From Erodium maritimum (lineage: Eukaryota > Streptophyta > Magnoliopsida > Geraniales > Geraniaceae), in NCBI GenBank assembly GCA_963921825.1, contig OY997591.1, positions 15,371,515 to 15,435,514 of the forward strand: a stretch of DNA of 64,000 bases, given 5' to 3'. Shown piece by piece: positions 1 through 64,000 of the stretch. The translations under genes were made by a program, and so were the position numbers. Every line of letters begins with the position of its first letter. Positions within the stretch are counted from its first letter, which is position 1. The notes under the pieces were generated by a model. That model was given only the letters and a program-made list of their open reading frames with translations, was not told where the DNA came from and did no database searches.

Positions 1-360
1 CAATTTTAAGTTGTTTGTTACATTTAACATGATCATCTGACCTTAGAAACTTAAAGGAACTGTCTTTTTTACTCGGAACTTTAGGTACAAGCACTTTGGA
101 CAATTTGCTCCATTAGGAGGAGAACAAGCTGCTGCAGAACTACCAGGAGACTGGGTTTCCATTGGCCAGAGCACCCAATGGCTCTGGTATTCGGTGTATG
201 CAAGGTAATCATTTTAGTCTTTTAACTCGTTGGCCGTACCGTGCCTTCATGCCTGTTTTCTTCAACTTTCAGCAAGCAAGTTAGCTGGCGCACTAGGGTT
301 TCAGTGGTAGGCGACTGGGTGAGGCGATACATGTTTGGAAGAGATTCAAGCCAAATCTAA
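1..360 (+). CDS. NDB: 3' end of external alternative NAD(P)H-ubiquinone oxidoreductase (type II NDH, NDB class), partial
   Basis: Only the last two exons lie in the window (about 85-204 and 273-360); the gene continues to the left. The introns end at TTTAG/G and TTTCAG/C, with donor AG/GTAATC after exon one, and the codon phase is consistent across the junction. The encoded tail reads YKHFGQFAPLGGEQ...GDWVSIGQSTQWLWYSVYA, then SKQVSWRTRV, ending FGRDSSQI and a stop. From memory, this closely matches the C-terminus of plant NDB2/3/4-type enzymes, including the YKHxGQFAPLGGEQ and QWLWYSVYASKQVSWRTR stretches. These are rotenone-insensitive flavoenzymes on the outer face of the mitochondrial inner membrane that pass electrons from cytosolic NAD(P)H to ubiquinone without pumping protons. 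The FAD- and NADH-binding folds and EF-hand are outside the window, so subtype and Ca2+ dependence cannot be judged. The 67 visible residues are uninterrupted. Confidence 0.85.
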
Positions 361-546
361 GAGACACTTGCACACGATTTCATCTTTACTCTTGTTTAAA
401 CTTGTTTACATCTTATGTTTGATTTAAGGAGATTGAATCTTCCTTGGATGCAGAACTAGAATTTCAGTATTCATGCTGACCAAAACATGCCCTGAAACAG
501 ACTCTAAGTGTTGATGCTAAATGAAGACTATTTAATCTTATGTCTC

Positions 547-552
547 AATAAA
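547..552 (+). terminator. Poly(A) signal for the NDB-type gene
   Basis: A canonical AATAAA lies 187 bases past the stop codon, a normal plant 3'UTR spacing. No other strong signal is nearer. Confidence 0.5.
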
Positions 553-736
553 GCTGATTGTCAAGAGATCAAACTTACATTTCATACATATGAAGCAAGC
601 TCATGATTTATCCATATTTATCAGTCAAAACAAAATCTTCCTTATTCTTATTCAACGACGTTGACACACAGGTTGTTGGTTCTAATCCTAGGAAGCATAT
701 CAACAACCTTAGCAGTTATGGACTGTTTTGACACTG

Positions 737-1678
737 TCAAATTTTTCTTCCACACCCTTGTATGTAAACCACTAGGTCACTAGGAATCTCCCATTTCTTC
801 TTACTCCCCCGAGACTTGCCCACCAAAGAAGCATGTCTCTTGTCGCTTCTCTTAGCGTCCTCGTTCCCATCATCCGGCAGAGATCGCTTCCGTTCTGAAT
901 TGCTCTGAATTTGACTATACCTACTCGGCACCACCCTTCCATTCTTGGCCGGTTTCTTGGCAGTCACTGACTTGTCTCCGTCTCTGAAGAGCTTCTTGGG
1001 TTGAATTGCAGCAAGAATAGCCTCTTCCTTGTTTGAAAGCTTTCTGAACCCCAATGTCGTCACTGCCTGAACCTTGGACACGGTCTTGCGAGATTTGGGG
1101 CTCTGTCCCCTCCCCGTCGCGATCTTCTTCTCTTGAAGCTTCCAGGAGCACGATTTCCTCCGGTTCTGTATAGACTGTACTGGGGTGAATTCAGGCTTAC
1201 CCATTTGCCGCGACCTCGTCACAATTTCCGCCGGACCCAGACTCAACCCACGGCGGCTCTGCTTTGATTGAGGCTCCGAATCCCTCACAATGTTCTTCCG
1301 AGGCACGACCCTGCCCCTCCGCTCAATCTTCTCCATTCGGAGCGCTTCCAGTTCAGCCGACAATCTCGATAACTCATTTTCGATCTCCTCTATCTCGGAA
1401 TCGATCTTCCTCTCGTTCAACGACGAAACGGGTTCAAAGAGAGGCCTTTCAGGAAGTAGCTTCAATGGCTTCCCATAAGAATTCCCGATCGAGTGCAGCG
1501 GCTTAAAGGGCTCGGGGAGCTTTATCGGAACAGAGGACTGCAACGCATTAGGGGTCAAATTCTCTTTGAGAGGGGTGGCCGATTCTTCGTCGAAGGCCGC
1601 GTTGTTCCATATCTGAAGATCTGGTGGGTTGATCGAATCTGGGTATTGAGTAACACTCATTTCTGTGGATTGGGTCAT
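737..1678 (-). CDS. Plant-specific coiled-coil protein of unknown function
   Basis: An uninterrupted single-exon ORF of 313 residues, starting at the ATG at 1676-1678. The N-terminus carries LQIWNNAAFD at residues 21-30. Residues 91-121 form a strongly heptad-patterned coiled coil (EIEEIENELSRLSAELEAL) followed by RRGRVVPRK. The rest is basic and low in complexity, with several KK/RR clusters, and ends in a lysine-rich tail. I recall this arrangement (an IWNNAAFD-like N-terminus plus the coiled coil and RGR) from a family of uncharacterised plant proteins, but not a function. The basic composition suggests a nuclear or microtubule-associated role; that is inference. The gene is convergent with the upstream NDB gene and has a TATA-like element about 80 bases before its start. 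No sign of decay. Confidence 0.75.
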   Translation of the reverse strand: MTQSTEMSVTQYPDSINPPDLQIWNNAAFDEESATPLKENLTPNALQSSVPIKLPEPFKPLHSIGNSYGKPLKLLPERPLFEPVSSLNERKIDSEIEEIENELSRLSAELEALRMEKIERRGRVVPRKNIVRDSEPQSKQSRRGLSLGPAEIVTRSRQMGKPEFTPVQSIQNRRKSCSWKLQEKKIATGRGQSPKSRKTVSKVQAVTTLGFRKLSNKEEAILAAIQPKKLFRDGDKSVTAKKPAKNGRVVPSRYSQIQSNSERKRSLPDDGNEDAKRSDKRHASLVGKSRGSKKKWEIPSDLVVYIQGCGRKI

Positions 1679-1752
1679 CAACAGACGTCGCTAATCGACA
1701 GCTAAGGACAGAGGCGATGCTTCCTCGAGGATGATGGGAAATGGTTCGAGGG

Positions 1753-1767
1753 TTTAAATATTTATGA
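1753..1767 (-). promoter_or_regulatory. TATA-like element of the coiled-coil gene
   Basis: On the minus strand this reads TCATAAATATTTAAACC, about 80 bases upstream of the ATG at 1678, a plausible core promoter distance given a short 5'UTR. Confidence 0.4.
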
Positions 1768-1779
1768 CCGTTGGAGGGG

Positions 1780-2554
1780 TAGTGCCATCGCAACCATTGG
1801 ATCATATACATGCTCCGATTTGATTTAGAGGTTGCAGTTTTGCTTTTGAATGCGCTCCCTTCCTTAATTAACCGACCAGTGACAAGGAAGTAGCATGGAC
1901 TTGAGTCTCATGCACACAACATCTAAAGGGTAATTAGTTAAATAGTCTTCTGGCCAAAAATAAAAAAAATAAAAAAATTGATTCTTTAAGTGATTTTGGA
2001 CATTTCCGTTTTTACTTTTTATTATTAACATTTTTTTCTTTTTTCTTCTTTCATTTTTTCTTTTTCGTCTTCTTCGTTCGGTGTTGCATTCACAACTGCA
2101 TTCATTGCTGGTTGTCTTCAACTGTTGCTGACCGTAAAACGACAAGCGATTTGGAGTGCGTCTGTTGCTTTTCTTCTTTTTCTCGGGGCTACCGTACTGT
2201 TGGAAGAGCTTGAGGTGGAGCTATCGATTCAAATTGTTGTACCGAACCATATCAGTGAGTACTAGAACCCTGACTTTCAATTTTCAATTCCAATCGTCAT
2301 TTGTCATCCCTACTTTACAATTTTCAGAAATATGTTTGATGTATGTGTAGGTTGTAGTTAATATGAATTTAGAATGTTATGGACATCATTGAAACTGAAA
2401 AGGAAACAAATTGTTGAATTGAATATGCATATGCAAAATTTCCCCAAAAAAATTCTAAACATGCATAAACGACAAATTGTTGAATTGAATCTTCATATGC
2501 AATTGTGAGAAGTTGCATGTACACAAGTAAATAATTCTAAACAAGCATAAACGA
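1780..2554. other. AT-rich intergenic stretch, no gene seen
   Basis: Long T-rich tracts (1955-2060) and short open frames without recognisable protein features. No splice-linked coding signal was found on either strand. Confidence 0.5.
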
Positions 2555-3120
2555 CAATCAACTTACTGTAATGGTATAAACGAAACCAGAATACCCCGTT
2601 GAGATATTTCTCCAGCCTTTAGCATTTCTATCTGCTTTACCAACAACCCTTTGTGCTTTACAAACTTCAAAAAAGACTGAAAAGAATAATTTCCTCAAGC
2701 GAATTGTTTGAACTTCTCCACGTCATCAATCATTTTCAGAGCTGTTTTATTGATCTCTATGGATGTTCTGTCCTTGGGGGTCAAAACTCATCCGACAAGC
2801 AACAACAATGAAACCTTGATAATATCCATGTCAACCATTTTACTATGGCTCTTCTGTATGAAGTCATCAACTAACTCCTTCAATTTTCTTTCAATTTATC
2901 CATACTAGACCCAACATTGAGGAAGTGTTTCTTGAAGAATATTGATTTCTTGCAATTCCTTCTCGAAACCTCTTTGTTTGTATTTTGTCCACAATTCAAA
3001 CCAATTATCAAAGCATACTCCACCAAGGAGAATCTAATTGGTGTCCCACGGATTACGAACCACCTCTCCGATGTTTTTTCCACACCGGCTTCTCTGAGCA
3101 TAAGCGCCCACAACGCTTGA
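2555..3120 (-). pseudogene. Degenerate DUF1985 fragment (Mutator/Ulp1-type transposon relic)
   Basis: On the minus strand the translation contains RWFVIRGTPIRFSLVEYALI then IGLNCG, the hallmark of DUF1985 proteins. After frame changes it continues KELVDDFIQKSHSKMVDMDI, later TSIEINKTALKMIDDVEKF and finally GNYSFQSFLKFVKH. The order matches the family. The WG of the usual 'PWG..S' block is preceded by a TGA where a Trp codon is expected, and at least one further stop and one frameshift are present. DUF1985 is typically carried with Ulp1-like protease domains by plant Mutator-like elements; no protease domain or terminal repeats are visible here. Confidence 0.7.
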
Positions 3121-3148
3121 GATGAAAAGTTAAGTTTTATGTCCAATG

Positions 3149-3990
3149 TAAAGACCGCTCCGGTTTAAATCGGGTTAAGCTTTAAGGTTGTTCGTTTGGA
3201 ACGTCGAGGGTGAAAAACGGAGCAGAAAGTGGTAGCCTTTTAAAAAAAAGGTTTGGGCTGGACCTGGCAGACCCGGCCCAAGCTTCCGACCCGGCCCAAG
3301 CCCGGGATATTTAAGACCCCGTTTAGGGTTTCAGTCGTCACTTCCGTCTCCTTCTTCTCGCGCAGCCTCCCTCGTTCCCGATCTCTCATTCTTCTCTTCT
3401 TCGCACCTCGCTCTCTCTCTCTCATCACAGAACTCGGCCGCTCTCTCTCCCTCTTCTCCCGACCCTCTCACCATCTCTCCTCTCCGTCCAGCTCACACCG
3501 CCGCCGCCGCCGCCATCGTTCTCGTCCCGAGTTCCCTCATCTCCGACGACCACCACCTTCGACCGAGTGTAGCCTGAGCTTCCGCCGTCGCCGTGAGCGT
3601 TCTGCCGAGGCGAGCTCGTCCAGATCTGAGGCGAGAAAAGAGGTCACCGTGCTCCACCACTCTCACGGCTGCAACCTCGACCCTCTCCCCCGTCGTCCTT
3701 TTTCCCCCACGGTGAGAAACCAAACCCGTGAGGTTTTGGTCGCCGGCTGTGTCTTCGCCGGTGGCCGGCCAGACTCAAATCCGAGCTTTTCTTCTTCCCT
3801 TTGTTTTCTTTTCCCGAGCGATCTCAGATCTGGACAGTGTTGAAACATAAATCTTTTCGGATCTGGATATTTTGGAAACTAATTAAAGAAAATAAATTAA
3901 AAAGAAAAAGACTTTTAAAACCTAATCAGTTCTAAATTAAAAGGGTTTCAAAATCATGTTTAAAATCAAAAGAATTGTAATTTGGGACTT
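3149..3990 (+). mobile_element. Truncated LTR related to the ~3-kb LTR family at 54.5-59.0 kb
   Basis: It begins TGTAAAGACCGCTCC and runs through a purine/pyrimidine-skewed zone, CT-rich promoter-like DNA (3340-3480) and GC-rich leader. The reverse complement of the element ending at 59002 begins TGTGAAGACCGCC and repeats the same order of blocks, including a shared CGCCGGTGGCCG motif and an AGATCTG-rich leader. The copy here is therefore a plus-strand fragment of the same family. It loses similarity near 3990, where LINE-like sequence starts; no matching right end or TSD is visible. The 196-aa open frame inside (3253-3843) is CT-rich non-coding DNA. Confidence 0.55.
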
Positions 3991-4736
3991 CGAGCCGGAC
4001 CGGCCTCGCCTTCGAGCCAGTAGCCACTGTGGCCCCCCTGCTGTTCTCCGGAATACGGGCTTCATGCGTCGTCTTTCATCTGCAGCGGGCTACTGCCCCA
4101 GGGTCACCCCTCGCCGGCATGGGTCTGCTCCCTAGATGGATCTGGGATCCGGGAGGAAGGACGATAGATCGGGGTCTGACTTCACGGCACCCGAAGTCGG
4201 GACCCTCGATCTCGGACAAACCATGGCGGGTCGATTCGTTGCTCTCGCCTCCCGCACTACTTCGAAAGATCCGGGAGAATCAAGACGAAGATTTGCCGAT
4301 ACCAGATCGATGCAATGGCACGGGTCCTAGAAGAACTGGCATTGCAGATTTGGTAGTTTGCTCTTTCGATCATGTGCTAATTTTTTATCCTGTTTTAGGT
4401 CGAATAAATTGTTGTTTAGACATTATGTTGCTTAGGATTTTTCATTTCAAGTTTCGTTGTTTTGAGACGTTAGATGTTTTAGGCCGAATAACCTTTTGGC
4501 TCAATAAGTTTAGAACTATTTCTTTTATGTCTCGTCATATTGGGACGGTTGTAAGGAGTTGGCTTAGTTTTGTGCCCACGATCCTAAGTGGGCTATTATT
4601 ATGGGTCCATGAGCGTCGGGCTTGCTATGGTCGGCCCGGACATACATCTGGAACCCGAGGCGGTCACGCCTCACCCTACTTGATTACCATTTGGTATTAA
4701 TGAAAGTCTCCGGTTACCCGTTTCAAAAAAAAAACT
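3991..4736 (+). mobile_element. LINE-type 3' fragment with poly(A) tail
   Basis: It ends GGTTACCCGTTTC followed by ten A residues (4727-4736), the usual form of a plant non-LTR element terminus, preceded by ATTAATGAAAG. A weak open frame (4029-4700) has no domain I recognise. The left boundary and a target-site duplication could not be found. Confidence 0.4.
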
Positions 4737-4946
4737 TGGTCTACAACATGTATACATGAGAGATGACAAGAAAATGACATGAACTGAAATCAGAAACAAG
4801 TTGTTAATTAAGCTCCATTTGGTTCTTTCGTGATCATCAAGTTTGAACCCATTTTAGTTTCAGCACAGAAGTGATAGTCTCTATCTCCAAATGACCTTCA
4901 CAATTGCCACCAAAGCGATACCAATCGATCCCATCTCTAGAGGCCA

Positions 4947-5135
4947 TCATCCATGTGCCCAGCAGTTGAAGTACATGACTTTCCTGATCGAATCATCAGC
5001 ACGAGCCCTCCTGTCCTCGGGCGGCGATCCGGGGAAATTCCTCTTGGTGGAGTTGAGACTAGACCTCCGCTGGTCGCCGTGGGCCTGCTCCACCGTCACG
5101 CTGGCCGCACTAGATGCTATGTATACGTGACTCAT
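4947..5135 (-). CDS. Small plant protein, wound-responsive-like family, function unknown
   Basis: A 62-residue ORF starting MSHVYIASSAASVTVEQAHG and ending RRARADDSIRKVMYFNCWAHG. I recall small plant proteins of this build: an N-terminal MSxxxxxxxAA segment with a HxDQ box (HGDQ here, residues 19-22), a variable middle, and a conserved C-terminus RxADxSxRxVMYxNCWxxG. Some are annotated as wound-responsive; the biochemical role is unknown to me. An open frame extends upstream to 5378, but it overlaps a TATA box and looks like leader sequence, so I chose the internal ATG at 5133-5135. Base composition is GC-rich relative to its flanks, as expected for coding DNA. Single exon, no damage. Confidence 0.6.
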   Translation of the reverse strand: MSHVYIASSAASVTVEQAHGDQRRSSLNSTKRNFPGSPPEDRRARADDSIRKVMYFNCWAHG

Positions 5136-5196
5136 TTTCAGATTCTCCGGCAGAAGCAGAAGCGGAAGCGTAAGCGTTGGATGAGAAGCGTTGGGA

Positions 5197-5208
5197 GGAT
5201 TTATAGAG
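5197..5208 (-). promoter_or_regulatory. TATA box of the small wound-responsive-like gene
   Basis: The minus strand reads CTCTATAAATCC about 65 bases upstream of the ATG at 5135, a good plant TATA match at suitable distance. Confidence 0.55.
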
Positions 5209-5799
5209 GAGAGGATAACTGGTTCGATGAAAACAAGAAGCGGTACTGTCCAATGATGAATGATGTGTGTGGGTCGACAAGTATTATTGTAGGTTGGTCT
5301 GAAAATGAATGTCATGGGATTCGTAGCAATTAAGGAGGGGCAGGTGGCGAGCTTATCCGCAACAGCCAAATGACTCATCCCGTCTATGTCCTTTTCACTC
5401 TCTATTATTCACCCCATCGACGGGCAGATTTTTCTATGTTTTTCGACTACAGCGACATGTGGTCGATCGAGTAACTACTGGGTCTCCTAGGGTCCCAATT
5501 ATAAACTATTGCTCCGTAAACCACAATTGCAAACTTAAACTTTCAATTCAATTGGTGGAGAGTCTGTAGGAGCTTGGCCTTTCATAAAATTAAAAAAAAG
5601 AAACTCTTTCTTTTAATGGTTTGGAGATCATATTAAGATGTGTGTGAGAAAGATGGTTAACAAGAGAGATGGGTCGTGGGTTGTAGTAGGTGGAAAGAAC
5701 AAACCCTCTCCATCTCAGAATTGTAGGTTTTGTATTCCGAAATAGACTCCAATTGACGATAACTCTCCACTGTTTTGTAAATATCTTCTTTTTGGTTTA

Positions 5800-6135
5800 G
5801 GGGAAACCCTGTTTCCTAACCCCTTTTGAACTTTGTTTTCCCATTCCTAACCTGGGTTTACCTTTGGTGACACTTCCCAACTATCACCTTTCAATTTTTT
5901 TGCAGAAAGTATCGTTTATCGTTTATTTTGACGATTCTGTTAGTTTTTTTGCCACGTGTCACTTCACCCGTGACAACACGTGGCTGCCAAAACTAACAGA
6001 ATCGTCAGTTTTGACGATTTCTGATAGTTTTTGCAAAAAATAAAAAGGTGATAGTTGTAAAGTGTCACCAAAGGTAAACTCATGTTAGGAATGGGAAAAC
6101 AAAGCTCAAAGGGGGTTAGGAAACAGGGTTTCCCC
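5800..6135. mobile_element. Foldback MITE of Mutator type with 9-bp TSD
   Basis: A 336-bp element with long terminal inverted repeats starting GGGGAAACCCTG and pairing for over 100 bases (5800-5915 with 6020-6135). It is flanked by perfect 9-bp direct repeats TTTGGTTTA at 5791-5799 and 6136-6144. A 9-bp TSD is the signature of the Mutator superfamily. The centre forms a second hairpin with two G-boxes (CACGTG at 5953-5958 and 5977-5982). No coding capacity; it needs a transposase in trans. Confidence 0.85.
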
Positions 6136-6144
6136 TTTGGTTTA

Positions 6145-7575
6145 TAAGTCAGATTTTTTGGTGGAAAGAACAATGGACGATAACTCCCCATAAACTCTCT
6201 TCCGGGCTATCATCACGAATCTCATGCATCCTAATCGAACTTTGACTTTAAAAGATTTATTTTAACGAATTTGGGGTCCCAATTCAATTTCAATCAAACT
6301 TTGACCTTAAAAGAAGAAACCAAGTCTCTACTGATTCAGAATAAGGGTCAGAGAACTCCTAAATGAGACACGTAAATCAACGACAAAACATAGAAATTAA
6401 GAAGACGAACTACTAATAAGATCAGAGAACAAGCTCCTTACCCAGACTCATACCCAAACCGATAGCCAAAACTTCGAATCGGCAAAATCTCCACAGGCCA
6501 AGAGCACTCCGAACCGGCAGCGGATATCACTGAGCTGGGCCAACACCTACAGCAGCCACACCAGATGAGTCTATACCACATCCCACGATCTACTAGTCGG
6601 GGCTGAGAAGCGCATCCCACAACAGGACGAGGAAGAGCTGACGAGACACACCAGAGATCCGAACAGTAGGAGGCTGACCTCTAAAGACACAGGACCGATA
6701 TAAGCAACGAGCCGGAGAAGGGCGGTCCTTGAGCACCAAAGAGGCATGACGGAGTGGGGGAGAATAGACCTATCTGGACAAGTCTTAGGCAAGAGAAGCA
6801 CCCAAAATCACGGGTATACCGAGAGTCAAACCCACAGACCACATGGGTCTAATGATGTCTTCACCAAACGGGTATAGTTACCCCAAGTCACAACCAAACC
6901 AAACAATGAAGAACAAATCTGATAGGATACTGTGAACCACCGGTTAAGAGATGAGCACCTTGTCCAGCTGGGTATGAACACCTCGAGAAGGCGCACGAAG
7001 AGGGTGTGCACGGTGGAAAATCCTACCCAAAAAGCCGAGCACAGGTACCACCCAGATCTGAAGCTCACGAGGCCAGAGTTATCATTTGCACTAATGCATT
7101 TAATATAGTGACCCTCAGTAAGTTGTTTACTATCCCTCTTTTCTGATAAGCAGTATTATTCGGGATATTCAACTCCTATCTTTAATCAAGGATTCTACAC
7201 TCGAGTTTGTGAGAAGATAAAGAAACAAATCCGATCACTAGTTAACTAGAAAAGCTCGTTCTATAACTATTACTACGATGCCTGGAAAACAACCCCCGAC
7301 TGCCTTAAATTGTATCCTTCTAACGGACAATTAATAAAATCTATCTTATATACTCAAAAAATAAATGAAAATAAACTTTACTCTTACACATCCAAATACA
7401 GCTGTACAACCCAGGCAGTATCACATAGGTCACATGATAATGTCTTAATATAGATGTTAAAGAATTTGATTTGGACATATAACAAATAATAGTGTACTTA
7501 AATTGCCACTTCAAAAGGGGTGAAGAATATAAGCAACAGTAAAACGTTAATGCTATAAACAGAAGTCAGCGCTTC
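6145..7575. other. Intergenic region, no gene seen
   Basis: Six-frame reading shows only short frames. The 6430-7070 stretch is less AT-rich but has no recognisable domain or splice pattern. It includes the expected 3' flank of the DGK gene. Confidence 0.4.
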
Positions 7576-7580
7576 AATGC

Positions 7581-10500
7581 TTAACTAAGATGAGAAATGT
7601 CAACCTCGTCCGGGATCTTGAATGTGTCGGCCGCCCCGAATTTCCTAAATTCTTCCCCGTCGTCTAGTCCTTGTTCGCTACTGTCCTCGTTAGACGTCAC
7701 AGGATCATCAACTCCTTTAGCCCTGCAATCACGGGTGGCAAGCATGTTCACCTGACCAAGGTGAGAGATCTCTACCACTACTGGAAGGGGTTGCTTCCAG
7801 GGCTCTCCATCAATCCTCATGTATGTGCAATCCGCTCCGCCTTTGTGAAATGATACAAATGAAGTTTAATAGCATTAGAGCAGTTGCTCAAAATAATTCT
7901 ATAACTGGGATTTCATCTTTGGCTTCTTCTGCATATACAATGTATGTTCCTACATTTAAGCAAGGTTCAGAAAAGGAGATGCTTCATTTCTTATGTGATT
8001 TGTTTAGCACATGATCTTGCCACAAAGACTGTATTTAATCAGTGTCATTCTTGATTATCACATATCCTAACCTGTGCAAGACGAGTTCCATGCCCTTTCG
8101 GGTGTAGCAAAACAAGCCCATGCCAAGCATCTCTGAAGCCAACAAGCTCAAAAAGGCCATCATCCACATATGGCAGAGTCAGGCCTCTCTGTTTCAGAAA
8201 GATGCACAAGCATTAACAAATTTGCGAGATTTGCAATCATATTTGCATCAAAAGAAGAAAATTATGGAACATACATCCCGCTTCTTCTTTTTATTTGGTG
8301 TTCCCCAAGGGTTTAGCCCACCAGAAAAGCTAGGCAAGTTCAGACAAACAATGGATCTGATGCTGTACGTAGAATAGAGAAAATGAAAGGATAATTAGGA
8401 TTCTTTACTAGACAATTGAACTGTTTAGAGATATGCATATGAAGGCTTTGCCTTCAAACAATCATTTTGATCAAATCTATGTTCATGAGTCATATATCCC
8501 ACCTACAAGTAGTTCAATGAAATGAGCACCGATAAACAAAAATAGATTATACGCTAGCCTTCAGTATCAGATACCGTAGTATAATGTGATTATGGAAGCC
8601 AACAATGTAACACCCGACATAAGGTATTAAGCGAACTCAGCTGAGCAAAGGATGAAAAATAAGTATGACTCACCTATGTGGTATATGGAGTTCCTTCCAC
8701 TGACCATTATGTTTATTCATTATCTTCACCTTTGCAAGCTGAGCCATATTCCTGCATCAAGAATTTACAACTAGGATCAATATAATTACCAGACGAAAAG
8801 GTGGATAAGTGTATCAGTACAATGCTTGCTACATGTATGTTAACAAACGATTCTCTTTCCATCTCCCTTTCATTGCTTTTTAATCCTCCTTAATTTCAAG
8901 ATATTAGCAGATAAAAGTGAAGTATTAAGACTAAATGGGCTTTACTTCAAAACTAGTTAAACTGAAAAGTATTATGTCAAAATATGGACAGAAGGTTACA
9001 TCAGGTATCAATTTTCTGATCAGCTAGCAATGATTATTTACACCTTAAAGGGGGATGTAAAAAATATAAGAAGATACAACAGGGGAACCCATGAGCTATT
9101 GGCTGTGACATTAGAAATCTAATTATAATTAAACTATACAGGCCATTACATTGATATTGTATCCACAGAAACCATGTCTTCACTCATAATAGTTTCTTAA
9201 TGACATTACAATATGATAAAAACTACCAAAACTATGGTAATATTTAACTGCAATCATTGTGAATAAAAAAACAATATTATTTAACAACTGAACTGAAAGA
9301 CGGTAAGCGGGAAAATATTTTTTACAATCAGGACCATATGACCTCCACTATATTTTTTCATATCCATTATTTTCAGCAACAAGATAGAGCAATGCCTTAT
9401 GGAATGAGGACCTTTCAGTACTCACCGTGAAGAAGGATGAAAAAGAGAGGCAGCAAACCATCCTTGTGTACACCTTTCATGATGATGAAAGGTCACCTAG
9501 CTTTCACCTTTCATGATAGTTGAAGAGTCACCTAGCTGTCCCTGATGATCTGTCCCTGGATTCTTCTTTCCCTACATAACAGGGACAAATTTTTACACAT
9601 CTCACTTCAAAAGTTACTGCGACCGTGTCATTGGGATCAATTTAAGCATATTATCGTCTGTAACAAGGAGATGTTAATAGGAATTCATTCAAGAAAAAGA
9701 ATTAACTTCTAAACAACATTTAAATGGGAACAGCAGAACACATGAAAAACATATGGAGAATAACACTACAGAAGTCCATGACTCCATGATAAGCAAGTTA
9801 TATAATCAAGTCTAGCAAGTAGGAGAGTAGACTCACAAAGTTTAAGAGTGAAGTGAAAACAATATGTTATACTGGGGACGCATAGCAAGTAAATGAACAG
9901 AAGTTTACATTAGAAACAAATGCAGGCGGATTTAGAAAGGCATGCCATACACAATGTATTGTGCTTTAAGAATCAGTTAGCTCAACATTCATAATTCATT
10001 TTAGTTTATAGTCTTAAAATTACTTGCAATTAATGAAAAGGATTCATGAAAGACAATGTTCTACCCAACCGAACGCAAAGGGAAGATTGTTTCCTGTCCC
10101 CAAGGGAACAGTAGCTATTGCTGGGGGATGAGATAATTTAAGATCACAAACAACTCCAAGAAGCCAGCCAGCTGTCCCATCACCTCCTGCAACCTAGAGA
10201 GCCAACATGTCAACATAAAAGGATAATTAAATATGAGGTGACTGCGTATAACAATCTATATTCAACTCACGATTATTCTCAGCCTCTCATGAACGTCCCT
10301 AGCAAGTTTATCTCCATCAGCCTTGAGCTTCTCTAGATTGAGATAGATTCTTCTTAGAACTTTATCAGGGGCCTCTTCCCCCAGATCATAAACCTGGACA
10401 ATAGTTTCATCATCAGAACCAAGACTACAAACGCCCCTAACTGCAAATGTACAAGGCCAGGTCATTAACACGGTAAATCTTTAAGTTACTTTGCATCGGA

Positions 10501-11662
10501 ATCAAGGTTCTAAATATCGGTCGCGGTGAAATATCGGTGAGGTCACCGGTAAAGATATTTCAATATATCGGGGAGATCTCGGAGAGATCTCAGTAAATCG
10601 CGTTTTGTATTTATATATATATATATATATCTTATTCTTATAATATATAAAAATACATTTTATAAATATAATACTTAATAAAATCTCAACTTTCAGTTCA
10701 TATGCAGGGCTACTTATCTAGTCCAAATCCAATTGAAGTGTTAACTCCTAAACTCCTAACTTTACAATGTTAAATGAATAATATTGACTTAATGCAAACC
10801 TAAATATTTGTGTTGGAGCCCCAACAGTTGGGCAGATTTATGTGGCTTGTGTGGTACTTTTCATTTTTAATTATAAAGTTATTTTAAAATACAGATTAAA
10901 TTAATTTTAAAATAATTATATATTTTATTTACTCTCTTACTCATGTGGGTCTTGTACTCTTCTCACTTCTCAATGCATTTTTTACTTCTCAATGCCCTTT
11001 TCCACTTCCCAAAGCTTGTCATCTGATTTTCTTTTCTTATTCTCTCTCCACATCATCTAATCTTATTTTCAATCTTCATCTCTTCTTCTTCGCTAAGCTC
11101 CTGAACTCCGTTACCATTTCTCGCCGGTCGCCGGCTGAAGACGCACGCCGGACTGCTCACAGCCGCCACATGCAACCACGTCCGAGCTCCCGTTGGTCCA
11201 GCTACACCGGAAAGCTCGTCGAACATGGATCCGTCGCGCCCATAGAGTAAAGCTGCAAAACCTTGTGCTGCTCGGCGTGAAGGATGCTATCGCGAGTTGG
11301 CCCTTTTTCGACGAGTTGACCGAGTCAACTCGGGTTGACTGAGTTGACCGATTTTTTCAACGGATACACCTTCTCGATCTCGCCGACCCACTTTCTACCG
11401 TGATCTCGCCGTGATCTCGCGAGATTTAGAACCTTGATCGGAATACCAATACCTGATATTCACTGAGCAGAGAACGGTATGTCACAAGAAGATCCCCACC
11501 CGGCTGACCACCACTTTTTGAATTGACGAAAACTATCACTGGACATTTTGGCACTTCGGGACCTGTCACGACCTCAGATCCAGGCACAAGTACATAACTG
11601 GGGATGTGAAATTGCTTCAAGAATATGGACTCATCATTTGAATCTGAATGTGAATCTGCCAT
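7581..11662 (-). pseudogene. DGK: Diacylglycerol kinase (plant cluster III, DGK7-like) with central exons missing
   Basis: Minus-strand exons, in order: about 11453-11662 (start MADSHSDSN; IPSYVLVPGSEV; CPVIVFVNSKSGGQPGGDLL), 10271-10393 ([21 protein letters not shown]), 10065-10193 ([13 protein letters not shown] ... [12 protein letters not shown]), 9426-~9476 (GCTQGWFAASLFHPSS), 8674-8751, 8275-8362 ([16 protein letters not shown]), 8072-8188 ([18 protein letters not shown]), ~7581-7840 (DCTYMRIDGEPWKQPLP to DEVDISHLS). Donors, acceptors and phases agree for these. The kinase phosphorylates diacylglycerol to phosphatidic acid; GGDG is the nucleotide-binding motif. The roughly 130 residues that normally lie between FGW and GCTQGWF are not encoded in the 590-bp gap, and the short exon before FHKGGAD is damaged by a stop. 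A hAT element sits in intron 1. I therefore call it a broken gene, although the remaining exons are well conserved, so the loss is recent. Confidence 0.8.
10503..11436. mobile_element. Non-autonomous hAT element in DGK intron 1
   Basis: The 934-bp insert starts CAAGGTTCTAAAT and ends with its complement ATTTAGAACCTTG. Perfect 8-bp direct repeats ATCGGAAT flank it (10495-10502 and 11437-11444). An 8-bp TSD and CARGG termini define hAT. Subterminal GATCTCG/CGAGATC-type repeats occur at both ends. An (AT)n run is at 10613-10630. The internal 101-aa frame (10945-11250) has no hAT dimerisation or transposase features, so the element is non-autonomous. Confidence 0.88.
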
Positions 11663-11674
11663 TACTGCTGACAA

Positions 11675-12425
11675 GTGACAACGGAAAAACTAGGAAGTCA
11701 CAAATGATGAACAGCCTCATGGAATAATAATTAATCAATTACAGGAAAGTAGGAAATCGAATTCATAATTGAGAGTATGCAAAAATGAACCAATCATTAT
11801 AGGCAAGCATAAAACATCAACTATGTGGTGTGAGAGAGAACATCTAACAGAAGAGCAATAAATTATGTCAATATAAATGTTAAGTAATCAAGGAGGTCCC
11901 TTGCATGACGAGTGAAGTTGAAATGTTCAGATTACTACACGTATGCATAAGCATACAAAACTGCATTAAATCTAACAACTAAAAGTTATAGTCTTTTGAG
12001 TGTTTGAATAATCAGATAAAGCAAAATACCATTGACCATCATCCAAAATATCAGAATAAGTCACTCACGACCGTTTTGTATCAGCATCTCAGTTCATCGT
12101 TGCATCAACTTTTTCCATTACAAGTTACAACTATCACGAACAGAGTTCTCATAAGCTTGTTTATAGCATAAATAAGCTTGGTAGGCAGAAAAGATCCGAT
12201 CTAAAAATCAACACAAAACTACAACAAATCATTTGCAAAAAGCACCTATTTTCAAGAGAAAGAGAAGCGAATGAGGAATTAACCTATAAATATGCAGGGT
12301 TCGGAGATGAAATCTGGGGGATCCAAGAGTGATTCTTCTCACGGAAATAGAGAAATGGAGGTCCCAAAATATTCAGATACCATTGCGTAAGAGAAGATAC
12401 GAAAACTAGAGGATGAGCTGTTCCA
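11675..12425 (-). other. Upstream region of the DGK gene, probable 5'UTR exon
   Basis: About 12290-12420 on the minus strand looks like a transcribed leader (pyrimidine-rich, followed by a GTTAAT donor-like site at ~12285), with 11675-12285 as a leader intron. No protein-coding sequence seen; the assignment rests on position and composition only. Confidence 0.3.
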
Positions 12426-12479
12426 AAGGGTTAGTTGACTTGTCGGCTAACACTTTAGTATATCTATATTTGTACATTG

Positions 12480-13239
12480 TATTAGTATGTAAAGTGAAGC
12501 GTTGGAGGTTAATGCCAGATGTTGGTGCATGTAAAGTGTGTCAGACCAGATGATCAAATCGTAGGCTAACTGTGTAAAATTAAGGTGTACAATTCTTAAA
12601 ATAAACTGTGTTTTACAGTGGTACAAACCGGATGATCAAACTGTATTGTGAGTGGATGCTGACTAGGTGATTAATTGATATTTTGTTGATTTAATTAAAT
12701 GGTTTATTAAAACAGTAAACGTTTTATAAAACTGAAATAAATTTTGGTGAAAATAATTAATAAAAAAATTAATTAATTGTATTGTATTGTATGTTTAATT
12801 TCATTGCTCGGGAGCCCGATTCGACCCGAAAAATACTAAAATTTCGTCGAAAACGGACACTGACGAGTTTTACATTTTAGATAAAAATATTGGGTCCATT
12901 TTAAATGTTTCCTAATATTTGTTAGTGTAAAATTATCTATTTATACTTTAATTTTGGACTTACCCTATTTAGTTAAATCTTATTTTACATATTTTTTAAT
13001 ATAAAAAAAATCGGGTTGGCCATGTGTCGCAACACGGATGGATGACGCACGAATCGGATCGAACGACCCGCGAACCAAATATACGGTTCGCGGGTCGCAC
13101 ATCGCCCCGCGAACCGTATTTATTCGGTTCGCGATTCGCAAAAATGGTGCCCCACAATGGGTCAAACCGCGACCCGCGAACCGTATTGATACGGTTCGAT
13201 GCGCCACCTACCATCCGGTTCGCTGTACTGTACTTGCTC
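12480..13239. mobile_element. Harbinger-type non-autonomous remnant (copy A)
   Basis: It shares with the element at 59.26-60.95 kb, in opposite orientation, the block CGGGAGCCCG(A/T)TTCGACCCG at ~12808 and the same order of AT-rich DNA and subterminal palindromes. The right end reads ...CTTGCTC followed by TTA (13240-13242), as in the other copy (TTTGCTC then TTA). Subterminal DNA at 13045-13200 is a set of inverted copies of ACGGTTCGCGGGTCGC. The left terminus is not clear. Overlapping frames of 72-101 aa here are palindrome artefacts. Confidence 0.55.
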
Positions 13240-13550
13240 TTAGTAGGGATGACAAAACGTCCTGATTTCGACAGAAACCTTACTACCTCCCTGTTTCGTG
13301 TTGGATGGTTTGGGGCAGCGATTTTTTAAGCAGGGCCAGTTACAGGACGGTCAATAGGAATTTTGACCAAGAGTGGGATAAGGACGGGGTAAGCAATTCT
13401 CGTCTTACGCCTCGTACTATTAGTTATAATACATAAATAGGTGGTATCAAATACAATCTGCCCCTTAAAAGCTAAGAACCATTGTGAGTCGTCGGACTCA
13501 CGAGATCTAAATGTTTAGATCTTGTCAGCGCGTGTTAGAAATTTTGTAAA

Positions 13551-13700
13551 GGGTAAATTATAAATATCTACCTCAAACTTGTAACGTTTAACTGATACCT
13601 ACCCTGCAGTTTTTTTTAACTGATACGTACACAGATGTTTCGTTATATAACAAATAGCTCAAGCCGTTAGCGTTTCGTTAGTTAAAATCGCACATGATTC
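13551..13700. repeat. Possible Mutator-type terminal repeat left of the GRF gene
   Basis: Begins GGGTAAATTATAAATATC and resembles the terminus GGGTAAATTATGTTGAC of the MITE at 44774. No matching inverted end was found to the right, so the element that owned it is unresolved. It lies on the 3' side of the MULE transposase relic. Confidence 0.35.
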
Positions 13701-13797
13701 CCATGTGTACGATTAATTTTCAGAAAATGGCGATACTGCCCTTATAGCCTTTCTTCAACCTTCAGATGAAACAAGATTTAGAACAAACAAAGGGGAA

Positions 13798-14196
13798 ATG
13801 TCGGGTTCAGGTGGGAGAGGACGTTGCGTGAGGTCAGAGGTCGAAGACGATGTCATGCATTGTTTTTGTGGTCTCCCAGCTCCGATTAGGACTTCGAAGA
13901 CGAATGAAAACCCTGGTAGGAGATTTATAAGTTGCGCGCGTTACCAGGTAAGTTCAAATCTCATAAGCCCTAATTTTTATTTCTAGGGTTTCGGAATTAG
14001 AGTTGTAGGTTCATTCATATGGAACATGTGACTTGAAACTTGGTTAGAATGTAATGTTGAAACATGTTTTGGTTGTGAATTTTAGAGCTCCCAAAAATAC
14101 AACTTTTTCAAGTGGATTGATGATCTAAATTGTGATGGCTGGAAAAGCATATTTTCAAGTCAGTTATATAACAAAATCAACATTGTAATTGTTTGA
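13798..14196 (+). CDS. Small GRF-type zinc-finger protein (At4g04775-like), possibly defective
   Basis: Two exons, 13798-13947 and 14086-14196, joined by a clean GTAAGT...TTTTAG intron with codon phase kept; 86 residues. Exon 1 encodes MHCFCGLPAPIRTSKTNENP then GRRFISCARY (residues 20-49), the diagnostic CxCG..A..TSKT..NPGRRF..C block of GRF zinc fingers. Exon 2 gives KYNFFKWIDD. In the family the residue before xFFxW is normally the fourth zinc-binding Cys; here it is Tyr (codon TAC). GRF domains bind nucleic acid in several proteins; the role of the many small plant copies is not established. Such genes often lie near transposases, as here with a MULE relic 400 bp downstream on the other strand. 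Whether this copy is expressed is unknown. Confidence 0.6.
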
Positions 14197-14609
14197 ACAC
14201 ATAATTTGGGGTAAGGGAGTTGATTGCAAATATACTTGATTGGCTTGGTTTATGAGGTTTAATTCTTGTTGTGCTAGATCTACAAGTGGTGGACCTTAAG
14301 CTAGTTGAGGGGTACGGGCATGCATTCTTCGCAAAGCTTCTTGCCTCTTAGTTTCAATTTCCTCTTGATTGTAAGTCGTCCTTCTTTTCTGCATCCTATT
14401 CATTATTGCGCTTCTGTACCTCAGTGAACTTTTCAAGATTTTTGAAATGTTGATTCTTGTCCTATCAAATAAATAGATATTAGTACTAGTAACTGATAAG
14501 TGTGATAAAAAACAGCTATCACTAAACAAAATCAGATAATAATAGGTTTGAACCTTGGTCTGCTTAGTTCTAGTCTGCCTTGTCTTTCTTTATGTTGATG
14601 TCTCACCAT

Positions 14610-15725
14610 GATCCTTAGCGGAACATGATCTCCTGTTGTGACCCTTCCCTTTGCATTTAAAGCATGTCATTTTACTGCTTTTCTTTTTGGCTCTGTAAAG
14701 TTTTCAGCCTCTCACCCGCACTTTCCTTTCTGTTTTTCTTAGGTCTACCCAGAGGTTTATGCACTATAGGCGGATGTATTTTTGGGTACCTTAAATTCCT
14801 AGGCCAATCCTCTTTACTAGGCACTGGTTTAATGTAAGCAGAGTAAATATCTTTGTAATTGATGACATGATGGTGTTTGTGCAGGTCATCCCTAAGGAAA
14901 GTGATACATGGCATTGATGCAAGGAAAACCATTCAACTGGAATTCTAAACAGGTTGGCTTTTCAAGTCCACTTCAAATGACCTTCCGTGTAGTGTGACCT
15001 CAAGTACACTATCCCCACTACCTAGTAGTTTATAGTCCCTAGCTTCATCCTTAAGTGTCTCAAAGCCTTTAGCTATGGCTTTATATATTACCCCCATCAT
15101 ACCCATCATGTGAAGTGTGCCTCTTATAAAAAAGATCCATTAACTGTCTCCAAATCTCTTTTAGAAGCTCAAGTATATGCATATCCTAACATCTCTGATC
15201 CAGTTGTTGAATGACTTAAACAAGCTATTTACCTGTACACTTGTGCATGCTCTGGTAGTGTAAAATAGGTTGCACCATCCTCTTGGGTCTTTGTCCTTCA
15301 GCCACTCGTAGGCACCTTGGTCCAGCTTTTGTAGTTTCTCGATCCTCTATTCATGTTTTTTTGTTGACGTTGCCTTGGAACATGACCACACAGCTGACTT
15401 CAGGTCCTCACCTCTAAATGTCGTCATAAAGTTATCCACCAAATGTCAAACACAGAGTATGTGTTCGACACCTCTTCTGTGCCCCATACATGATGTAGAT
15501 CCTCTTGAAGTGTGGTTTAGAAACTGGATCACCTTGTGTATAGAGGTGCTCAATTTCCACCTTAGATGTGTTGTTTGCATTGGTTTGACGTACCTAGTAC
15601 AAGGAGATGTATGTGTTAACAGATTTAGGATATAAGACATTAAGGATTGGTTAAATATAGCCATGAAATACAATTATCCTTACCATATGACAGTATTTGT
15701 ATAGATCCTCATACTGCTTCGCCTT

Positions 15726-15762
<37 letters not shown>

Positions 15763-16475
15763 CTCCCCCAAGTATTTCCTTCGCTCTCCAAATGGTCCTA
15801 TACTGCTTCGCCTTGTATATGAAGGCTCACTTTTAGTTGGTTGAGGACCTTTGCCTGCATTTCTCACATCATTGAGGAACCTGCAAACAACATAATAGGG
15901 TCACAATTAGTAGAAATTATGTAGATAGTGAAAATAGGCTCAAAATGTATGATATGAACATAAAATAAAAATATACTTGATTGCAAGGAAGTCGATTGTG
16001 CACTGCTTGATGCATTGTGTTCCTCCACAGTTGTGCCTATGCAACCAAGTCTTCATCTCCAACACTGTGGTGTCCTTGTCCATACTTGAATAGCAATAGA
16101 AAAAGCAGCCATGTTGTTTGCAAGCAATTCCCACCTTCGTCGGTTCATTCCTGGAGAAATTGCAATCAAATCCATGCTCCACAGCATAGGCTTTCAAGAC
16201 CATCCTATACACTTTTGCATTTGCGAAAGTGGAGTAAATCCCTAATTCAACAACCCTGATTATTAATTCTTCGTTCCATATTGGTTGTCATCCCATATAC
16301 CTTATATGGGATGGTTCTTCCTCTTCTTCATCTGGATCCACAAAATCTTCAAGAATTTCAAATCCATGTCCTCCCTCTTCTGTTTCTGCTCTACCTTCTG
16401 TTTCTGCTCCATCTTCTCCTCCACGTTCTCCTATATTGTCAGCTCCATCTTCTCCTCCATCATGTGGTTGCGGTA
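14610..16475 (-). pseudogene. MULE (MuDR-type) transposase pseudogene
   Basis: Minus-strand remnants appear in family order. At 16.45-16.27 kb is an acidic N-terminus ending DPDEEEEEPSHIRYMG. At 16.21-15.95 is the DNA-binding block VLKAYAVEHGFDCNFSRNEP with KTWLHRHNCGG. At 15.5-15.2 is FMTTFRGEDLKSAVWSCSKA then AYEWLKDKDPRGWCNLFYTT and VNSLFKSFNNWIRD, typical of the region after the catalytic core. At 15.1-14.7 is the SWIM-like MPCITFLRDD and YSAYIKPVPSKEDWPRNLR with HKPLGRPKKNRKE. At 14.67-14.61 is a CCHC knuckle CFKCKGKGHNRRSC. Stops, frameshifts and loss of most of the DDE core make it inactive. A 34-C tract interrupts it at 15728. Confidence 0.82.
15728..15761. repeat. 34-base poly(C) tract between short direct repeats
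   Basis: An uninterrupted run of C. The 15-base motif TACTGCTTCGCCTTG occurs just before it (from 15713) and again from 15803, so the tract lies in a ~90-bp segment bounded by a duplication inside the MULE relic. Confidence 0.9.
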
Positions 16476-16899
16476 AGGCATTAATGAAAGTGTTTTTATG
16501 CGTTCTTTGACATTTATTGATACTTCTAAGTGGGTATTGGATACTAAAAGTGGTTTTAACATCTACAATATGTAGTATGGACTAAAAAAAACAATAGAAG
16601 TTGAAGAAAGGAGAGGTCAACATACAAATTGGAAATAAAGCAAGTGATGTTGCTCTAGCTGTAGGGCCTATAACTCTTGAAAGGCCTATAGGAAAGACTT
16701 GATTGTTAAAGGATTGTTATTATTTTTCGAACATAATCTATGTTTCATATTTGGTTGAACGTGGATTTCGTTTAGATATTTGAGCTAATTTTTGTGTTAT
16801 ATTTCATGGTGATGAATTATACGTCGATGTTTATAAATAATATGGTCTTTATGTCTTGTCTGAATTGATTACTTGTCATGTTGTGACTATTTCAGGCCA

Positions 16900-17605
16900 A
16901 AAGAGAAAGACGAATAATCAAGAAAATCAAAGTTACCTCTTAGCGTTGTAGGCTTGGTCGTATTGGTGATAAAAGAGTAAACAAGCTGCACAAGGAAATG
17001 TGTCTTGGGTAGTATGATTATGAATCATACGATACTTTTGAATCTTGTCACGTTAGAAACAATCATACATAGTGATGTATGATGGTTAATGAAAGTGCAA
17101 GCTGAAGCTGGATATTTTTAATTTATCACCTTCATTAATGATATGTAGATATTTGATTTCGTATCTCATGAGGCATAAGTCAGAATCTTTGAAATGCTCA
17201 AAAGATTTATGAATGGAGTAGAGAAACAAACGGTAAGAACATCAAAGCATTTAGATTTGACCATGGGGGAGAGTATCTCACAAATGATTTTATTGATTAT
17301 TTAAGACAAGATGGGATCTTATCATAGTGGACTTCTCTTGGGATGCCACAACACAATGATGTTTCTGAAAGGAGAAAACATACTGTATTAAATATGGCGT
17401 GAACGATGATAGGATTCACATATCTTCCAATCTTTCTATGGGGATATGATTTAGAAGCTGCGACATATTTGTTAAATAAAGTTCTCATAGGCAGTTGTTG
17501 AAACACCATAAGAGATATGGAAATGACGTAAAGCCAATCTTAAACATTTGAGGATTTGTGGTGGTCCAACTTTTGTTAAGCGACTACATTTAGACAAGCT
17601 TGAGG
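16900..17605 (+). pseudogene. Ty1/copia pol fragment (GAG-pre-integrase and integrase)
   Basis: In shifting plus-strand frames: RIGDKRVNKLHKEM and YDYESYDTFESCHV (GAG-pre-integrase, about 16940-17060), then KAFRFDHGGEYLTNDFIDYL, MPQHNDVSERRKHTVLNMA and FLWGYDLEAATYLLNKV (integrase core, about 17245-17490), then GGPTFVKRLHLDKLEA. The order and spacing match copia polyproteins. Stops and frameshifts are frequent; no LTR, protease or reverse transcriptase remains. Similarity ends abruptly at ~17605 in unrelated GC-richer DNA. Confidence 0.8.
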
Positions 17606-18234
17606 CTCCCGTGGCCTCTATCCCCGACCACCGACAACCGTTCCAGCCTTCCTCACTGATACGAACTTGAGGTCGTCGATATCGATGATGGGGGAATTAC
17701 AGTCATCGGAAGGCCCGAAGCCCTCAACTCTAGCAAACCCAACTCCCTCAGAGACCTCTTGCTCTTGTGAGCATCCGATATCGTCTCAACCATCGTCAGA
17801 CTCACCTACTGCACCGCTTGCCTACTTCTTTCTACGCTAGTAGACGCCTTCGCTGACGTTGTGGCTGGGTTGGATGAAGCTCCCTACTGCAACTCCAAGA
17901 CTAATGACAAAGAGGTCGACGTCTAGACAGCTCTGTTGTTGTGGACCAACGCCCGCCACTCATATCCAGACGGACCACGTCCTCTTGACATAATAGCTCT
18001 TACAGTCGAAGAGCTGGATGCCATGAAACCCATACTTGTGAAGGAGAAAAAATGATAGGCGAAATCCCTTTTAATTATGAAGGAGAATGAGATAACATAT
18101 AACATAAGGAAATCAAGATGTAGTTGTATATCATGTATATTTGAAATATTGAAGACGAGTCTTAGAGACTTTTAGGTTTTCTCTCTCAAAACCTGGTCCC
18201 CCATTCTTCTTCCTCACCACCGCCGCCGACCACT
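17606..18234. other. Unclassified repeat-like stretch
   Basis: GC-richer DNA without an ORF of note; a plus-strand frame ends VEELDAMKPILVKEKK at ~18054. It may be the 5' part of the LINE relic that follows or a separate captured fragment. Confidence 0.3.
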
Positions 18235-20320
18235 ATGGCCAACCCCTACGTCCTTCTCCTTTTTCTCTCTCCGATCAGAAACCTCTATGGACTCCTAGGA
18301 ACCACTTGGAGTCAATGAACTCCCCACAAACACCTCGTCCCTCATCCCACCGTCTGGTTCGGCACCCCGTCCCTGTATATCCCACCGGGCGGTACTATAG
18401 TGCCCCTAGGACCCCAGAATCCGAAGGAACCCCAATCATCAGCCTAGCCTGCTCTCCGCAACCACATGCAAAGGCGGGGACCTCTATTTCGAGGCATACT
18501 GGTACTACTGCACCACTATCAGACGAATCGGTCCTCTGGATTCCTCAATCACTAATGATCTGATTTGGATCCTTGGCCAGATCCGCGATGATCCCTCGTC
18601 TACGAATACCCAATTGGGAGGATTAAGAAGACGTCCTGAAAGTCCCTATTGAGGCAGTACCGACAGCAACGGATGACCGATACAGCTTATCTTTGGTGGG
18701 TAGGATTACGGGAAACGTCGGCCACAACATCATCGTCCTCTATGGGGTTATGATCCGTAATTGGAAGATCTAGGGATTGACGGTGGAATGCCTTAGTAAG
18801 GAGGAGGTGGCCTTTCATTTCCCGACGAGGGCAACGATGGAACCCATCCACCATTAGGGCCCTTAGGGTTTTGGTGGCTACCCAATTTTCCTAGTACCCC
18901 TCCAACCGTGCATGCAACCAAGCTCGATCCCATTCACATTAATGAGGATTGGGGTGTGAGCCACAAATATCCCCGGCGACGCTCGGGATGCCCAAATACA
19001 AGCCATACTGGTAGGGAAACTAGGAACGGAGGTACTTTCTGCCCCTATCCCAAAACCTCGTTTGTTGGATGACTTCTTGTGGCTGCGTGTCAGCATTGAC
19101 GTGTTTAGCCCACTCCGGCAACGGATCCAGCTTCGTTTTCCGGGACAATCTGTCTCTTTCTTGTTGTGGTTATAGTACGAACACCTTCCAGGATTTTGTA
19201 CTTTATGTGTCCGGTTAAACCACCGTATAGAAGCATGCATTGCCCATCTGTTGGGAGTGGGCCATGAGGATGTTTGGTACGATGACTCCATCCGGGTTCA
19301 AATGTGACTGAATGTGGATTGACTTATCAAGACGGAGGGAGGGGTACCCCACCTCGTCGGGAGGCCTCGGTGGATGGCCTCCTTACCTCTCTATCCCTTG
19401 ACCCGATTCGGGACTTTATGGGGGGGCAGTGGAATGGGATCCCCCCGAGTCTCTATGTCACCCCCCCCCCCCCCCCCAAGATTCTCAACTCTAGGGGAAA
19501 GAAAGGAGGCTCGATCAGAGCCCGACAATTTGGCTAAGGACGTCATTGAGTGGGCACGTCCGAAAAGATAAGAGGATCATCTGGCACCATTAACTAAATC
19601 CTAGGGAATCATAAAGCCCGATGATTTGGCTAACATGCTTGAGGATGAGGACCTTCTATTGTCTGACTTCTCCATAGGGGGGATAACAACCAGGACGAGG
19701 AAGAGAAGGAGCCTCAGGTTCGGATAAGGGGGTAGGTCCTATACGAAAAAAAATGTTGAAGTAGAGGGGAAAAGGGAAGACGGTACAATGCTACACCCGG
19801 ACAACCAAAGTGAAGAAGGCACTGGAGTTTTTAGGTGTATTCCCATAATCTCGTCAACTATTGGACGATGAGGACAGCGAGGATAGTAGTGATCAATATG
19901 TGGGGTTCTTCAGCAGCCTCGCCAAGGGGAATGAGAGGCCTTGGAGAGGGGGGGACGGCTCGGAAAAGGCCTACCCCAAAAGACCCGAGGCAGCCAGTGA
20001 TGGGAAATCTCGGGATATCATACAGGACATCGCACTATTCTTTTCTTGTTCTCTATTTTAGTTGGTTTTATTTTGGTCTGGATATTTACTGGTTTTTGAT
20101 TAGTTTGGTTTTATATTCCGTTTTTAGAAATTTTGAAATGTTGGTAAGAAGATGGCCTCATGTACTGTCTACGATAAAAAATAGACTAATTTTATGGGTC
20201 CAAGAAAACCTAATCTGTTTAGATACATCCGTGAAACCCGAGGCTTTTAGTCCCACTTTATATTTTTTGATTGAAAATTTCGTACTTCCTCAATTACTCA
20301 TTCCAAAATAAAAAAGAGAT
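18235..20320 (+). pseudogene. LINE ORF1 relic of the CCHC zinc-knuckle type
   Basis: Starting near ATGGCCAACCC at 18235, plus-strand frames encode DDRYSLSLVGRITGNVGHNI, then VAFHFPTRATMEPIHH and GFGGYPIFLVPLQPC, matching the DUF4283-like region of plant LINE ORF1. YEHLPGFCTLCVRLNHRIEA at ~19170 is the CCHC_4-type knuckle, which normally reads YE.LP.FC..CG..GH...C. Several stops and frameshifts break it. No ORF2 follows: within 300 bases of the acidic C-terminus the sequence becomes AT-rich 3'UTR-like DNA. A 17-C run is at 19461. Confidence 0.7.
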
Positions 20321-21927
20321 ACAGTTGGGTGAGGACAAATCTAATAGAAACCCCTCTTATCCTAAAAACGGTGTGAACCAATCCTAGTCATACACTCTTA
20401 AGATCCAATGTTCACCATTGTTACATCATCATCCCAATCCCACCCAAAATTCACGTCACTTTCATAATTTCTAACACAAGCAATGACATAATTGTAATAG
20501 CATGGTACCATGTGGACAAGTGTCCATTTTTTTCACCAATTCACTAATTTAATCATTCCCGCTTGGTTTCAACTCCAATTAGCTTCAAACTTGCACCAAT
20601 ATTTTTCTTTTTTCAATGGATTTAAATCAAGATCAGTCATGAATATATTTTGAAGCACGAAAATAAAAATTTTATATCACGATGATAAAAATAATGTTGA
20701 GTGTTGATAAATCTTCATTAATAGATGTTTTATATCGGGGTATCAAACTAGTGCTAAATGTTGATTAAAAACATGTACTAAGGTGATAAAAAACAATTAA
20801 TGAGGTGATAAAAAATGTGTTCAAATTTGATAATAAGTGTGATAAATTAGAGTTTAGTGTTGATAAAAAAACATGTGATGGGGTGATAAAACACATGTAA
20901 TTTAGTGATAAACATAGTGTTTAGTGTTGATAAAACTAGTGTTTAATGTTCATAAAAAAACATGTGATGATGTGATAAAAATCATGTTCGATTTTGGAAA
21001 ATGAGGTGATAAAACTAGTGTTTAGTGTCACGCCCCAAATCCGGTTTTGACCGGACTCGAGACGTGAACTAAAATTTAAAATAAAAACATTCTTTAAAAT
21101 GAAACACCAACTCAATTAAATCTTTAACCGCGTAAATAACATAAATGGGTCTTACGCCCGAGTTCATAACAAATAAGTTTGAATTCGAAAATAGGAGTAC
21201 GTCTCCAAATACGATAACTAATACCCAGACTTTCGCTAAAGCTCCCAAGCCTCGAGACGTCCTCTAGTCTAGATCACGATCATAACCTGTAGGAAAAGTA
21301 GTAAAGGGGATGAGCATTTCGCTCACCTCCACGGATATCCCTCCGATTATGGCATACTAGTAAAGCACGAGAAATCATTACTTAAACGGGACTAAAAACA
21401 ACACGAGGCCTAACCAACCATTAAGACCATTCCACCTTCGATCCTGATACCAACCTATTACGGGGACAAGCCTCCTCGTTCATACCTTCCCCATCCTTTC
21501 CACCTAGGAACACCGAGTAACAAGTAACACAATTAAGCACCAAGCAAACACACTCATCACAACAGTTAATCGACATAACAGGTATCCAAAACAACACCGA
21601 ACCAAAACAAGAAAACCATAACTCAAACCTGAAACTCATCCGTCCCGCAGACAATCCTCCACGACTATAGCATCACTAATCTTCCCACACAGGAAAACAC
21701 GTAATACGGATATAACCCAACAGATCATACTTGCAAACACACTCAATAATACAAAGAAACAACACACAAATGCATCCAGCATCACACTGGATCACATACC
21801 TACTGCACGGTCTGGGAGAATAGCACATTTTACCGACCCCTAGTCGGAAGGAAAACGTGCCTCGAACATACAACAAGTCAGACATTACCATGACAACACT
21901 CGACAAGAGGTAACACCAGTCATGACC

Positions 21928-24918
21928 TGTCACGCCCCAAATTCAGTAAAACCGAACCCGGAACGTGAACGTTTAAGACAATAAAACATTTTTAAACCTT
22001 TTAAATAAATCACTTTAAAACCACCATTTTGTTCATCAAAATAATAATTTACAACTCAAAAGTACGTCCCAACAAGCGGACAAAATACAAGGCGTACGTC
22101 GCTAGACTCAAAAGGAAATCCGGACTCCCGCTCCTAGCTCTTCAAGCTTCAAGAGCTCACCTAGTCCGTCCCGCGACCAGTACCTGTAGGAAAAGCAGCT
22201 AGGGGTGAGCGTTCGCTCACCACCATGGATAACAGACTGACTATGGCATACTTAACAGACAATGCCGGTAACACCAACAATAAACCCAACACCGGGGACT
22301 ACTATCCCCAAACTCAAGTAACCCGACTAACACACAAACTGTTACAATCCTCAACCGACTCAACACTCGGACACGTAATGTAGACCCAACACAGCGGTTA
22401 CGACTTCCACCAAAGACTCAAAAAATAACCACGCAACACCCATGATCACAAAGGATCGCACACCAAACAAGATCACAAAGGATCGCACTCCAGCCAGCTG
22501 CTCAGTGCCGGTTGCTAACCGGCTGGGCTCGAGCCTGCCCCACGTAACTTTACCGATCCCTGTCAAGCCAGGCGGTCGACATGTTAGCGATATGTACCGA
22601 GCTACTTTTCCGATAGCTAGTCGGAAGGGGAGTAACCCTCCATCTCCGAAGAATGCTCAACCTGCCGATCCTTGTCAGGCCAGGCTAGCCAAAGAATGCT
22701 CGACTTTGCCGATCCCTGTCAGGCAAGCCAGCCAACCTCCACGCAATCACAATCACAAACAAAGTTCAACAACCAGCAACAACACAGGTTCAACACTCCA
22801 TAGACACTCATGGCCACCCAAGACACCAACAGTAAAACACGGGCTCAACAACCCCACGGGCACTCATGGCCACCCAAGACACCTATAGTAAAACACGGGT
22901 TCAACAACCCCACAGGCACTCATGGCCACCCAAGACACCAACAGTAAAGACATGGGTTCAACAACCCCACGGGCACTCATGGCCACCCAAGACACACCAA
23001 CAGTAAAGACACGGGTTCAACAACCCCACAGGCACTCATGGCCACCCAAGACACACCAACAGTAAAGACAAGGGCTCAACAACCCCACGGGCACTCATGG
23101 CCACCCAAGACACACCAACAGTAAAGACACGGGTTCAGCAACCCCACAGGCACTCATGGCCACCCAAGACACACCAACAGTAAGGACACGGGCTCAACAA
23201 CCCCACGGGCACTCATGGCCACCCAAGACACCAACAGTAAAATACGGGCTCTCATGGCCACCAAAGACACAAACTAAACAATCAACCTCCGGGCATAAAC
23301 AGATGCCTCCAGTAATTCTAATATCGATAAGTTCATTGCTCCTACGACACTACTAATTGTCACATGCATTTCTATTGTTCGATACGTTCCCGTATCATAC
23401 GACACCACCCGGTGTCGCCTGCCTTTCTAATATTCGATAAACGTACTTAACCCACGACACCCAGGTGTCACATGCATTTCTACTGTTAACTTTCCCTAGT
23501 CAGGGCCGAGATCCGGCTACTTTTCCCTACCTCGTATGCTTTCTCCAAAAGCTCACAAACAGGCTCTGGCGTGATCTCGATCACTCGCCTAGCTTTCCCT
23601 TTCCTCTGTCGGTGGCACGATCTAATAAGAACACAATTTTAATAAACTTTTAAGCTTGCATGCATACACTGAATTTTAATAAACTTGACGCCCAAAAGTA
23701 ACCCCGACAATGTCGATCATTCCCAAACTTCCCAATTACTCGACATTGTCGATAATGGACCCAGAAAAGCCTGATTCGCCCAACATGGCGAATCTGCCCG
23801 GGTTTTGAAAACGTCCTTCCGGGGCTCCGAAAATTCTCGTTTTTGTTTCTACAGTCTTAGAATAATTCAAGGGTTCCTATGCACTCGACGGAATCAATTT
23901 CCGACTTCCGAGTAATTAATTCGCATTTAAAGTTTCTAAACCCGTCAATTACAACTTTCACAATTTAATTCCAAATTTCGATCCGGGTGTGGATTAATTA
24001 CTTGGGGAACGTTCTAAACCACCCGAACACGAAAACCAGATACCCGAGTGTGTGGGCCCCACCCGACCCTCTTTGGCCGTGGGTGGCTAGGGCCGGTTTG
24101 GGGCCGGTCCACCATGGTGGTGGTCCGTCTTAGCTCCTGCCAGCCACCCTATAAGGCCGGCCAGCCACCCTACACGGTGGCCGGAGCTCCCCCAAGCCTC
24201 CGGTCACCGGAAAACGTCCCAATCTCGCTCCAAAATGTGTCCAACGAGCCCCACCCCTCAACACCACCATAAACTACTAGTTTCAAACCAAACCCGAACT
24301 TTCAAACAACAAAACGAAAATCGTTTAGATGCTCACCGTAGAGAATGGCGGTGTGAACTCGATTCTTCTATCTTTGAGACGATCCAACGGTTTGATGATC
24401 GAGAAACGTCACAAATTCCCCTAACCTCTTCTCTTTTTCTCTCCTTCTTCTCTCTTCTTTTCTCTCTCTAAAACTCTAATTTTTCTCATTTTTTTAAGTC
24501 ATGGCCGAACCCCCCCCCCCCCCCCCCCCCTCACCATATAGTCTTCATGGCCGAAATTCGACTGTTTCGGGCCCCGAACGGGCACTTTTCCCAAGAAATT
24601 ACGAAACTTCACGGGCTACAAGGAAACGGCTCAACTAAGATCGTTGCGACGACGTCTAAGCTTTTTGGATCCAAAACGGACCTCGAATGGACCAAAACGT
24701 CGCTCGGTTGACTTTTCCAGCGAAAAGTCAACATTTCCCAAATTGGTCAGAAAGTTGCCCTGAGTCCCCCGAACTCACTTTGGTCGATATCGGGGTCAAC
24801 TTAAGTCCGATATGACCATCGGGGTCAAATTTGGGTTCATTTAAGTGTCTGTCCAAAAATTTTAAATTTTCCTGTTTTTCGCCGATGTGACTGGCGTTGA
24901 CCAGGAGTGGTTCTTACA
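21928..24918 (-). mobile_element. ~3-kb solo LTR-like element E2 nested in E1
   Basis: Ends TGTCACGCCCC and GTTCTTACA, with 5-bp TSD TGACC at 21923-21927 and 24919-24923; length 2991 bp. Its terminal sequences and block order match E1 and the element at 54.5 kb (for example TCTAAGCTTTTTGG and GGTTGACTTTT near the right end). It has no internal retrotransposon genes. It contains a ~58-bp tandem array (22800-23260) and a 21-C run (24510-24530). Confidence 0.78.
22800..23262. repeat. Tandem array, ~56-59-bp unit, about 8 copies, in E2
   Basis: Each unit contains CACTCATGGCCACCCAAGAC followed by ACCAACAGTAAA, a CACGGG(T/C)TCAACAACCCCAC segment and GGG/AGG. Units alternate slightly in length. The 148- and 66-aa frames crossing it are repeat artefacts. 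Confidence 0.85.
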
Positions 24919-25962
24919 TGACCGATCATCAAAATGTCACCCAACCAATAATACCGCACTTACCGTCAATACTTACTCACATACCACCAATCGCATCAAT
25001 TCATAAGTCACTTACCGAATAACCACACTTAACGTGTGAAATCAACCCTGCTCAACAATCATCGATTACTAAATATTCACACTCAACCATATCTCAGATG
25101 AATCACTGAGTAAATACACACAGTAAATCAATATCAACACACACAGTAAATCATTAGCAAACACACACAGTAAGTACCCAATAATACGCCGGATCACACA
25201 GCATGGCTTAAACATATCATACCGAAACACAAATCATCGGCCTAGATATCATCCCAGAACACACAACATCAGGGTACCAATTATACCGGAACACACATCA
25301 TCGGCCTAGATATCATCCCAACCAACCACAAAACCACCCAACATAAAACAATCAATCATGCCGGATTATCACCAAATCATCACCGTTACTTAACTAAAAC
25401 ATCACCTTCTCGTAGCATATCACAACTATTATTTTAACAACAGAACATACCACAATTCAATCAATCCAACGCTACTAGTCACAAAGACAAAGTGCAACCA
25501 ACACACAACCTATGGGCGCGACCTGACCCACATGCAGTTCTACAGCATGACAATTCCACAAGCCTACAAGCACGACATGGCCCACATGCGATTCTACAAT
25601 TTGAATACGAGTACACTAGTTATTCACATCCTATATGCGATTCTAGGATTTTACCGGTTATTAATATCCTATATGCAATTCTAGTAACTTTCCTTAATCG
25701 AACCAATAACCGCTACTTTTCCCTACCTCGAACGCAATCCAAATCGAACAACCACGACCCACCTAATAGCCTCCTCCACCGCGATCAGGAACAACGTCTA
25801 AGATCACAAAGTAACACGAGATTTAATAACAATCCAAGGGTGATTTAAAGAGAAAACACCCAACCTAACCCCTAATACGTTCGGTTATAGATAACCTTCC
25901 CAATTACTCGATAACAACAAAATGGACTTGGAAAGGTCCATTTCTGCTCCATCGCGGAGTGG

Positions 25963-26120
25963 GTCACGGAGCCGTGACGGGCTCCATTACGGGTTGAGTC
26001 ACGGGGCCGTGACGTGCACCGTCACGGTTGACGTCACGGAGCCGTGACGTGCTTTGTCACGGTTGACGTCACGGAGCCGTGACGTGCTCCATCACGGTTC
26101 ACGTCAAGGAGCCGTGACGG
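25963..26120. promoter_or_regulatory. 35-bp repeats with palindromic TGACGTCA and GTCACGG..CCGTGAC motifs in E1
   Basis: Four to five 35-bp units, each starting with the near-palindrome GTCACGGAGCCGTGAC. Two junctions create TGACGTCA (26029-26036 and 26064-26071), the classic CRE/TGA-type bZIP core. Placement inside an LTR suggests an enhancer-like array; function is inferred only from the motif. Confidence 0.55.
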
Positions 26121-26729
26121 GTCTGAGCCAGCTCCCTTCGTCTTCCCTTAACTTCATCTCCACAACCTTAGGTCCTTAAACCACCATGGCTTAGCTTCAA
26201 AACAACATAATCCTACTAGTTTCAATCAACAACAACAAAGGGAAACTTCAATTTAAACACCCAAGCTCCAATTTATCAATTCCCCCAATACTCAAAGTTA
26301 GGGTTTCCTCAATTTCTTCCCCAAAACCACCAAATTCCTCCATTTCTAATCAATTCCACTATGGATTCAACTATTCCCACAAGACCCACTCCATTTCTAC
26401 CCAATCCAACAAAAACCCACATCTTAAATCCATCCAAAGATGAAGGGGTTGGTTGCTTACCTTTGGAAATGAAGAGAGTTGGAGAAGTTTTGGTGGTAGA
26501 AATCAAAGGAACAAGCTTCTTCTTCCTTTTCTTCTTCTTTTATTCTTCTTCTTCTTTTTCAATGGAGGCTCAACACCTCTCTCTCTCTCTAGTGATTTTC
26601 GGCCAAGGCTAGGAAATGAGCTGATTTTTGCTCACATGTGGCCTTTAACCTAAAGAGGAAAGGTCCAAATGCCCCTTTAAGCCAAATCTTTTTTTTTGTA
26701 AAAAGGTAGGGACAAAAGTGACTTTCTCA

Positions 26730-28632
26730 ACAAATGTGTGTAGTAAACTCGATAGATCTTATAGAGCACCAACATGACTCTCTCTGCTAAAGTTGCTAGC
26801 TGGAAAACAGGTTCTCGCCGGACTCAAGACCGTTTGTCTTTCTTTGCGTTTGGGACTAACTTGCTTGCCTTGTATCAAGCTTATGTAGGCATTGAAGGTG
26901 GCTGTAGTACGTGCAAAATCAAATCCACAGCAAGGAAGCAGAGCTTGAAAGGCGATGGTGGTCCGACAAAGGTTGCAACTGCTACGGTCAAGCCGAGGAA
27001 ACCAAGGAGAGTGCCTAGTGCTGGTCCGATCGGAGAGTTTTTTTCCTCGCCGGAAAATACCAATACAACACAGTTGGTAAGGGAGGTTCTCGTTTCCGAT
27101 CAGGTTGAGAAACAGTCCAAGGTTGCAACCAAACCGGTGAAAAAGGTTGGGAATGATTGTGAGATTTTCTTGTATAACCTGCCATGGGGGACGACTGCGG
27201 ATAAGATTCGCCATTCTTTGCAGCCCTTCGATGAAGTGAAGTCAGTCTCAGTAGCAAAAAAGGCAAATCGCAAGGAACGGTATTTTGGGTTCGCTGAATT
27301 TTCGTCCCCGGAGTCGGCTTCTCAGGCAATTGAGACCCTTAACGGCTTTAAATATAACGGGTATAAGTTGTTCGTTGCCCTAGCTTGGCCGGGTTCAGGT
27401 GACAATCGCGTCTCAGCACCAGCGACGTCCGATCACGAAAAACAGAGCATGCTCGTATCGAAGCAGAGCAGCTCTTCTGGTGCGCTTCCTGAAGCTCTGC
27501 GTGCTCCCGGATCTCAGTCTGCGAATGCTGGAGTCTCACCCAGGGTGGAGGAAGGGAACGCGGCAAGGTTCCGTGAGATTGACACTGTGCCCTCGACGGA
27601 GGTATTCGGGACTGGGTCGGCGGTGGAGGCGGCGAAGCTGCATCCGGATTCACGGGAGTCATTGATTCGTTTGGATACGCATTTGATTTCAGATAAATTA
27701 GTTAGAGATACGCAGGATCCTGTCCATTTTGGTCGCGATTTGGTTAATCGCGAAACTGGTGCGATTTCCGATTTGATTCCTGCATCATCTTCGCGTGAGG
27801 ATGGACCACGGCCCAATTTTGAAGCCCAAGTTGAGGGGACCCAATTTGAGGAGGTGGGCCAACAGTCCACAGGTGTTTCAGGCCCAGGTGTTCAGAACGC
27901 AGCCCACGATCCAAGTCTGTTTGACGTTTTTAAACGTATCAGAACAGATTTGGCTTCTAGTGGGCGAGTGGTTTTAAGTCCGTTTAAGGATGAGACCGTG
28001 TCAGGTTCGCAAGCCCAAGAAACATGTAGGAAATACGTTACTCAAGTGGAAGAAACTTATGTGGACCACCCGTGGAAAGACATCCTCCTGAGTCCAAAAA
28101 GTATCCCCGCTGAGGTTCCGAGGAAACGTGGTCGTCCAAAAAAAGGACAGCCAAAAAAGACTGCTCCCCCAGTTGTTTTTTATCAGACAAGAGCTAAAAC
28201 TTCGTCTGACAAAGGGGGCCAAGCGAGAAGCCTCACAATCGACATTGCTAAGCAAAGTAAATATGGAGAATGGAGCTTTAGTAAGAAAACAGTGAAAAGG
28301 GTTGTTGCCCATTTCCCAGTTTTTGAATCCCCACAACGTGCTGAGGTTGTGGAGGGTGGAGAGCTTAGCGAGGACGAGGTTAACCCGGAATGGAGTTCTC
28401 ATTCAACTCCTATTTCGGTCTCTAACCGATTTCTTTGCTTGTTTTCGGACAAGAAGTAGGCAAGGAGGGCGGTGCTCCGATTAGTTTACTTTCTTGTTCT
28501 AGTTTTGGTTTTTAGTATTGTTATTTGTGTCTGTATCGGTTGGGGAAAAAGGTCCTTTTCAGGATTGTTTTTCTCGCCTCGTTTTACTTTTTGTAGAACG
28601 TTTGCTTAATAAATTTTCGCTTATAAAAAAAA
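26730..28632 (+). mobile_element. R1: intact ORF1-only non-LTR (half-LINE) element
   Basis: Inserted in E1 with a 16-bp TSD AAAAGTGACTTTCTCA (26714-26729, repeated at 28629-28644, overlapping the A tail). About 1.9 kb, comprising a 44-base leader, a single 561-codon ORF, and a 170-base 3'UTR ending TTTTCGCTTATAAAAAAAA. Endonuclease and reverse transcriptase are absent, and no remnant of ORF2 is seen after the stop. The long TSD, A tail and lack of terminal repeats show LINE-type target-primed insertion. Confidence 0.85.
26774..28459 (+). CDS. RRM- and AT-hook-containing ORF1-like protein of element R1
   Basis: 561 residues, uninterrupted. The N-terminal block LSFFAFGTNLLALYQAYVGI (residues 21-40) is shared with elements R2 and R3. 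An RRM spans about 128-205, with RNP2 IFLYNL at 131-136 and RNP1 RYFGFAEF at 169-176. A low-complexity middle follows, then RKRGRPKKGQPKK at 450-462, an AT-hook-like RGRPKK core, and PVVFYQTRAK. RRM-type ORF1 proteins occur in a class of plant LINEs, where they probably bind the element's RNA. The AT-hook could bind AT-rich DNA. No DUF4283 region is evident, unlike the ORF1 at 42.2-43.9 kb. An intact frame suggests recent insertion; expression is unknown. It could alternatively be annotated as a host RRM gene, but the TSD argues against this. Confidence 0.8.
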   Translation: MTLSAKVASWKTGSRRTQDRLSFFAFGTNLLALYQAYVGIEGGCSTCKIKSTARKQSLKGDGGPTKVATATVKPRKPRRVPSAGPIGEFFSSPENTNTTQLVREVLVSDQVEKQSKVATKPVKKVGNDCEIFLYNLPWGTTADKIRHSLQPFDEVKSVSVAKKANRKERYFGFAEFSSPESASQAIETLNGFKYNGYKLFVALAWPGSGDNRVSAPATSDHEKQSMLVSKQSSSSGALPEALRAPGSQSANAGVSPRVEEGNAARFREIDTVPSTEVFGTGSAVEAAKLHPDSRESLIRLDTHLISDKLVRDTQDPVHFGRDLVNRETGAISDLIPASSSREDGPRPNFEAQVEGTQFEEVGQQSTGVSGPGVQNAAHDPSLFDVFKRIRTDLASSGRVVLSPFKDETVSGSQAQETCRKYVTQVEETYVDHPWKDILLSPKSIPAEVPRKRGRPKKGQPKKTAPPVVFYQTRAKTSSDKGGQARSLTIDIAKQSKYGEWSFSKKTVKRVVAHFPVFESPQRAEVVEGGELSEDEVNPEWSSHSTPISVSNRFLCLFSDKK

Positions 28633-29338
28633 GTGACTTTCTCACCTTCCTTTTCTCTCCTCTATGGACTTAGGGACAAGTGTCCATGTGGGGTCCATCT
28701 CCACTCATAGATATCTCAGCCCAATTTAATTAATCCGGTTAAACCACACTTTGACCCCGTTTGACCCGAAATTGACTTTTTCGCAAAAACACTTATTTGA
28801 AAAGAAATGACCCAACTAAGCTAACTGTAACGACGACTAAGCTTTTTGGGTCCCGGATAGGTCTTGAATGACTCCCGTAGTCGTCGGTTGACTTTTTCGG
28901 CAAAAAGTCAACTCTTCCCGATTTCCACCGGTTTGACCGGTGTTGACCGAAGACGATTCTTACATTTAGTGTTGATAAAACCAGAGTAAAGTGTTGATAA
29001 AAGCAGTGTAAAATGTTCATAAAAATTACCGAGATATAATTTCTTTTTAAATCATCCCTGAAATAATTTACTTTTATCTTACTTTAAAACATATTCACCA
29101 CTTATCTTGATAGAAATCCCTTGAAAAAAACAAAGATATGGAGCAAGTTTGAAGCCAATCGGAATTCAAACGAAGCGGAAAAAATTAAATCATGTTTATT
29201 TTTGAAAAATGAGGTGATAAACCTAGTGTCCAATGTTGATAAAATCAGTGTAAAGTGTTGATAAAAATTACCCAGATATGTTTTTTTTTAAATCAGCCCC
29301 AAAATAATTGTTTTTTTCGTGCTTCAAAGTATATTCAT

Positions 29339-31367
29339 TTTTTTTATAAGCGTTAAATTTTTATTAAAGAACATTCTCCAAGGAGGAAAATGTCAAATCA
29401 AACCAAAACGATTACAAAAACTTTAGAAAGGAGTAGAAGGGAGGATGTCCCTAACAAAGAAAAGCACCCAACAAAAGCAAGCCACCAGGTCCTACTCTTC
29501 CTCGTACCACTCGTTATCCGAAGACATCGGCTCGCAGGGAGCCTTATGAGCAAAAGCCCGATGCTTGGATCTAGTACTGTGAGCACGAGGGACGTCTGGA
29601 GGGGTCAAATGGGGATTAGACCGTCCCTTGCGAGACTTAGTCTTGAGGGCTTCATCCAACCACCCATCGAAAGACTGCAAACGATCTATAGCCCCTTGAG
29701 ACACGTTCTGAATGGGTGGAAACTTCTCCCAAAAGTAACGGTGCCCTTGATTCCCTTTTGTACCTCCAAGTGTGATTTGGGTTTTTCAGTAACATAATCC
29801 GATAAATGCTTGGGAACCCGACTCAAACGTTTCGGAGGTTTGAGGAGGGCATCTTTCCATGGCTCGACCTGAACCCCGGAAGATCCACACTCTCCTCCAT
29901 CCTTAGCCGATCCCATGATCCAAGCCTCTTGTACCCCGCAAGAAACCTCAACCATAGGTACCCCCGACTTAGACGTCTTGTCTACTGGACAGTCTTGGGC
30001 TACCAAACCCGAAACAAGGCCAGCATCATTAAAACCCTCCTTTGGGCTTGCTGTCAAAAGGCCCACCACCTCTTGTCCATCTACACCAGCAATGAGTGGG
30101 CTCAGAACACCCAGCCCAATCGCATGCCCATCCTTTTATGCGTCCAACAGTGCGTCGTCATCCTCGTGCGATTCTCGCTCAGCAGAATCAGAATCAACCT
30201 TATTCTCGAACTGATGGCGCCTGACTGATTCAAAATTGCAGCTTGATTTTTGAAATCAGCCTCGAGAGTAATGGAGCAAATCACTCCCGATACGATTCGC
30301 CGAGATTCGAAATCCCCAGTCGCCTCCATCGATTGAACGACCGGAGTTCCACCAGCAACCGGAGTTCCAACGACCGGAGTTCCACCAGAAACCGGAGTTC
30401 CAACGACCGGAGTTCCAACGACGCTGGTTGACCTCGCCTGCGAACGGAGCTTCGGAGACTCGTTTGTAGCATCAGGAACAGAGCTATGTTTATGGGTAGC
30501 GAAAATAGAGCATATGCTCTGTTTTCCCCCATCAACGGAGAATATCTCTGGCAATGTTGTCCTCTGGGTCCGGCAAGGAGTTACACTCTCCAACACGCCT
30601 CCGGTTACCTTCTGCATCTGATCGTTTCCGTTCAGCTCCGATGAATTAATATCTTCACCCAAGCTCAAACCCGTTTGCAAACCTAAAATAGGGGCCTTTC
30701 GAATGTCTCGTTTTCAGGCAATTGCAACGAGGAGAATGTGTCCATTTAGCTTTAAACCATTCAAACTACTCACAGCGTCAGATGCATCTGTGGTAGATGA
30801 AAACTTGACAAATCCGAAAAAGCGCCCTCTCTTTGAACGTTTCAGAAGGGTGAGATCGACGATTGTACCAAAACTGCTAAAGACATTCCTAAACCAGGCC
30901 TCAGAAGTCTCATATGGTAGATTGGATACGAAAACCTCATAAGCGTTGAGTTCCTTCTGAAACTTTCCAATGTAACTGCGACCTCCTCCTCTAGTCGTGA
31001 CATGCTGTTTCAGGCTCAACAAATCGCCCTGTGACCGTGGCTGTTCCACTGGGACAACATCACCACCAACCCTAATCTTCGAAACTAACCCAACCGCCAG
31101 ATTCGATGGAGCTACAACCTTCGTTTAGGTTGTACCAGACCCAGAACCCCGTTCATCGTCTCGGCCTTGGAAGTTGCGCGATCCTTAGATTTGCTTACCT
31201 TGGTATGATCAGATTTAGCCCAGGACTTGGCATCTCTAGAACCGTTGAAGATCTTACAATAAGAATCGTAAGAGGAAAATAACACCGTACAAAAATCAGA
31301 AAATAGAAGAGCCATTGATCTATGTTGGTGAAGGTGGTTCAGTTGAGAGCATTTTCTTCTCATCCAA
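29339..31367 (-). pseudogene. R2: ORF1-only non-LTR element, decayed
   Basis: Minus-strand insertion with a perfect 17-bp TSD CTTCAAAGTATATTCAT (29322-29338 and 31368-31384). The 3' end on the minus strand reads AACGCTTATAAAAA, as in R1. Broken frames give MALLFSDFCTVLFSSYDSYC with KIFNGSRDAKSW (31.31 kb), then YEVFVSNLPYETSEAWFRNV and GRFFGFVKFSS (RRM, 30.95-30.75 kb), a (V)GTPV minisatellite, and WKDALLKPPKRLSRVPK (29.85 kb), matching the order in R1. Frameshifts and stops separate these blocks. No endonuclease or reverse transcriptase is present. Confidence 0.8.
30336..30431 (-). repeat. 15-bp minisatellite in the R2 ORF
   Basis: Repeats of ACCGGAGTTCCA(A/C)(C/G)(A/G) on the plus strand encode a GTPV(V/S/A) repeat on the minus strand, about six copies. 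It is absent from the other elements. Confidence 0.75.
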
Positions 31368-31384
31368 CTTCAAAGTATATTCAT

Positions 31385-31905
31385 GACTGATCTTGATAGA
31401 AATCCCTTGGAAAAAAAATATTGGCGCAAGTTTGGAGCCAATCAGAGTTCAAATGAAGCGGAAAAAATTAAATTTGTGAATTAGTAAAAAAAATATATGA
31501 TAGTTTTACTAAAAAACTCATACAATTTATCAAAAAAGTGTTGTTTTTTTCAGTCAACAACTCAATTGTATCACATGCATCCATTTATGAAATAAATGAC
31601 TTGGATTGGTTCACATAGTTTTTACGTTAAGAGATGGTTTTTATTTGATTTCTTCACATAATTATGCAGCTAGAAATTAATTATTATTTTTTTATCTTTC
31701 GCATACCAGTATTGAAGAAATCAACTCCTATTTTATAAAAACAGTGGAGTCATTACTCTTCAATATATTTGTTAATTAGATTCCCATTAAAAAAATATAC
31801 TTCACATTTCCCACCAAAAAATATAGTGCATGTTTCCCACATGGGTGAGAAACGCACATCTTTCCTGAAAACAGTGCTCAAAAAGTCTTGTCTGAGCCGA
31901 AATTG
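31385..31905. other. AT-rich DNA upstream of the BAHD gene, no gene seen
   Basis: Contains the right end of the outer repeat (to ~31660) and then ~300 bases that should hold the BAHD promoter. No clear TATA box could be singled out among many AT runs. Confidence 0.4.
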
Positions 31906-31958
31906 GAGTGAAGAGCCATAACCATACCCGGCAAAGCAAGAATTGCTTGTCTTCTCCG

Positions 31959-33311
31959 ATGGCTCCATTTCAAAAAGTCAAACTTGTAGAGCATTCCAAG
32001 GTCTCCCCACCGCCTGGTTCAGTCCCTTCCACCGCACTCCCTCTCACCTTCTTCGACCTCCCATGGCTTCTCTTCCCGCCAAACCAACCCCTCTTCTTCT
32101 TCCGCTTCCCTCACCCCACCTCCCACTTCACTGCCAATATCCTCCCCAACCTCAAGCGCTCCCTCTCCCTCACCCTCCAACACTTCTTCCCCCTCGCCGG
32201 AAACCTCCTCGCTCCGCCCCCGCCGGCTAACCCCCTTCTCCTCTACACCGACGGCGACTCCGTTTCCCTCACCGTCTCCGAGTCCTCCTCCGACTACCAC
32301 CACCTCTCCGGCCACCACCCCAGGCTCGCCGCCGATTTCCACCCCCTCGTCCCTCCTCTCGTTGCCGACCATACAAATCCGACTTTACTTCCGGTTCTGG
32401 CCGTGAAGGTTACCATCTTCCCCGGCTCCGGCGTCTCCGTCGGGTTCTCGTACCGGAACGTGGCGGCCGACGCGAGGACCTTTGACCGCTTCCTGAAATT
32501 GTGGATGTCGGTTACCAAATGTGGGTGTGTTCCCAAGGAGTTGGTGCCCACGCACGATAGGCGTTCGATGAAAGCTCCCAAGGGGATCGAACAAACTTTG
32601 CTGCATCAGTGGTGGGCCCTCAAGCAGTTCCCGGAACGGCCGATCGACACCGCCACGGTCAGAGCCACGTTCGTGGTGGGTCGACCCGAGATGGAGAATA
32701 TCAGGCGATTGGTCCTGTCAGGGTCAACCCGACCCCATTCGTCCGCATCCTTGTTTTTGTCCCCTTACGTGTTGACGTGCGCACTTTTGTGGGTTTGTTT
32801 GGTCAAAGCTCGAGCCGTTGAGTTGACCGGAGACGAGGCGCTCTGCTTTGGGTTCATTGCGGGTGGGATTCACAGGCTGGACTATCCGGTGCCGACCAGT
32901 TACTTGGGCAATTGCGTCGCGTTTGGGAGGTCGGTGGTCGGTAGAGAGGAGCTCACCGGAGAGAATGGGGTGTTCTTTGCGGCGAGGTCGATTGGGGAGA
33001 AGGTGAAGGAGCTGAACGGGGATGTTGTTGGAGGGGCAGAGGAGTGGGTTTCAGCTTGGAATGTGATGGTCGGGTCGGATCTCCATGTGGTGGTTTCCGG
33101 GTCGCCGAAAGTGGGATTGTACGGGTTGGATTTCGGGTGGGGTAGGCCGGAGAAGATGGAGGATGTGTCTATTGATGCCACCGGTGCAGTTTGGCTGGCT
33201 CAGAGTCGAAGCGTGGAAGGTGGTATAGAGATAGGGATGTCTCTCCCAAGACCCGTTATGGACATTTTCACTTGTCTTTTTACCCAAGGATTGGAAGATT
33301 CAGACCACTGA
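31959..33311 (+). CDS. BAHD acyltransferase (anthocyanin/phenolic-glucoside malonyltransferase-like) with altered catalytic motif
   Basis: 450 residues, single exon; I chose the ATG at 31959 because MAPFQKVKLVEHSKVSPPPG aligns with family N-termini, although the frame opens at 31908. Family features: FFDLPWL (31-37), LTLQHFFPLAGN (71-82), SYLGNC, SPYVLTCALLW, and YGLDFGWGRPEKM with DFGWG at 391-395. BAHD enzymes transfer acyl groups from CoA thioesters; the DFGWG variant and overall pattern suit the clade that malonylates or aromatically acylates flavonoid and phenolic glucosides in the cytosol. The HxxxD catalytic motif reads NVAAD (167-171): the general-base His is Asn, codon AAC at 32457-32459, one base from CAC. 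The rest of the ORF is intact with strong coding bias, so it is either newly inactivated or altered in activity. No intron. Confidence 0.85.
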   Translation: MAPFQKVKLVEHSKVSPPPGSVPSTALPLTFFDLPWLLFPPNQPLFFFRFPHPTSHFTANILPNLKRSLSLTLQHFFPLAGNLLAPPPPANPLLLYTDGDSVSLTVSESSSDYHHLSGHHPRLAADFHPLVPPLVADHTNPTLLPVLAVKVTIFPGSGVSVGFSYRNVAADARTFDRFLKLWMSVTKCGCVPKELVPTHDRRSMKAPKGIEQTLLHQWWALKQFPERPIDTATVRATFVVGRPEMENIRRLVLSGSTRPHSSASLFLSPYVLTCALLWVCLVKARAVELTGDEALCFGFIAGGIHRLDYPVPTSYLGNCVAFGRSVVGREELTGENGVFFAARSIGEKVKELNGDVVGGAEEWVSAWNVMVGSDLHVVVSGSPKVGLYGLDFGWGRPEKMEDVSIDATGAVWLAQSRSVEGGIEIGMSLPRPVMDIFTCLFTQGLEDSDH

Positions 33312-34267
33312 GTCTGATCCAATACATGGATGGACCCAGCACCCAGCTCAGGCTGTGGCTACCGTCTTTTGTGCTTAATCTTTAATATCTTGTATATGAG
33401 CGTCTGTAGCCGACATCTTCCTGATCAGTAATGTTGGCTGCATTTATGTTCTGTCAAATTGTTTGTAGGATCGTTGGTGTTTTAGAACCGGTAAAAAACT
33501 TAAACTCTTTACATATCTAATACGAACATTTGTACAGCGGTAACGTTGACCAGTATGTTCAATTCAACTCGCCAACGCTAATCAGTATTATTGTTATATG
33601 AATGGTCGACAGATTCAGTGACTTGTGTAGCATTTGAGCGTTGGAGTGAGTCCTAGACCTCAACGACTCTGCAAAACCCAGACAAGTTGTCATGTCATGT
33701 TGACACCACGCTCCCGTAGTGATGTGTGACAATTCGGCATTGGTTTTTGATCGGTCATCACAGCTACAACGTCGAGTCCAAAAGATTAGAAACATTTTTT
33801 TTACAAATTGACTTATAAATAGGTAGTCCAATTTACCAACATCACCGCACTCAACTCTCATGCCTTCACATCTATCAACTCTCTCATTTCGTTCAAGATG
33901 TCGAACTACGAGTCCCCAGGATCCGGTGACTTTGTGGTCGTTGTTTGAGTCTAAACGATTGACCTCTATCATCCAATGACTGCGCGGCGGCCTCTTATTT
34001 CCAACGATCGGCCGTCTAGAACCAGCCGATACCAATTTTCTAATGCACACGTCCTATCCACCTATGCCCTCCAAATATCCAGATGACAGAATGTAGATTA
34101 ACCAAATCTCTTTTCTCCTCGCATAGGCATTGAGCTATCGTTTGTAGACTTGTCAGGATCAGGATCGGATGTGCCAGAGACGTAAACACATATACCATCA
34201 TTCAACAACGGAGTTGGGCCATCAGGAGTCTCGTCGTCCACAATCAACATTGACGAGGGGCAACTAG
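33312..34267. other. 3' flank of the BAHD gene and intergenic DNA
   Basis: No poly(A) consensus beyond AT-rich motifs near 33380-33400. The 163-aa minus frame at 33559-34050 shows no recognisable domain and is probably chance. Confidence 0.35.
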
Positions 34268-34360
34268 TTGAGCCTATTCAGATTTTCCTTGTGCACTACT
34301 TATCAAAAAAAAATTCCCTGTGCACCAAATCATACGGGTCGCACTGATGGTGTTGTAGGT

Positions 34361-34505
34361 TGCCAACCTGGACGCATCCATAGAGGTGGAGGTAAAGGTA
34401 GATATGACGGTTGGAGGATGCGTTGGACTAACGAAGAAGATTTACGCTTGGTTGCATGTTGGTTGCACAACTCCTTCGATTCATTTCTAGAAAGCAACAA
34501 GACAT
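34361..34505 (+). pseudogene. Harbinger-associated Myb/SANT-like ORF, 5' part
   Basis: Encodes GGGKGRYDGWRMRWTNEEDL then RLVACWLHNSFDSFLESNKT. The WTNEEDLRLVxxWLxxSxD pattern is that of the Myb/SANT-like (trihelix-type) protein that accompanies PIF/Harbinger transposases, also seen in NAM-associated/glutathione-transferase-T3-like annotations. It is interrupted exactly at 34505 by element R3 and resumes at 36505-36512. Confidence 0.7.
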
Positions 34506-36504
34506 TAATGGCTCTACACCGCCGGCTAAGTCTACAAGAACACAAATGATTTACCTCCTAATAAATAGAATGGTGGAACTGCTCTCTTTTTCTTCCTTCG
34601 GATCTAACATGATCTCCGTTTATGAAGAGTACTGCAAAATTGTTTTAGGATCGCGTTCTGGTTCTCGTCATCCTAAAGGAAATAGAGGCAGCAAGAGATC
34701 GGCGTTCTCGAAGTCAGCTCTGCTTGTCACTGAAGCGAAGAAGGGAGGGCTTGGTCCCGGGACCTCTGCTACTGTCCTGGTAGCTCCAGTGAAGGAGAAG
34801 GCGACGGAATCTTCGGATCCACAGAGGGCCAAAATTTCGAGGACAGCTCGTCGGTCAGGTAAGAAGATCTCATCGGATAAACCTTTGGGTTATAAGGTAC
34901 AAGACGATGAAACTTTTTTTTTTTGAAACCTACCACCGGAGGCTTCGGAGAAGTGGGTAAAGAAAGTCTTCGGCTCTTACGGTACTATCGTGTCTGCTTC
35001 CGTCTCAAAGCGTCATAATCGCAATGGTCGGTTTTTTGGGTTTATTCGTTTTAAATCTAAATATGACGCTGCAAACTTTGTTGAAGGGTTAAATGGGTTC
35101 ACAGTCGATGGGCATACCCTTTTTGTCGCAGCCGCTCGTCGGAACTTACAGAAGGAAGGGAACTCTGAGATTTTGTTGAGAAAATAGAGCACTTGCTCTG
35201 TTTCCGAATTACAAAAACAGAACTTACCTTTGGTTGATGGGTTGAAGCAGAGCAATGGAGAAGTGGGTGTAGGTGGGAACAGTGGTTCGGAATTGGTGAA
35301 TAAGGAACAATCAGTTGGTTCCGGCGACTCACCGGAAAAGTATTCTCGAGGCGTTATTGATCGACGCGTTGTCAACCCGTAGGATCTAGAATTGATACGT
35401 GATCTCGTCAATCATGGTATTCCACTGATTTCGAAATCAAATCAGAGAGATTTAAGGGATTCTCTTGAATCGATCCCATCTGCTTCAGATTACGGCAATC
35501 ACTGCGTGCGTGAAGACGTTGCCGTTGTGACTGACTTGGGCTCAATAAACGTTTCTATGGAACAGATTGGGCCTATGGCTGGGCCATCTGATTCAGCTCA
35601 ATTAGTTCCCCCTCTCTCAGATCCGGCTGTAAATTGCGGTGTGAATTTGGCTGGACCTACGACGCTTAATGGGATTCGCTTGTCAACCCAACAAGTTGAA
35701 ACTGTTCCCTCCTTGTCTGTGCCTGCTCTAGTAGCAACAACATATGGGGTTGATACAGTTAGTCGGCCCAATTAGGGCTATAGTAATTTTGAGGAGGATT
35801 TTTTCTCCCCTGAGGACTCTTCCATCCCACTCGCTCCTTCTATGGATTTCTTTGCATGGGCTTTGAACCGGTTGAGGACCCAGTGGGTAGTCAAAGAAAA
35901 TATTCCGGAAAGAGAGGTAGAAGACTAAAGGGAACTAAGAAGTCCCCAGTAGTTGTCTTCCATCAAGCGAAGTCCAAGGAGCGTTCTCGGAGCAGGGATA
36001 GAGCGCTCAGACACTTAGAGTGGTCCAAATTGAAACTAGCTGCGAAAACGAGTATCATCCAAGGCTCGCTCACCAAGGAATGCATAGATTTTGGAACGGA
36101 CGATGAGGAAGAAGGTCTTGATGAGGGGATTGGGGAGATCGCTCCTGACTCCCAATCACCTTCCCCATCCTCCTTTGAGGGTGGTGCTCCGTCTCTGTTT
36201 CGTAAACTTTACACCATGTCTGATTCAGCGGGTATTTAATCTGTTGGCTTGGTTTTCTTCAGACTGGTGTGGGTGTTTAGACAAAGCTACACGCCTGTGA
36301 GACGTCTTCCTCTACGACCCAAGCTTCTTGTCTTGTTAGTGTCAGTTTAAGCTTATTTTTTTTAAGCTTCTGTGGTTTTTTTCTTTCTATTTTTTAAGGT
36401 TCTCAAGTTGATCCGCACATTCTTGAGGGCCGTATCTTCTTGCAGCTTGGATTTTTATCTGTAAAATTCAAGTTCCTCAATAAAATCATCACTTATAAAT
36501 AAAA
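34506..36504 (+). pseudogene. R3: ORF1-only non-LTR element, decayed
   Basis: It splits the Myb-like ORF; the direct repeat AAGACAT lies at 34499-34505 and 36505-36511, and the 3' end is AATAAAATCATCACTTATAAATAAAAAA. Frames encode MVELLSFSSFGSNMISVYEE with YCKIVLGSR (cf. R2), then after a T11 slippage-type frameshift at ~34914, an RRM with GRFFGFIRFKSKYDAANFVE, and later GTKKSPVVVFHQAKSKERSR, matching the C-terminal block of R1 (KTAPPVVFYQTRAK). At least four stops are present. No ORF2 remnant. Confidence 0.8.
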
Positions 36505-37330
36505 AAGACATACCATGGTTTTTGGCAACAAATTTCCCGTGAATACAACAACGGCTCGGTAGTGCAATTTCACGATGATAAATAGTTGAAGGATCGTTGG
36601 TCGAAACAAAGCGGATTGGTGAAGTTGTTCAATGGTTATTTCAAGTAGGTCAGAAGACTTTATGCCAGTGGGATCTCGGACAACTAGTTGTACGAAAAGA
36701 CCTTGATTATATACGCATGGAATGAGAAACCTTCTACTTTTGACGGACGACATTGTTGGCAAGCGGTTCGCAACTAAACTAAGTAGAATGAGGAACACGA
36801 TGATGACCAAGGACCGAATAGGACACGTAGGGATGAAGAGGGAGGATACACAACGCCCGAGAACACGTCATTGAGAGAGGGAGGATCACATTTTGGACCA
36901 TGGATGCTTGATCGATATTTTAACCCCTTACAAGGGTCACCATTCGTGTTTTATAATTGATCATCATCGGTTGGATCTCCAAACACACTTGGGAGCGCTT
37001 TCATGGACAATGCATTTTCACCGGATGCAGGTTTCTTTCCTCATAACGGATATGGTTCGGGTTCGCACGGAATTGGCCTTCCGAACCTTGTCACCTACCT
37101 CCACCTACCCAACAACTTCTAATGGGACAAAAGGCCGTCAAGAGGAAAGGGAAGGCCATCTTGAACGCACCTAACTATTGACCAGTTGCACCTATGGAGG
37201 CTAACAAGATGGATTTGGGAAGAATGCGGATGGATCACGAAGTTTTGGAGGAGAGTAGGAATAGGACCTGACGCAATGATCTTTTCAAACGCTTGGATGA
37301 GCTTGACGTGGTCGACATTAATGCAATGTT
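36505..37330 (+). pseudogene. Harbinger-associated Myb/SANT-like ORF, 3' part
   Basis: Continues the 34361 frame: KTYHGFWQQISREYNNGS, then LKDRWSKQSGLVKLFNGYFK and later FDGRHCWQAVRN, and near the end MDLGRMRMDHEVLEESRN and LFKRLDELDVVDINAMFVT. These follow the family order (FWxRIxxxYN, LxxRWxxxxxxVxxFNGxY, FxFxHCW). Several stops and frame changes after residue DDK show that the gene was also decaying outside the R3 insertion. Confidence 0.7.
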
Positions 37331-37785
37331 TGTAACCATATGTTGTTTCCTTTCTTGTTGTTGATGTCTATTGGCTTGTAGTTTATGTATGACAATGTTG
37401 GTTTGTGTGTTACGTGGATATGACTAACAATTTTCCAATATTGTTGATCAGTTCTACCTCAGTTTTGGGTATGAAAATGGTTAATTTGAAGTTTTTAATT
37501 ATGATAATATATTTGTATAAATTTCTTTTAAAAAAAACCCAAAATATAGGATAAAGATCAGATAAATAACAGAATACAGACAAACAACATATTTAACGAA
37601 TCTAACAATTATACGCGACGCTAATTGACGTTACGCCACTACACAATCCCATTACGTCAAGATACTAATTTTACAGATTAACTCCATTGCCCATCCAAAT
37701 TGTTCTACCCATGTTTTGATGATCCATATTGGTCTAATATTTCGAGGTCAACAAACTCGCATGCATTATATTGAAGGTAATCAAA
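37331..37785. other. AT-rich intergenic DNA, no gene seen
   Basis: Only short frames. It separates the Myb-like relic from the TRIM-like element. Confidence 0.4.
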
Positions 37786-38650
37786 TCAAACAAACAAATC
37801 AAATTCATTTGTTCTGATTTGATTTAATTTGATTACGATATTTAATTATAATATTATGTAATATTATTTTCCTTATAATAGTCTTGCAATCTCCTATAAA
37901 TAGGAGTAGTGATTCTTCAATAAAATAATTCAACGCATTTCAGTTCATATTTTACATGGTATCAGAGCTCCCGGTTTTGATCCTTGGGAGGCTCTTATGA
38001 ATTCGTAGCTTTGCCCACTTGTTAACTTATGGTTCTAACAAGTGGGCAGGGCCTTTGAAAGGTGTTTTTATTTTATTTCATAGTTTTATTTTGCTTCCTC
38101 ATCTTCGTAATCAACCACAACAGTTTTCCACCTTCTATGATGTTTACAATGCCGATCACGAGACGAGATGCTATTTGCACCGTCAGCCACAAGATGAGAT
38201 GATGTTTGCACCGTCGGTCACGAGACGAGATGCCCTTTGCACCGTCGGCCCCGAGACGAGATGCCTTTTGCACCGTCGGCCCCAAGACGGGTAGCCGTTT
38301 GCACCGTCGGCCACGAGACGAGTAGCCGTTTTCACCGTTGGCCACGAGACGAGATGCCGTTTGCACCGTCGACCCCGAGACGAGTAGCCGTTTGCACCAT
38401 CCATCAAAGGCACTATACATGATCGTTTTATAATCTTCTTTTCAAGTTGAGCATTTTGAATCTCCATGCTTCAACTTGAGGGGGAGTATTCAAACAAATA
38501 AATCAAATTGATTTGTTCTGATTTGATTACGATATTTAATTATAATATTATGTAATATTAGTTTCCTTGTAATAGTCTTGTAATCTCCTATAAATAGGAG
38601 TAGTGATTCTTCAATAAAATAATTCAACGCATTTCAGTTCATATTTTACA
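37786..38650 (+). mobile_element. TRIM-type miniature LTR retrotransposon
   Basis: Two near-identical LTRs, 37786-37956 and 38490-38650, each ending ...GCATTTCAGTTCATATTTTACA and carrying CTCCTATAAATAGGAG (a TATA box within a 16-bp perfect palindrome). Directly after the first LTR is TGGTATCAGAGCTCC (37957-37971), the initiator-Met tRNA primer-binding site; before the second is a polypurine tract GAGGGGGAG (38478-38486). The LTRs differ by a 9-bp indel and a few substitutions, so insertion is not very recent. The ~530-bp interior has no gag-pol and carries a 31-bp tandem array. TSDs were not identified. Confidence 0.8.
38165..38405 (+). repeat. 31-bp tandem array inside the TRIM
   Basis: About eight units of the form TTTGCACCGTCGG(C/T)C(A/C)CGAG followed by ACGAGATGCC or ACGAGTAGCC. 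As 31 is not a multiple of three, no frame repeats cleanly; the 61-115-aa frames here are artefacts. Confidence 0.85.
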
Positions 38651-38955
38651 CATTCGGTGACTAAACAGTTACCTGGAAAACCGAAAGCTAGGACGACTAG
38701 ATAATGGAAAAACAATGACAATCTTGTTCTGTATTCAAGTTTGAGTGACGTCAGTTTCTGGGCAAATCAATATTTTACAGATTGAATTTTCACTGGTTTT
38801 TCTAAAGTAAAAAAATCAAATGGCACAATGTAACCACAGCTCTTAACCATCGGTTTTGTAAATTAAAACAGAACAACTAAATTCCAATGGATGGTCCATA
38901 TGACAAGTGAAGCATGTGTGTAGAATCCAAAATAAAATAACCTATCAAACTGTGC

Positions 38956-41254
38956 TCACCAGCCCTTGCCTATGAGCCACAACCAGTCAAGTGTCACCCC
39001 GGCGAATATGCCTCCTAACAGGAACATCACAAGTATATTTCCCAATGCATTTTGCTCCGGCCCCTGCACGATTGAGAGAGAGAGCGGAGTACCATTAGTT
39101 TTGTGGCAAGCAATATCTTTGAATACATCAAAGTTTAGTAGGTTGACATTTTACAAGTACGATTTCGAGAACGTACCCTGTAACCTTTTGGTGCTGCAGT
39201 AAAGACGCAGACAGTGAGATAACCGTTGGTGAGTCCTAGGAAAGATGTTAGCAGTATCATCCAACCCTGGTCGCCATATTTGGCTGTGAAATAAAACGCT
39301 GGTACAAGACAAAAACGAGCCAGGACAGCGACCATAAGCCCTCTTCGGGACTCCAACTTCAAGGATTTCACTAAGGGGATGTATCTTCCAATAAGGTCGA
39401 ACGCATTATACATTGCTATCAGAACAAGTGCATACCTAAGAAGTCAAATGTTAAGGTACGATTCCCACACAGAAAGAGCTTTGATAGTAGAAACTCAGCT
39501 ATGATGTGAACAAATAACATATACATACCAAGTGCCTAAACTGTGTGCTCCGGTGTCTTCAGACAAGAATCCAGGGAAAATTGATAGTGTCAGTGAATAT
39601 ATCAAAAACATATCAAGCGCGTAATCCTTGTTCTCAAGTAACAACTCTTTGATGCTCAACCTCTCCGTGTGATTTGGATCTTCCTCAGCCTAGATGAAAT
39701 TCAACAGTCTTAAAATGGAATGAATGAATGATGATTGGTAATGCTTGATCGTGTGGTCAGGGTAAAAAAAAAACTTACTCCTGGCACCAGTTGGATACCC
39801 ACAGCAGCAAGGTCAGCTGAGACGGTTTTGGATCCTTCAGAGGCTGCCTTTGAGCGATAGTACTTGACAATTGGTAATTTTGGAAAGGTATATGCATAGA
39901 GAAGGACGCAAAGCAGCTCAAAGAAACTAGTGATGCCAAAGAACAAAACTGTAGCAGACAAAACAGAATGTAATTAGTCTTCAGGAATCACATTATGAAT
40001 GTGTCCAAAGTGCTATTCCTCTCTGTTGCAATGAAATAGTATTCTAAAACCCGTCATAAGGGTATTTTAAGCTCTCCTACTCCTAGAATATGAAGATGCA
40101 AGTTAACGACAAGAGCAATAAGAAATTACAGAAAATGGAAACATACGGGCTCCCTTGCGAAGACCATCTTGTGACTGTTTAAAAGCTGCTTTCGTAATTA
40201 ACCTCAAACCAGAGGTTATGGCCCCTGATGCAGCAGAACCGGCTAGGAAAGACTGAAAGAAGATAACCAGTAAGCAGGCAATGTTAAAATAGATATGAAG
40301 GACAGATAGAAAACTTACTTGGATGAGTGCAGGGTCCATGAAGGAGAGATCTCCAACCATTCCACCCTGCACATGAGCATCGGCTATTCCAAATGCACCG
40401 CTTATTGCGCATATTCCTATGAACGCTCCAAGTCCACCTCTTCCAGATGTTGCCAAATCCAACTTGCACATCACAAACACAAAGCAATCAAAAAACCCTC
40501 AAAAGTTGAGGAACAAGAGAAATGTGAATTCATTGACCCTTACCACTAGAATCAAAAGCGAACTTAGGAAGAAAAGGGCGTATCCTAGTAGGTTGCGGCG
40601 CCTAGTATTCAAAATCGCTTCGTGGTAGGCCAGTATAGCAAGTGTTACAAAAGCAAATGGTTGATACACGAGAGTAAGAACCCTTGATGGATGATAATTC
40701 TGGAAAAGGAGTCAAGAAATGTAATGTATTTCTACAAGAGGTAATTGCAAATAAATACTCAAATGAATTGTTGATTCATAAACAACTATCATAAACTCAA
40801 ATGAGACTTGTTTATGATCCAAATACTAATCATATTCATGGGTATGAAGAAAAGAAAAGAAAAAAGTCAAAAGTACCGGGAATAAGTTGACATAGTAGTC
40901 TTCAATAGTGAGCATGCTATTCCATGAGAAAAGGCATCCGTTGCCAAGGAGCCAACATACGACCATTGCAGCGAACTTGCCCTTTAAATCATCAATCATG
41001 ACAGACAAGGGTTTAATAATAATAATAATGATAATGTCTCGTAATTGATTAATTAAACTGAACAAGGTCTAATAATACAAACCTCATGCTTGGCCCGAGG
41101 CTCAATTGGATTAGAGCTTCCCGGTGATGATTCTATTCCAACGGTTCCTGAAACCAAACTTGTTACTTCTCTACACTTTTCTTTAACGAATCATGACTCG
41201 GTAACAAGAATTTTATGAAGAAAAAAGAAACAGACAAGAGAGCTTACTCTCCAT
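38956..41254 (-). CDS. ENT: Equilibrative nucleoside transporter, tandem copy 1
   Basis: Minus-strand exons: 41248-41254 (ATGGAGA), 41083-41147, 40877-40981, 40544-40699, 40319-40462, 40147-40252, 39779-39948, 39529-39689, 39177-39435, 38956-39063. All introns are GT-AG and phases join without error, giving 426 residues, about the family's length. Landmarks: GKFAAMVVCWLLGNGCLFSW, NSMLTIEDYYVNLFP, YHPSRVLTLVYQPFA, DPALIQ, SFLAGSAASGAITSGLRLIT, NAFDLIGRYIPL, GDQGWMILLTSFLGLTNGYL and the tail GGIFAGVTLDWLWLIGKGW. Plant ENTs have 11 membrane helices and import nucleosides, mostly with protons, at the plasma membrane. It is 73-80% identical by eye to the copy at 45.6 kb; a LINE and a MITE separate them. 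The start lies in a tiny exon unlike that of copy 2, so the N-terminus (MERTVGIESSPG) is less certain than the rest. Confidence 0.87.
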
Positions 41255-41655
41255 GTGAAGATACTTGGCTTCGGATCTGAGGATTTGGCAGTTGAAATTA
41301 GTTTCGAAAATTCACTCTCATGTATTTGTCCGATTTTATTTAGGGATATGTATGTATTTGAATTCGAAGTGGAGTACAACTTGGAAAACAATTCTAAGTG
41401 AAGTGGAAGTGTTGCACTAGGTAGTTTCTTGACGTGCCCTCGCCTTTTTACTCGCAAATGCAAAGATGCTTCAACCGCTTTCTTTGGCCCATCAAAGAGA
41501 ATTGGATCGACTACAATTAAATAAGTAATAATCGTTTGTAAAAAAAAAAGATTGATAAGCCAAATTTTATTACCAATCCTTAACTTATAAGAAACAAACA
41601 CAGAGATACCCGAAAAACGGATTTCCTCAGAGCTTACACAAAGTTTCCCATCAAA

Positions 41656-44330
41656 TTTTTTTTTTTGATAAGTGATTTTATTATTAAAATAGGTAACCAA
41701 GACGGAAACCTGTAACAAAGGCCTCTTGAACAAGGCTACAAACTGCAAATAAAACAAACAGTAAACATAAAGAACAGACAAATAAAACTCCCCTGCAGCA
41801 GCTCTCATGCACCTTTGCCTTCCCTGGTAAAAGATCTCAGAGCTAACGTTCGAAAAACACAGATGACACGTCAGGCTTATCATCTGTAATAAACTATAAG
41901 CCCGGGTCCTTAAACCGATAAAAACCTGTCAACAAGTCTTTCCACCATGCTGAACCACCCAAGAACCTTGACTCTACGATCCAACCCATGCACAAGGAAC
42001 AAATCACTCATGTACCAATCCCCAAATTCGCCAAGAACAGCTACAAAGGAAGGCACTTCTTCTCTTTTTGATTCCTGAAAAAAAACAGTGAGTTGCCCAG
42101 ACAGGGCTACCCTGAATCTCCGTCTCTTCTATACGGCATTCATCCCCCTCACAATCCAAGAGATGAATTTCACCATAAAATTTGACTAAAAAGGAGGGGA
42201 AGTAGGGTGGGACTCCCCCACTTCTACTCCGTCACTCGAATACAGGTCGTCAGAATCGTCCTGAAGTTCAGGATCAACAGAATCACCCAACTCAAAATCA
42301 AGTGCTTCAATTTGATCTGTCGCTTCTGGATGACCCGTTAAAAGTTTCTGACTGGCCTTAATGAGTTTCCACTTTCTCTCTCGATCAGCATACTCCTTAC
42401 TCAAGGAACATCTCCTTGTAGCATAAGAGCGATACACAAAAGTAGGTTTACCTGGGTTAAGCAGAGTTCGACTGACAGAACAACCGACCCTGTTTGCTTG
42501 AGGTCCACGCAAAAGGCTCGGTGGGCTTAAACTACTCTGGCCCTGGGAGTCTGCAACCTTACTGGCCGAGGGAGATGACAGACAAAGCTTTCCTTTATAC
42601 TTCAACTTGGCAGGCGGTGGGAACTGGACTATGTCATTCAGACCAAGAGTTTCCGTGGACTCCAAAGATTGACCTTTCAACTCAATAGCAGACCCAAAAA
42701 CTGGGATATCTAATGTCATGCGAGCTTCGATAGGGTAATGTTTACCCTCCAACTTCAAAAAACAATCGAAAGAATGGTCATGAGATTTCAGTTTCAGCAG
42801 GAAATAATTGAAATCTAATGACAATGAGGTCTCATCACGCAAGGACAGAATAAAGGTTCCCATTGAGTTTCCCAAATCTCTGAACGTCGACATACACCAA
42901 CCCAAAACAGGGATACCCGATACCTTCACCCAAGAAAAACAACCCTCCATATTAAGCCATTCCTTAGCCTTGTCAAACATTAGAAATGAAGTGGAGCACC
43001 AATTCCATTTGGAGTTCAATACGTTTGAAAGCGTGTCCTGATCCGAGGATAATAACAAAAAAATCATGTTGCCCAAGTAACGGAACTGTAAATCCAAGGG
43101 CTCTTCTGAATTAATACGATTTCGTAAATCTGAAATAGAGAAATCGTCTCTCGCCACCCCAAATAAACTCGCTTCAGACCAAGGTGAAAGGTAGCTGGTG
43201 GTGGTTCCTGACACCTCTGTTTTACGTGTCGAAGTCTCCACTGGATTCAAACGTTTATCATCTAACTTGGTTTTTGGCATCCAAGCCTGTTTAACCGCTG
43301 GCTTACCCAACCTTTTGCTCAGTTTCTCCGGCCACGCAAAAGGCATGAAAATTTTGTGATCGTTCCAAACTGCTCCATTACAAGCCTTTACCAACAATTT
43401 CCCTTCAGCCTTCGATCTCACCGATACAAACCCGAAGAAGCGTCCACCAGCATTTTGACGTTTGCAGACAAAAACTTTGACCACAGGAGCGAATTGATCT
43501 AACCAAGCTCTCAGCTTCACCCTGTTTGAATCATACGGAAGATTGCAAATGAATAACTTACACAACTCACTAGATGCTAACGAGGGACTTGTCGGATCTG
43601 CATAGTCTCTGATCGAGTTTGGAAACGGAATTGATGCAGGCTCGTTGACTGATTTCTCTGTAGGTTCTCCACCGCGTTTGATCGAACTATGTAACGGTGT
43701 CTGAGCCGATTTCTCCAATCGACAGATTACCGATGAGAGTTTGGGAACTCTAAAGAGCTTACCTTCGATCAATCTCTCGTGATAATCACCAGATGTCTCA
43801 GAGCCCATTGCCGTCCCCACTTGCTTCGGAGTCGTCTGCCTTCTTTTGCGCGCCGAGTTAGGAATCCATAGGGAATCCTTTAACAACATAGACAGAGAAC
43901 CGTCAATCTAACAACCTAGGCAGAGAACCTTCAATCGGCGTCCAGGAACCCCAGAAGATGCCTTGATCGGACGGCTCCAGCAAGGTCAACAGCTCCGGCA
44001 TCGACCGAAACCTATCGGAAGGAATCGCAATTCCCCCTCTGCCCCAAGATCTGCGAACCGCGGATGTCGAACCGGGCCCCAAACTCGGCGGAGATGCAGA
44101 GAACCACCGGCGCTACCACCACCGGCGATCGGAGAAGAAGGGTCGAGTGACACAATCCCCAGAGCAACGGACGGGGTTCGGCCGGAAATCACAAGAGGAC
44201 CGAGAAATCCCCTGCGCTAGACACCGTCTTCCCCTCACCCGGCCACTGGGCACCACTCGCACGCCGCCTGAGATGGCGACGGCGGCCACTGGTTTCGAAA
44301 ACGAAACCTAACGCATATATAAAGCCTACA
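41656..44330 (-). mobile_element. R4: LINE with intact ORF1 and deleted ORF2
   Basis: Minus strand: GC-rich leader (from about 44330 to 43890), ORF1 (43889-42186), then nine bases and ATG at 42176 opening MVKFISWIVRGMNAV before a stop. ISWxVRGxN is the start of the APE-type endonuclease of plant LINE ORF2, so ORF2 begins in the normal place but is cut after 15 codons. About 500 bases of 3' sequence follow and end AATAAAATCACTTATCAAAAAAAAAA. It lies between the two ENT genes, upstream of copy 1. A 5' boundary and TSD were not identified. Confidence 0.75.
42186..43889 (-). CDS. LINE ORF1 protein with RRM and DUF4283-like regions
   Basis: 567 residues, uninterrupted, ATG at 43889. RRM at about 109-185: RNP2 LFICNL at 112-117, RNP1 RFFGFVSV at 150-157. 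A DUF4283-like region about 265-380 has LQFRYLGNMIFLLLSSDQD, WFSWVKV-like FSWVKVSGIPVLGW, and ends in FLLKLKSHDHSFDCFLKLEG. The C-terminus is acidic (LQDDSDDLYSSDG). This is the layout of RRM-type (BNR-like) plant LINE ORF1 proteins, thought to chaperone the element RNA in the ribonucleoprotein. Because its ORF2 is lost, any mobility would need a partner. A host-gene reading is unlikely given the following endonuclease start and A tail. Confidence 0.8.
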   Translation of the reverse strand: MLLKDSLWIPNSARKRRQTTPKQVGTAMGSETSGDYHERLIEGKLFRVPKLSSVICRLEKSAQTPLHSSIKRGGEPTEKSVNEPASIPFPNSIRDYADPTSPSLASSELCKLFICNLPYDSNRVKLRAWLDQFAPVVKVFVCKRQNAGGRFFGFVSVRSKAEGKLLVKACNGAVWNDHKIFMPFAWPEKLSKRLGKPAVKQAWMPKTKLDDKRLNPVETSTRKTEVSGTTTSYLSPWSEASLFGVARDDFSISDLRNRINSEEPLDLQFRYLGNMIFLLLSSDQDTLSNVLNSKWNWCSTSFLMFDKAKEWLNMEGCFSWVKVSGIPVLGWCMSTFRDLGNSMGTFILSLRDETSLSLDFNYFLLKLKSHDHSFDCFLKLEGKHYPIEARMTLDIPVFGSAIELKGQSLESTETLGLNDIVQFPPPAKLKYKGKLCLSSPSASKVADSQGQSSLSPPSLLRGPQANRVGCSVSRTLLNPGKPTFVYRSYATRRCSLSKEYADRERKWKLIKASQKLLTGHPEATDQIEALDFELGDSVDPELQDDSDDLYSSDGVEVGESHPTSPPF

Positions 44331-44773
44331 AAATGACAACAAACACCAACAACCACTAAGGCCCGGAGCCAGCGCCACACCTAATATCTAGTCTAAACTA
44401 TAATGTTGACTCATATCTCTATATGCATGATCAGTAAAACACGATTCTCCAATAAATCATCACACTATTATTCTGATGATGTCATTGTACTTGTTTCTTG
44501 CTGTTCTGATGATGTCGAGCCGAGGAAAGCATTAATCATATATGAAACAACAAGAAAACTATATATGCATGCCATTGATATATATTGGTTTATTGTTAAG
44601 GATATGGATATTTTTGTTGTTCATTATCGAAATAATGTTAAATAAGAAATTTTGAAAGTTCTAAATGGTTAAATAAGAAATTTTAAAAGTCAACATACTT
44701 AATTGAGAAAGATGTAAAAATCAGTATATTTTGATTCGTATCTAATTCAGGTGATGAGATTGAATATTTATAA

Positions 44774-45145
44774 GGGTAAATTATGTTGACATACCCCGTA
44801 TTATACGTGTTTAACGGATATATACTCTAAAGTTATTTCGTAACGAAAACATACTCTGAACTAACACCTAGTAACAATATCCCCCTTCCATCCATTTGTA
44901 GGGTTAGATTTAGGTTTAGAGAGAGATTTAGGGTTGGATTTAGGGTTGAAGTTGCATTTAGCATTGTAACACTACGGATAGTTTCAGAATTTCTGAAAAA
45001 ATGAATAATAAATGGACGGAAAAATGAATGAAATAGGGGATGTTGTTACTAAGTGTTAGTTCATGGTATGTTTTCGTTACGAAATAACTTTAGGGAATTT
45101 ATTTGTTAAACGCGTATAGTACGGGTTTATCAACGTAATTTACCC
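44774..45145. mobile_element. Mutator-type MITE with telomere-like core repeats
   Basis: A 372-bp element with inverted ends GGGTAAATTA(T/C)GTTGA pairing for about 100 bases, and an imperfect 9-bp direct repeat TATTTATAA/TACTCATAA (44765-44773, 45146-45154; 7 of 9). The centre has several TTTAGGGTT-like units (44900-44960). No coding capacity. Confidence 0.75.
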
Positions 45146-45604
45146 TACTCATAACAAAAGTTGGGTTGATGTGGGGTGAATTTCTAGCAAAATAAATCAT
45201 GGGAAGGTTCTTTTAGAAATTTATCAGTTGGTGTGAACACGAAAACCTTTGGAACTGAACCGGAAAGTGTGGGTTTGGATCGGCCCACAGAACACAAGTT
45301 GTAGTTATTCCCAGAAAACATGTAATCCAATTCTCAATTCCAACAAGGTTGTGCTACATTCAAGTTACTACAATCTAAGCACACAACAGAGTAGATACAG
45401 TTTTCAGGGCAAATATTCAATCAATAGTATTTCCACTGATTTTCCTTCTACTGTAAGAGAATCAAATCACAACATCACCACAGCTGCTTATGCATTTATT
45501 TATGCACACAACTTAACAATTGGATTGTGAATTGAAACAGAACATGTGAAAACAGCTAAATTCCAGTCAAATAATAGAACCAATCCAACTTGTTCAACCA
45601 TTGC

Positions 45605-48575
45605 TCACCAGCCCTTGCCTATGAGCCACAACCAATCAAGCGTCACCCCGGCAAATATGCCTCCTAATAGAAACACTACGAGTATATTTCCCAAAGCATT
45701 TTGCTCCGGTCCCTACAAGAAACAGATGAGAGACTAGTATTAATTTTGTGGCAAGCGATATATTAAACAACATCAAAGCTTAGCAGGTTCAAATTTTAGA
45801 AGTAAACATTTAGCCAACATACCTTGTAACCTTGCGGTGCTGCAGTGAATACACAGACAGTGAGATAACCGTTGGTTAACCCCAAGAAAGACGTTAAGAA
45901 TATCATATAGCCTTGATCTCCGTAATTGGCTGTGAAATAGAATGCTGGGACAAGAAGGAAACGGGAAAGAACTGCAATTGTGATCCCCTTTCGTGACTCC
46001 AACTTCACGGGTTCCAAGAGAGGAATGTATCGACCAATAAGGTCCCACACATTATACATTGTTATCAGGACGAGTGCGTACCTGATAAATCAAAGGATAA
46101 GAGATATGATTCCCACACAGAAAGAAAAGGGCATTGGCCGTAGAAAATCAATTATGATGTGAGCAAACACATACCAAGTGCCTAAACTGTGTATTCCAGT
46201 GTCTTCAGACAAGAATCCAGGGAAAATTGACAATGTCAGCGAGTATATCAAAAAAATATCAAGTGCATAATCTTTGTTTTCAAGTAACAACTCTTTGATG
46301 CTCAACCTCTCCTTGTAATTTGGATCTTCCTCAGCCTACATAAAACTCAGCAATCTTAAAAAGGAACGAATAATGATTGGTAATGCAAGAGCATGTGGTC
46401 AGTGTATAATGCTTACTCCTGGCACCAGTTGGATACCCCCAGCTGCAAGGTCAGCTGAAACGGTTTTGGATCCTTCAGAGGCTGCCTTTGAGCGATAGTA
46501 CTTGACAATAGGTAACTTCGAAAATGTGAATGCGTAGAGAAGGACACAAAGCAGCTCAAACAATGTGGAGATGGTAAAGAACAATACTGCAGTCAACAAC
46601 AGGATGTAATTAGGAATCACATTCCGCATGTGTCCAAAGCTAATCCTATCTTTTACAATAAAATAGTATCGCAAAACAAGCAAATATAGGCAAGATTAAG
46701 TTTATCAGGTGATATAAACAGAAACTGGAGTTGAAGCTCTATTTACAGAGGGAAACTCAGCTAATTATATACCATGCTTTATCATAACAAGTGGCCAAAT
46801 AGGAGCATCTTGCAGATAAATGGAAATAATTTGGAAATTTGAGCTCAGCTTATGATGTTTTCATGCACAGGGGGAAGCCATCTTCAAATGTCAAAGAAGA
46901 GTATTCACCAGGAAGGTTGGTAGGAGGTATATCACTCAACTTGAAACATAATAGAAAAAATAAAATGCAGAAAGGAGCCCCATATTCCAGTACCAAGCAA
47001 GATAAGGCGAAAGAAGATACATACAATGCGAATCCATGAATGTAAATATAGAAGTAGTCATGCAGCAGAAACACCTATAACCTCAACTCATATCATTACT
47101 GTGGGAGCAAAGCTAAACACTTAATAACAATATTTTAATTTCTTCCCCTAAAATATAAAGATGCAAGTTCAAAACAAGACCCATAAGAAACAACAGAAGA
47201 TAAAAAAAAATGAAACATACAGGCTCCCTTGCGAAGGCCATCTTGAGACTGTGCAAAAGCTGCTTTTGTAATTAACCTCAAACAAGAGGTTATGGCCCCT
47301 GATGCAGCCAAACCAGCTAGGAAAGACTGGAGTTAAACAAGAAAACAGTGGTAATGGGACAATGTTGTAGTAAATGTGAAAGCCAGATACTCTACTCTCG
47401 AATATATATAGCAGCTATCTACAAAGTACTGACTTGAATGAGTGCAGGGTCCATGAAGGAGAGATCTCCAACCATTCCACCCTGGACATGAGCATCTGCT
47501 ACTCCAAAAGCACCACTGATTGCACATATTCCGATGAAAGTTCCAATTCCACCTTTTCCAGATGTAGCCAAATCCAACTTTAACATAACAAACAGAAAAC
47601 AATCAAAATGGGCTAAAAAATTTAATGGTGTGTATTCTGATAAACAGGACAAGAAAAATGTTAGTTTGAAGATTGGCCAGAATTAAAACGTAGACTTGAA
47701 TTCAATGATCCTTACAATTAGAACCAAAAGTGAGCTTATGAAGAAAATGACGTATCCTAATAGATTCCGCCGTCTAGTATTCATCTTTGCTTCATTGTAT
47801 GCCAATATGGCAAGGGTTCCAAGTGCAAATGGTTGATATACAAGGGTAAGGATCCTTGATGGGTGATATTTCTGCACAAGAAGAAGGGTTCAGAAAGGCA
47901 GATACATGCTTCTAACTGATCAATAACTACGATTTATATGAATATTTAATTTGACACCCCTTGTGCCAAATTCATAAACCAGCAGCCAATATGCATAATA
48001 TGTTCAAACTCAGAGAACTCTTTTTCAAAACCATTCTATATTTCTTCAAACCATCTTCTTTCAACAAATAAATAAAAAGCACCCCATTGCATTGGCTTTC
48101 ATTTCACAAGCACAAATTCATATGTATTCAAAGAATTATCATATTCATGATATAAATACCAGATATGGTTATTAACAAAAGAAAAGGGGCACCATTAAGT
48201 TCAACAAACAGGTTCAAAGGATTCCCAAGTAACACATATGCATGTTAAAGAGGTAATTTGTTAGAAATGCACAATCACAAGCATGTCACCAGAAGTGAAA
48301 ACACTAAATTTTACAGTTGGAAAAGTGATTACCGGAAATAAGTTAACATAGTAGTCTTGAATTGTCAGCATACTGTTCCATGAGAAAAGGCATCCATTAC
48401 CTAGAACCCAACATATGAACATTGCAACATACTTCCCCTGCAAATTATGACACACAAAGATTTAATAACAGATTGTGTCAGCTTATAGCTATAAAGAACA
48501 AGACTACCAGGTCTACTACAAACCTCATGCTTGGCCGGAGGTTCATTGGGATTGAAGCTTCCCATCAATGTTCCT
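45605..48575 (-). CDS. ENT: Equilibrative nucleoside transporter, tandem copy 2
   Basis: Minus-strand exons: 48534-48575 (MGSFNPNEPPAKHE), 48333-48437, 47716-47871, 47434-47577, 47221-47326, 46417-46586, 46175-46335, 45823-46081, 45605-45712; 416 residues. Exon sizes after the first equal those of copy 1 exactly (105, 156, 144, 106, 170, 161, 259, 108), proving tandem duplication. Landmarks: GKYVAMFICWVLGNGCLFSW, KYHPSRILTLVYQPFALGTL, VQGGMVGDLSFMDPALIQ, NVWDLIGRYIPLLEP and FAGVTLDWLWLIGKGW. The first coding exon extends to a CAG acceptor at 48598, so a 5'UTR exon lies upstream, probably ending at the donor near 49294. Introns here are longer than in copy 1 (for example 46587-47220). No lesions. 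Expected to be a plasma-membrane nucleoside importer. Confidence 0.9.
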
Positions 48576-48599
48576 TTTCCAACAGTTCCTGAAGACTAT

Positions 48600-49345
48600 G
48601 GATGAAAAGGGCTTAGAAAATGTAAACATGACATGAACCTGAACACAAACTAACCAAAAGGAAAAACACAAAACTGATGCATCAATTATTAATTAAGATT
48701 AAAATTGCGTAAACTCAAAGGAGTTGACTTAATTAACATACTTTATGATTGCTACTATTTTTTAAGTGGATCGTAGTGTGCCATGGTATCAAAATACACA
48801 ATCCATCATTGGCTTGTAAGTCATATTCTAGTGTGAACATGTTTTTCAGATTACTGTCCATCAAGCTTCCCCTATGATAAACCACTAAAAATGAATATTG
48901 CATCAAACAAAATGTCAACACATTTGCAAGTTTTTGTCCTATTATGCAAATCAAAATAAGCAAAAACAAATTCACTGATAAAGCTCTTCAATCCGCAATG
49001 GAAATCCATGGCAAGAAACAACAAGTGGATACTTGTAAGAAACAAAACTCCAAATTCCAATCCAAACCCAATAACCCAATCATGAAGAAAAAAAACTCAG
49101 AAACAAAATCCTTCAGAAACATGGGTATTCAAAAAAATCCAATCTTCACAGAACACATTGAAAGATCATCCGAAGAACGCGACATTATCAATCGCCATAT
49201 GGAAAGCAACCAAACCATTTTTGAAAGAAAAAAAGTAATCGTAATAGCAGTGAAGACGAGAACAGTGAAGAAGAGAAGAGAAGAGAGGATCTTACTCTTT
49301 CAGGAGTATGGCCAGGCTCTTCTTCTGGGTTAGTTTGAGAGAATC
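48600..49345 (-). other. 5'UTR exon and leader intron of ENT copy 2
   Basis: A minus-strand donor AAAGA/GTAAGATC near 49294 follows a leader-like segment (about 49295-49345). The remaining ~690 bases are intronic and AT-rich. The 129-aa plus frame at 48944-49333 is lysine-rich AT-skewed sequence without homology features. Confidence 0.4.
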
Positions 49346-49585
49346 TGAATTGAATCTGAGAGACTGATTCGATTTATGCGTGAAACTCTTTTAAGAAATA
49401 CCTCAAATAGTCCAAAGCGTCTTTCGAAATTGATTTGGTTTATATGATAAATATGGAATGGAATATCTGAGGCAGTAATGTGTAACGAATAGAAAAGAGT
49501 GCCAACTTGTTTTCTTTCTGGCGGTCGTATGTTCTTATCTTTTTAGCTTTATTTTTCTTTATACGCTTATAATAGCATCCTTTTT

Positions 49586-49590
<5 letters not shown>

Positions 49591-49630
<40 letters not shown>
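49591..49630. repeat. (AT)n microsatellite
   Basis: Forty bases of uninterrupted AT dinucleotide, directly abutting the A-rich 3' end of the minus-strand LINE fragment that starts at 49631. Confidence 0.95.
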
Positions 49631-49634
<4 letters not shown>

Positions 49635-50970
49635 AGACAAAGGTGTAATTTGTACTAGTTATCTAAAAGAACCGTACAACGAAATGTATCAAGAACTACG
49701 CTTTCAGGTCACCGAAGAATAAACATACAATGAGCTTCTTTGATTAATCAATGAGATGTTACATTTGCATATCTTTTAACAAATTCGAGAGATATACCCA
49801 TTTTCTAAAGAAGCAGATGTGGAATATCCTCGATGATCATCCTTACTAAAGAAGCAGGTTTCTCTCGAGTGGAAACTAAAATCTGATATTGTCGAGAATA
49901 GCTCAAGATGGTGTCTAAACGCTACTTGATCCTATGTGGGGGGACTCTTTTCGTTGTGAGGAGAACGATCGAACCTGATCTCAACAGTAGCAACGGGAGG
50001 ATATACGTGATTCAGGGTTCCCGTCCGTTAAAATCTCTGCTCACTATTCTTTGACCTTGCAAAAAAGAAAACAAACAAAATAAAACAGAACCAATCGATT
50101 AGTCTGACCCAGATTCGAAAGATAGATCAAGGAGGGTGAAACGATGGAGGCAGAAGAGGTGATTGCGTCGATGACGAAGTCATGCCCGGTGGAGGCCGAT
50201 CAAGAATAGAGATCTGAGATGGCGGCGGTCGCATACTTGAGGGCGACAAAAATAGTGGGATCAACCGATACCGAGGAGAGAAACCATTTGACCACCATGA
50301 GGGTTGTAGGTTGGGACTGGTACAGGACTGGAGGACACGATGCTGATTGCGAGGTAAGGCCAGGGACGCGGTGGTTAGCGACGACTTAAATGAAGTCCTA
50401 GCAGAGCTAACCATGCGGAGGAAGCTAAATGAAATAGATTTTTTGTTGGAAATTTATCTTGTTCCCCTTTTGGCATATTTGTTGACCAAAGTTATATAAT
50501 ATTTTAATTTCTTAAATATTAATTAACCGTTTTTACGATAATACGTGAACCTAGAAAATTATATTCTCTACTAGGGTTTTACCTTCGACAACTCCACAGC
50601 GTGGTCGTCGTAACTCTCGGTATTCCGATTGACCCTCTCCGCCGTCCCGACGTGCTTATCTATCCCCTCCTCCTCAATCTTCAACCGCATCCACCACTTG
50701 TCGATCACATTAGCGCTCATTAGGGATCCCATAGACGATTTCGAACCCTCGCCCAAGGCTCTCCTCTCGTATTCACCACAACTACCGTCCAATTCGCCAT
50801 AGTTACTGCCTAATTCATCACAACCATCGCCCCGTCCACCGACCTCAAGGGACACAAGCCTTATGGATCTGTTCAATTGACCGTAGTTACGTTGTTTGGG
50901 CCAACTCAAAACCCTCAATGCTAACGACGATCAGACCCAAGATCAGGCACAAATAGTCACCCTCCTCTGA
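49631..50970 (-). pseudogene. Minus-strand LINE-like fragment (copy 1 of the composite)
   Basis: Related throughout to 60963-62220. On the minus strand it contains a possible ORF1 start (VIDKWWMRLKIEEEGIDKHV near 50.69 kb) and a decayed RNase H-like C-terminus near 49.75 kb, clearer in the second copy. It ends TACAAATTACACCTTTGTCTC followed by A-rich/AT repeat DNA. No long intact frame. Confidence 0.45.
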
Positions 50971-50972
50971 AT

Positions 50973-53900
50973 TCCCCAATTGACATTCGAGCTTTGGGCT
51001 GGAATTGTCAGGGGATGGGTTCTCGCCCACACAAACAGCATCTGCACCTCACCTTGAATGCTCACAAACCACATGTGTTATTCCTCTCAGAGACCTTATT
51101 ATCAGCTAAGGGATACAAGTTACTACAGAGAACTCTAGGCTTCCACAACCATCTATGTGTCCTAGTATTTGACACGCAAAGAGGGTTGGCCTTGTTTTGG
51201 GTCTCTATTGTGGATATTACTCAAAGAAACCTGGGTAGCCATTACATTGATATTGAAATCGCGTTATCAGGCCATGAAACAATCCGTCTTATGGGAGTAT
51301 ATGGGGAACATAATCGTGAGTTACGCCACCATACATAGGCCCTTCTCTACCGGCTTCATTTTACATCTCGAGATCGGTGGATACTATTAGGTGACTTTAA
51401 CGGTATATTGAACCATGATGAAACTAGAGGAGGAGGACATTACCCACATCGCCTAATTGATGGCTTCATGACGGTGGTGAAGGATCTCAATTTGATCGAT
51501 GTCCCGATGATGGGACACCCTTACACTTTGTTCCAAGGTAGAAACCCTCAGAGAAGAGCCGAACCACGACTAAACATGGCCTTACTGTCCAATGACATAT
51601 ACTATTCGCTACCATATTTGGATTTCTGCCATACAAGAATAACAACATATGATCAGTGGCCTATTCTCCTCCCACTTACCCGTCATGTTGGGGGACGCAA
51701 GATACCTAAATTTTGATTCCAATCTCAATGGACATAGGACTTGGATTGTGGTAAATTTATTCAAGAGAATTTGGACAAGGCGCCAGCTCAGCCGATCAGT
51801 AAAACTATTCAGAAGGTGTATATGGCATTGGCAGATTGGGGACAACATAGTTTTCGTCAAAACCTCAACCATATCAAATAGTATCAGAGGCGAATAGCTA
51901 AGCTAAATGGCCAGACTGATCGAGCGGGTATACACCATAGAGAAGCAATACAAATTTAATATGAACGGGCTCCGGGAATAGAGAAAGCCTTCTGGCGATA
52001 AAGGGTCAAGATGAAATGGCTCCGGAAGGGGATATGAATACGAGTTTCTTCCCTATCGTTTCCTTTTACCGTCGACACATTGATGCCATTTTAACCCTGA
52101 CAAGCGAACTAGGGAATCTGGTCACATGAGAAACAGGGATGAGGGAGATCATTATTGAATATTTCACGCGGCTATTTACCACACAGTGTCCGGATATGTC
52201 GGCCATCCCGATCTGGTTCCCCTCCCAAATCATTGCGGAACAGAATCTGCATCTGATGTCTCAGGCTACGGTCCAAAAAATCCGTGAGCCGGTCTTTTTA
52301 GATGGGACCGGATAAGGCTCTAGGTCCAGATGGGCTCAATCCGAGATTCCATCAGTACTACTGGCCACCGGTCTCGAACGAGGTTATTTATTTTATAAGG
52401 CTAGTTCTGACCCAATGCTATTTTAAACTAGGAATTAATGTTACATTCGTGGTACTCATCCCCAAGAAACCCAATCCTGAAAGTATAACCGATTTACGAC
52501 CGATAGCCCTATGTAATGTTATCTTTCAAATCTTGTCGAAGGTTCCAGCAAATCACATACGCCCACTCCTCCACTCTATCATTTTCGAAACACAAGGTGC
52601 TTTCATACCAGGTCGATGCATTTAAAATAGCATACTAATCTCGTTTGAGGTGATTCACTATTTGCGTAGGAAAAACCAAGGAAATGATGGTTATATGGCA
52701 CCGAAACTGGACATGAGTAAGGCATACGACAGTATAATAGAGCTATCTTACCACAATTATGCACCAACTTGGTTTCTCTCTTTAATGGATAACTCTATCA
52801 ATATGTTTCCTGCAAATGGCCATGTACTCGATTTCCTTAGGAGATCGGGAAACACCATCTTTTGGTCCGTCCAGGGGAATTCACCAAGGGGACTCACTAT
52901 TGCCTTATCTACTTTTTTTGGGCATGGAAGGGCTCTCTCACCTCCTCAAAGGCGCTATTACGAAGGGTTCTATACATGGGGCAGCGGTAGCAAGGGAGGC
53001 GCGAGTCATCTCGCATATTTTCTTTGCGGATGACTGATATATATTATGCAAAGCTATTCCATCGGAGACCCAAAAGGTTCGGGATGTACTGGCATTATTT
53101 GGCCAAGCCTCGGGTCAAGTCCTACACTTACATAAATCTCTGGTCCTGTTTAGCAGAAGCACGAATGATGTTGTCCGGCAAGAAAAATGTGATATATTAC
53201 TCATTGAAGAGACATATGAGGCATCTATGTATGTATATAGGAGTTCCAAATATGGTAGGCCGGAATATGAATCATGTGATGGCCTAACTAGGGTATCGAA
53301 TAGTATCATAGATTCGCTCTTGGGATGGAAAATTACTATAGTTGGTTATGATCATATCGGTCCTTACTTTTCTATTGGTCTATATTATGTTTGTATTTCG
53401 GATTCCGAACCGAATGGTCAATCGCATACATGTGGCTCTGGCGAAATTCTGGTGGGATGGTAAGGAAGTGGGAAATAGGCTGATTGTGGCAAGACTATGG
53501 AAAATTATGTATCCCTAAGATATATGGAGGTATGTGGTTCAAGTATCTTCTAGATGTCAATACTTCGATGCTGGGGAAGCAAGTGTGGGGGCTGATTCAT
53601 AGACCTAATTCATTAGTAGATTGGGTTCTAAAAGCACATTACTACCTGACGAAGGACTTCCTTCACGCACCTGGAGGTTCGTGTCTTAGCTTTATGTGGT
53701 CAAGTATTTTCTCTACACACCGCATGATGAACGAAGGTACGCGAATAACAATTTGGGATGGGAGACAAATAGTTATTACTAAAACATCGTGGTTGATCAA
53801 GTTGGATGCTCAAGTGCAGACAATATCACTAGCCCTTGAAGGGGCTACGATTGCGGGTCTAATGGTCCCTGGCACACGGATGTGGGATGTGAAACTTATA

Positions 53901-54020
53901 CATAGTATATTCTATGTTGCGGATCGGGAGCGTATTTTGAGGATTCCTTTGGTTGCAGAAAGGAATAAAGATCAGTAGTACTGGGTGGATGATAAGGAAG
54001 GTTGATATTCTTCCAACGCG
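50973..54020 (+). pseudogene. LINE ORF2: APE endonuclease and reverse transcriptase, degenerate
   Basis: Plus-strand frames encode the endonuclease: LGWNCQGMGS, VLFLSETLLS, GVYGEHN, RWILLGDFNGILNHDETRGG, and TTYDQWPILL where the family has SDHxP. Reverse transcriptase follows: GPDGLNPRFHQYYW, VVLIPKKPNPESITDLRPIA, GAFIPGR, APKLDMSKAYDS (catalytic Asp), the QGDS-type turn and FFADD at ~53035. The C-terminal part has GKLCIPKIYGGMWFKYLLDV and WDVKLIHSIFYVADRERILR. Frameshifts and stops separate these blocks; RNase H is missing and homology ends at ~54020. The ORF1 that should precede it on this strand is not visible. Confidence 0.85.
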
Positions 54021-54518
54021 TGATATAGGGTGATGGCTGATATCAGACAATGAGACCATGATGAAGGAGGGGTGAAATACAACCAAACAAGCAATCTAAA
54101 GATGAATCATCAACCAATAAAGCTTTACACACCGAGAATACAACCAGAAACAATAAAAGCAAGAATAACAAGAAGGAGAGCATTCCTATGAGAGGAACCT
54201 CAGCAACCCATCATGGGTGCCAACCATAAAACAAAGGTCTATAAACCAAAATTTTACAAACATGAAGCCTGAAACCAGAAATAAAAGAAAAGGTCTAGAA
54301 CCCTGATTTTACAATCGTGAAGCACAAAAGACTAAAATAGGTCTAAAATCTGGATTTTCCGACCATGAAACCCGAGTAGAACTTGAAACTACCCAAATAT
54401 CTGCCTAAAATTGAAAAGCACCATGTCTCATTAGGATCAACATTGTTGGACATTAACAAGCCACCGACCAACACCGCAAACGACAGAGACAAAATTAGTG
54501 AGCGAAGCCCACCAAAAA
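54021..54518. other. Unclassified repeat-like DNA left of E3
   Basis: Continues on the other side of E3 (59003-59250). On the minus strand it is T-rich and resembles a LINE 3'UTR, but no protein motif or tail identifies it. Confidence 0.3.
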
Positions 54519-57500
54519 TATCACGCCCCAAATCCGGTTTTGACCGGACTCGAGACGTGAACTTAAAACAATAAATAAAAACGGTAAAATACGATAGATA
54601 AATCTCAAAAAGTGATAATAAATCAATTGAAAGAGTTAACAGCTCATAAAAACCAGTACACAAGGTTTAGTTCAAAAACAATTGCACGTCTCTAGATCTA
54701 CTAGACAAGACCCACGCCAGCTCCGAAGCTCAGTTGTGTCCTGCTAGCACAAATCCCGCTCAACACCTGAAACACCACAAAGTAAGGGGTGAGCTTTCGC
54801 CCAGTAGAAAAAGTAGTTAAGGTAATGAACATCGGCTCACCACCACGAGTAACCGTCCAATTAGGGCATACTAGCACATCACGACTAACTACCAGACCGG
54901 GGTTCATAGCAAAACTTACAATACTCTTATCGACGACTTTCACACAATAACACAATAACCAACAGCAAACGCAACCAACACAAAAACCATCAGTACACAC
55001 GTCCCGTACCGCAATACCCAAACTCCGCCGGCTGTACACAGCCCGATACCATCATAACAAATCGGTATGTCAAGCATCAATCGGACTACCTCTCGATCCA
55101 GAGGAGACGCATAACGTCACAGAGACGTATAACATCGAGAATGCCGGAAACATCCCTATGAGGACACATATCGTCGGGACCCTCGGAAACGTCTCCAAAG
55201 GACCATAGATCATCGAGGCTGAAACACGGCACCTAGTGCCCATCACGACCCGTAGGCCCAACACACTATGATACGATATGGCCTGTCGGCTCCGACCCGT
55301 CGGCCCAATGCAATATGATGTGGCCCGTCAGCTCCGACCCGTCGGCCCAATGCAATATGATGTGGCCCGTCGGCCCCAAACACGACCTGCATGCCCAATC
55401 ACGACATCGGCCTAGATGTCCTACATCGGCATACACCCTCGAGGTAGGCATCGTATCGGAAACACTCTCTTGGATCACACATCAAGATAATATCACGCGT
55501 CGCAATGCCATAGATCAAACACGGCTCACAGGCCCAACAATCATACTACAACTACACAACACGTCGGTCTATCACTCACCCGACCACATCACAATCAAGG
55601 ATTCACCATTCATCAAACACGGCACACTTGCCCACACATAGCAACAACATGTTACACCGAATTTACTAGTTCTTTACTCTTAAACTTATCGACACTAAGT
55701 CACACGGCACACATCTCAAACAATAACAGGCAATTCATGTTAGTCTTAGTGCCCGTAGTTCAATCATAAATGTCCAAATGTATATATCATCATTAGCAAT
55801 AAGATTAAAGCGGCTTTCTATTACTTATGTGTTGGAGTAATATATCGATGTGATTTCTGATCTATGCCCACCATGCGAATAGAACCATAGATCGAGATGG
55901 ATCACACTCGATGGGTCCCTAGTCAATAAAGCTTCACTAGAAGCGACTAGTATGAAAGATGGCTCTTCATGGCTTACGTTCTGTTAGTCATTGGAATGGG
56001 ATTCCGGAGTCTGATCATAGATATCATGTGGGACATGATATTGGACGACCCGCCCTGAATATGTGCCATAGATTGAGTCATTAACATATTCAGTGTCGTA
56101 GCTTGTCATGTATCCTTAGACCAAAGAGTCTTTGTGATCACTATGCAGTCAACAACTAAGTTTGACCTGAGCCTAACGTTGTCCGTAACAGGGCTTCCAT
56201 AACGGTCAACATTGGCTTGGGGACGGGTTGCATGAGTGACACGAAAGACGGCTAAGGGATTTATCCCTCATACTGAGGTATGGGAAAGATATCGGTTCTC
56301 GGCCGCTTGATCGAGAGTGACTGAAAGAATAGCATGGCCATGCACATGATACTAGGTATCATATATTCAGTCATCTCACATATCAAGGAACAGTGATTGA
56401 GAATAATAAGGATGACGGCTCTATGCCTTATCTCAATCAGGATATCGGAGATAAAAGGATAATGACAGGGACGACGGAAAGGTTAGAATCGATTGGTTCG
56501 ATTCGCTATGTAGTGTCAGGCAATACTAAAGTCTCGTTAGTTGCCACTTATATAGGATCAAGTAAAATGGGATTTTACGTTGATCTATCGACATGCATAG
56601 ACCTAAGGGTCACACCGAAGGATGAAACTCATTGACACATTTATGGAGAATGGCCAAAAGAGAGTTGTCTCGGGACATGACCAAAACTGGGTTTTGGGTC
56701 ATGTGCCCGTAAGTGAATAGGACATTACGGATCAAGACAAGGCTTGGAGTCTTGGGATTGATCGCGTTGGATAATGTTGGACATTTCCGGTATGGAAGGC
56801 TTGGAGGCGATGAGCACGTCACGGGACCTCGTTGGGAATGGCCATGGGCCATGTTCCAAGAGGCCCATGAAAGGCCCATGCAACCAAGGCCCATGGAACT
56901 AATTAATCAAGTCTTGATTAATTAGTACTAAGTAAGCAAGACAAGGATTAAGGTGTTGGTGATTCACCACCTAACCCATCTTGTCTTGCCATACTTAGCA
57001 CCATACTTGTCTTACTTCACACCATGCTTCACACCTTACTTGTCCTTGATGGTTGTTAATGGTTTAAGTCATCTTTTTCCTACAACAAATCACAAGACAA
57101 GAATAGAAACACAACTTCTCTCCCTCTCACACTACAATTTCGAGTTTGGCACTTTTCTTCCCTCTTGTTATGTTCTTGAGTCATCTAAAGAAGAACTACG
57201 TGGCTTTGATTCCAATGGGATACGTAGGCGTCTTGGAGACTCAAGCCGATCATCGTTTCTTTGGTGTTCTCTTCCTTTTCTTGAACTAGTTGGTAAGGAA
57301 ACATCCATATTGTTTATTCTCTTGTGTATCTAATATTTGGTAGTGTTCTATGACATTGTCTCGAGTTATTTCCGCTGCAAGTATGTGTTCATACCCTCCA
57401 TCGAGACCCAACAATTCAGTCAACACACAACCTACGGCTCGACATGGTCATTCTACCAGCACGACAATTTCCCAGAATATTGAAAGCGGCTAACACTAGT

Positions 57501-59002
57501 GAATCACATCCTACATGTTACTAAGACTCGTCCGGTTATTTATATCATATCGACGTTCGTTCCAGTTTTATTATTACCTAGCATGCATACTAGTAACTTT
57601 CCGTAATTAAACCGGTATTCGCTACTTTCCCTACCTCAAGACGAACCGACAACTACGTCTCCTAGCTGCTGACGTCCTGGCTCGCTACCTCCGGTCTTCT
57701 CTTCGATCGAAGCCGGACTCTAAATTACACGGAAAGCCAAAATTAATTTAAAGTTACTACCAGTACCAAATTAAATTCAACAGTTGTCTTTTACACTCGA
57801 GCGGGCTAAAAGCCGATTATACGATGAATCAAGTTCGAGTACTTGAGCTCCGAGCACAGAACCCGGTGCACGTTCTCCGGGGCACATTTCCCAATGCACA
57901 AATCTCGAGGCACGGATCCCGAGGTGTCCGATTTAGCGTTCCCGCTTTCAATCCCGTTCTAAGTCCGAGTTAAACGTCCAGTGTCCCAAATCCGTTCAAC
58001 AGTTCAAGGTTCTTCAAATTCGTTCACAGTCCCGTTCAACAATCCTTTTTTCAAATAAAATCTGATTTTGTTTTCCTTTTTGTTTTAAAACCTTTTCTGT
58101 TAAATTCTTTAACCTTTGTTTCCAATTTCGTCCAGCTCCAAACAGACACTCAGGAAACAGAAGAAACGAAGGAGAAAGGGGTTTGGTTCGATTTTCCGAT
58201 CGGCCACCGGCAGAAACGCCGGCGACCGAGGCCTCACCGTAGGGAAACACACGACGGCTGGCGAGGAGGTCGTTGAAGCATTGGGAGCGGCGGAGTGTGA
58301 CTAAGGATTTCGCCTCAGATCCAGACGAGACCGGCGAGAACTCACCAGATCTAGTTAGCGCTGGCGAGCTCATCTCGGTTAGACGTGCACGGCGACGGCG
58401 GAAGGGGGTTCGGCCACGCTTTGGTGAAAGAGATGCGAGGAGAAGAAGAAGAGGAGGACGGGTGATGGAGAGGAGGAGCTCGGGGTTGATGGTCGTGGTT
58501 CAGGGGGATTCTGGTCCTTTGATCGTCAACGACGAGGCGGCGGCGCGTGATGTGGAAGTTCTGCGGCATGAGGAGAGAGGAGGAGAGGATCGTTTGAGGG
58601 AGAGAGAGAGAGAGAGAGTTCGGTAGAGAGAAAGGGGGAAGAGGACGGCGCATTCGTGAGAGGAAAATAGGGCTTGAACCCTATTTTCAGGCTTTTAAAC
58701 CCGAGCCTTAACTGGGCTTGGGCTCAACAACGGGCCTGACTAAACGGGCTCAAGGCGAGGCTTTGGGCTGCACGGCCCAAGCGAGGTGGAACAGGGTCGG
58801 GGCGGGCTTGACTCGGTCGGGTCTGCTGGTCGGGTCTGGTCCGACCCGATCCGACCCTTTACCCTTTTTTTTCTTTTTTTTTTCTTTTTCCTTCTTTTTT
58901 TTTTTTGCAAAAGTTACCAAACTTCGATCTGGTTTACAGCCTTAATGTTTCGATCGAATTAAATTAAATAAAATAAAACTTTTTAACGAGGCGGTCTTCA
59001 CA
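54519..59002 (-). mobile_element. ~2.8-kb solo LTR-like element E3 (interrupted by a solo LTR)
   Basis: The left end is TATCACGCCCCAAATCCGG (TG mutated to TA), nearly identical to E1 for over 40 bases; the right end is ...GTCTTCACA. Flanks AAAAA/AAAAT (54514-54518, 59003-59007) suit a slightly decayed 5-bp TSD. Removing the insert 55738-57413 leaves about 2.8 kb. Minus-strand reading shows a TATA-like GGGTTTAAAAGCC near 58695, a CT-rich leader (GA run on the plus strand at 58600-58620) and the ending GGGGCGTGA. No internal genes. Confidence 0.7.
55738..57413 (+). mobile_element. Solo LTR (copia-like) inserted in E3
   Basis: 1676 bp beginning TGTTAGTCTTAG and ending CGAGACCCAACA (TGTT...AACA), with perfect 5-bp TSD ATTCA at 55733-55737 and 57414-57418. 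TTCCGCTGCAAGT near the right end is typical of copia LTR 3' ends. No PBS or coding region. The 80-126-aa frames inside are not recognisable. Confidence 0.78.
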
Positions 59003-59254
59003 AAAATCACTAAACCCTAACACACAAATCTAAAAATAATCAACTAAGAGGCACAATTGCCAAAACCACCCGCCAGCAGCCAACACCTATAAACCAGCGA
59101 GCCCTTACCACCACTATGGAAGGAAAATGATGAAACCAAGCAGATTCGAAATAAGGACAACGAGGGGCCTACAAAGAATAATCAAATAATAAGCAGATCA
59201 AGTGAGCCTCAATTGAGAAGGAATATCACCTAAGCAGAGCACCGTCGAGCTGGA
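59003..59254. other. Unclassified repeat-like DNA right of E3
   Basis: Continuation of 54021-54518 across the E3 insertion. No gene. Confidence 0.3.
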
Positions 59255-59759
59255 GAGCACTTGTGGTGTATGAATCATGTTCCGACTCACGAATCGCGAA
59301 TTGCGATTTAGTGATTCGTGAGTCGCGATTTACCCGCGACTCATAATTGTGAATCATTGATTTAGGATTCACAAGTCGCATCGCGCCAATCAGGCGCTGG
59401 CACATAACCATTTTAGTGGGGGATGGAATCTGATTGTTTATAAACAAAAGTTAAAATACAAAAATTATATTTTAACTTAAAATAACCAAAACAATTAATC
59501 CTTAAATACTCCTCCTCTCATTCATCAAACTACCAACATTTCTCTCAACTTTCTCTCTCAAAACATCAGTGTTCGAATCCGGAAAAAAACTTTAGCATTT
59601 TTCGGGTCGAAACGGGCTCCCGCGCAAAACTCTTCGCTTCGCCATGACGTACGATATTGTACTACTTTTATTTAGTTAAATTATTAGTTTATTAATTAAT
59701 GAATGTACTCTTTTTTCATCAATTACAAGTTCAAGTTTAAGTTGTACTTTAATTATTTA

Positions 59760-60240
59760 TATTATTATTAATTAATTTTATCAATTTTATTTCAATTTAC
59801 TGTTTTAAATCAAAATTTAATACATTTCAGAAAAATATCAATTAATTATCCAATCAACATCTCTGTAAATGATGATTCTCATATGTGATCCTCTCATTGT
59901 GAAACTCAACTCAGTTTAAGGAACGCATATCACAATTCATCCTATTCACCACATGATCCATATATGTGAGTTCCTCACTATACATGCTCTAATATCAACC
60001 CTTCTGAGGACTCACATATGGGATCACGATTTAAGGATCATGTGGTGATTGGATTGAATTGCGATGTGAGTCCCTCAAATTGAGTTGTGTTCCACAGTGT
60101 GAGACACATGTATGGGAATCATGATTTGCAGGAATGCTAATTGGATAATTAATTGATACTTTTCTGAACTATTAAATTCCGTTTTTAAACAGTAAATACT
60201 AAATAAAATTGCTAAAATTAATTAATAAATTAACTAAAAT
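59760..60240. repeat. Long internal inverted repeat in Harbinger copy B
   Basis: Arms of about 200-230 bases meet near 60000. Examples: ATCAATTAATTATCCAAT at 59848 pairs with ATTGGATAATTAATTGAT at 60140, and CACCACATGATCC at 59951 with GGATCATGTGGTG at ~60037. Part of the transposase gene appears to be replaced by this foldback. Confidence 0.8.
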
Positions 60241-60534
60241 GAAAAATTAATTAATATATCGGACCCATATAGTGGTCGGGACATACAGATACGTCGCCTA
60301 AACATATCAGGCCCATAGGTTGGGTGCTCGACAAAATAATCTTGCATTAGTCGGTTGTGGGCTTCGACACGACCTCTGTAAATATGTCGTCGGGAAGGTT
60401 CACCACGTTCGATCCTTTGCATCCATGCATTAATCTTTGGCATTTCTCTCTATCATTATGCCAGTCCTTCGCCAGATTCGTTGCTCTAGTTCAGCTTCCA
60501 ACTCCTCCCTCATTTGAGACTCATCGTCGGACAT
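60234..60534 (-). pseudogene. PIF/Harbinger transposase N-terminal fragment
   Basis: Starts MSDDESQMREELEAELEQRI at 60534; after a frameshift at ~60440 it continues YRGRVEAHNRLMQDYFVEHP, TYGPDMFRRRICMSRPLYGS and stops. DYFxxxPxYxxxxFRRRFRMxRPLF is the conserved N-terminal block of plant Harbinger (ALP1/HARBI1-like) transposases. The DDE nuclease domain is gone. Confidence 0.8.
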
Positions 60535-60962
60535 TTTGGATCGAAATATGTGTAAGAAATTTGGGATTTTGAGAGGGAAAGTAGAGAGAAATTGAAGAAA
60601 AATGTTGGTGAATTGATGAATGGGGGTAAGGGGTATTTATTGGTAGGAAAAAAAAAAGAGTTTTTGTATTTAATTTAATTAAAAAATAGTTGTTTTGGAC
60701 CGTTGGGGCAACAGTTCAAAAACATTTCCCCACATGGCCACATGTCAACGCCTGATTGGCGCGGCGCGAACCACGATTCGCAAACCAGCGACTCACAATT
60801 GCGAGTCGCAGTTCGGCATGCGAATCACAAACAATGATTCAATGGCTCCCGATTCGTGAAGCACGCACACCATAATGTGCGAATCGTGACTCGCGAACCA
60901 CTAAATCGCGATTTGGGATTTGCTATGTGGTTTTCTTGTTGTGTTTGCTCTTAGCATATATA

Positions 60963-62220
60963 TTTTTTTGAGAGAAAGGTGTAATTTGTACTAATTATAT
61001 GAAACAACGATACAGCGAAATGCATCAAGGAGCAAGTTCTCTGACCACTGAAGAATAGACATAGAACGAGCCTCCCTAGCTAGCCAATGAGATGATACAT
61101 TCGCAAATCTTTTAAAAAACTCGAGAGATATACCCTCTTTTTGAAGAAGCAGGTGTCGAATATCGCGGATGATCATCCCTATTGGAGATGCGGGATTCTC
61201 TCGAGTTGAAACTAAAATCTGATATTATCGAGAACAACTCAAGATGGTGCCTAAACGCTGCTTCATCCCATGTGGGGAGACTCTTCTTGTTGTGAGAAGA
61301 ACGATCGAAACTGATCTCAATAGTAGAAACGGGATGATATACGTGCTTCAGGGTTCCCGCCCTGTAAAAGTCCTTAAATCTCTACTCACTATCCTTTGAC
61401 CTTGCAAAAAAGAAAACAGACCCAATCGATTAGCCTAACCCAGAATCGAGAGATGGATCGAGGATGGTGCATCAGTGGACGCCAAAGAGGTGGTTGCATC
61501 GATGGAGGAGTCATGGCCAGTGGAGGCCGATCAGAAATAGAGATTTGAGGTGGCGGCGGTCGCATACTTAAGGGCGACAATAGTAGTGGGATCAACCAGT
61601 ACCGAGGAGTAAAACCAGTTGGCCACCATGAAGGTTGCAGGAGGGGATTGATACAAGACCGAATGACAAGTCGCTAGTGGCGAGAGAAGGCCAGGGACAC
61701 AATGTCTTGCGACGACTTGATTGAAGTCCTAGCAGAAACCCTAGTAGAGCTCTCTTTGTAGAGGAACCTGAATGAAACAGATTTTTGGTTGGAAATTTAT
61801 TTAGTACCCTTTTTGCATATTTGTTGACCAAAGTTATATGATATTTTAATTTCTTAAATTATGCTCTCTATTAGGGTTTCACCTTCGGCGACTCCACGGC
61901 GTGGTCGTCGTAATTCTCAGTATCTCGGCCGACCGTTGCCGCCTTCATTGCATGCTTCTCTATCCCCTCCTCCTCAATCTTCAACTGCCTCCACTTCTCG
62001 TCCATTGTATCACCACTCATTAGGGCTCCCATAATCGATTTTGAACTTTCACCTAAGGATCCTCCTCTCGGATTCACCGTAACTACCATCTAATTTGCCA
62101 CAATTACCTCCTAATTCAACACAACCATCGCCCCATCCATCGATGTCTGGGCCAACTCAAAACCCCCAATGCCAACGACGATCGAACCCAAAATCAGGTA
62201 TGAATAGTCACCCTACTCTG
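60963..62220 (-). pseudogene. Minus-strand LINE-like fragment (copy 2 of the composite)
   Basis: Ends on the minus strand TACAAATTACACCTTTCTCTC plus seven A residues at 60963, a LINE-like tail. RNase H-like C-terminus IIRDIRHLLLQKEGISLEFF with NVSSHWLAREARS at 61.18-60.99 kb. Possible ORF1 start SGDTMDEKWRQLKIEEEGIE at 62.03-61.97 kb, with an upstream in-frame segment. Matches 49631-50970 across its length. Confidence 0.5.
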
Positions 62221-63300
62221 AATCCCCCAATTGACCTTCGAGTTCTTGCCTAGAATTTCCAAGGGATAGGTTCTCACCCACTCAAACTACATCTGTGCCT
62301 CATCCTAAATGCTCATAAACCACATGTGTTATTCCTCTCAAAGACCTTACTATCGGATAAAGGATGCAAGTTACTGTAGAGAACACTAGGATTCCACGAC
62401 CATCTATGCGTCCTGGTAATTGACATGCAAAGAGGGTTGGCATTGTTTTGGGCCTCTGTTGTGGATATTACTCAAAGGAACCTGGATAGCCATTACATTG
62501 ATACTAAAATCGCGTTCTCAAGCCATGAAACAATTCGTCTTACAGGGGTCTATGGGGAACCTAATCGTGAGTTACGCCACTATACTTGGGCCCTTCTCCA
62601 CCAGCTTTATTGCCCATCTCGAAATCGATGGATACTATTGGGTGACTTTAATAGTATATTGAACCATGATGAAACTTGAGGAGGAGGACAATACCCACAA
62701 CGCCTAATTGATGGCTTTAGGACGATGGTGGAGGATCTCAATTTGATCGATGTCATGATGATGTGACACCCTTACACTTGGTTCCGAGGTAGAAACCCTC
62801 CGAGAAGAACTGAATCATGACTAAATAGGGCCTTGTTGTCCAAGGACCTATACTACTCGCTGCCAGATTTAGATTTCTACAATACAAGGGCAACAACATT
62901 TGATCACTAGCCAATTCTCCTCATGCTTACTTGTCACGTTGGGGGACGCGGGATACCTTAATTTTGGTTCCAACCTCAGTGGACGTAGGATTCGGATTGT
63001 GGTAAAATTATTCAAGAGAATTCGTTAGCTCAGCCGAACAGTTGAAACTATTAAGAAGGTATATTTGGCATTAGCAGATGGGGGACAACATAGTTTTCGT
63101 CAAAACCTCAATCATAGGCCGAAATGCTTCACTAGACTATCTAAAAAGTTATATTGCAATAGCGTCCAAAGAAACCAATACATTGAGTCCAAACGGGAAG
63201 CTAGGATAGAGCGAGCCCCTTTCTGGATAATTGAGACCGAAACTTCGGATTATGCTCCAGGAGAATGTTGCATTAGCGGTCTAGACCACCAAAACAGTAA
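62221..63300 (+). pseudogene. LINE endonuclease fragment (copy 2)
   Basis: Plus-strand frames: HKPHVLFLSKTLLS, MQRGLALFWASVVDITQRNL, GVYGEPNRELRHYTWALLHQ, RWILLGDFNSILNHDET and FDHxP-type remnants. About 75-85% similar by eye to 50973-52000. Stops and frameshifts are many; similarity fades near 63300 without reverse transcriptase. Confidence 0.75.
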
Positions 63301-64000
63301 CTGAAGTGCGAGAGTGACTCTTTGGACAATCTTGTAACTAGTGAATGGGGTAGCTCAATTGGACTGTGCATCATCCCGAGAAACCAATTGACGTCGTCCC
63401 CCTTCTGATGATAATGAGGGCCTTTTAAAAATTTAAATTATCTGGTTCCCGATCATGAGGAGGATGTCGCGCTGGTACTTGGTGGAACCGATGCCACCCT
63501 ACGTCCAGTGAGGCGGTGTTGTCGGCCGACCCCCCACTAAAACCCAAGGTCCTCATTGATAGAGGCGAGAGTGCGTACCACCCCTCGTCGTAACTCGTGA
63601 CACTCCAACATGGTGTATGTATCCCTTGGGTCCTATGTCCAAAAATTCCCCTATAGAGTGCTCTTTGTCCGAAGTACGTCTCTGTTGTCGCGAGTCTCAC
63701 AGTTTCGCAAATGGATCCTTTGAGCCCACATTCATCCAACAAACCCTACCCCGACCCAAGGGCATATTCTCTGGTATAGTCTCTGACTCGCCTTCTAGTG
63801 TTTGTGCACTGGATATCCCCACGGGCCACACCCTTACGATCGACCCCCGTAAAGGCGTGGTAAAAGACTGCGCCTCCACAAAAGAATAGATCCTCGTACC
63901 CAAGATCACCCAAGACCCCTGCATCCTTATCTGTCTTGGCACAAACATCGAATTTCATCGACCCAAGCCCCTGCTTGCACCCAGGATAAGTCCCTGCATG
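63301..64000. other. Unclassified GC-richer repeat-like DNA at the window end
   Basis: Broken frames on both strands. A plus-strand stretch LDIPTGHTLTID faintly recalls the Ty3/gypsy protease region, but the catalytic triad is not visible, so I do not assign it. Confidence 0.25.

Follow-up and report, generated by a model that had tools for sequence, protein, structure and literature searches.

In plants, BNR-type LINEs of the L1 clade encode an RRM in ORF1 and endonuclease (EN) and reverse transcriptase (RT) in ORF2. In mammals, HAL1 elements use the ORF2 protein (ORF2p) of L1 in trans. Passages of the source on HAL1 (half-L1) describe these mammalian elements as non-autonomous, L1-derived and encoding ORF1p only, with several independent origins (PMC5753468). 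For the plant L1 lineage, passages by Ohshima describe a conserved 3' hairpin that SINEs of maize and sorghum have too; it lies immediately before the 3' end, and its compensatory changes are taken to indicate specific RNA-end recognition (PMC3747384). The passages of a plant transposable element review that name LARD, TRIM, SMART, MITE, SNAC, MULE and SINEs as non-autonomous types do not name an ORF1-only LINE class (PMC9033089). Titles and abstract openings, mostly outside the subscription literature, yielded no plant ORF1-only LINE, and a named case may exist.

We analyzed a stretch of 64,000 nt from Erodium maritimum (Geraniaceae; GCA_963921825.1, contig OY997591.1, positions 15,371,515-15,435,514, forward strand), hereafter the window. 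Four elements in it, R1 to R4, are probably (at roughly 0.8) non-autonomous non-LTR retrotransposons that carry an RRM-type ORF1 only, are moved by LINE ORF2p and depend on a cis-acting ORF1p. They resemble HAL1 in their ORF1-only, non-autonomous state and differ from it in the plant host, in the RRM-type ORF1 and in the diversity of their lineage, many members of which have open frames. They share the RRM in ORF1 with BNR-type LINEs, which have an ORF2 with EN and RT, whereas R1 to R4 are without ORF2. R1, R2 and R3 are separate insertions, each with a gene for an RRM protein and without reverse transcriptase, and are laid out as follows.

26714-26729 (5' copy) and 28629-28644 (3' copy), unstranded: R1 target-site duplication, 16 bp, AAAAGTGACTTTCTCA, from the repeat and the empty sites
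26730-26773, + strand: R1 leader, 44 nt, missing from the empty sites
26774-28459, + strand: R1 ORF1, 561 aa, intact, with one RRM
27164-27370, + strand: R1 RRM_1 domain, Pfam E=5.3e-14
28542-28575, + strand: R1 3'UTR stem-loop 1, by folding
28580-28600, + strand: R1 3' terminal stem-loop, by folding
28608-28628, + strand: R1 AATAAA box, CGCTTAT and start of the A-tail
28961-29200, unstranded: paralogue of the R2 target, an empty site within the window
29322-29338 (3' side of R2) and 31368-31384 (5' side), unstranded: R2 target-site duplication, 17 bp, exact
29339-31367, - strand: R2, ORF1-only element with broken ORF1
29370-29394, - strand: R2 3' terminal stem-loop, by folding
30717-30950, - strand: R2 stretch with RRM_1, Pfam E=2.7e-18
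34499-34505 and 36505-36511 (3' side), unstranded: R3 target-site duplication, AAGACAT, 7 bp, weak
34506-36504, + strand: R3, ORF1-only element, ORF1 broken by stops
34930-35184, + strand: R3 stretch with RRM_1, Pfam E=8.1e-15
36446-36472, + strand: R3 3' terminal stem-loop with a 7-nt loop, by folding

The preliminary description had proposed that R1 to R3 encode an RRM protein only, and this was borne out: RRM_1 was found in each, a three-motif scan found no reverse-transcriptase motif in the whole 64-kb window, and translations inspected by eye showed no ORF2 start past the ORF1 stop in any of the three. The direct repeats of 16, 17 and 7 bp that it gave were all located, including the weak one of R3. 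It had also taken R1 to R3 for three copies of one family. Blastn returned no match between any of them at E 1e-3 and they are therefore not copies of one family; a repeat search found only short, ungapped likenesses, for example 51 nt at 73% for R2 with R3 and 26 nt at 85% for R1 with R3. The N-terminal block quoted as LLFSFCTVLF reads LLFSDFCTVLF in R2, the C-terminal PVV-F/Y-Q block said to be common to all is present in R1 and R3 and was not seen in R2, and R3 ends CACTTATAAATA rather than in the 3' end quoted for it. At the 5' extremity, the elements have an ATG and then a CTCT-like stretch; in R1 this is the start of ORF1, and in R2 and R3 it is the start of short uORFs. R1 to R3 are about 1.9-2 kb long and protein-coding, and so fall outside the description of SINEs as short and non-coding. 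A special likeness of the R1 RRM to poly(A)-binding protein was considered and dropped, as the high score is a sum over four RRMs at 3-26 bits.

The R1 family consists of replicating ORF1-only non-autonomous elements, and for R1 this part of the earlier claim stands firmly. A search of the genome in which 40 of 1874 candidates were scored gave 48 rows of R1 relatives and, among these candidates, at least 11 other full-length contiguous copies at 78-93% identity. Mutual identity of R1-type copies reaches 97.9%, and R1, L021 and L030 are unbroken. Target-site duplications scoring at least 9 were observed directly in 12 of 14 dissected R1-type copies, versus 5 of 182 mismatched pairs; in L019 and L032 the duplication is not above background. 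Empty sites were observed directly for both R1 and R2. The R1 query consisted of the joined flanks with a single copy of the site and the leader left out. Scoring 40 of 1200 candidates gave 41 rows, of which 35 cover this query without interruption to within 3 nt of its ends, and the locus of R1 itself splits it into 1-90 and 75-181, an overlap of 16 bp. The joined flanks of R2 match 28961-29200 over 218 nt at 83%, with a single copy of the site.

It is unlikely that R1 to R3 are scattered internal deletions of living autonomous RRM LINEs, in which the ORF1-only state arose repeatedly and was not propagated. No ORF2 remnant was seen in R1 to R3, and 38 of the 48 R1 rows run ungapped from inside ORF1 across the stop to the 3' end, joining ORF1 to the same 3'UTR. 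Relatives of R2 and R3 are fewer than those of R1 and mostly partial, and the same ungapped run is found in 25 of 59 R2 rows and 26 of 50 R3 rows. For about seven R2 rows, which stop at 1883-1926, just beyond the ORF1 stop (1876), the list gives no 3' piece. For four R3 rows (C1:114478647, C2:19781919, C9:14441581 and C6:17644196), which begin at 1728-1745, at or just after the ORF1 stop (1733), it gives no ORF1 piece. These one-sided rows could be ORF2-bearing and are what the rows offer in favor of scattered deletions. In the remaining split R2 and R3 rows, the gaps near the stop range from tens to about 460 nt, which is too short for ORF2. Apart from the one-sided R2 and R3 rows, no row seen was of the kind that would speak against the preliminary description, in which ORF2 separates the ORF1 stop from the same 3'UTR; this search for ORF2-bearing kin of R1 to R3 scored part of the candidates. 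A reverse-transcriptase fragment beside L011 was rejected as part of an R2-like element, since it lies on the opposite strand.

Purifying selection acts on ORF1 in the R1 family. In five pairs dN/dS was 0.43-0.48 in frame versus 0.90-1.07 out of frame, and across all 78 pairs it was 0.35-0.79. Informative sites fall at codon positions 1, 2 and 3 in 92, 105 and 160 of 535 each (p=7.7e-7), and the codon-position test on fixed differences between subfamilies gave p=0.02 for A-B, 0.002 for B-C and 0.15 for A-C. Searching with the R1 protein gave 77 loci, and 26 of these, at identities of 41% or more, keep an open ORF1, meaning no stop in the matched part, a frame of at least 500 aa and a match reaching the end of the query. 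These data bear on whether R1 to R3 might be processed pseudogenes, retrocopied from a host RRM gene or several such genes, as their lack of introns, their A tails and their target-site duplications would allow. We regard this as very improbable given the diversity of the 26 open frames and a fixed 5' start and stem-loop/AAUAA/CRCUUAU end found across unrelated subfamilies; moreover, selection acts on changes common to copies, which a host source with dead copies would fit only if the subfamilies followed the evolution of the host gene itself.

A fourth element was found in the window, which does not figure in the first list of elements.

41665 to about 44312, - strand: R4, half-LINE with ORF2 deleted; the 5' end is where relatives begin matching
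41950-42176, - strand: R4 remnant of the ORF2 start, with stops, placed by eye, inner end approximate
42186-43889, - strand: R4 ORF1, 567 aa, intact, with RRM_1 at E=6.8e-7 and, short of the Pfam cut-off, DUF4283 at E=3.7e-4

The multi-copy ORF1-only structure seen directly in R1 is likewise seen in R4, whose ORF2 deletion is common to several copies, with L050-L054 and L057 matching across it. In L058 the N-terminus of ORF2 is fused to an apparent C-terminal piece of ORF2. Judged from these sequences, the R4 clade goes back to an autonomous LINE that lost ORF2, and R4 is the element with a visible deletion origin. Selection within R4's own deletion clade was not significant (p=0.20), and the sister clade gave p=0.02. 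The pair R4-L071 gave a strong signal (dN/dS 0.22), which could predate the loss of ORF2 if both deletions were independent. L069-L071 were considered as autonomous, ORF2-bearing elements and set aside, as only ORF1 and a short ORF2 remnant were found in them.

R4 and L058 show that ORF2 deletion happens in RRM LINEs of this genome, which is what scattered deletions would require, and 12 of 77 loci found with the R4 protein have an endonuclease 12-16 nt past ORF1, with one further at +402. Loci of the R1 protein differ in this respect: a match from the endonuclease list lies within 6 kb downstream at 0 of 77, versus 13 of 77 R4-protein loci within 1 kb (Fisher p=1.4e-4, with a list ranked by likeness to the R4 lineage and hence favoring R4). 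At C5:61691750-61693444 an open R4-like ORF1 is followed 16 nt downstream by an endonuclease match in a 908-aa open frame, and the open frames around six other stop-free endonuclease matches measure 1166-1235 aa. The genome contains LINEs whose ORF2 frames are open, as possible helpers.

The relatives of R4 add DUF4283 to the RRM and, in some, the endonuclease 12-16 nt downstream. Pfam found no DUF4283 in R1 or L021, and in R1 recognized the RRM alone. In a shallow profile comparison, R1-type and R4 ORF1 aligned over the RRM only (93 columns), and no ORF2-bearing relative of R1 was seen in the rows and loci examined; a parent with ORF2, as HAL1 has in L1, was likewise not found for R1 to R3. 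It is conceivable, if doubtful, that the R1-type protein does not come from a LINE ORF1 at all and that an RRM gene acquired a 3' end resembling that of LINEs, giving a coding, SINE-like parasite of LINEs equipped with its own RNA-binding protein. The absence of R1-R4 homology outside the RRM is weak evidence for such an origin because the alignments are shallow and ORF1 linkers diverge fast, and against it stand the RRM, linker and short C-terminal block in the same order in both types and a 3' architecture resembling that of the LINE-derived R4 clade. In a further reading, similarly doubtful, R1 to R3 represent an old and highly diverse clade of coding retroposons in which ORF2 was absent from the start: a selfish RRM gene would have become part of LINE 3'-end recognition, spreading as an ORF1-like RNA-binding protein with a 3' hairpin and taking a new leader at nearly every insertion. 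If true, such elements would form a class of their own, intermediate between SINEs and LINEs.

Most 3' ends examined carry a stem-loop, an AAUAA box and a CRCUUAU-like tail. The ends compared were of ORF1-only types, and it is among these types that the sharing is shown. In 15 hairpins, chosen after folding, 109 of 120 pairs are standard, versus a mean of 75 and a maximum of 96 in 2000 shuffles of the arms. The hairpin z score is above -1.5 at 11 of 38 ends, and in R4 itself the hairpin is weak, with z of -0.6 and -0.4. A hairpin near the 3' end with compensatory changes is similar to that in the passages by Ohshima (PMC3747384), which concern non-coding SINEs; here it lies in ORF1-coding elements and is accompanied by other motifs. 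The common end suggests one common helper.

Mobilization of the ORF1-only elements by LINEs would then proceed from an element RNA ending in the stem-loop, the AAUAA box, the motif CRCUUAU or one of its variants, and poly(A). The ORF2 protein of autonomous LINEs in the same genome would recognize this end and insert the RNA by target-primed reverse transcription, while the ORF1 protein would bind its own RNA in cis and be needed for propagation, so that ORF1 would stay under selection though ORF2 is absent. We infer the part played by ORF2p, that ORF1p acts in cis and what the 3' hairpin does; mobilization in trans is what the 3' structure and the open-ORF2 LINEs of this genome point to. By analogy, the R1-type and R4 elements would be of the HAL1 kind, independently in a plant and with an RRM ORF1. 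HAL1 in mammals suggests that ORF1p mostly serves the RNA encoding it and that ORF2p is shareable. If the plant case, with its measurable selection on ORF1, is true, ORF1p acting in cis and ORF2p being shared in trans would look general for L1-clade elements, which is testable in plant cells.

The R1-type copies also have private leaders, which were unexpected. An individual leader of 9-107 nt precedes the fixed first AUG in each of the 12 R1-type copies with a clear target-site duplication, and for that of R1 no second match was found in the genome. Splicing or trans-splicing of an exon was rejected as the usual origin from the leaders of L019 and L022: the L019 leader derives from L072, a stretch inside a repeat without GT after it, and the L022 leader originates inside a repeat and reads through an apparent intron end.

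The genome searched has 40 contigs totalling 763 Mb; nine contigs measure 62.6-158.6 Mb, and the window lies at C4:15371515-15435514. Four elements in it are considered here, the last of which was absent from the list in the preliminary description.

26714-26729 and 28629-28644: 16-bp target-site duplication of R1
26730-28632, plus strand: R1
29339-31367, minus strand: R2
34506-36504, plus strand: R3
41665 to ~44312, minus strand: R4, a half-LINE with ORF2 deleted

R1, R2 and R3 had been described as insertions that encode an RRM protein and lack reverse transcriptase, and this was borne out. Duplications flank all three (exact over 17 bp at R2, only 7 bp at R3), and empty sites were found for R1 and R2. 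The R1 empty-site query joined both flanks with one copy of the site and omitted both the element and its 44-nt leader, the stretch between the 5' target-site duplication and the fixed first ATG. Of the 41 rows obtained (40 of the 1200 candidates were scored), 35 matched it end to end (within 3 nt) at 79-96% identity, and R1's own locus was split into matches to query positions 1-90 and 75-181. As the empty sites are continuous without the leader and the R1 locus is split, the leader is part of the R1 insertion. For R2, a paralogue of the target at 28961-29200 of the window crosses the junction at 83% identity with a single site copy. RRM_1 was found in each element, within a maintained 561-aa frame in R1 and in broken frames in R2 and R3. 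A motif scan of the 64-kb window found no RT motif, and no ORF2 start was seen after the ORF1 stop in translations of R1-R3 judged by eye. The flanks of R3 (34361-34505 and 36505-36760) look like pieces of a single, interrupted frame similar to a plant transposon-associated protein.

The view that R1-R3 are three copies of a single family was not upheld. No blastn match among them was obtained at E 1e-3, the sole extra row being a palindromic piece of R2 against itself, and tblastx gave matches of 27-55% identity in the RRM and in short blocks. R1, R2 and R3 are distinct lineages, and R2 and R3 are older relatives of the R1 kind. Searches for relatives in the genome returned 48 rows for R1, 59 for R2 and 50 for R3, in each case from the 40 candidates scored out of a first-look total of 1874, 515 and 121, respectively. 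Of these rows, 38, 25 and 26 match without a gap from a point 60 nt or more inside ORF1, across the stop, to the 3' end. Eleven further full-length copies were found for R1 among the 40 scored, and two full-length relatives for R2 (L010 and L011), which matched piecewise over ~1.9 kb and have no room for an ORF2. In split R2 and R3 rows, the gaps near the ORF1 stop were tens to ~460 nt; at one R3 relative (C1:46608296-46613059), a gap of ~2.9 kb lies inside ORF1 rather than at the stop. About seven R2 rows end just beyond the ORF1 stop with no listed match on the other side. Four places match R3 in the 3'UTR alone; the match begins at the ORF1 stop or shortly behind it, again with no listed match on the other side:

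C1:114478647
C2:19781919
C9:14441581
C6:17644196

The one-sided R2 and R3 rows could come from elements whose 3'UTR or ORF1 end has diverged, or from ones that share the end and carry ORF2. The four R3 3'UTR places may be ORF2-bearing LINEs with the 3' end of R3, making them candidate helpers (autonomous LINEs supplying the ORF2 protein), or diverged relatives. A further R1-like element of another subfamily, 5'-truncated, occupies L045:1-1103 (plus strand), with the same C-terminal block and the 3' end directly after it.

Thirteen aligned R1-type copies, R1 included, show mutual identities of 79-98%. The copies at L020 and L021, on different chromosomes, are 97.9% identical, corresponding to a divergence of ~1.5 million years at an assumed 7e-9 substitutions per site per year. 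Duplications scoring at least 9 were present in 12 of 14 dissected R1-type copies (all except L019 and L032), compared to 5 of 182 mismatched pairings. In the R1 family, dN/dS was 0.35-0.79 across all 78 pairs, and in five pairs chosen for control it was 0.43-0.48 in frame versus 0.90-1.07 in the two other frames. Parsimony-informative sites at codon positions 1, 2 and 3 numbered 92, 105 and 160 (535 sites each, p=7.7e-7). Codon-position tests gave p=0.02, 0.15 and 0.002 for fixed differences between R1 subfamilies, p=0.03 for singletons, and p=0.017, 0.015 and 9e-5 for open-copy pairs. Because the R1 copies share the ORF1-to-3'UTR junction, the lineages in which this selection acted were ORF1-only ones, barring an unseen ORF2-bearing source that continually supplied copies. 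A search with the R1 protein gave 111 rows, or 77 loci after joining (78 scored of 11,088 candidates). At 26 of the 77, the match contains no stop, lies in an open frame of 500 aa or more and reaches the query end, at 41-100% identity; some of these matches start only at query residue 64-124. One R1-type copy (L027, C1:79471725-79475177) carries an internal head-to-tail duplication of query positions 518-931.

The match of R1-type copies to R1 starts only at the first ATG, at most 6 nt ahead of it, or a few nt into it. The 12 copies that show a clear duplication all differ in their leader, which is 44 nt in R1 (26730-26773) and 9-107 nt in the eleven others (12 nt in L020). No common leader was seen among R1-type copies, including the 97.9% identical pair. 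In the last 70 nt, the ORF start aside, 9-mers were shared only by L021/L029 and L024/L025, with at least one partner lying in flank. To our knowledge, a leader in nearly every dissected full-length copy is unusual. Two leaders were traced, to unrelated repeats: 79 nt at L022, starting 2 nt within the duplication, are 99-100% identical to the interior of a high-copy repeat, and 50 nt at L019, which lacks a clear duplication, end 4 nt before the ATG and are identical to the interior of another repeat. R1's leader had no other match in the genome. Most simply, reverse transcription would run to the RNA 5' end, located at the first AUG or very close to it, before either switching to other templates or being followed by filler added during joining. 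Chimeras of mammalian LINE-1 with other RNAs are known (PMC13174262).

At their 3' termini the elements carry AAUAA-(N)-CRCUUAU or a variant, followed by A(n), with a stem-loop just upstream in most. Fold z-scores for the 3' ends of R1, R2, R3, R4, L045 and L071 were -2.9, -2.6, -3.2, -0.6, -3.9 and -2.9. A set of 38 ends, taken from the window and from retrieved loci and with many close relatives of R1 in it (60 shuffles each, by our own swap method), contained 27 with z below -1.5 (mean -2.8). Among the remaining 11 are R4, several R4 relatives, L013, L014 and L060, as well as three ends that lack a hairpin at this place (L033, L038 plus strand, and L056). Pairing was counted in 15 hairpins built of an 8-bp stem and a 5-nt loop, R3 and L045 being omitted for their other loop sizes: 109 of 120 pairs were standard (shuffled mean 75, maximum 96 in 2000), a percentage biased upward because the hairpins were picked after folding. 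Six of the eight stem pairs occur in forms altered on both sides, and six representative hairpins had 45 of 48 standard pairs versus at most 36 in 265 re-pairings. This hairpin resembles one reported, compensatory changes included, for a single L1 lineage of grasses and its SINEs (PMC3747384). At 34297-34313 of the window, a 17-nt piece, TACTTATCAAAAAAAAA, is flanked on its two sides by near-identical copies of CCTTGTGCAC/CCCTGTGCAC and has the look of a LINE insertion so strongly 5'-truncated that the 3' end alone is left.

R4 consists of an intact ORF1 (567 aa, containing RRM_1 and matching DUF4283 below threshold), the initial part of a LINE ORF2 with stops, and the 3' end. Six loci (L050-L054 and L057) match across R4's own deletion junction. 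L058 keeps ~75 endonuclease residues, fused to what, judged by eye, is an apparent ORF2 C-terminal region, and a related group (L060, L069-L071) has ORF1 with a shorter ORF2 remnant. Between R4 and L071, dN/dS was 0.22 (codon position p=2.5e-16); part of this selection predates ORF2 loss if both groups lost ORF2 separately. The codon-position test was not significant inside R4's own clade (p=0.20) and gave p=0.02 inside the L060 group. Among 13 relatives compared, several have long frames, up to 584 aa (L060), and the majority are broken. The proposal of replicating, non-autonomous ORF1-only elements stands for R1, with its full-length copies, duplications and selected ORF1, and the R1 and R4 lineages are well supported as replicating ORF1-only, non-autonomous LINE relatives in this genome. 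They would work like HAL1, the ORF1-only half-L1 elements of mammals. An origin from a LINE through loss of ORF2 is visible in R4 and may apply to the R1 kind.

Among possible helpers, a zf-RVT search gave 12,902 loose candidates, and all 150 scored exceeded the cut-off; the longest open frame was 1373 aa. With the L058 endonuclease piece as query, 150 matches were scored of 5,389 candidates, six of them stop-free in open frames of 1166-1235 aa. The R4 protein matched 77 loci (of 9,969 candidates). In 13 of them a match from this endonuclease list follows on the downstream side within 1 kb, and in 12 of the 13 it lies at +12 to +16 nt; at C5:61691750-61693444, an open ORF1 (577 aa) is followed by a 908-aa open frame. 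None of the 77 R1-protein loci had a match from the list within 6 kb downstream, a result that leaves room for a diverged ORF2 beside R1-type ORF1s because the list is ranked by likeness to R4's lineage.

R4 sits between two tandem copies of a multi-exon gene (38945-46599, minus strand), ~6.65 kb apart with pieces 77-89% identical, whose frames resemble those of an equilibrative nucleoside transporter. A BAHD-type transferase gene (Pfam Transferase) is also present and, like the LINEs with zf-RVT, is in keeping with a flowering-plant genome, and a tandem array of ~10 units of 31 bp occupies 38112-38421.
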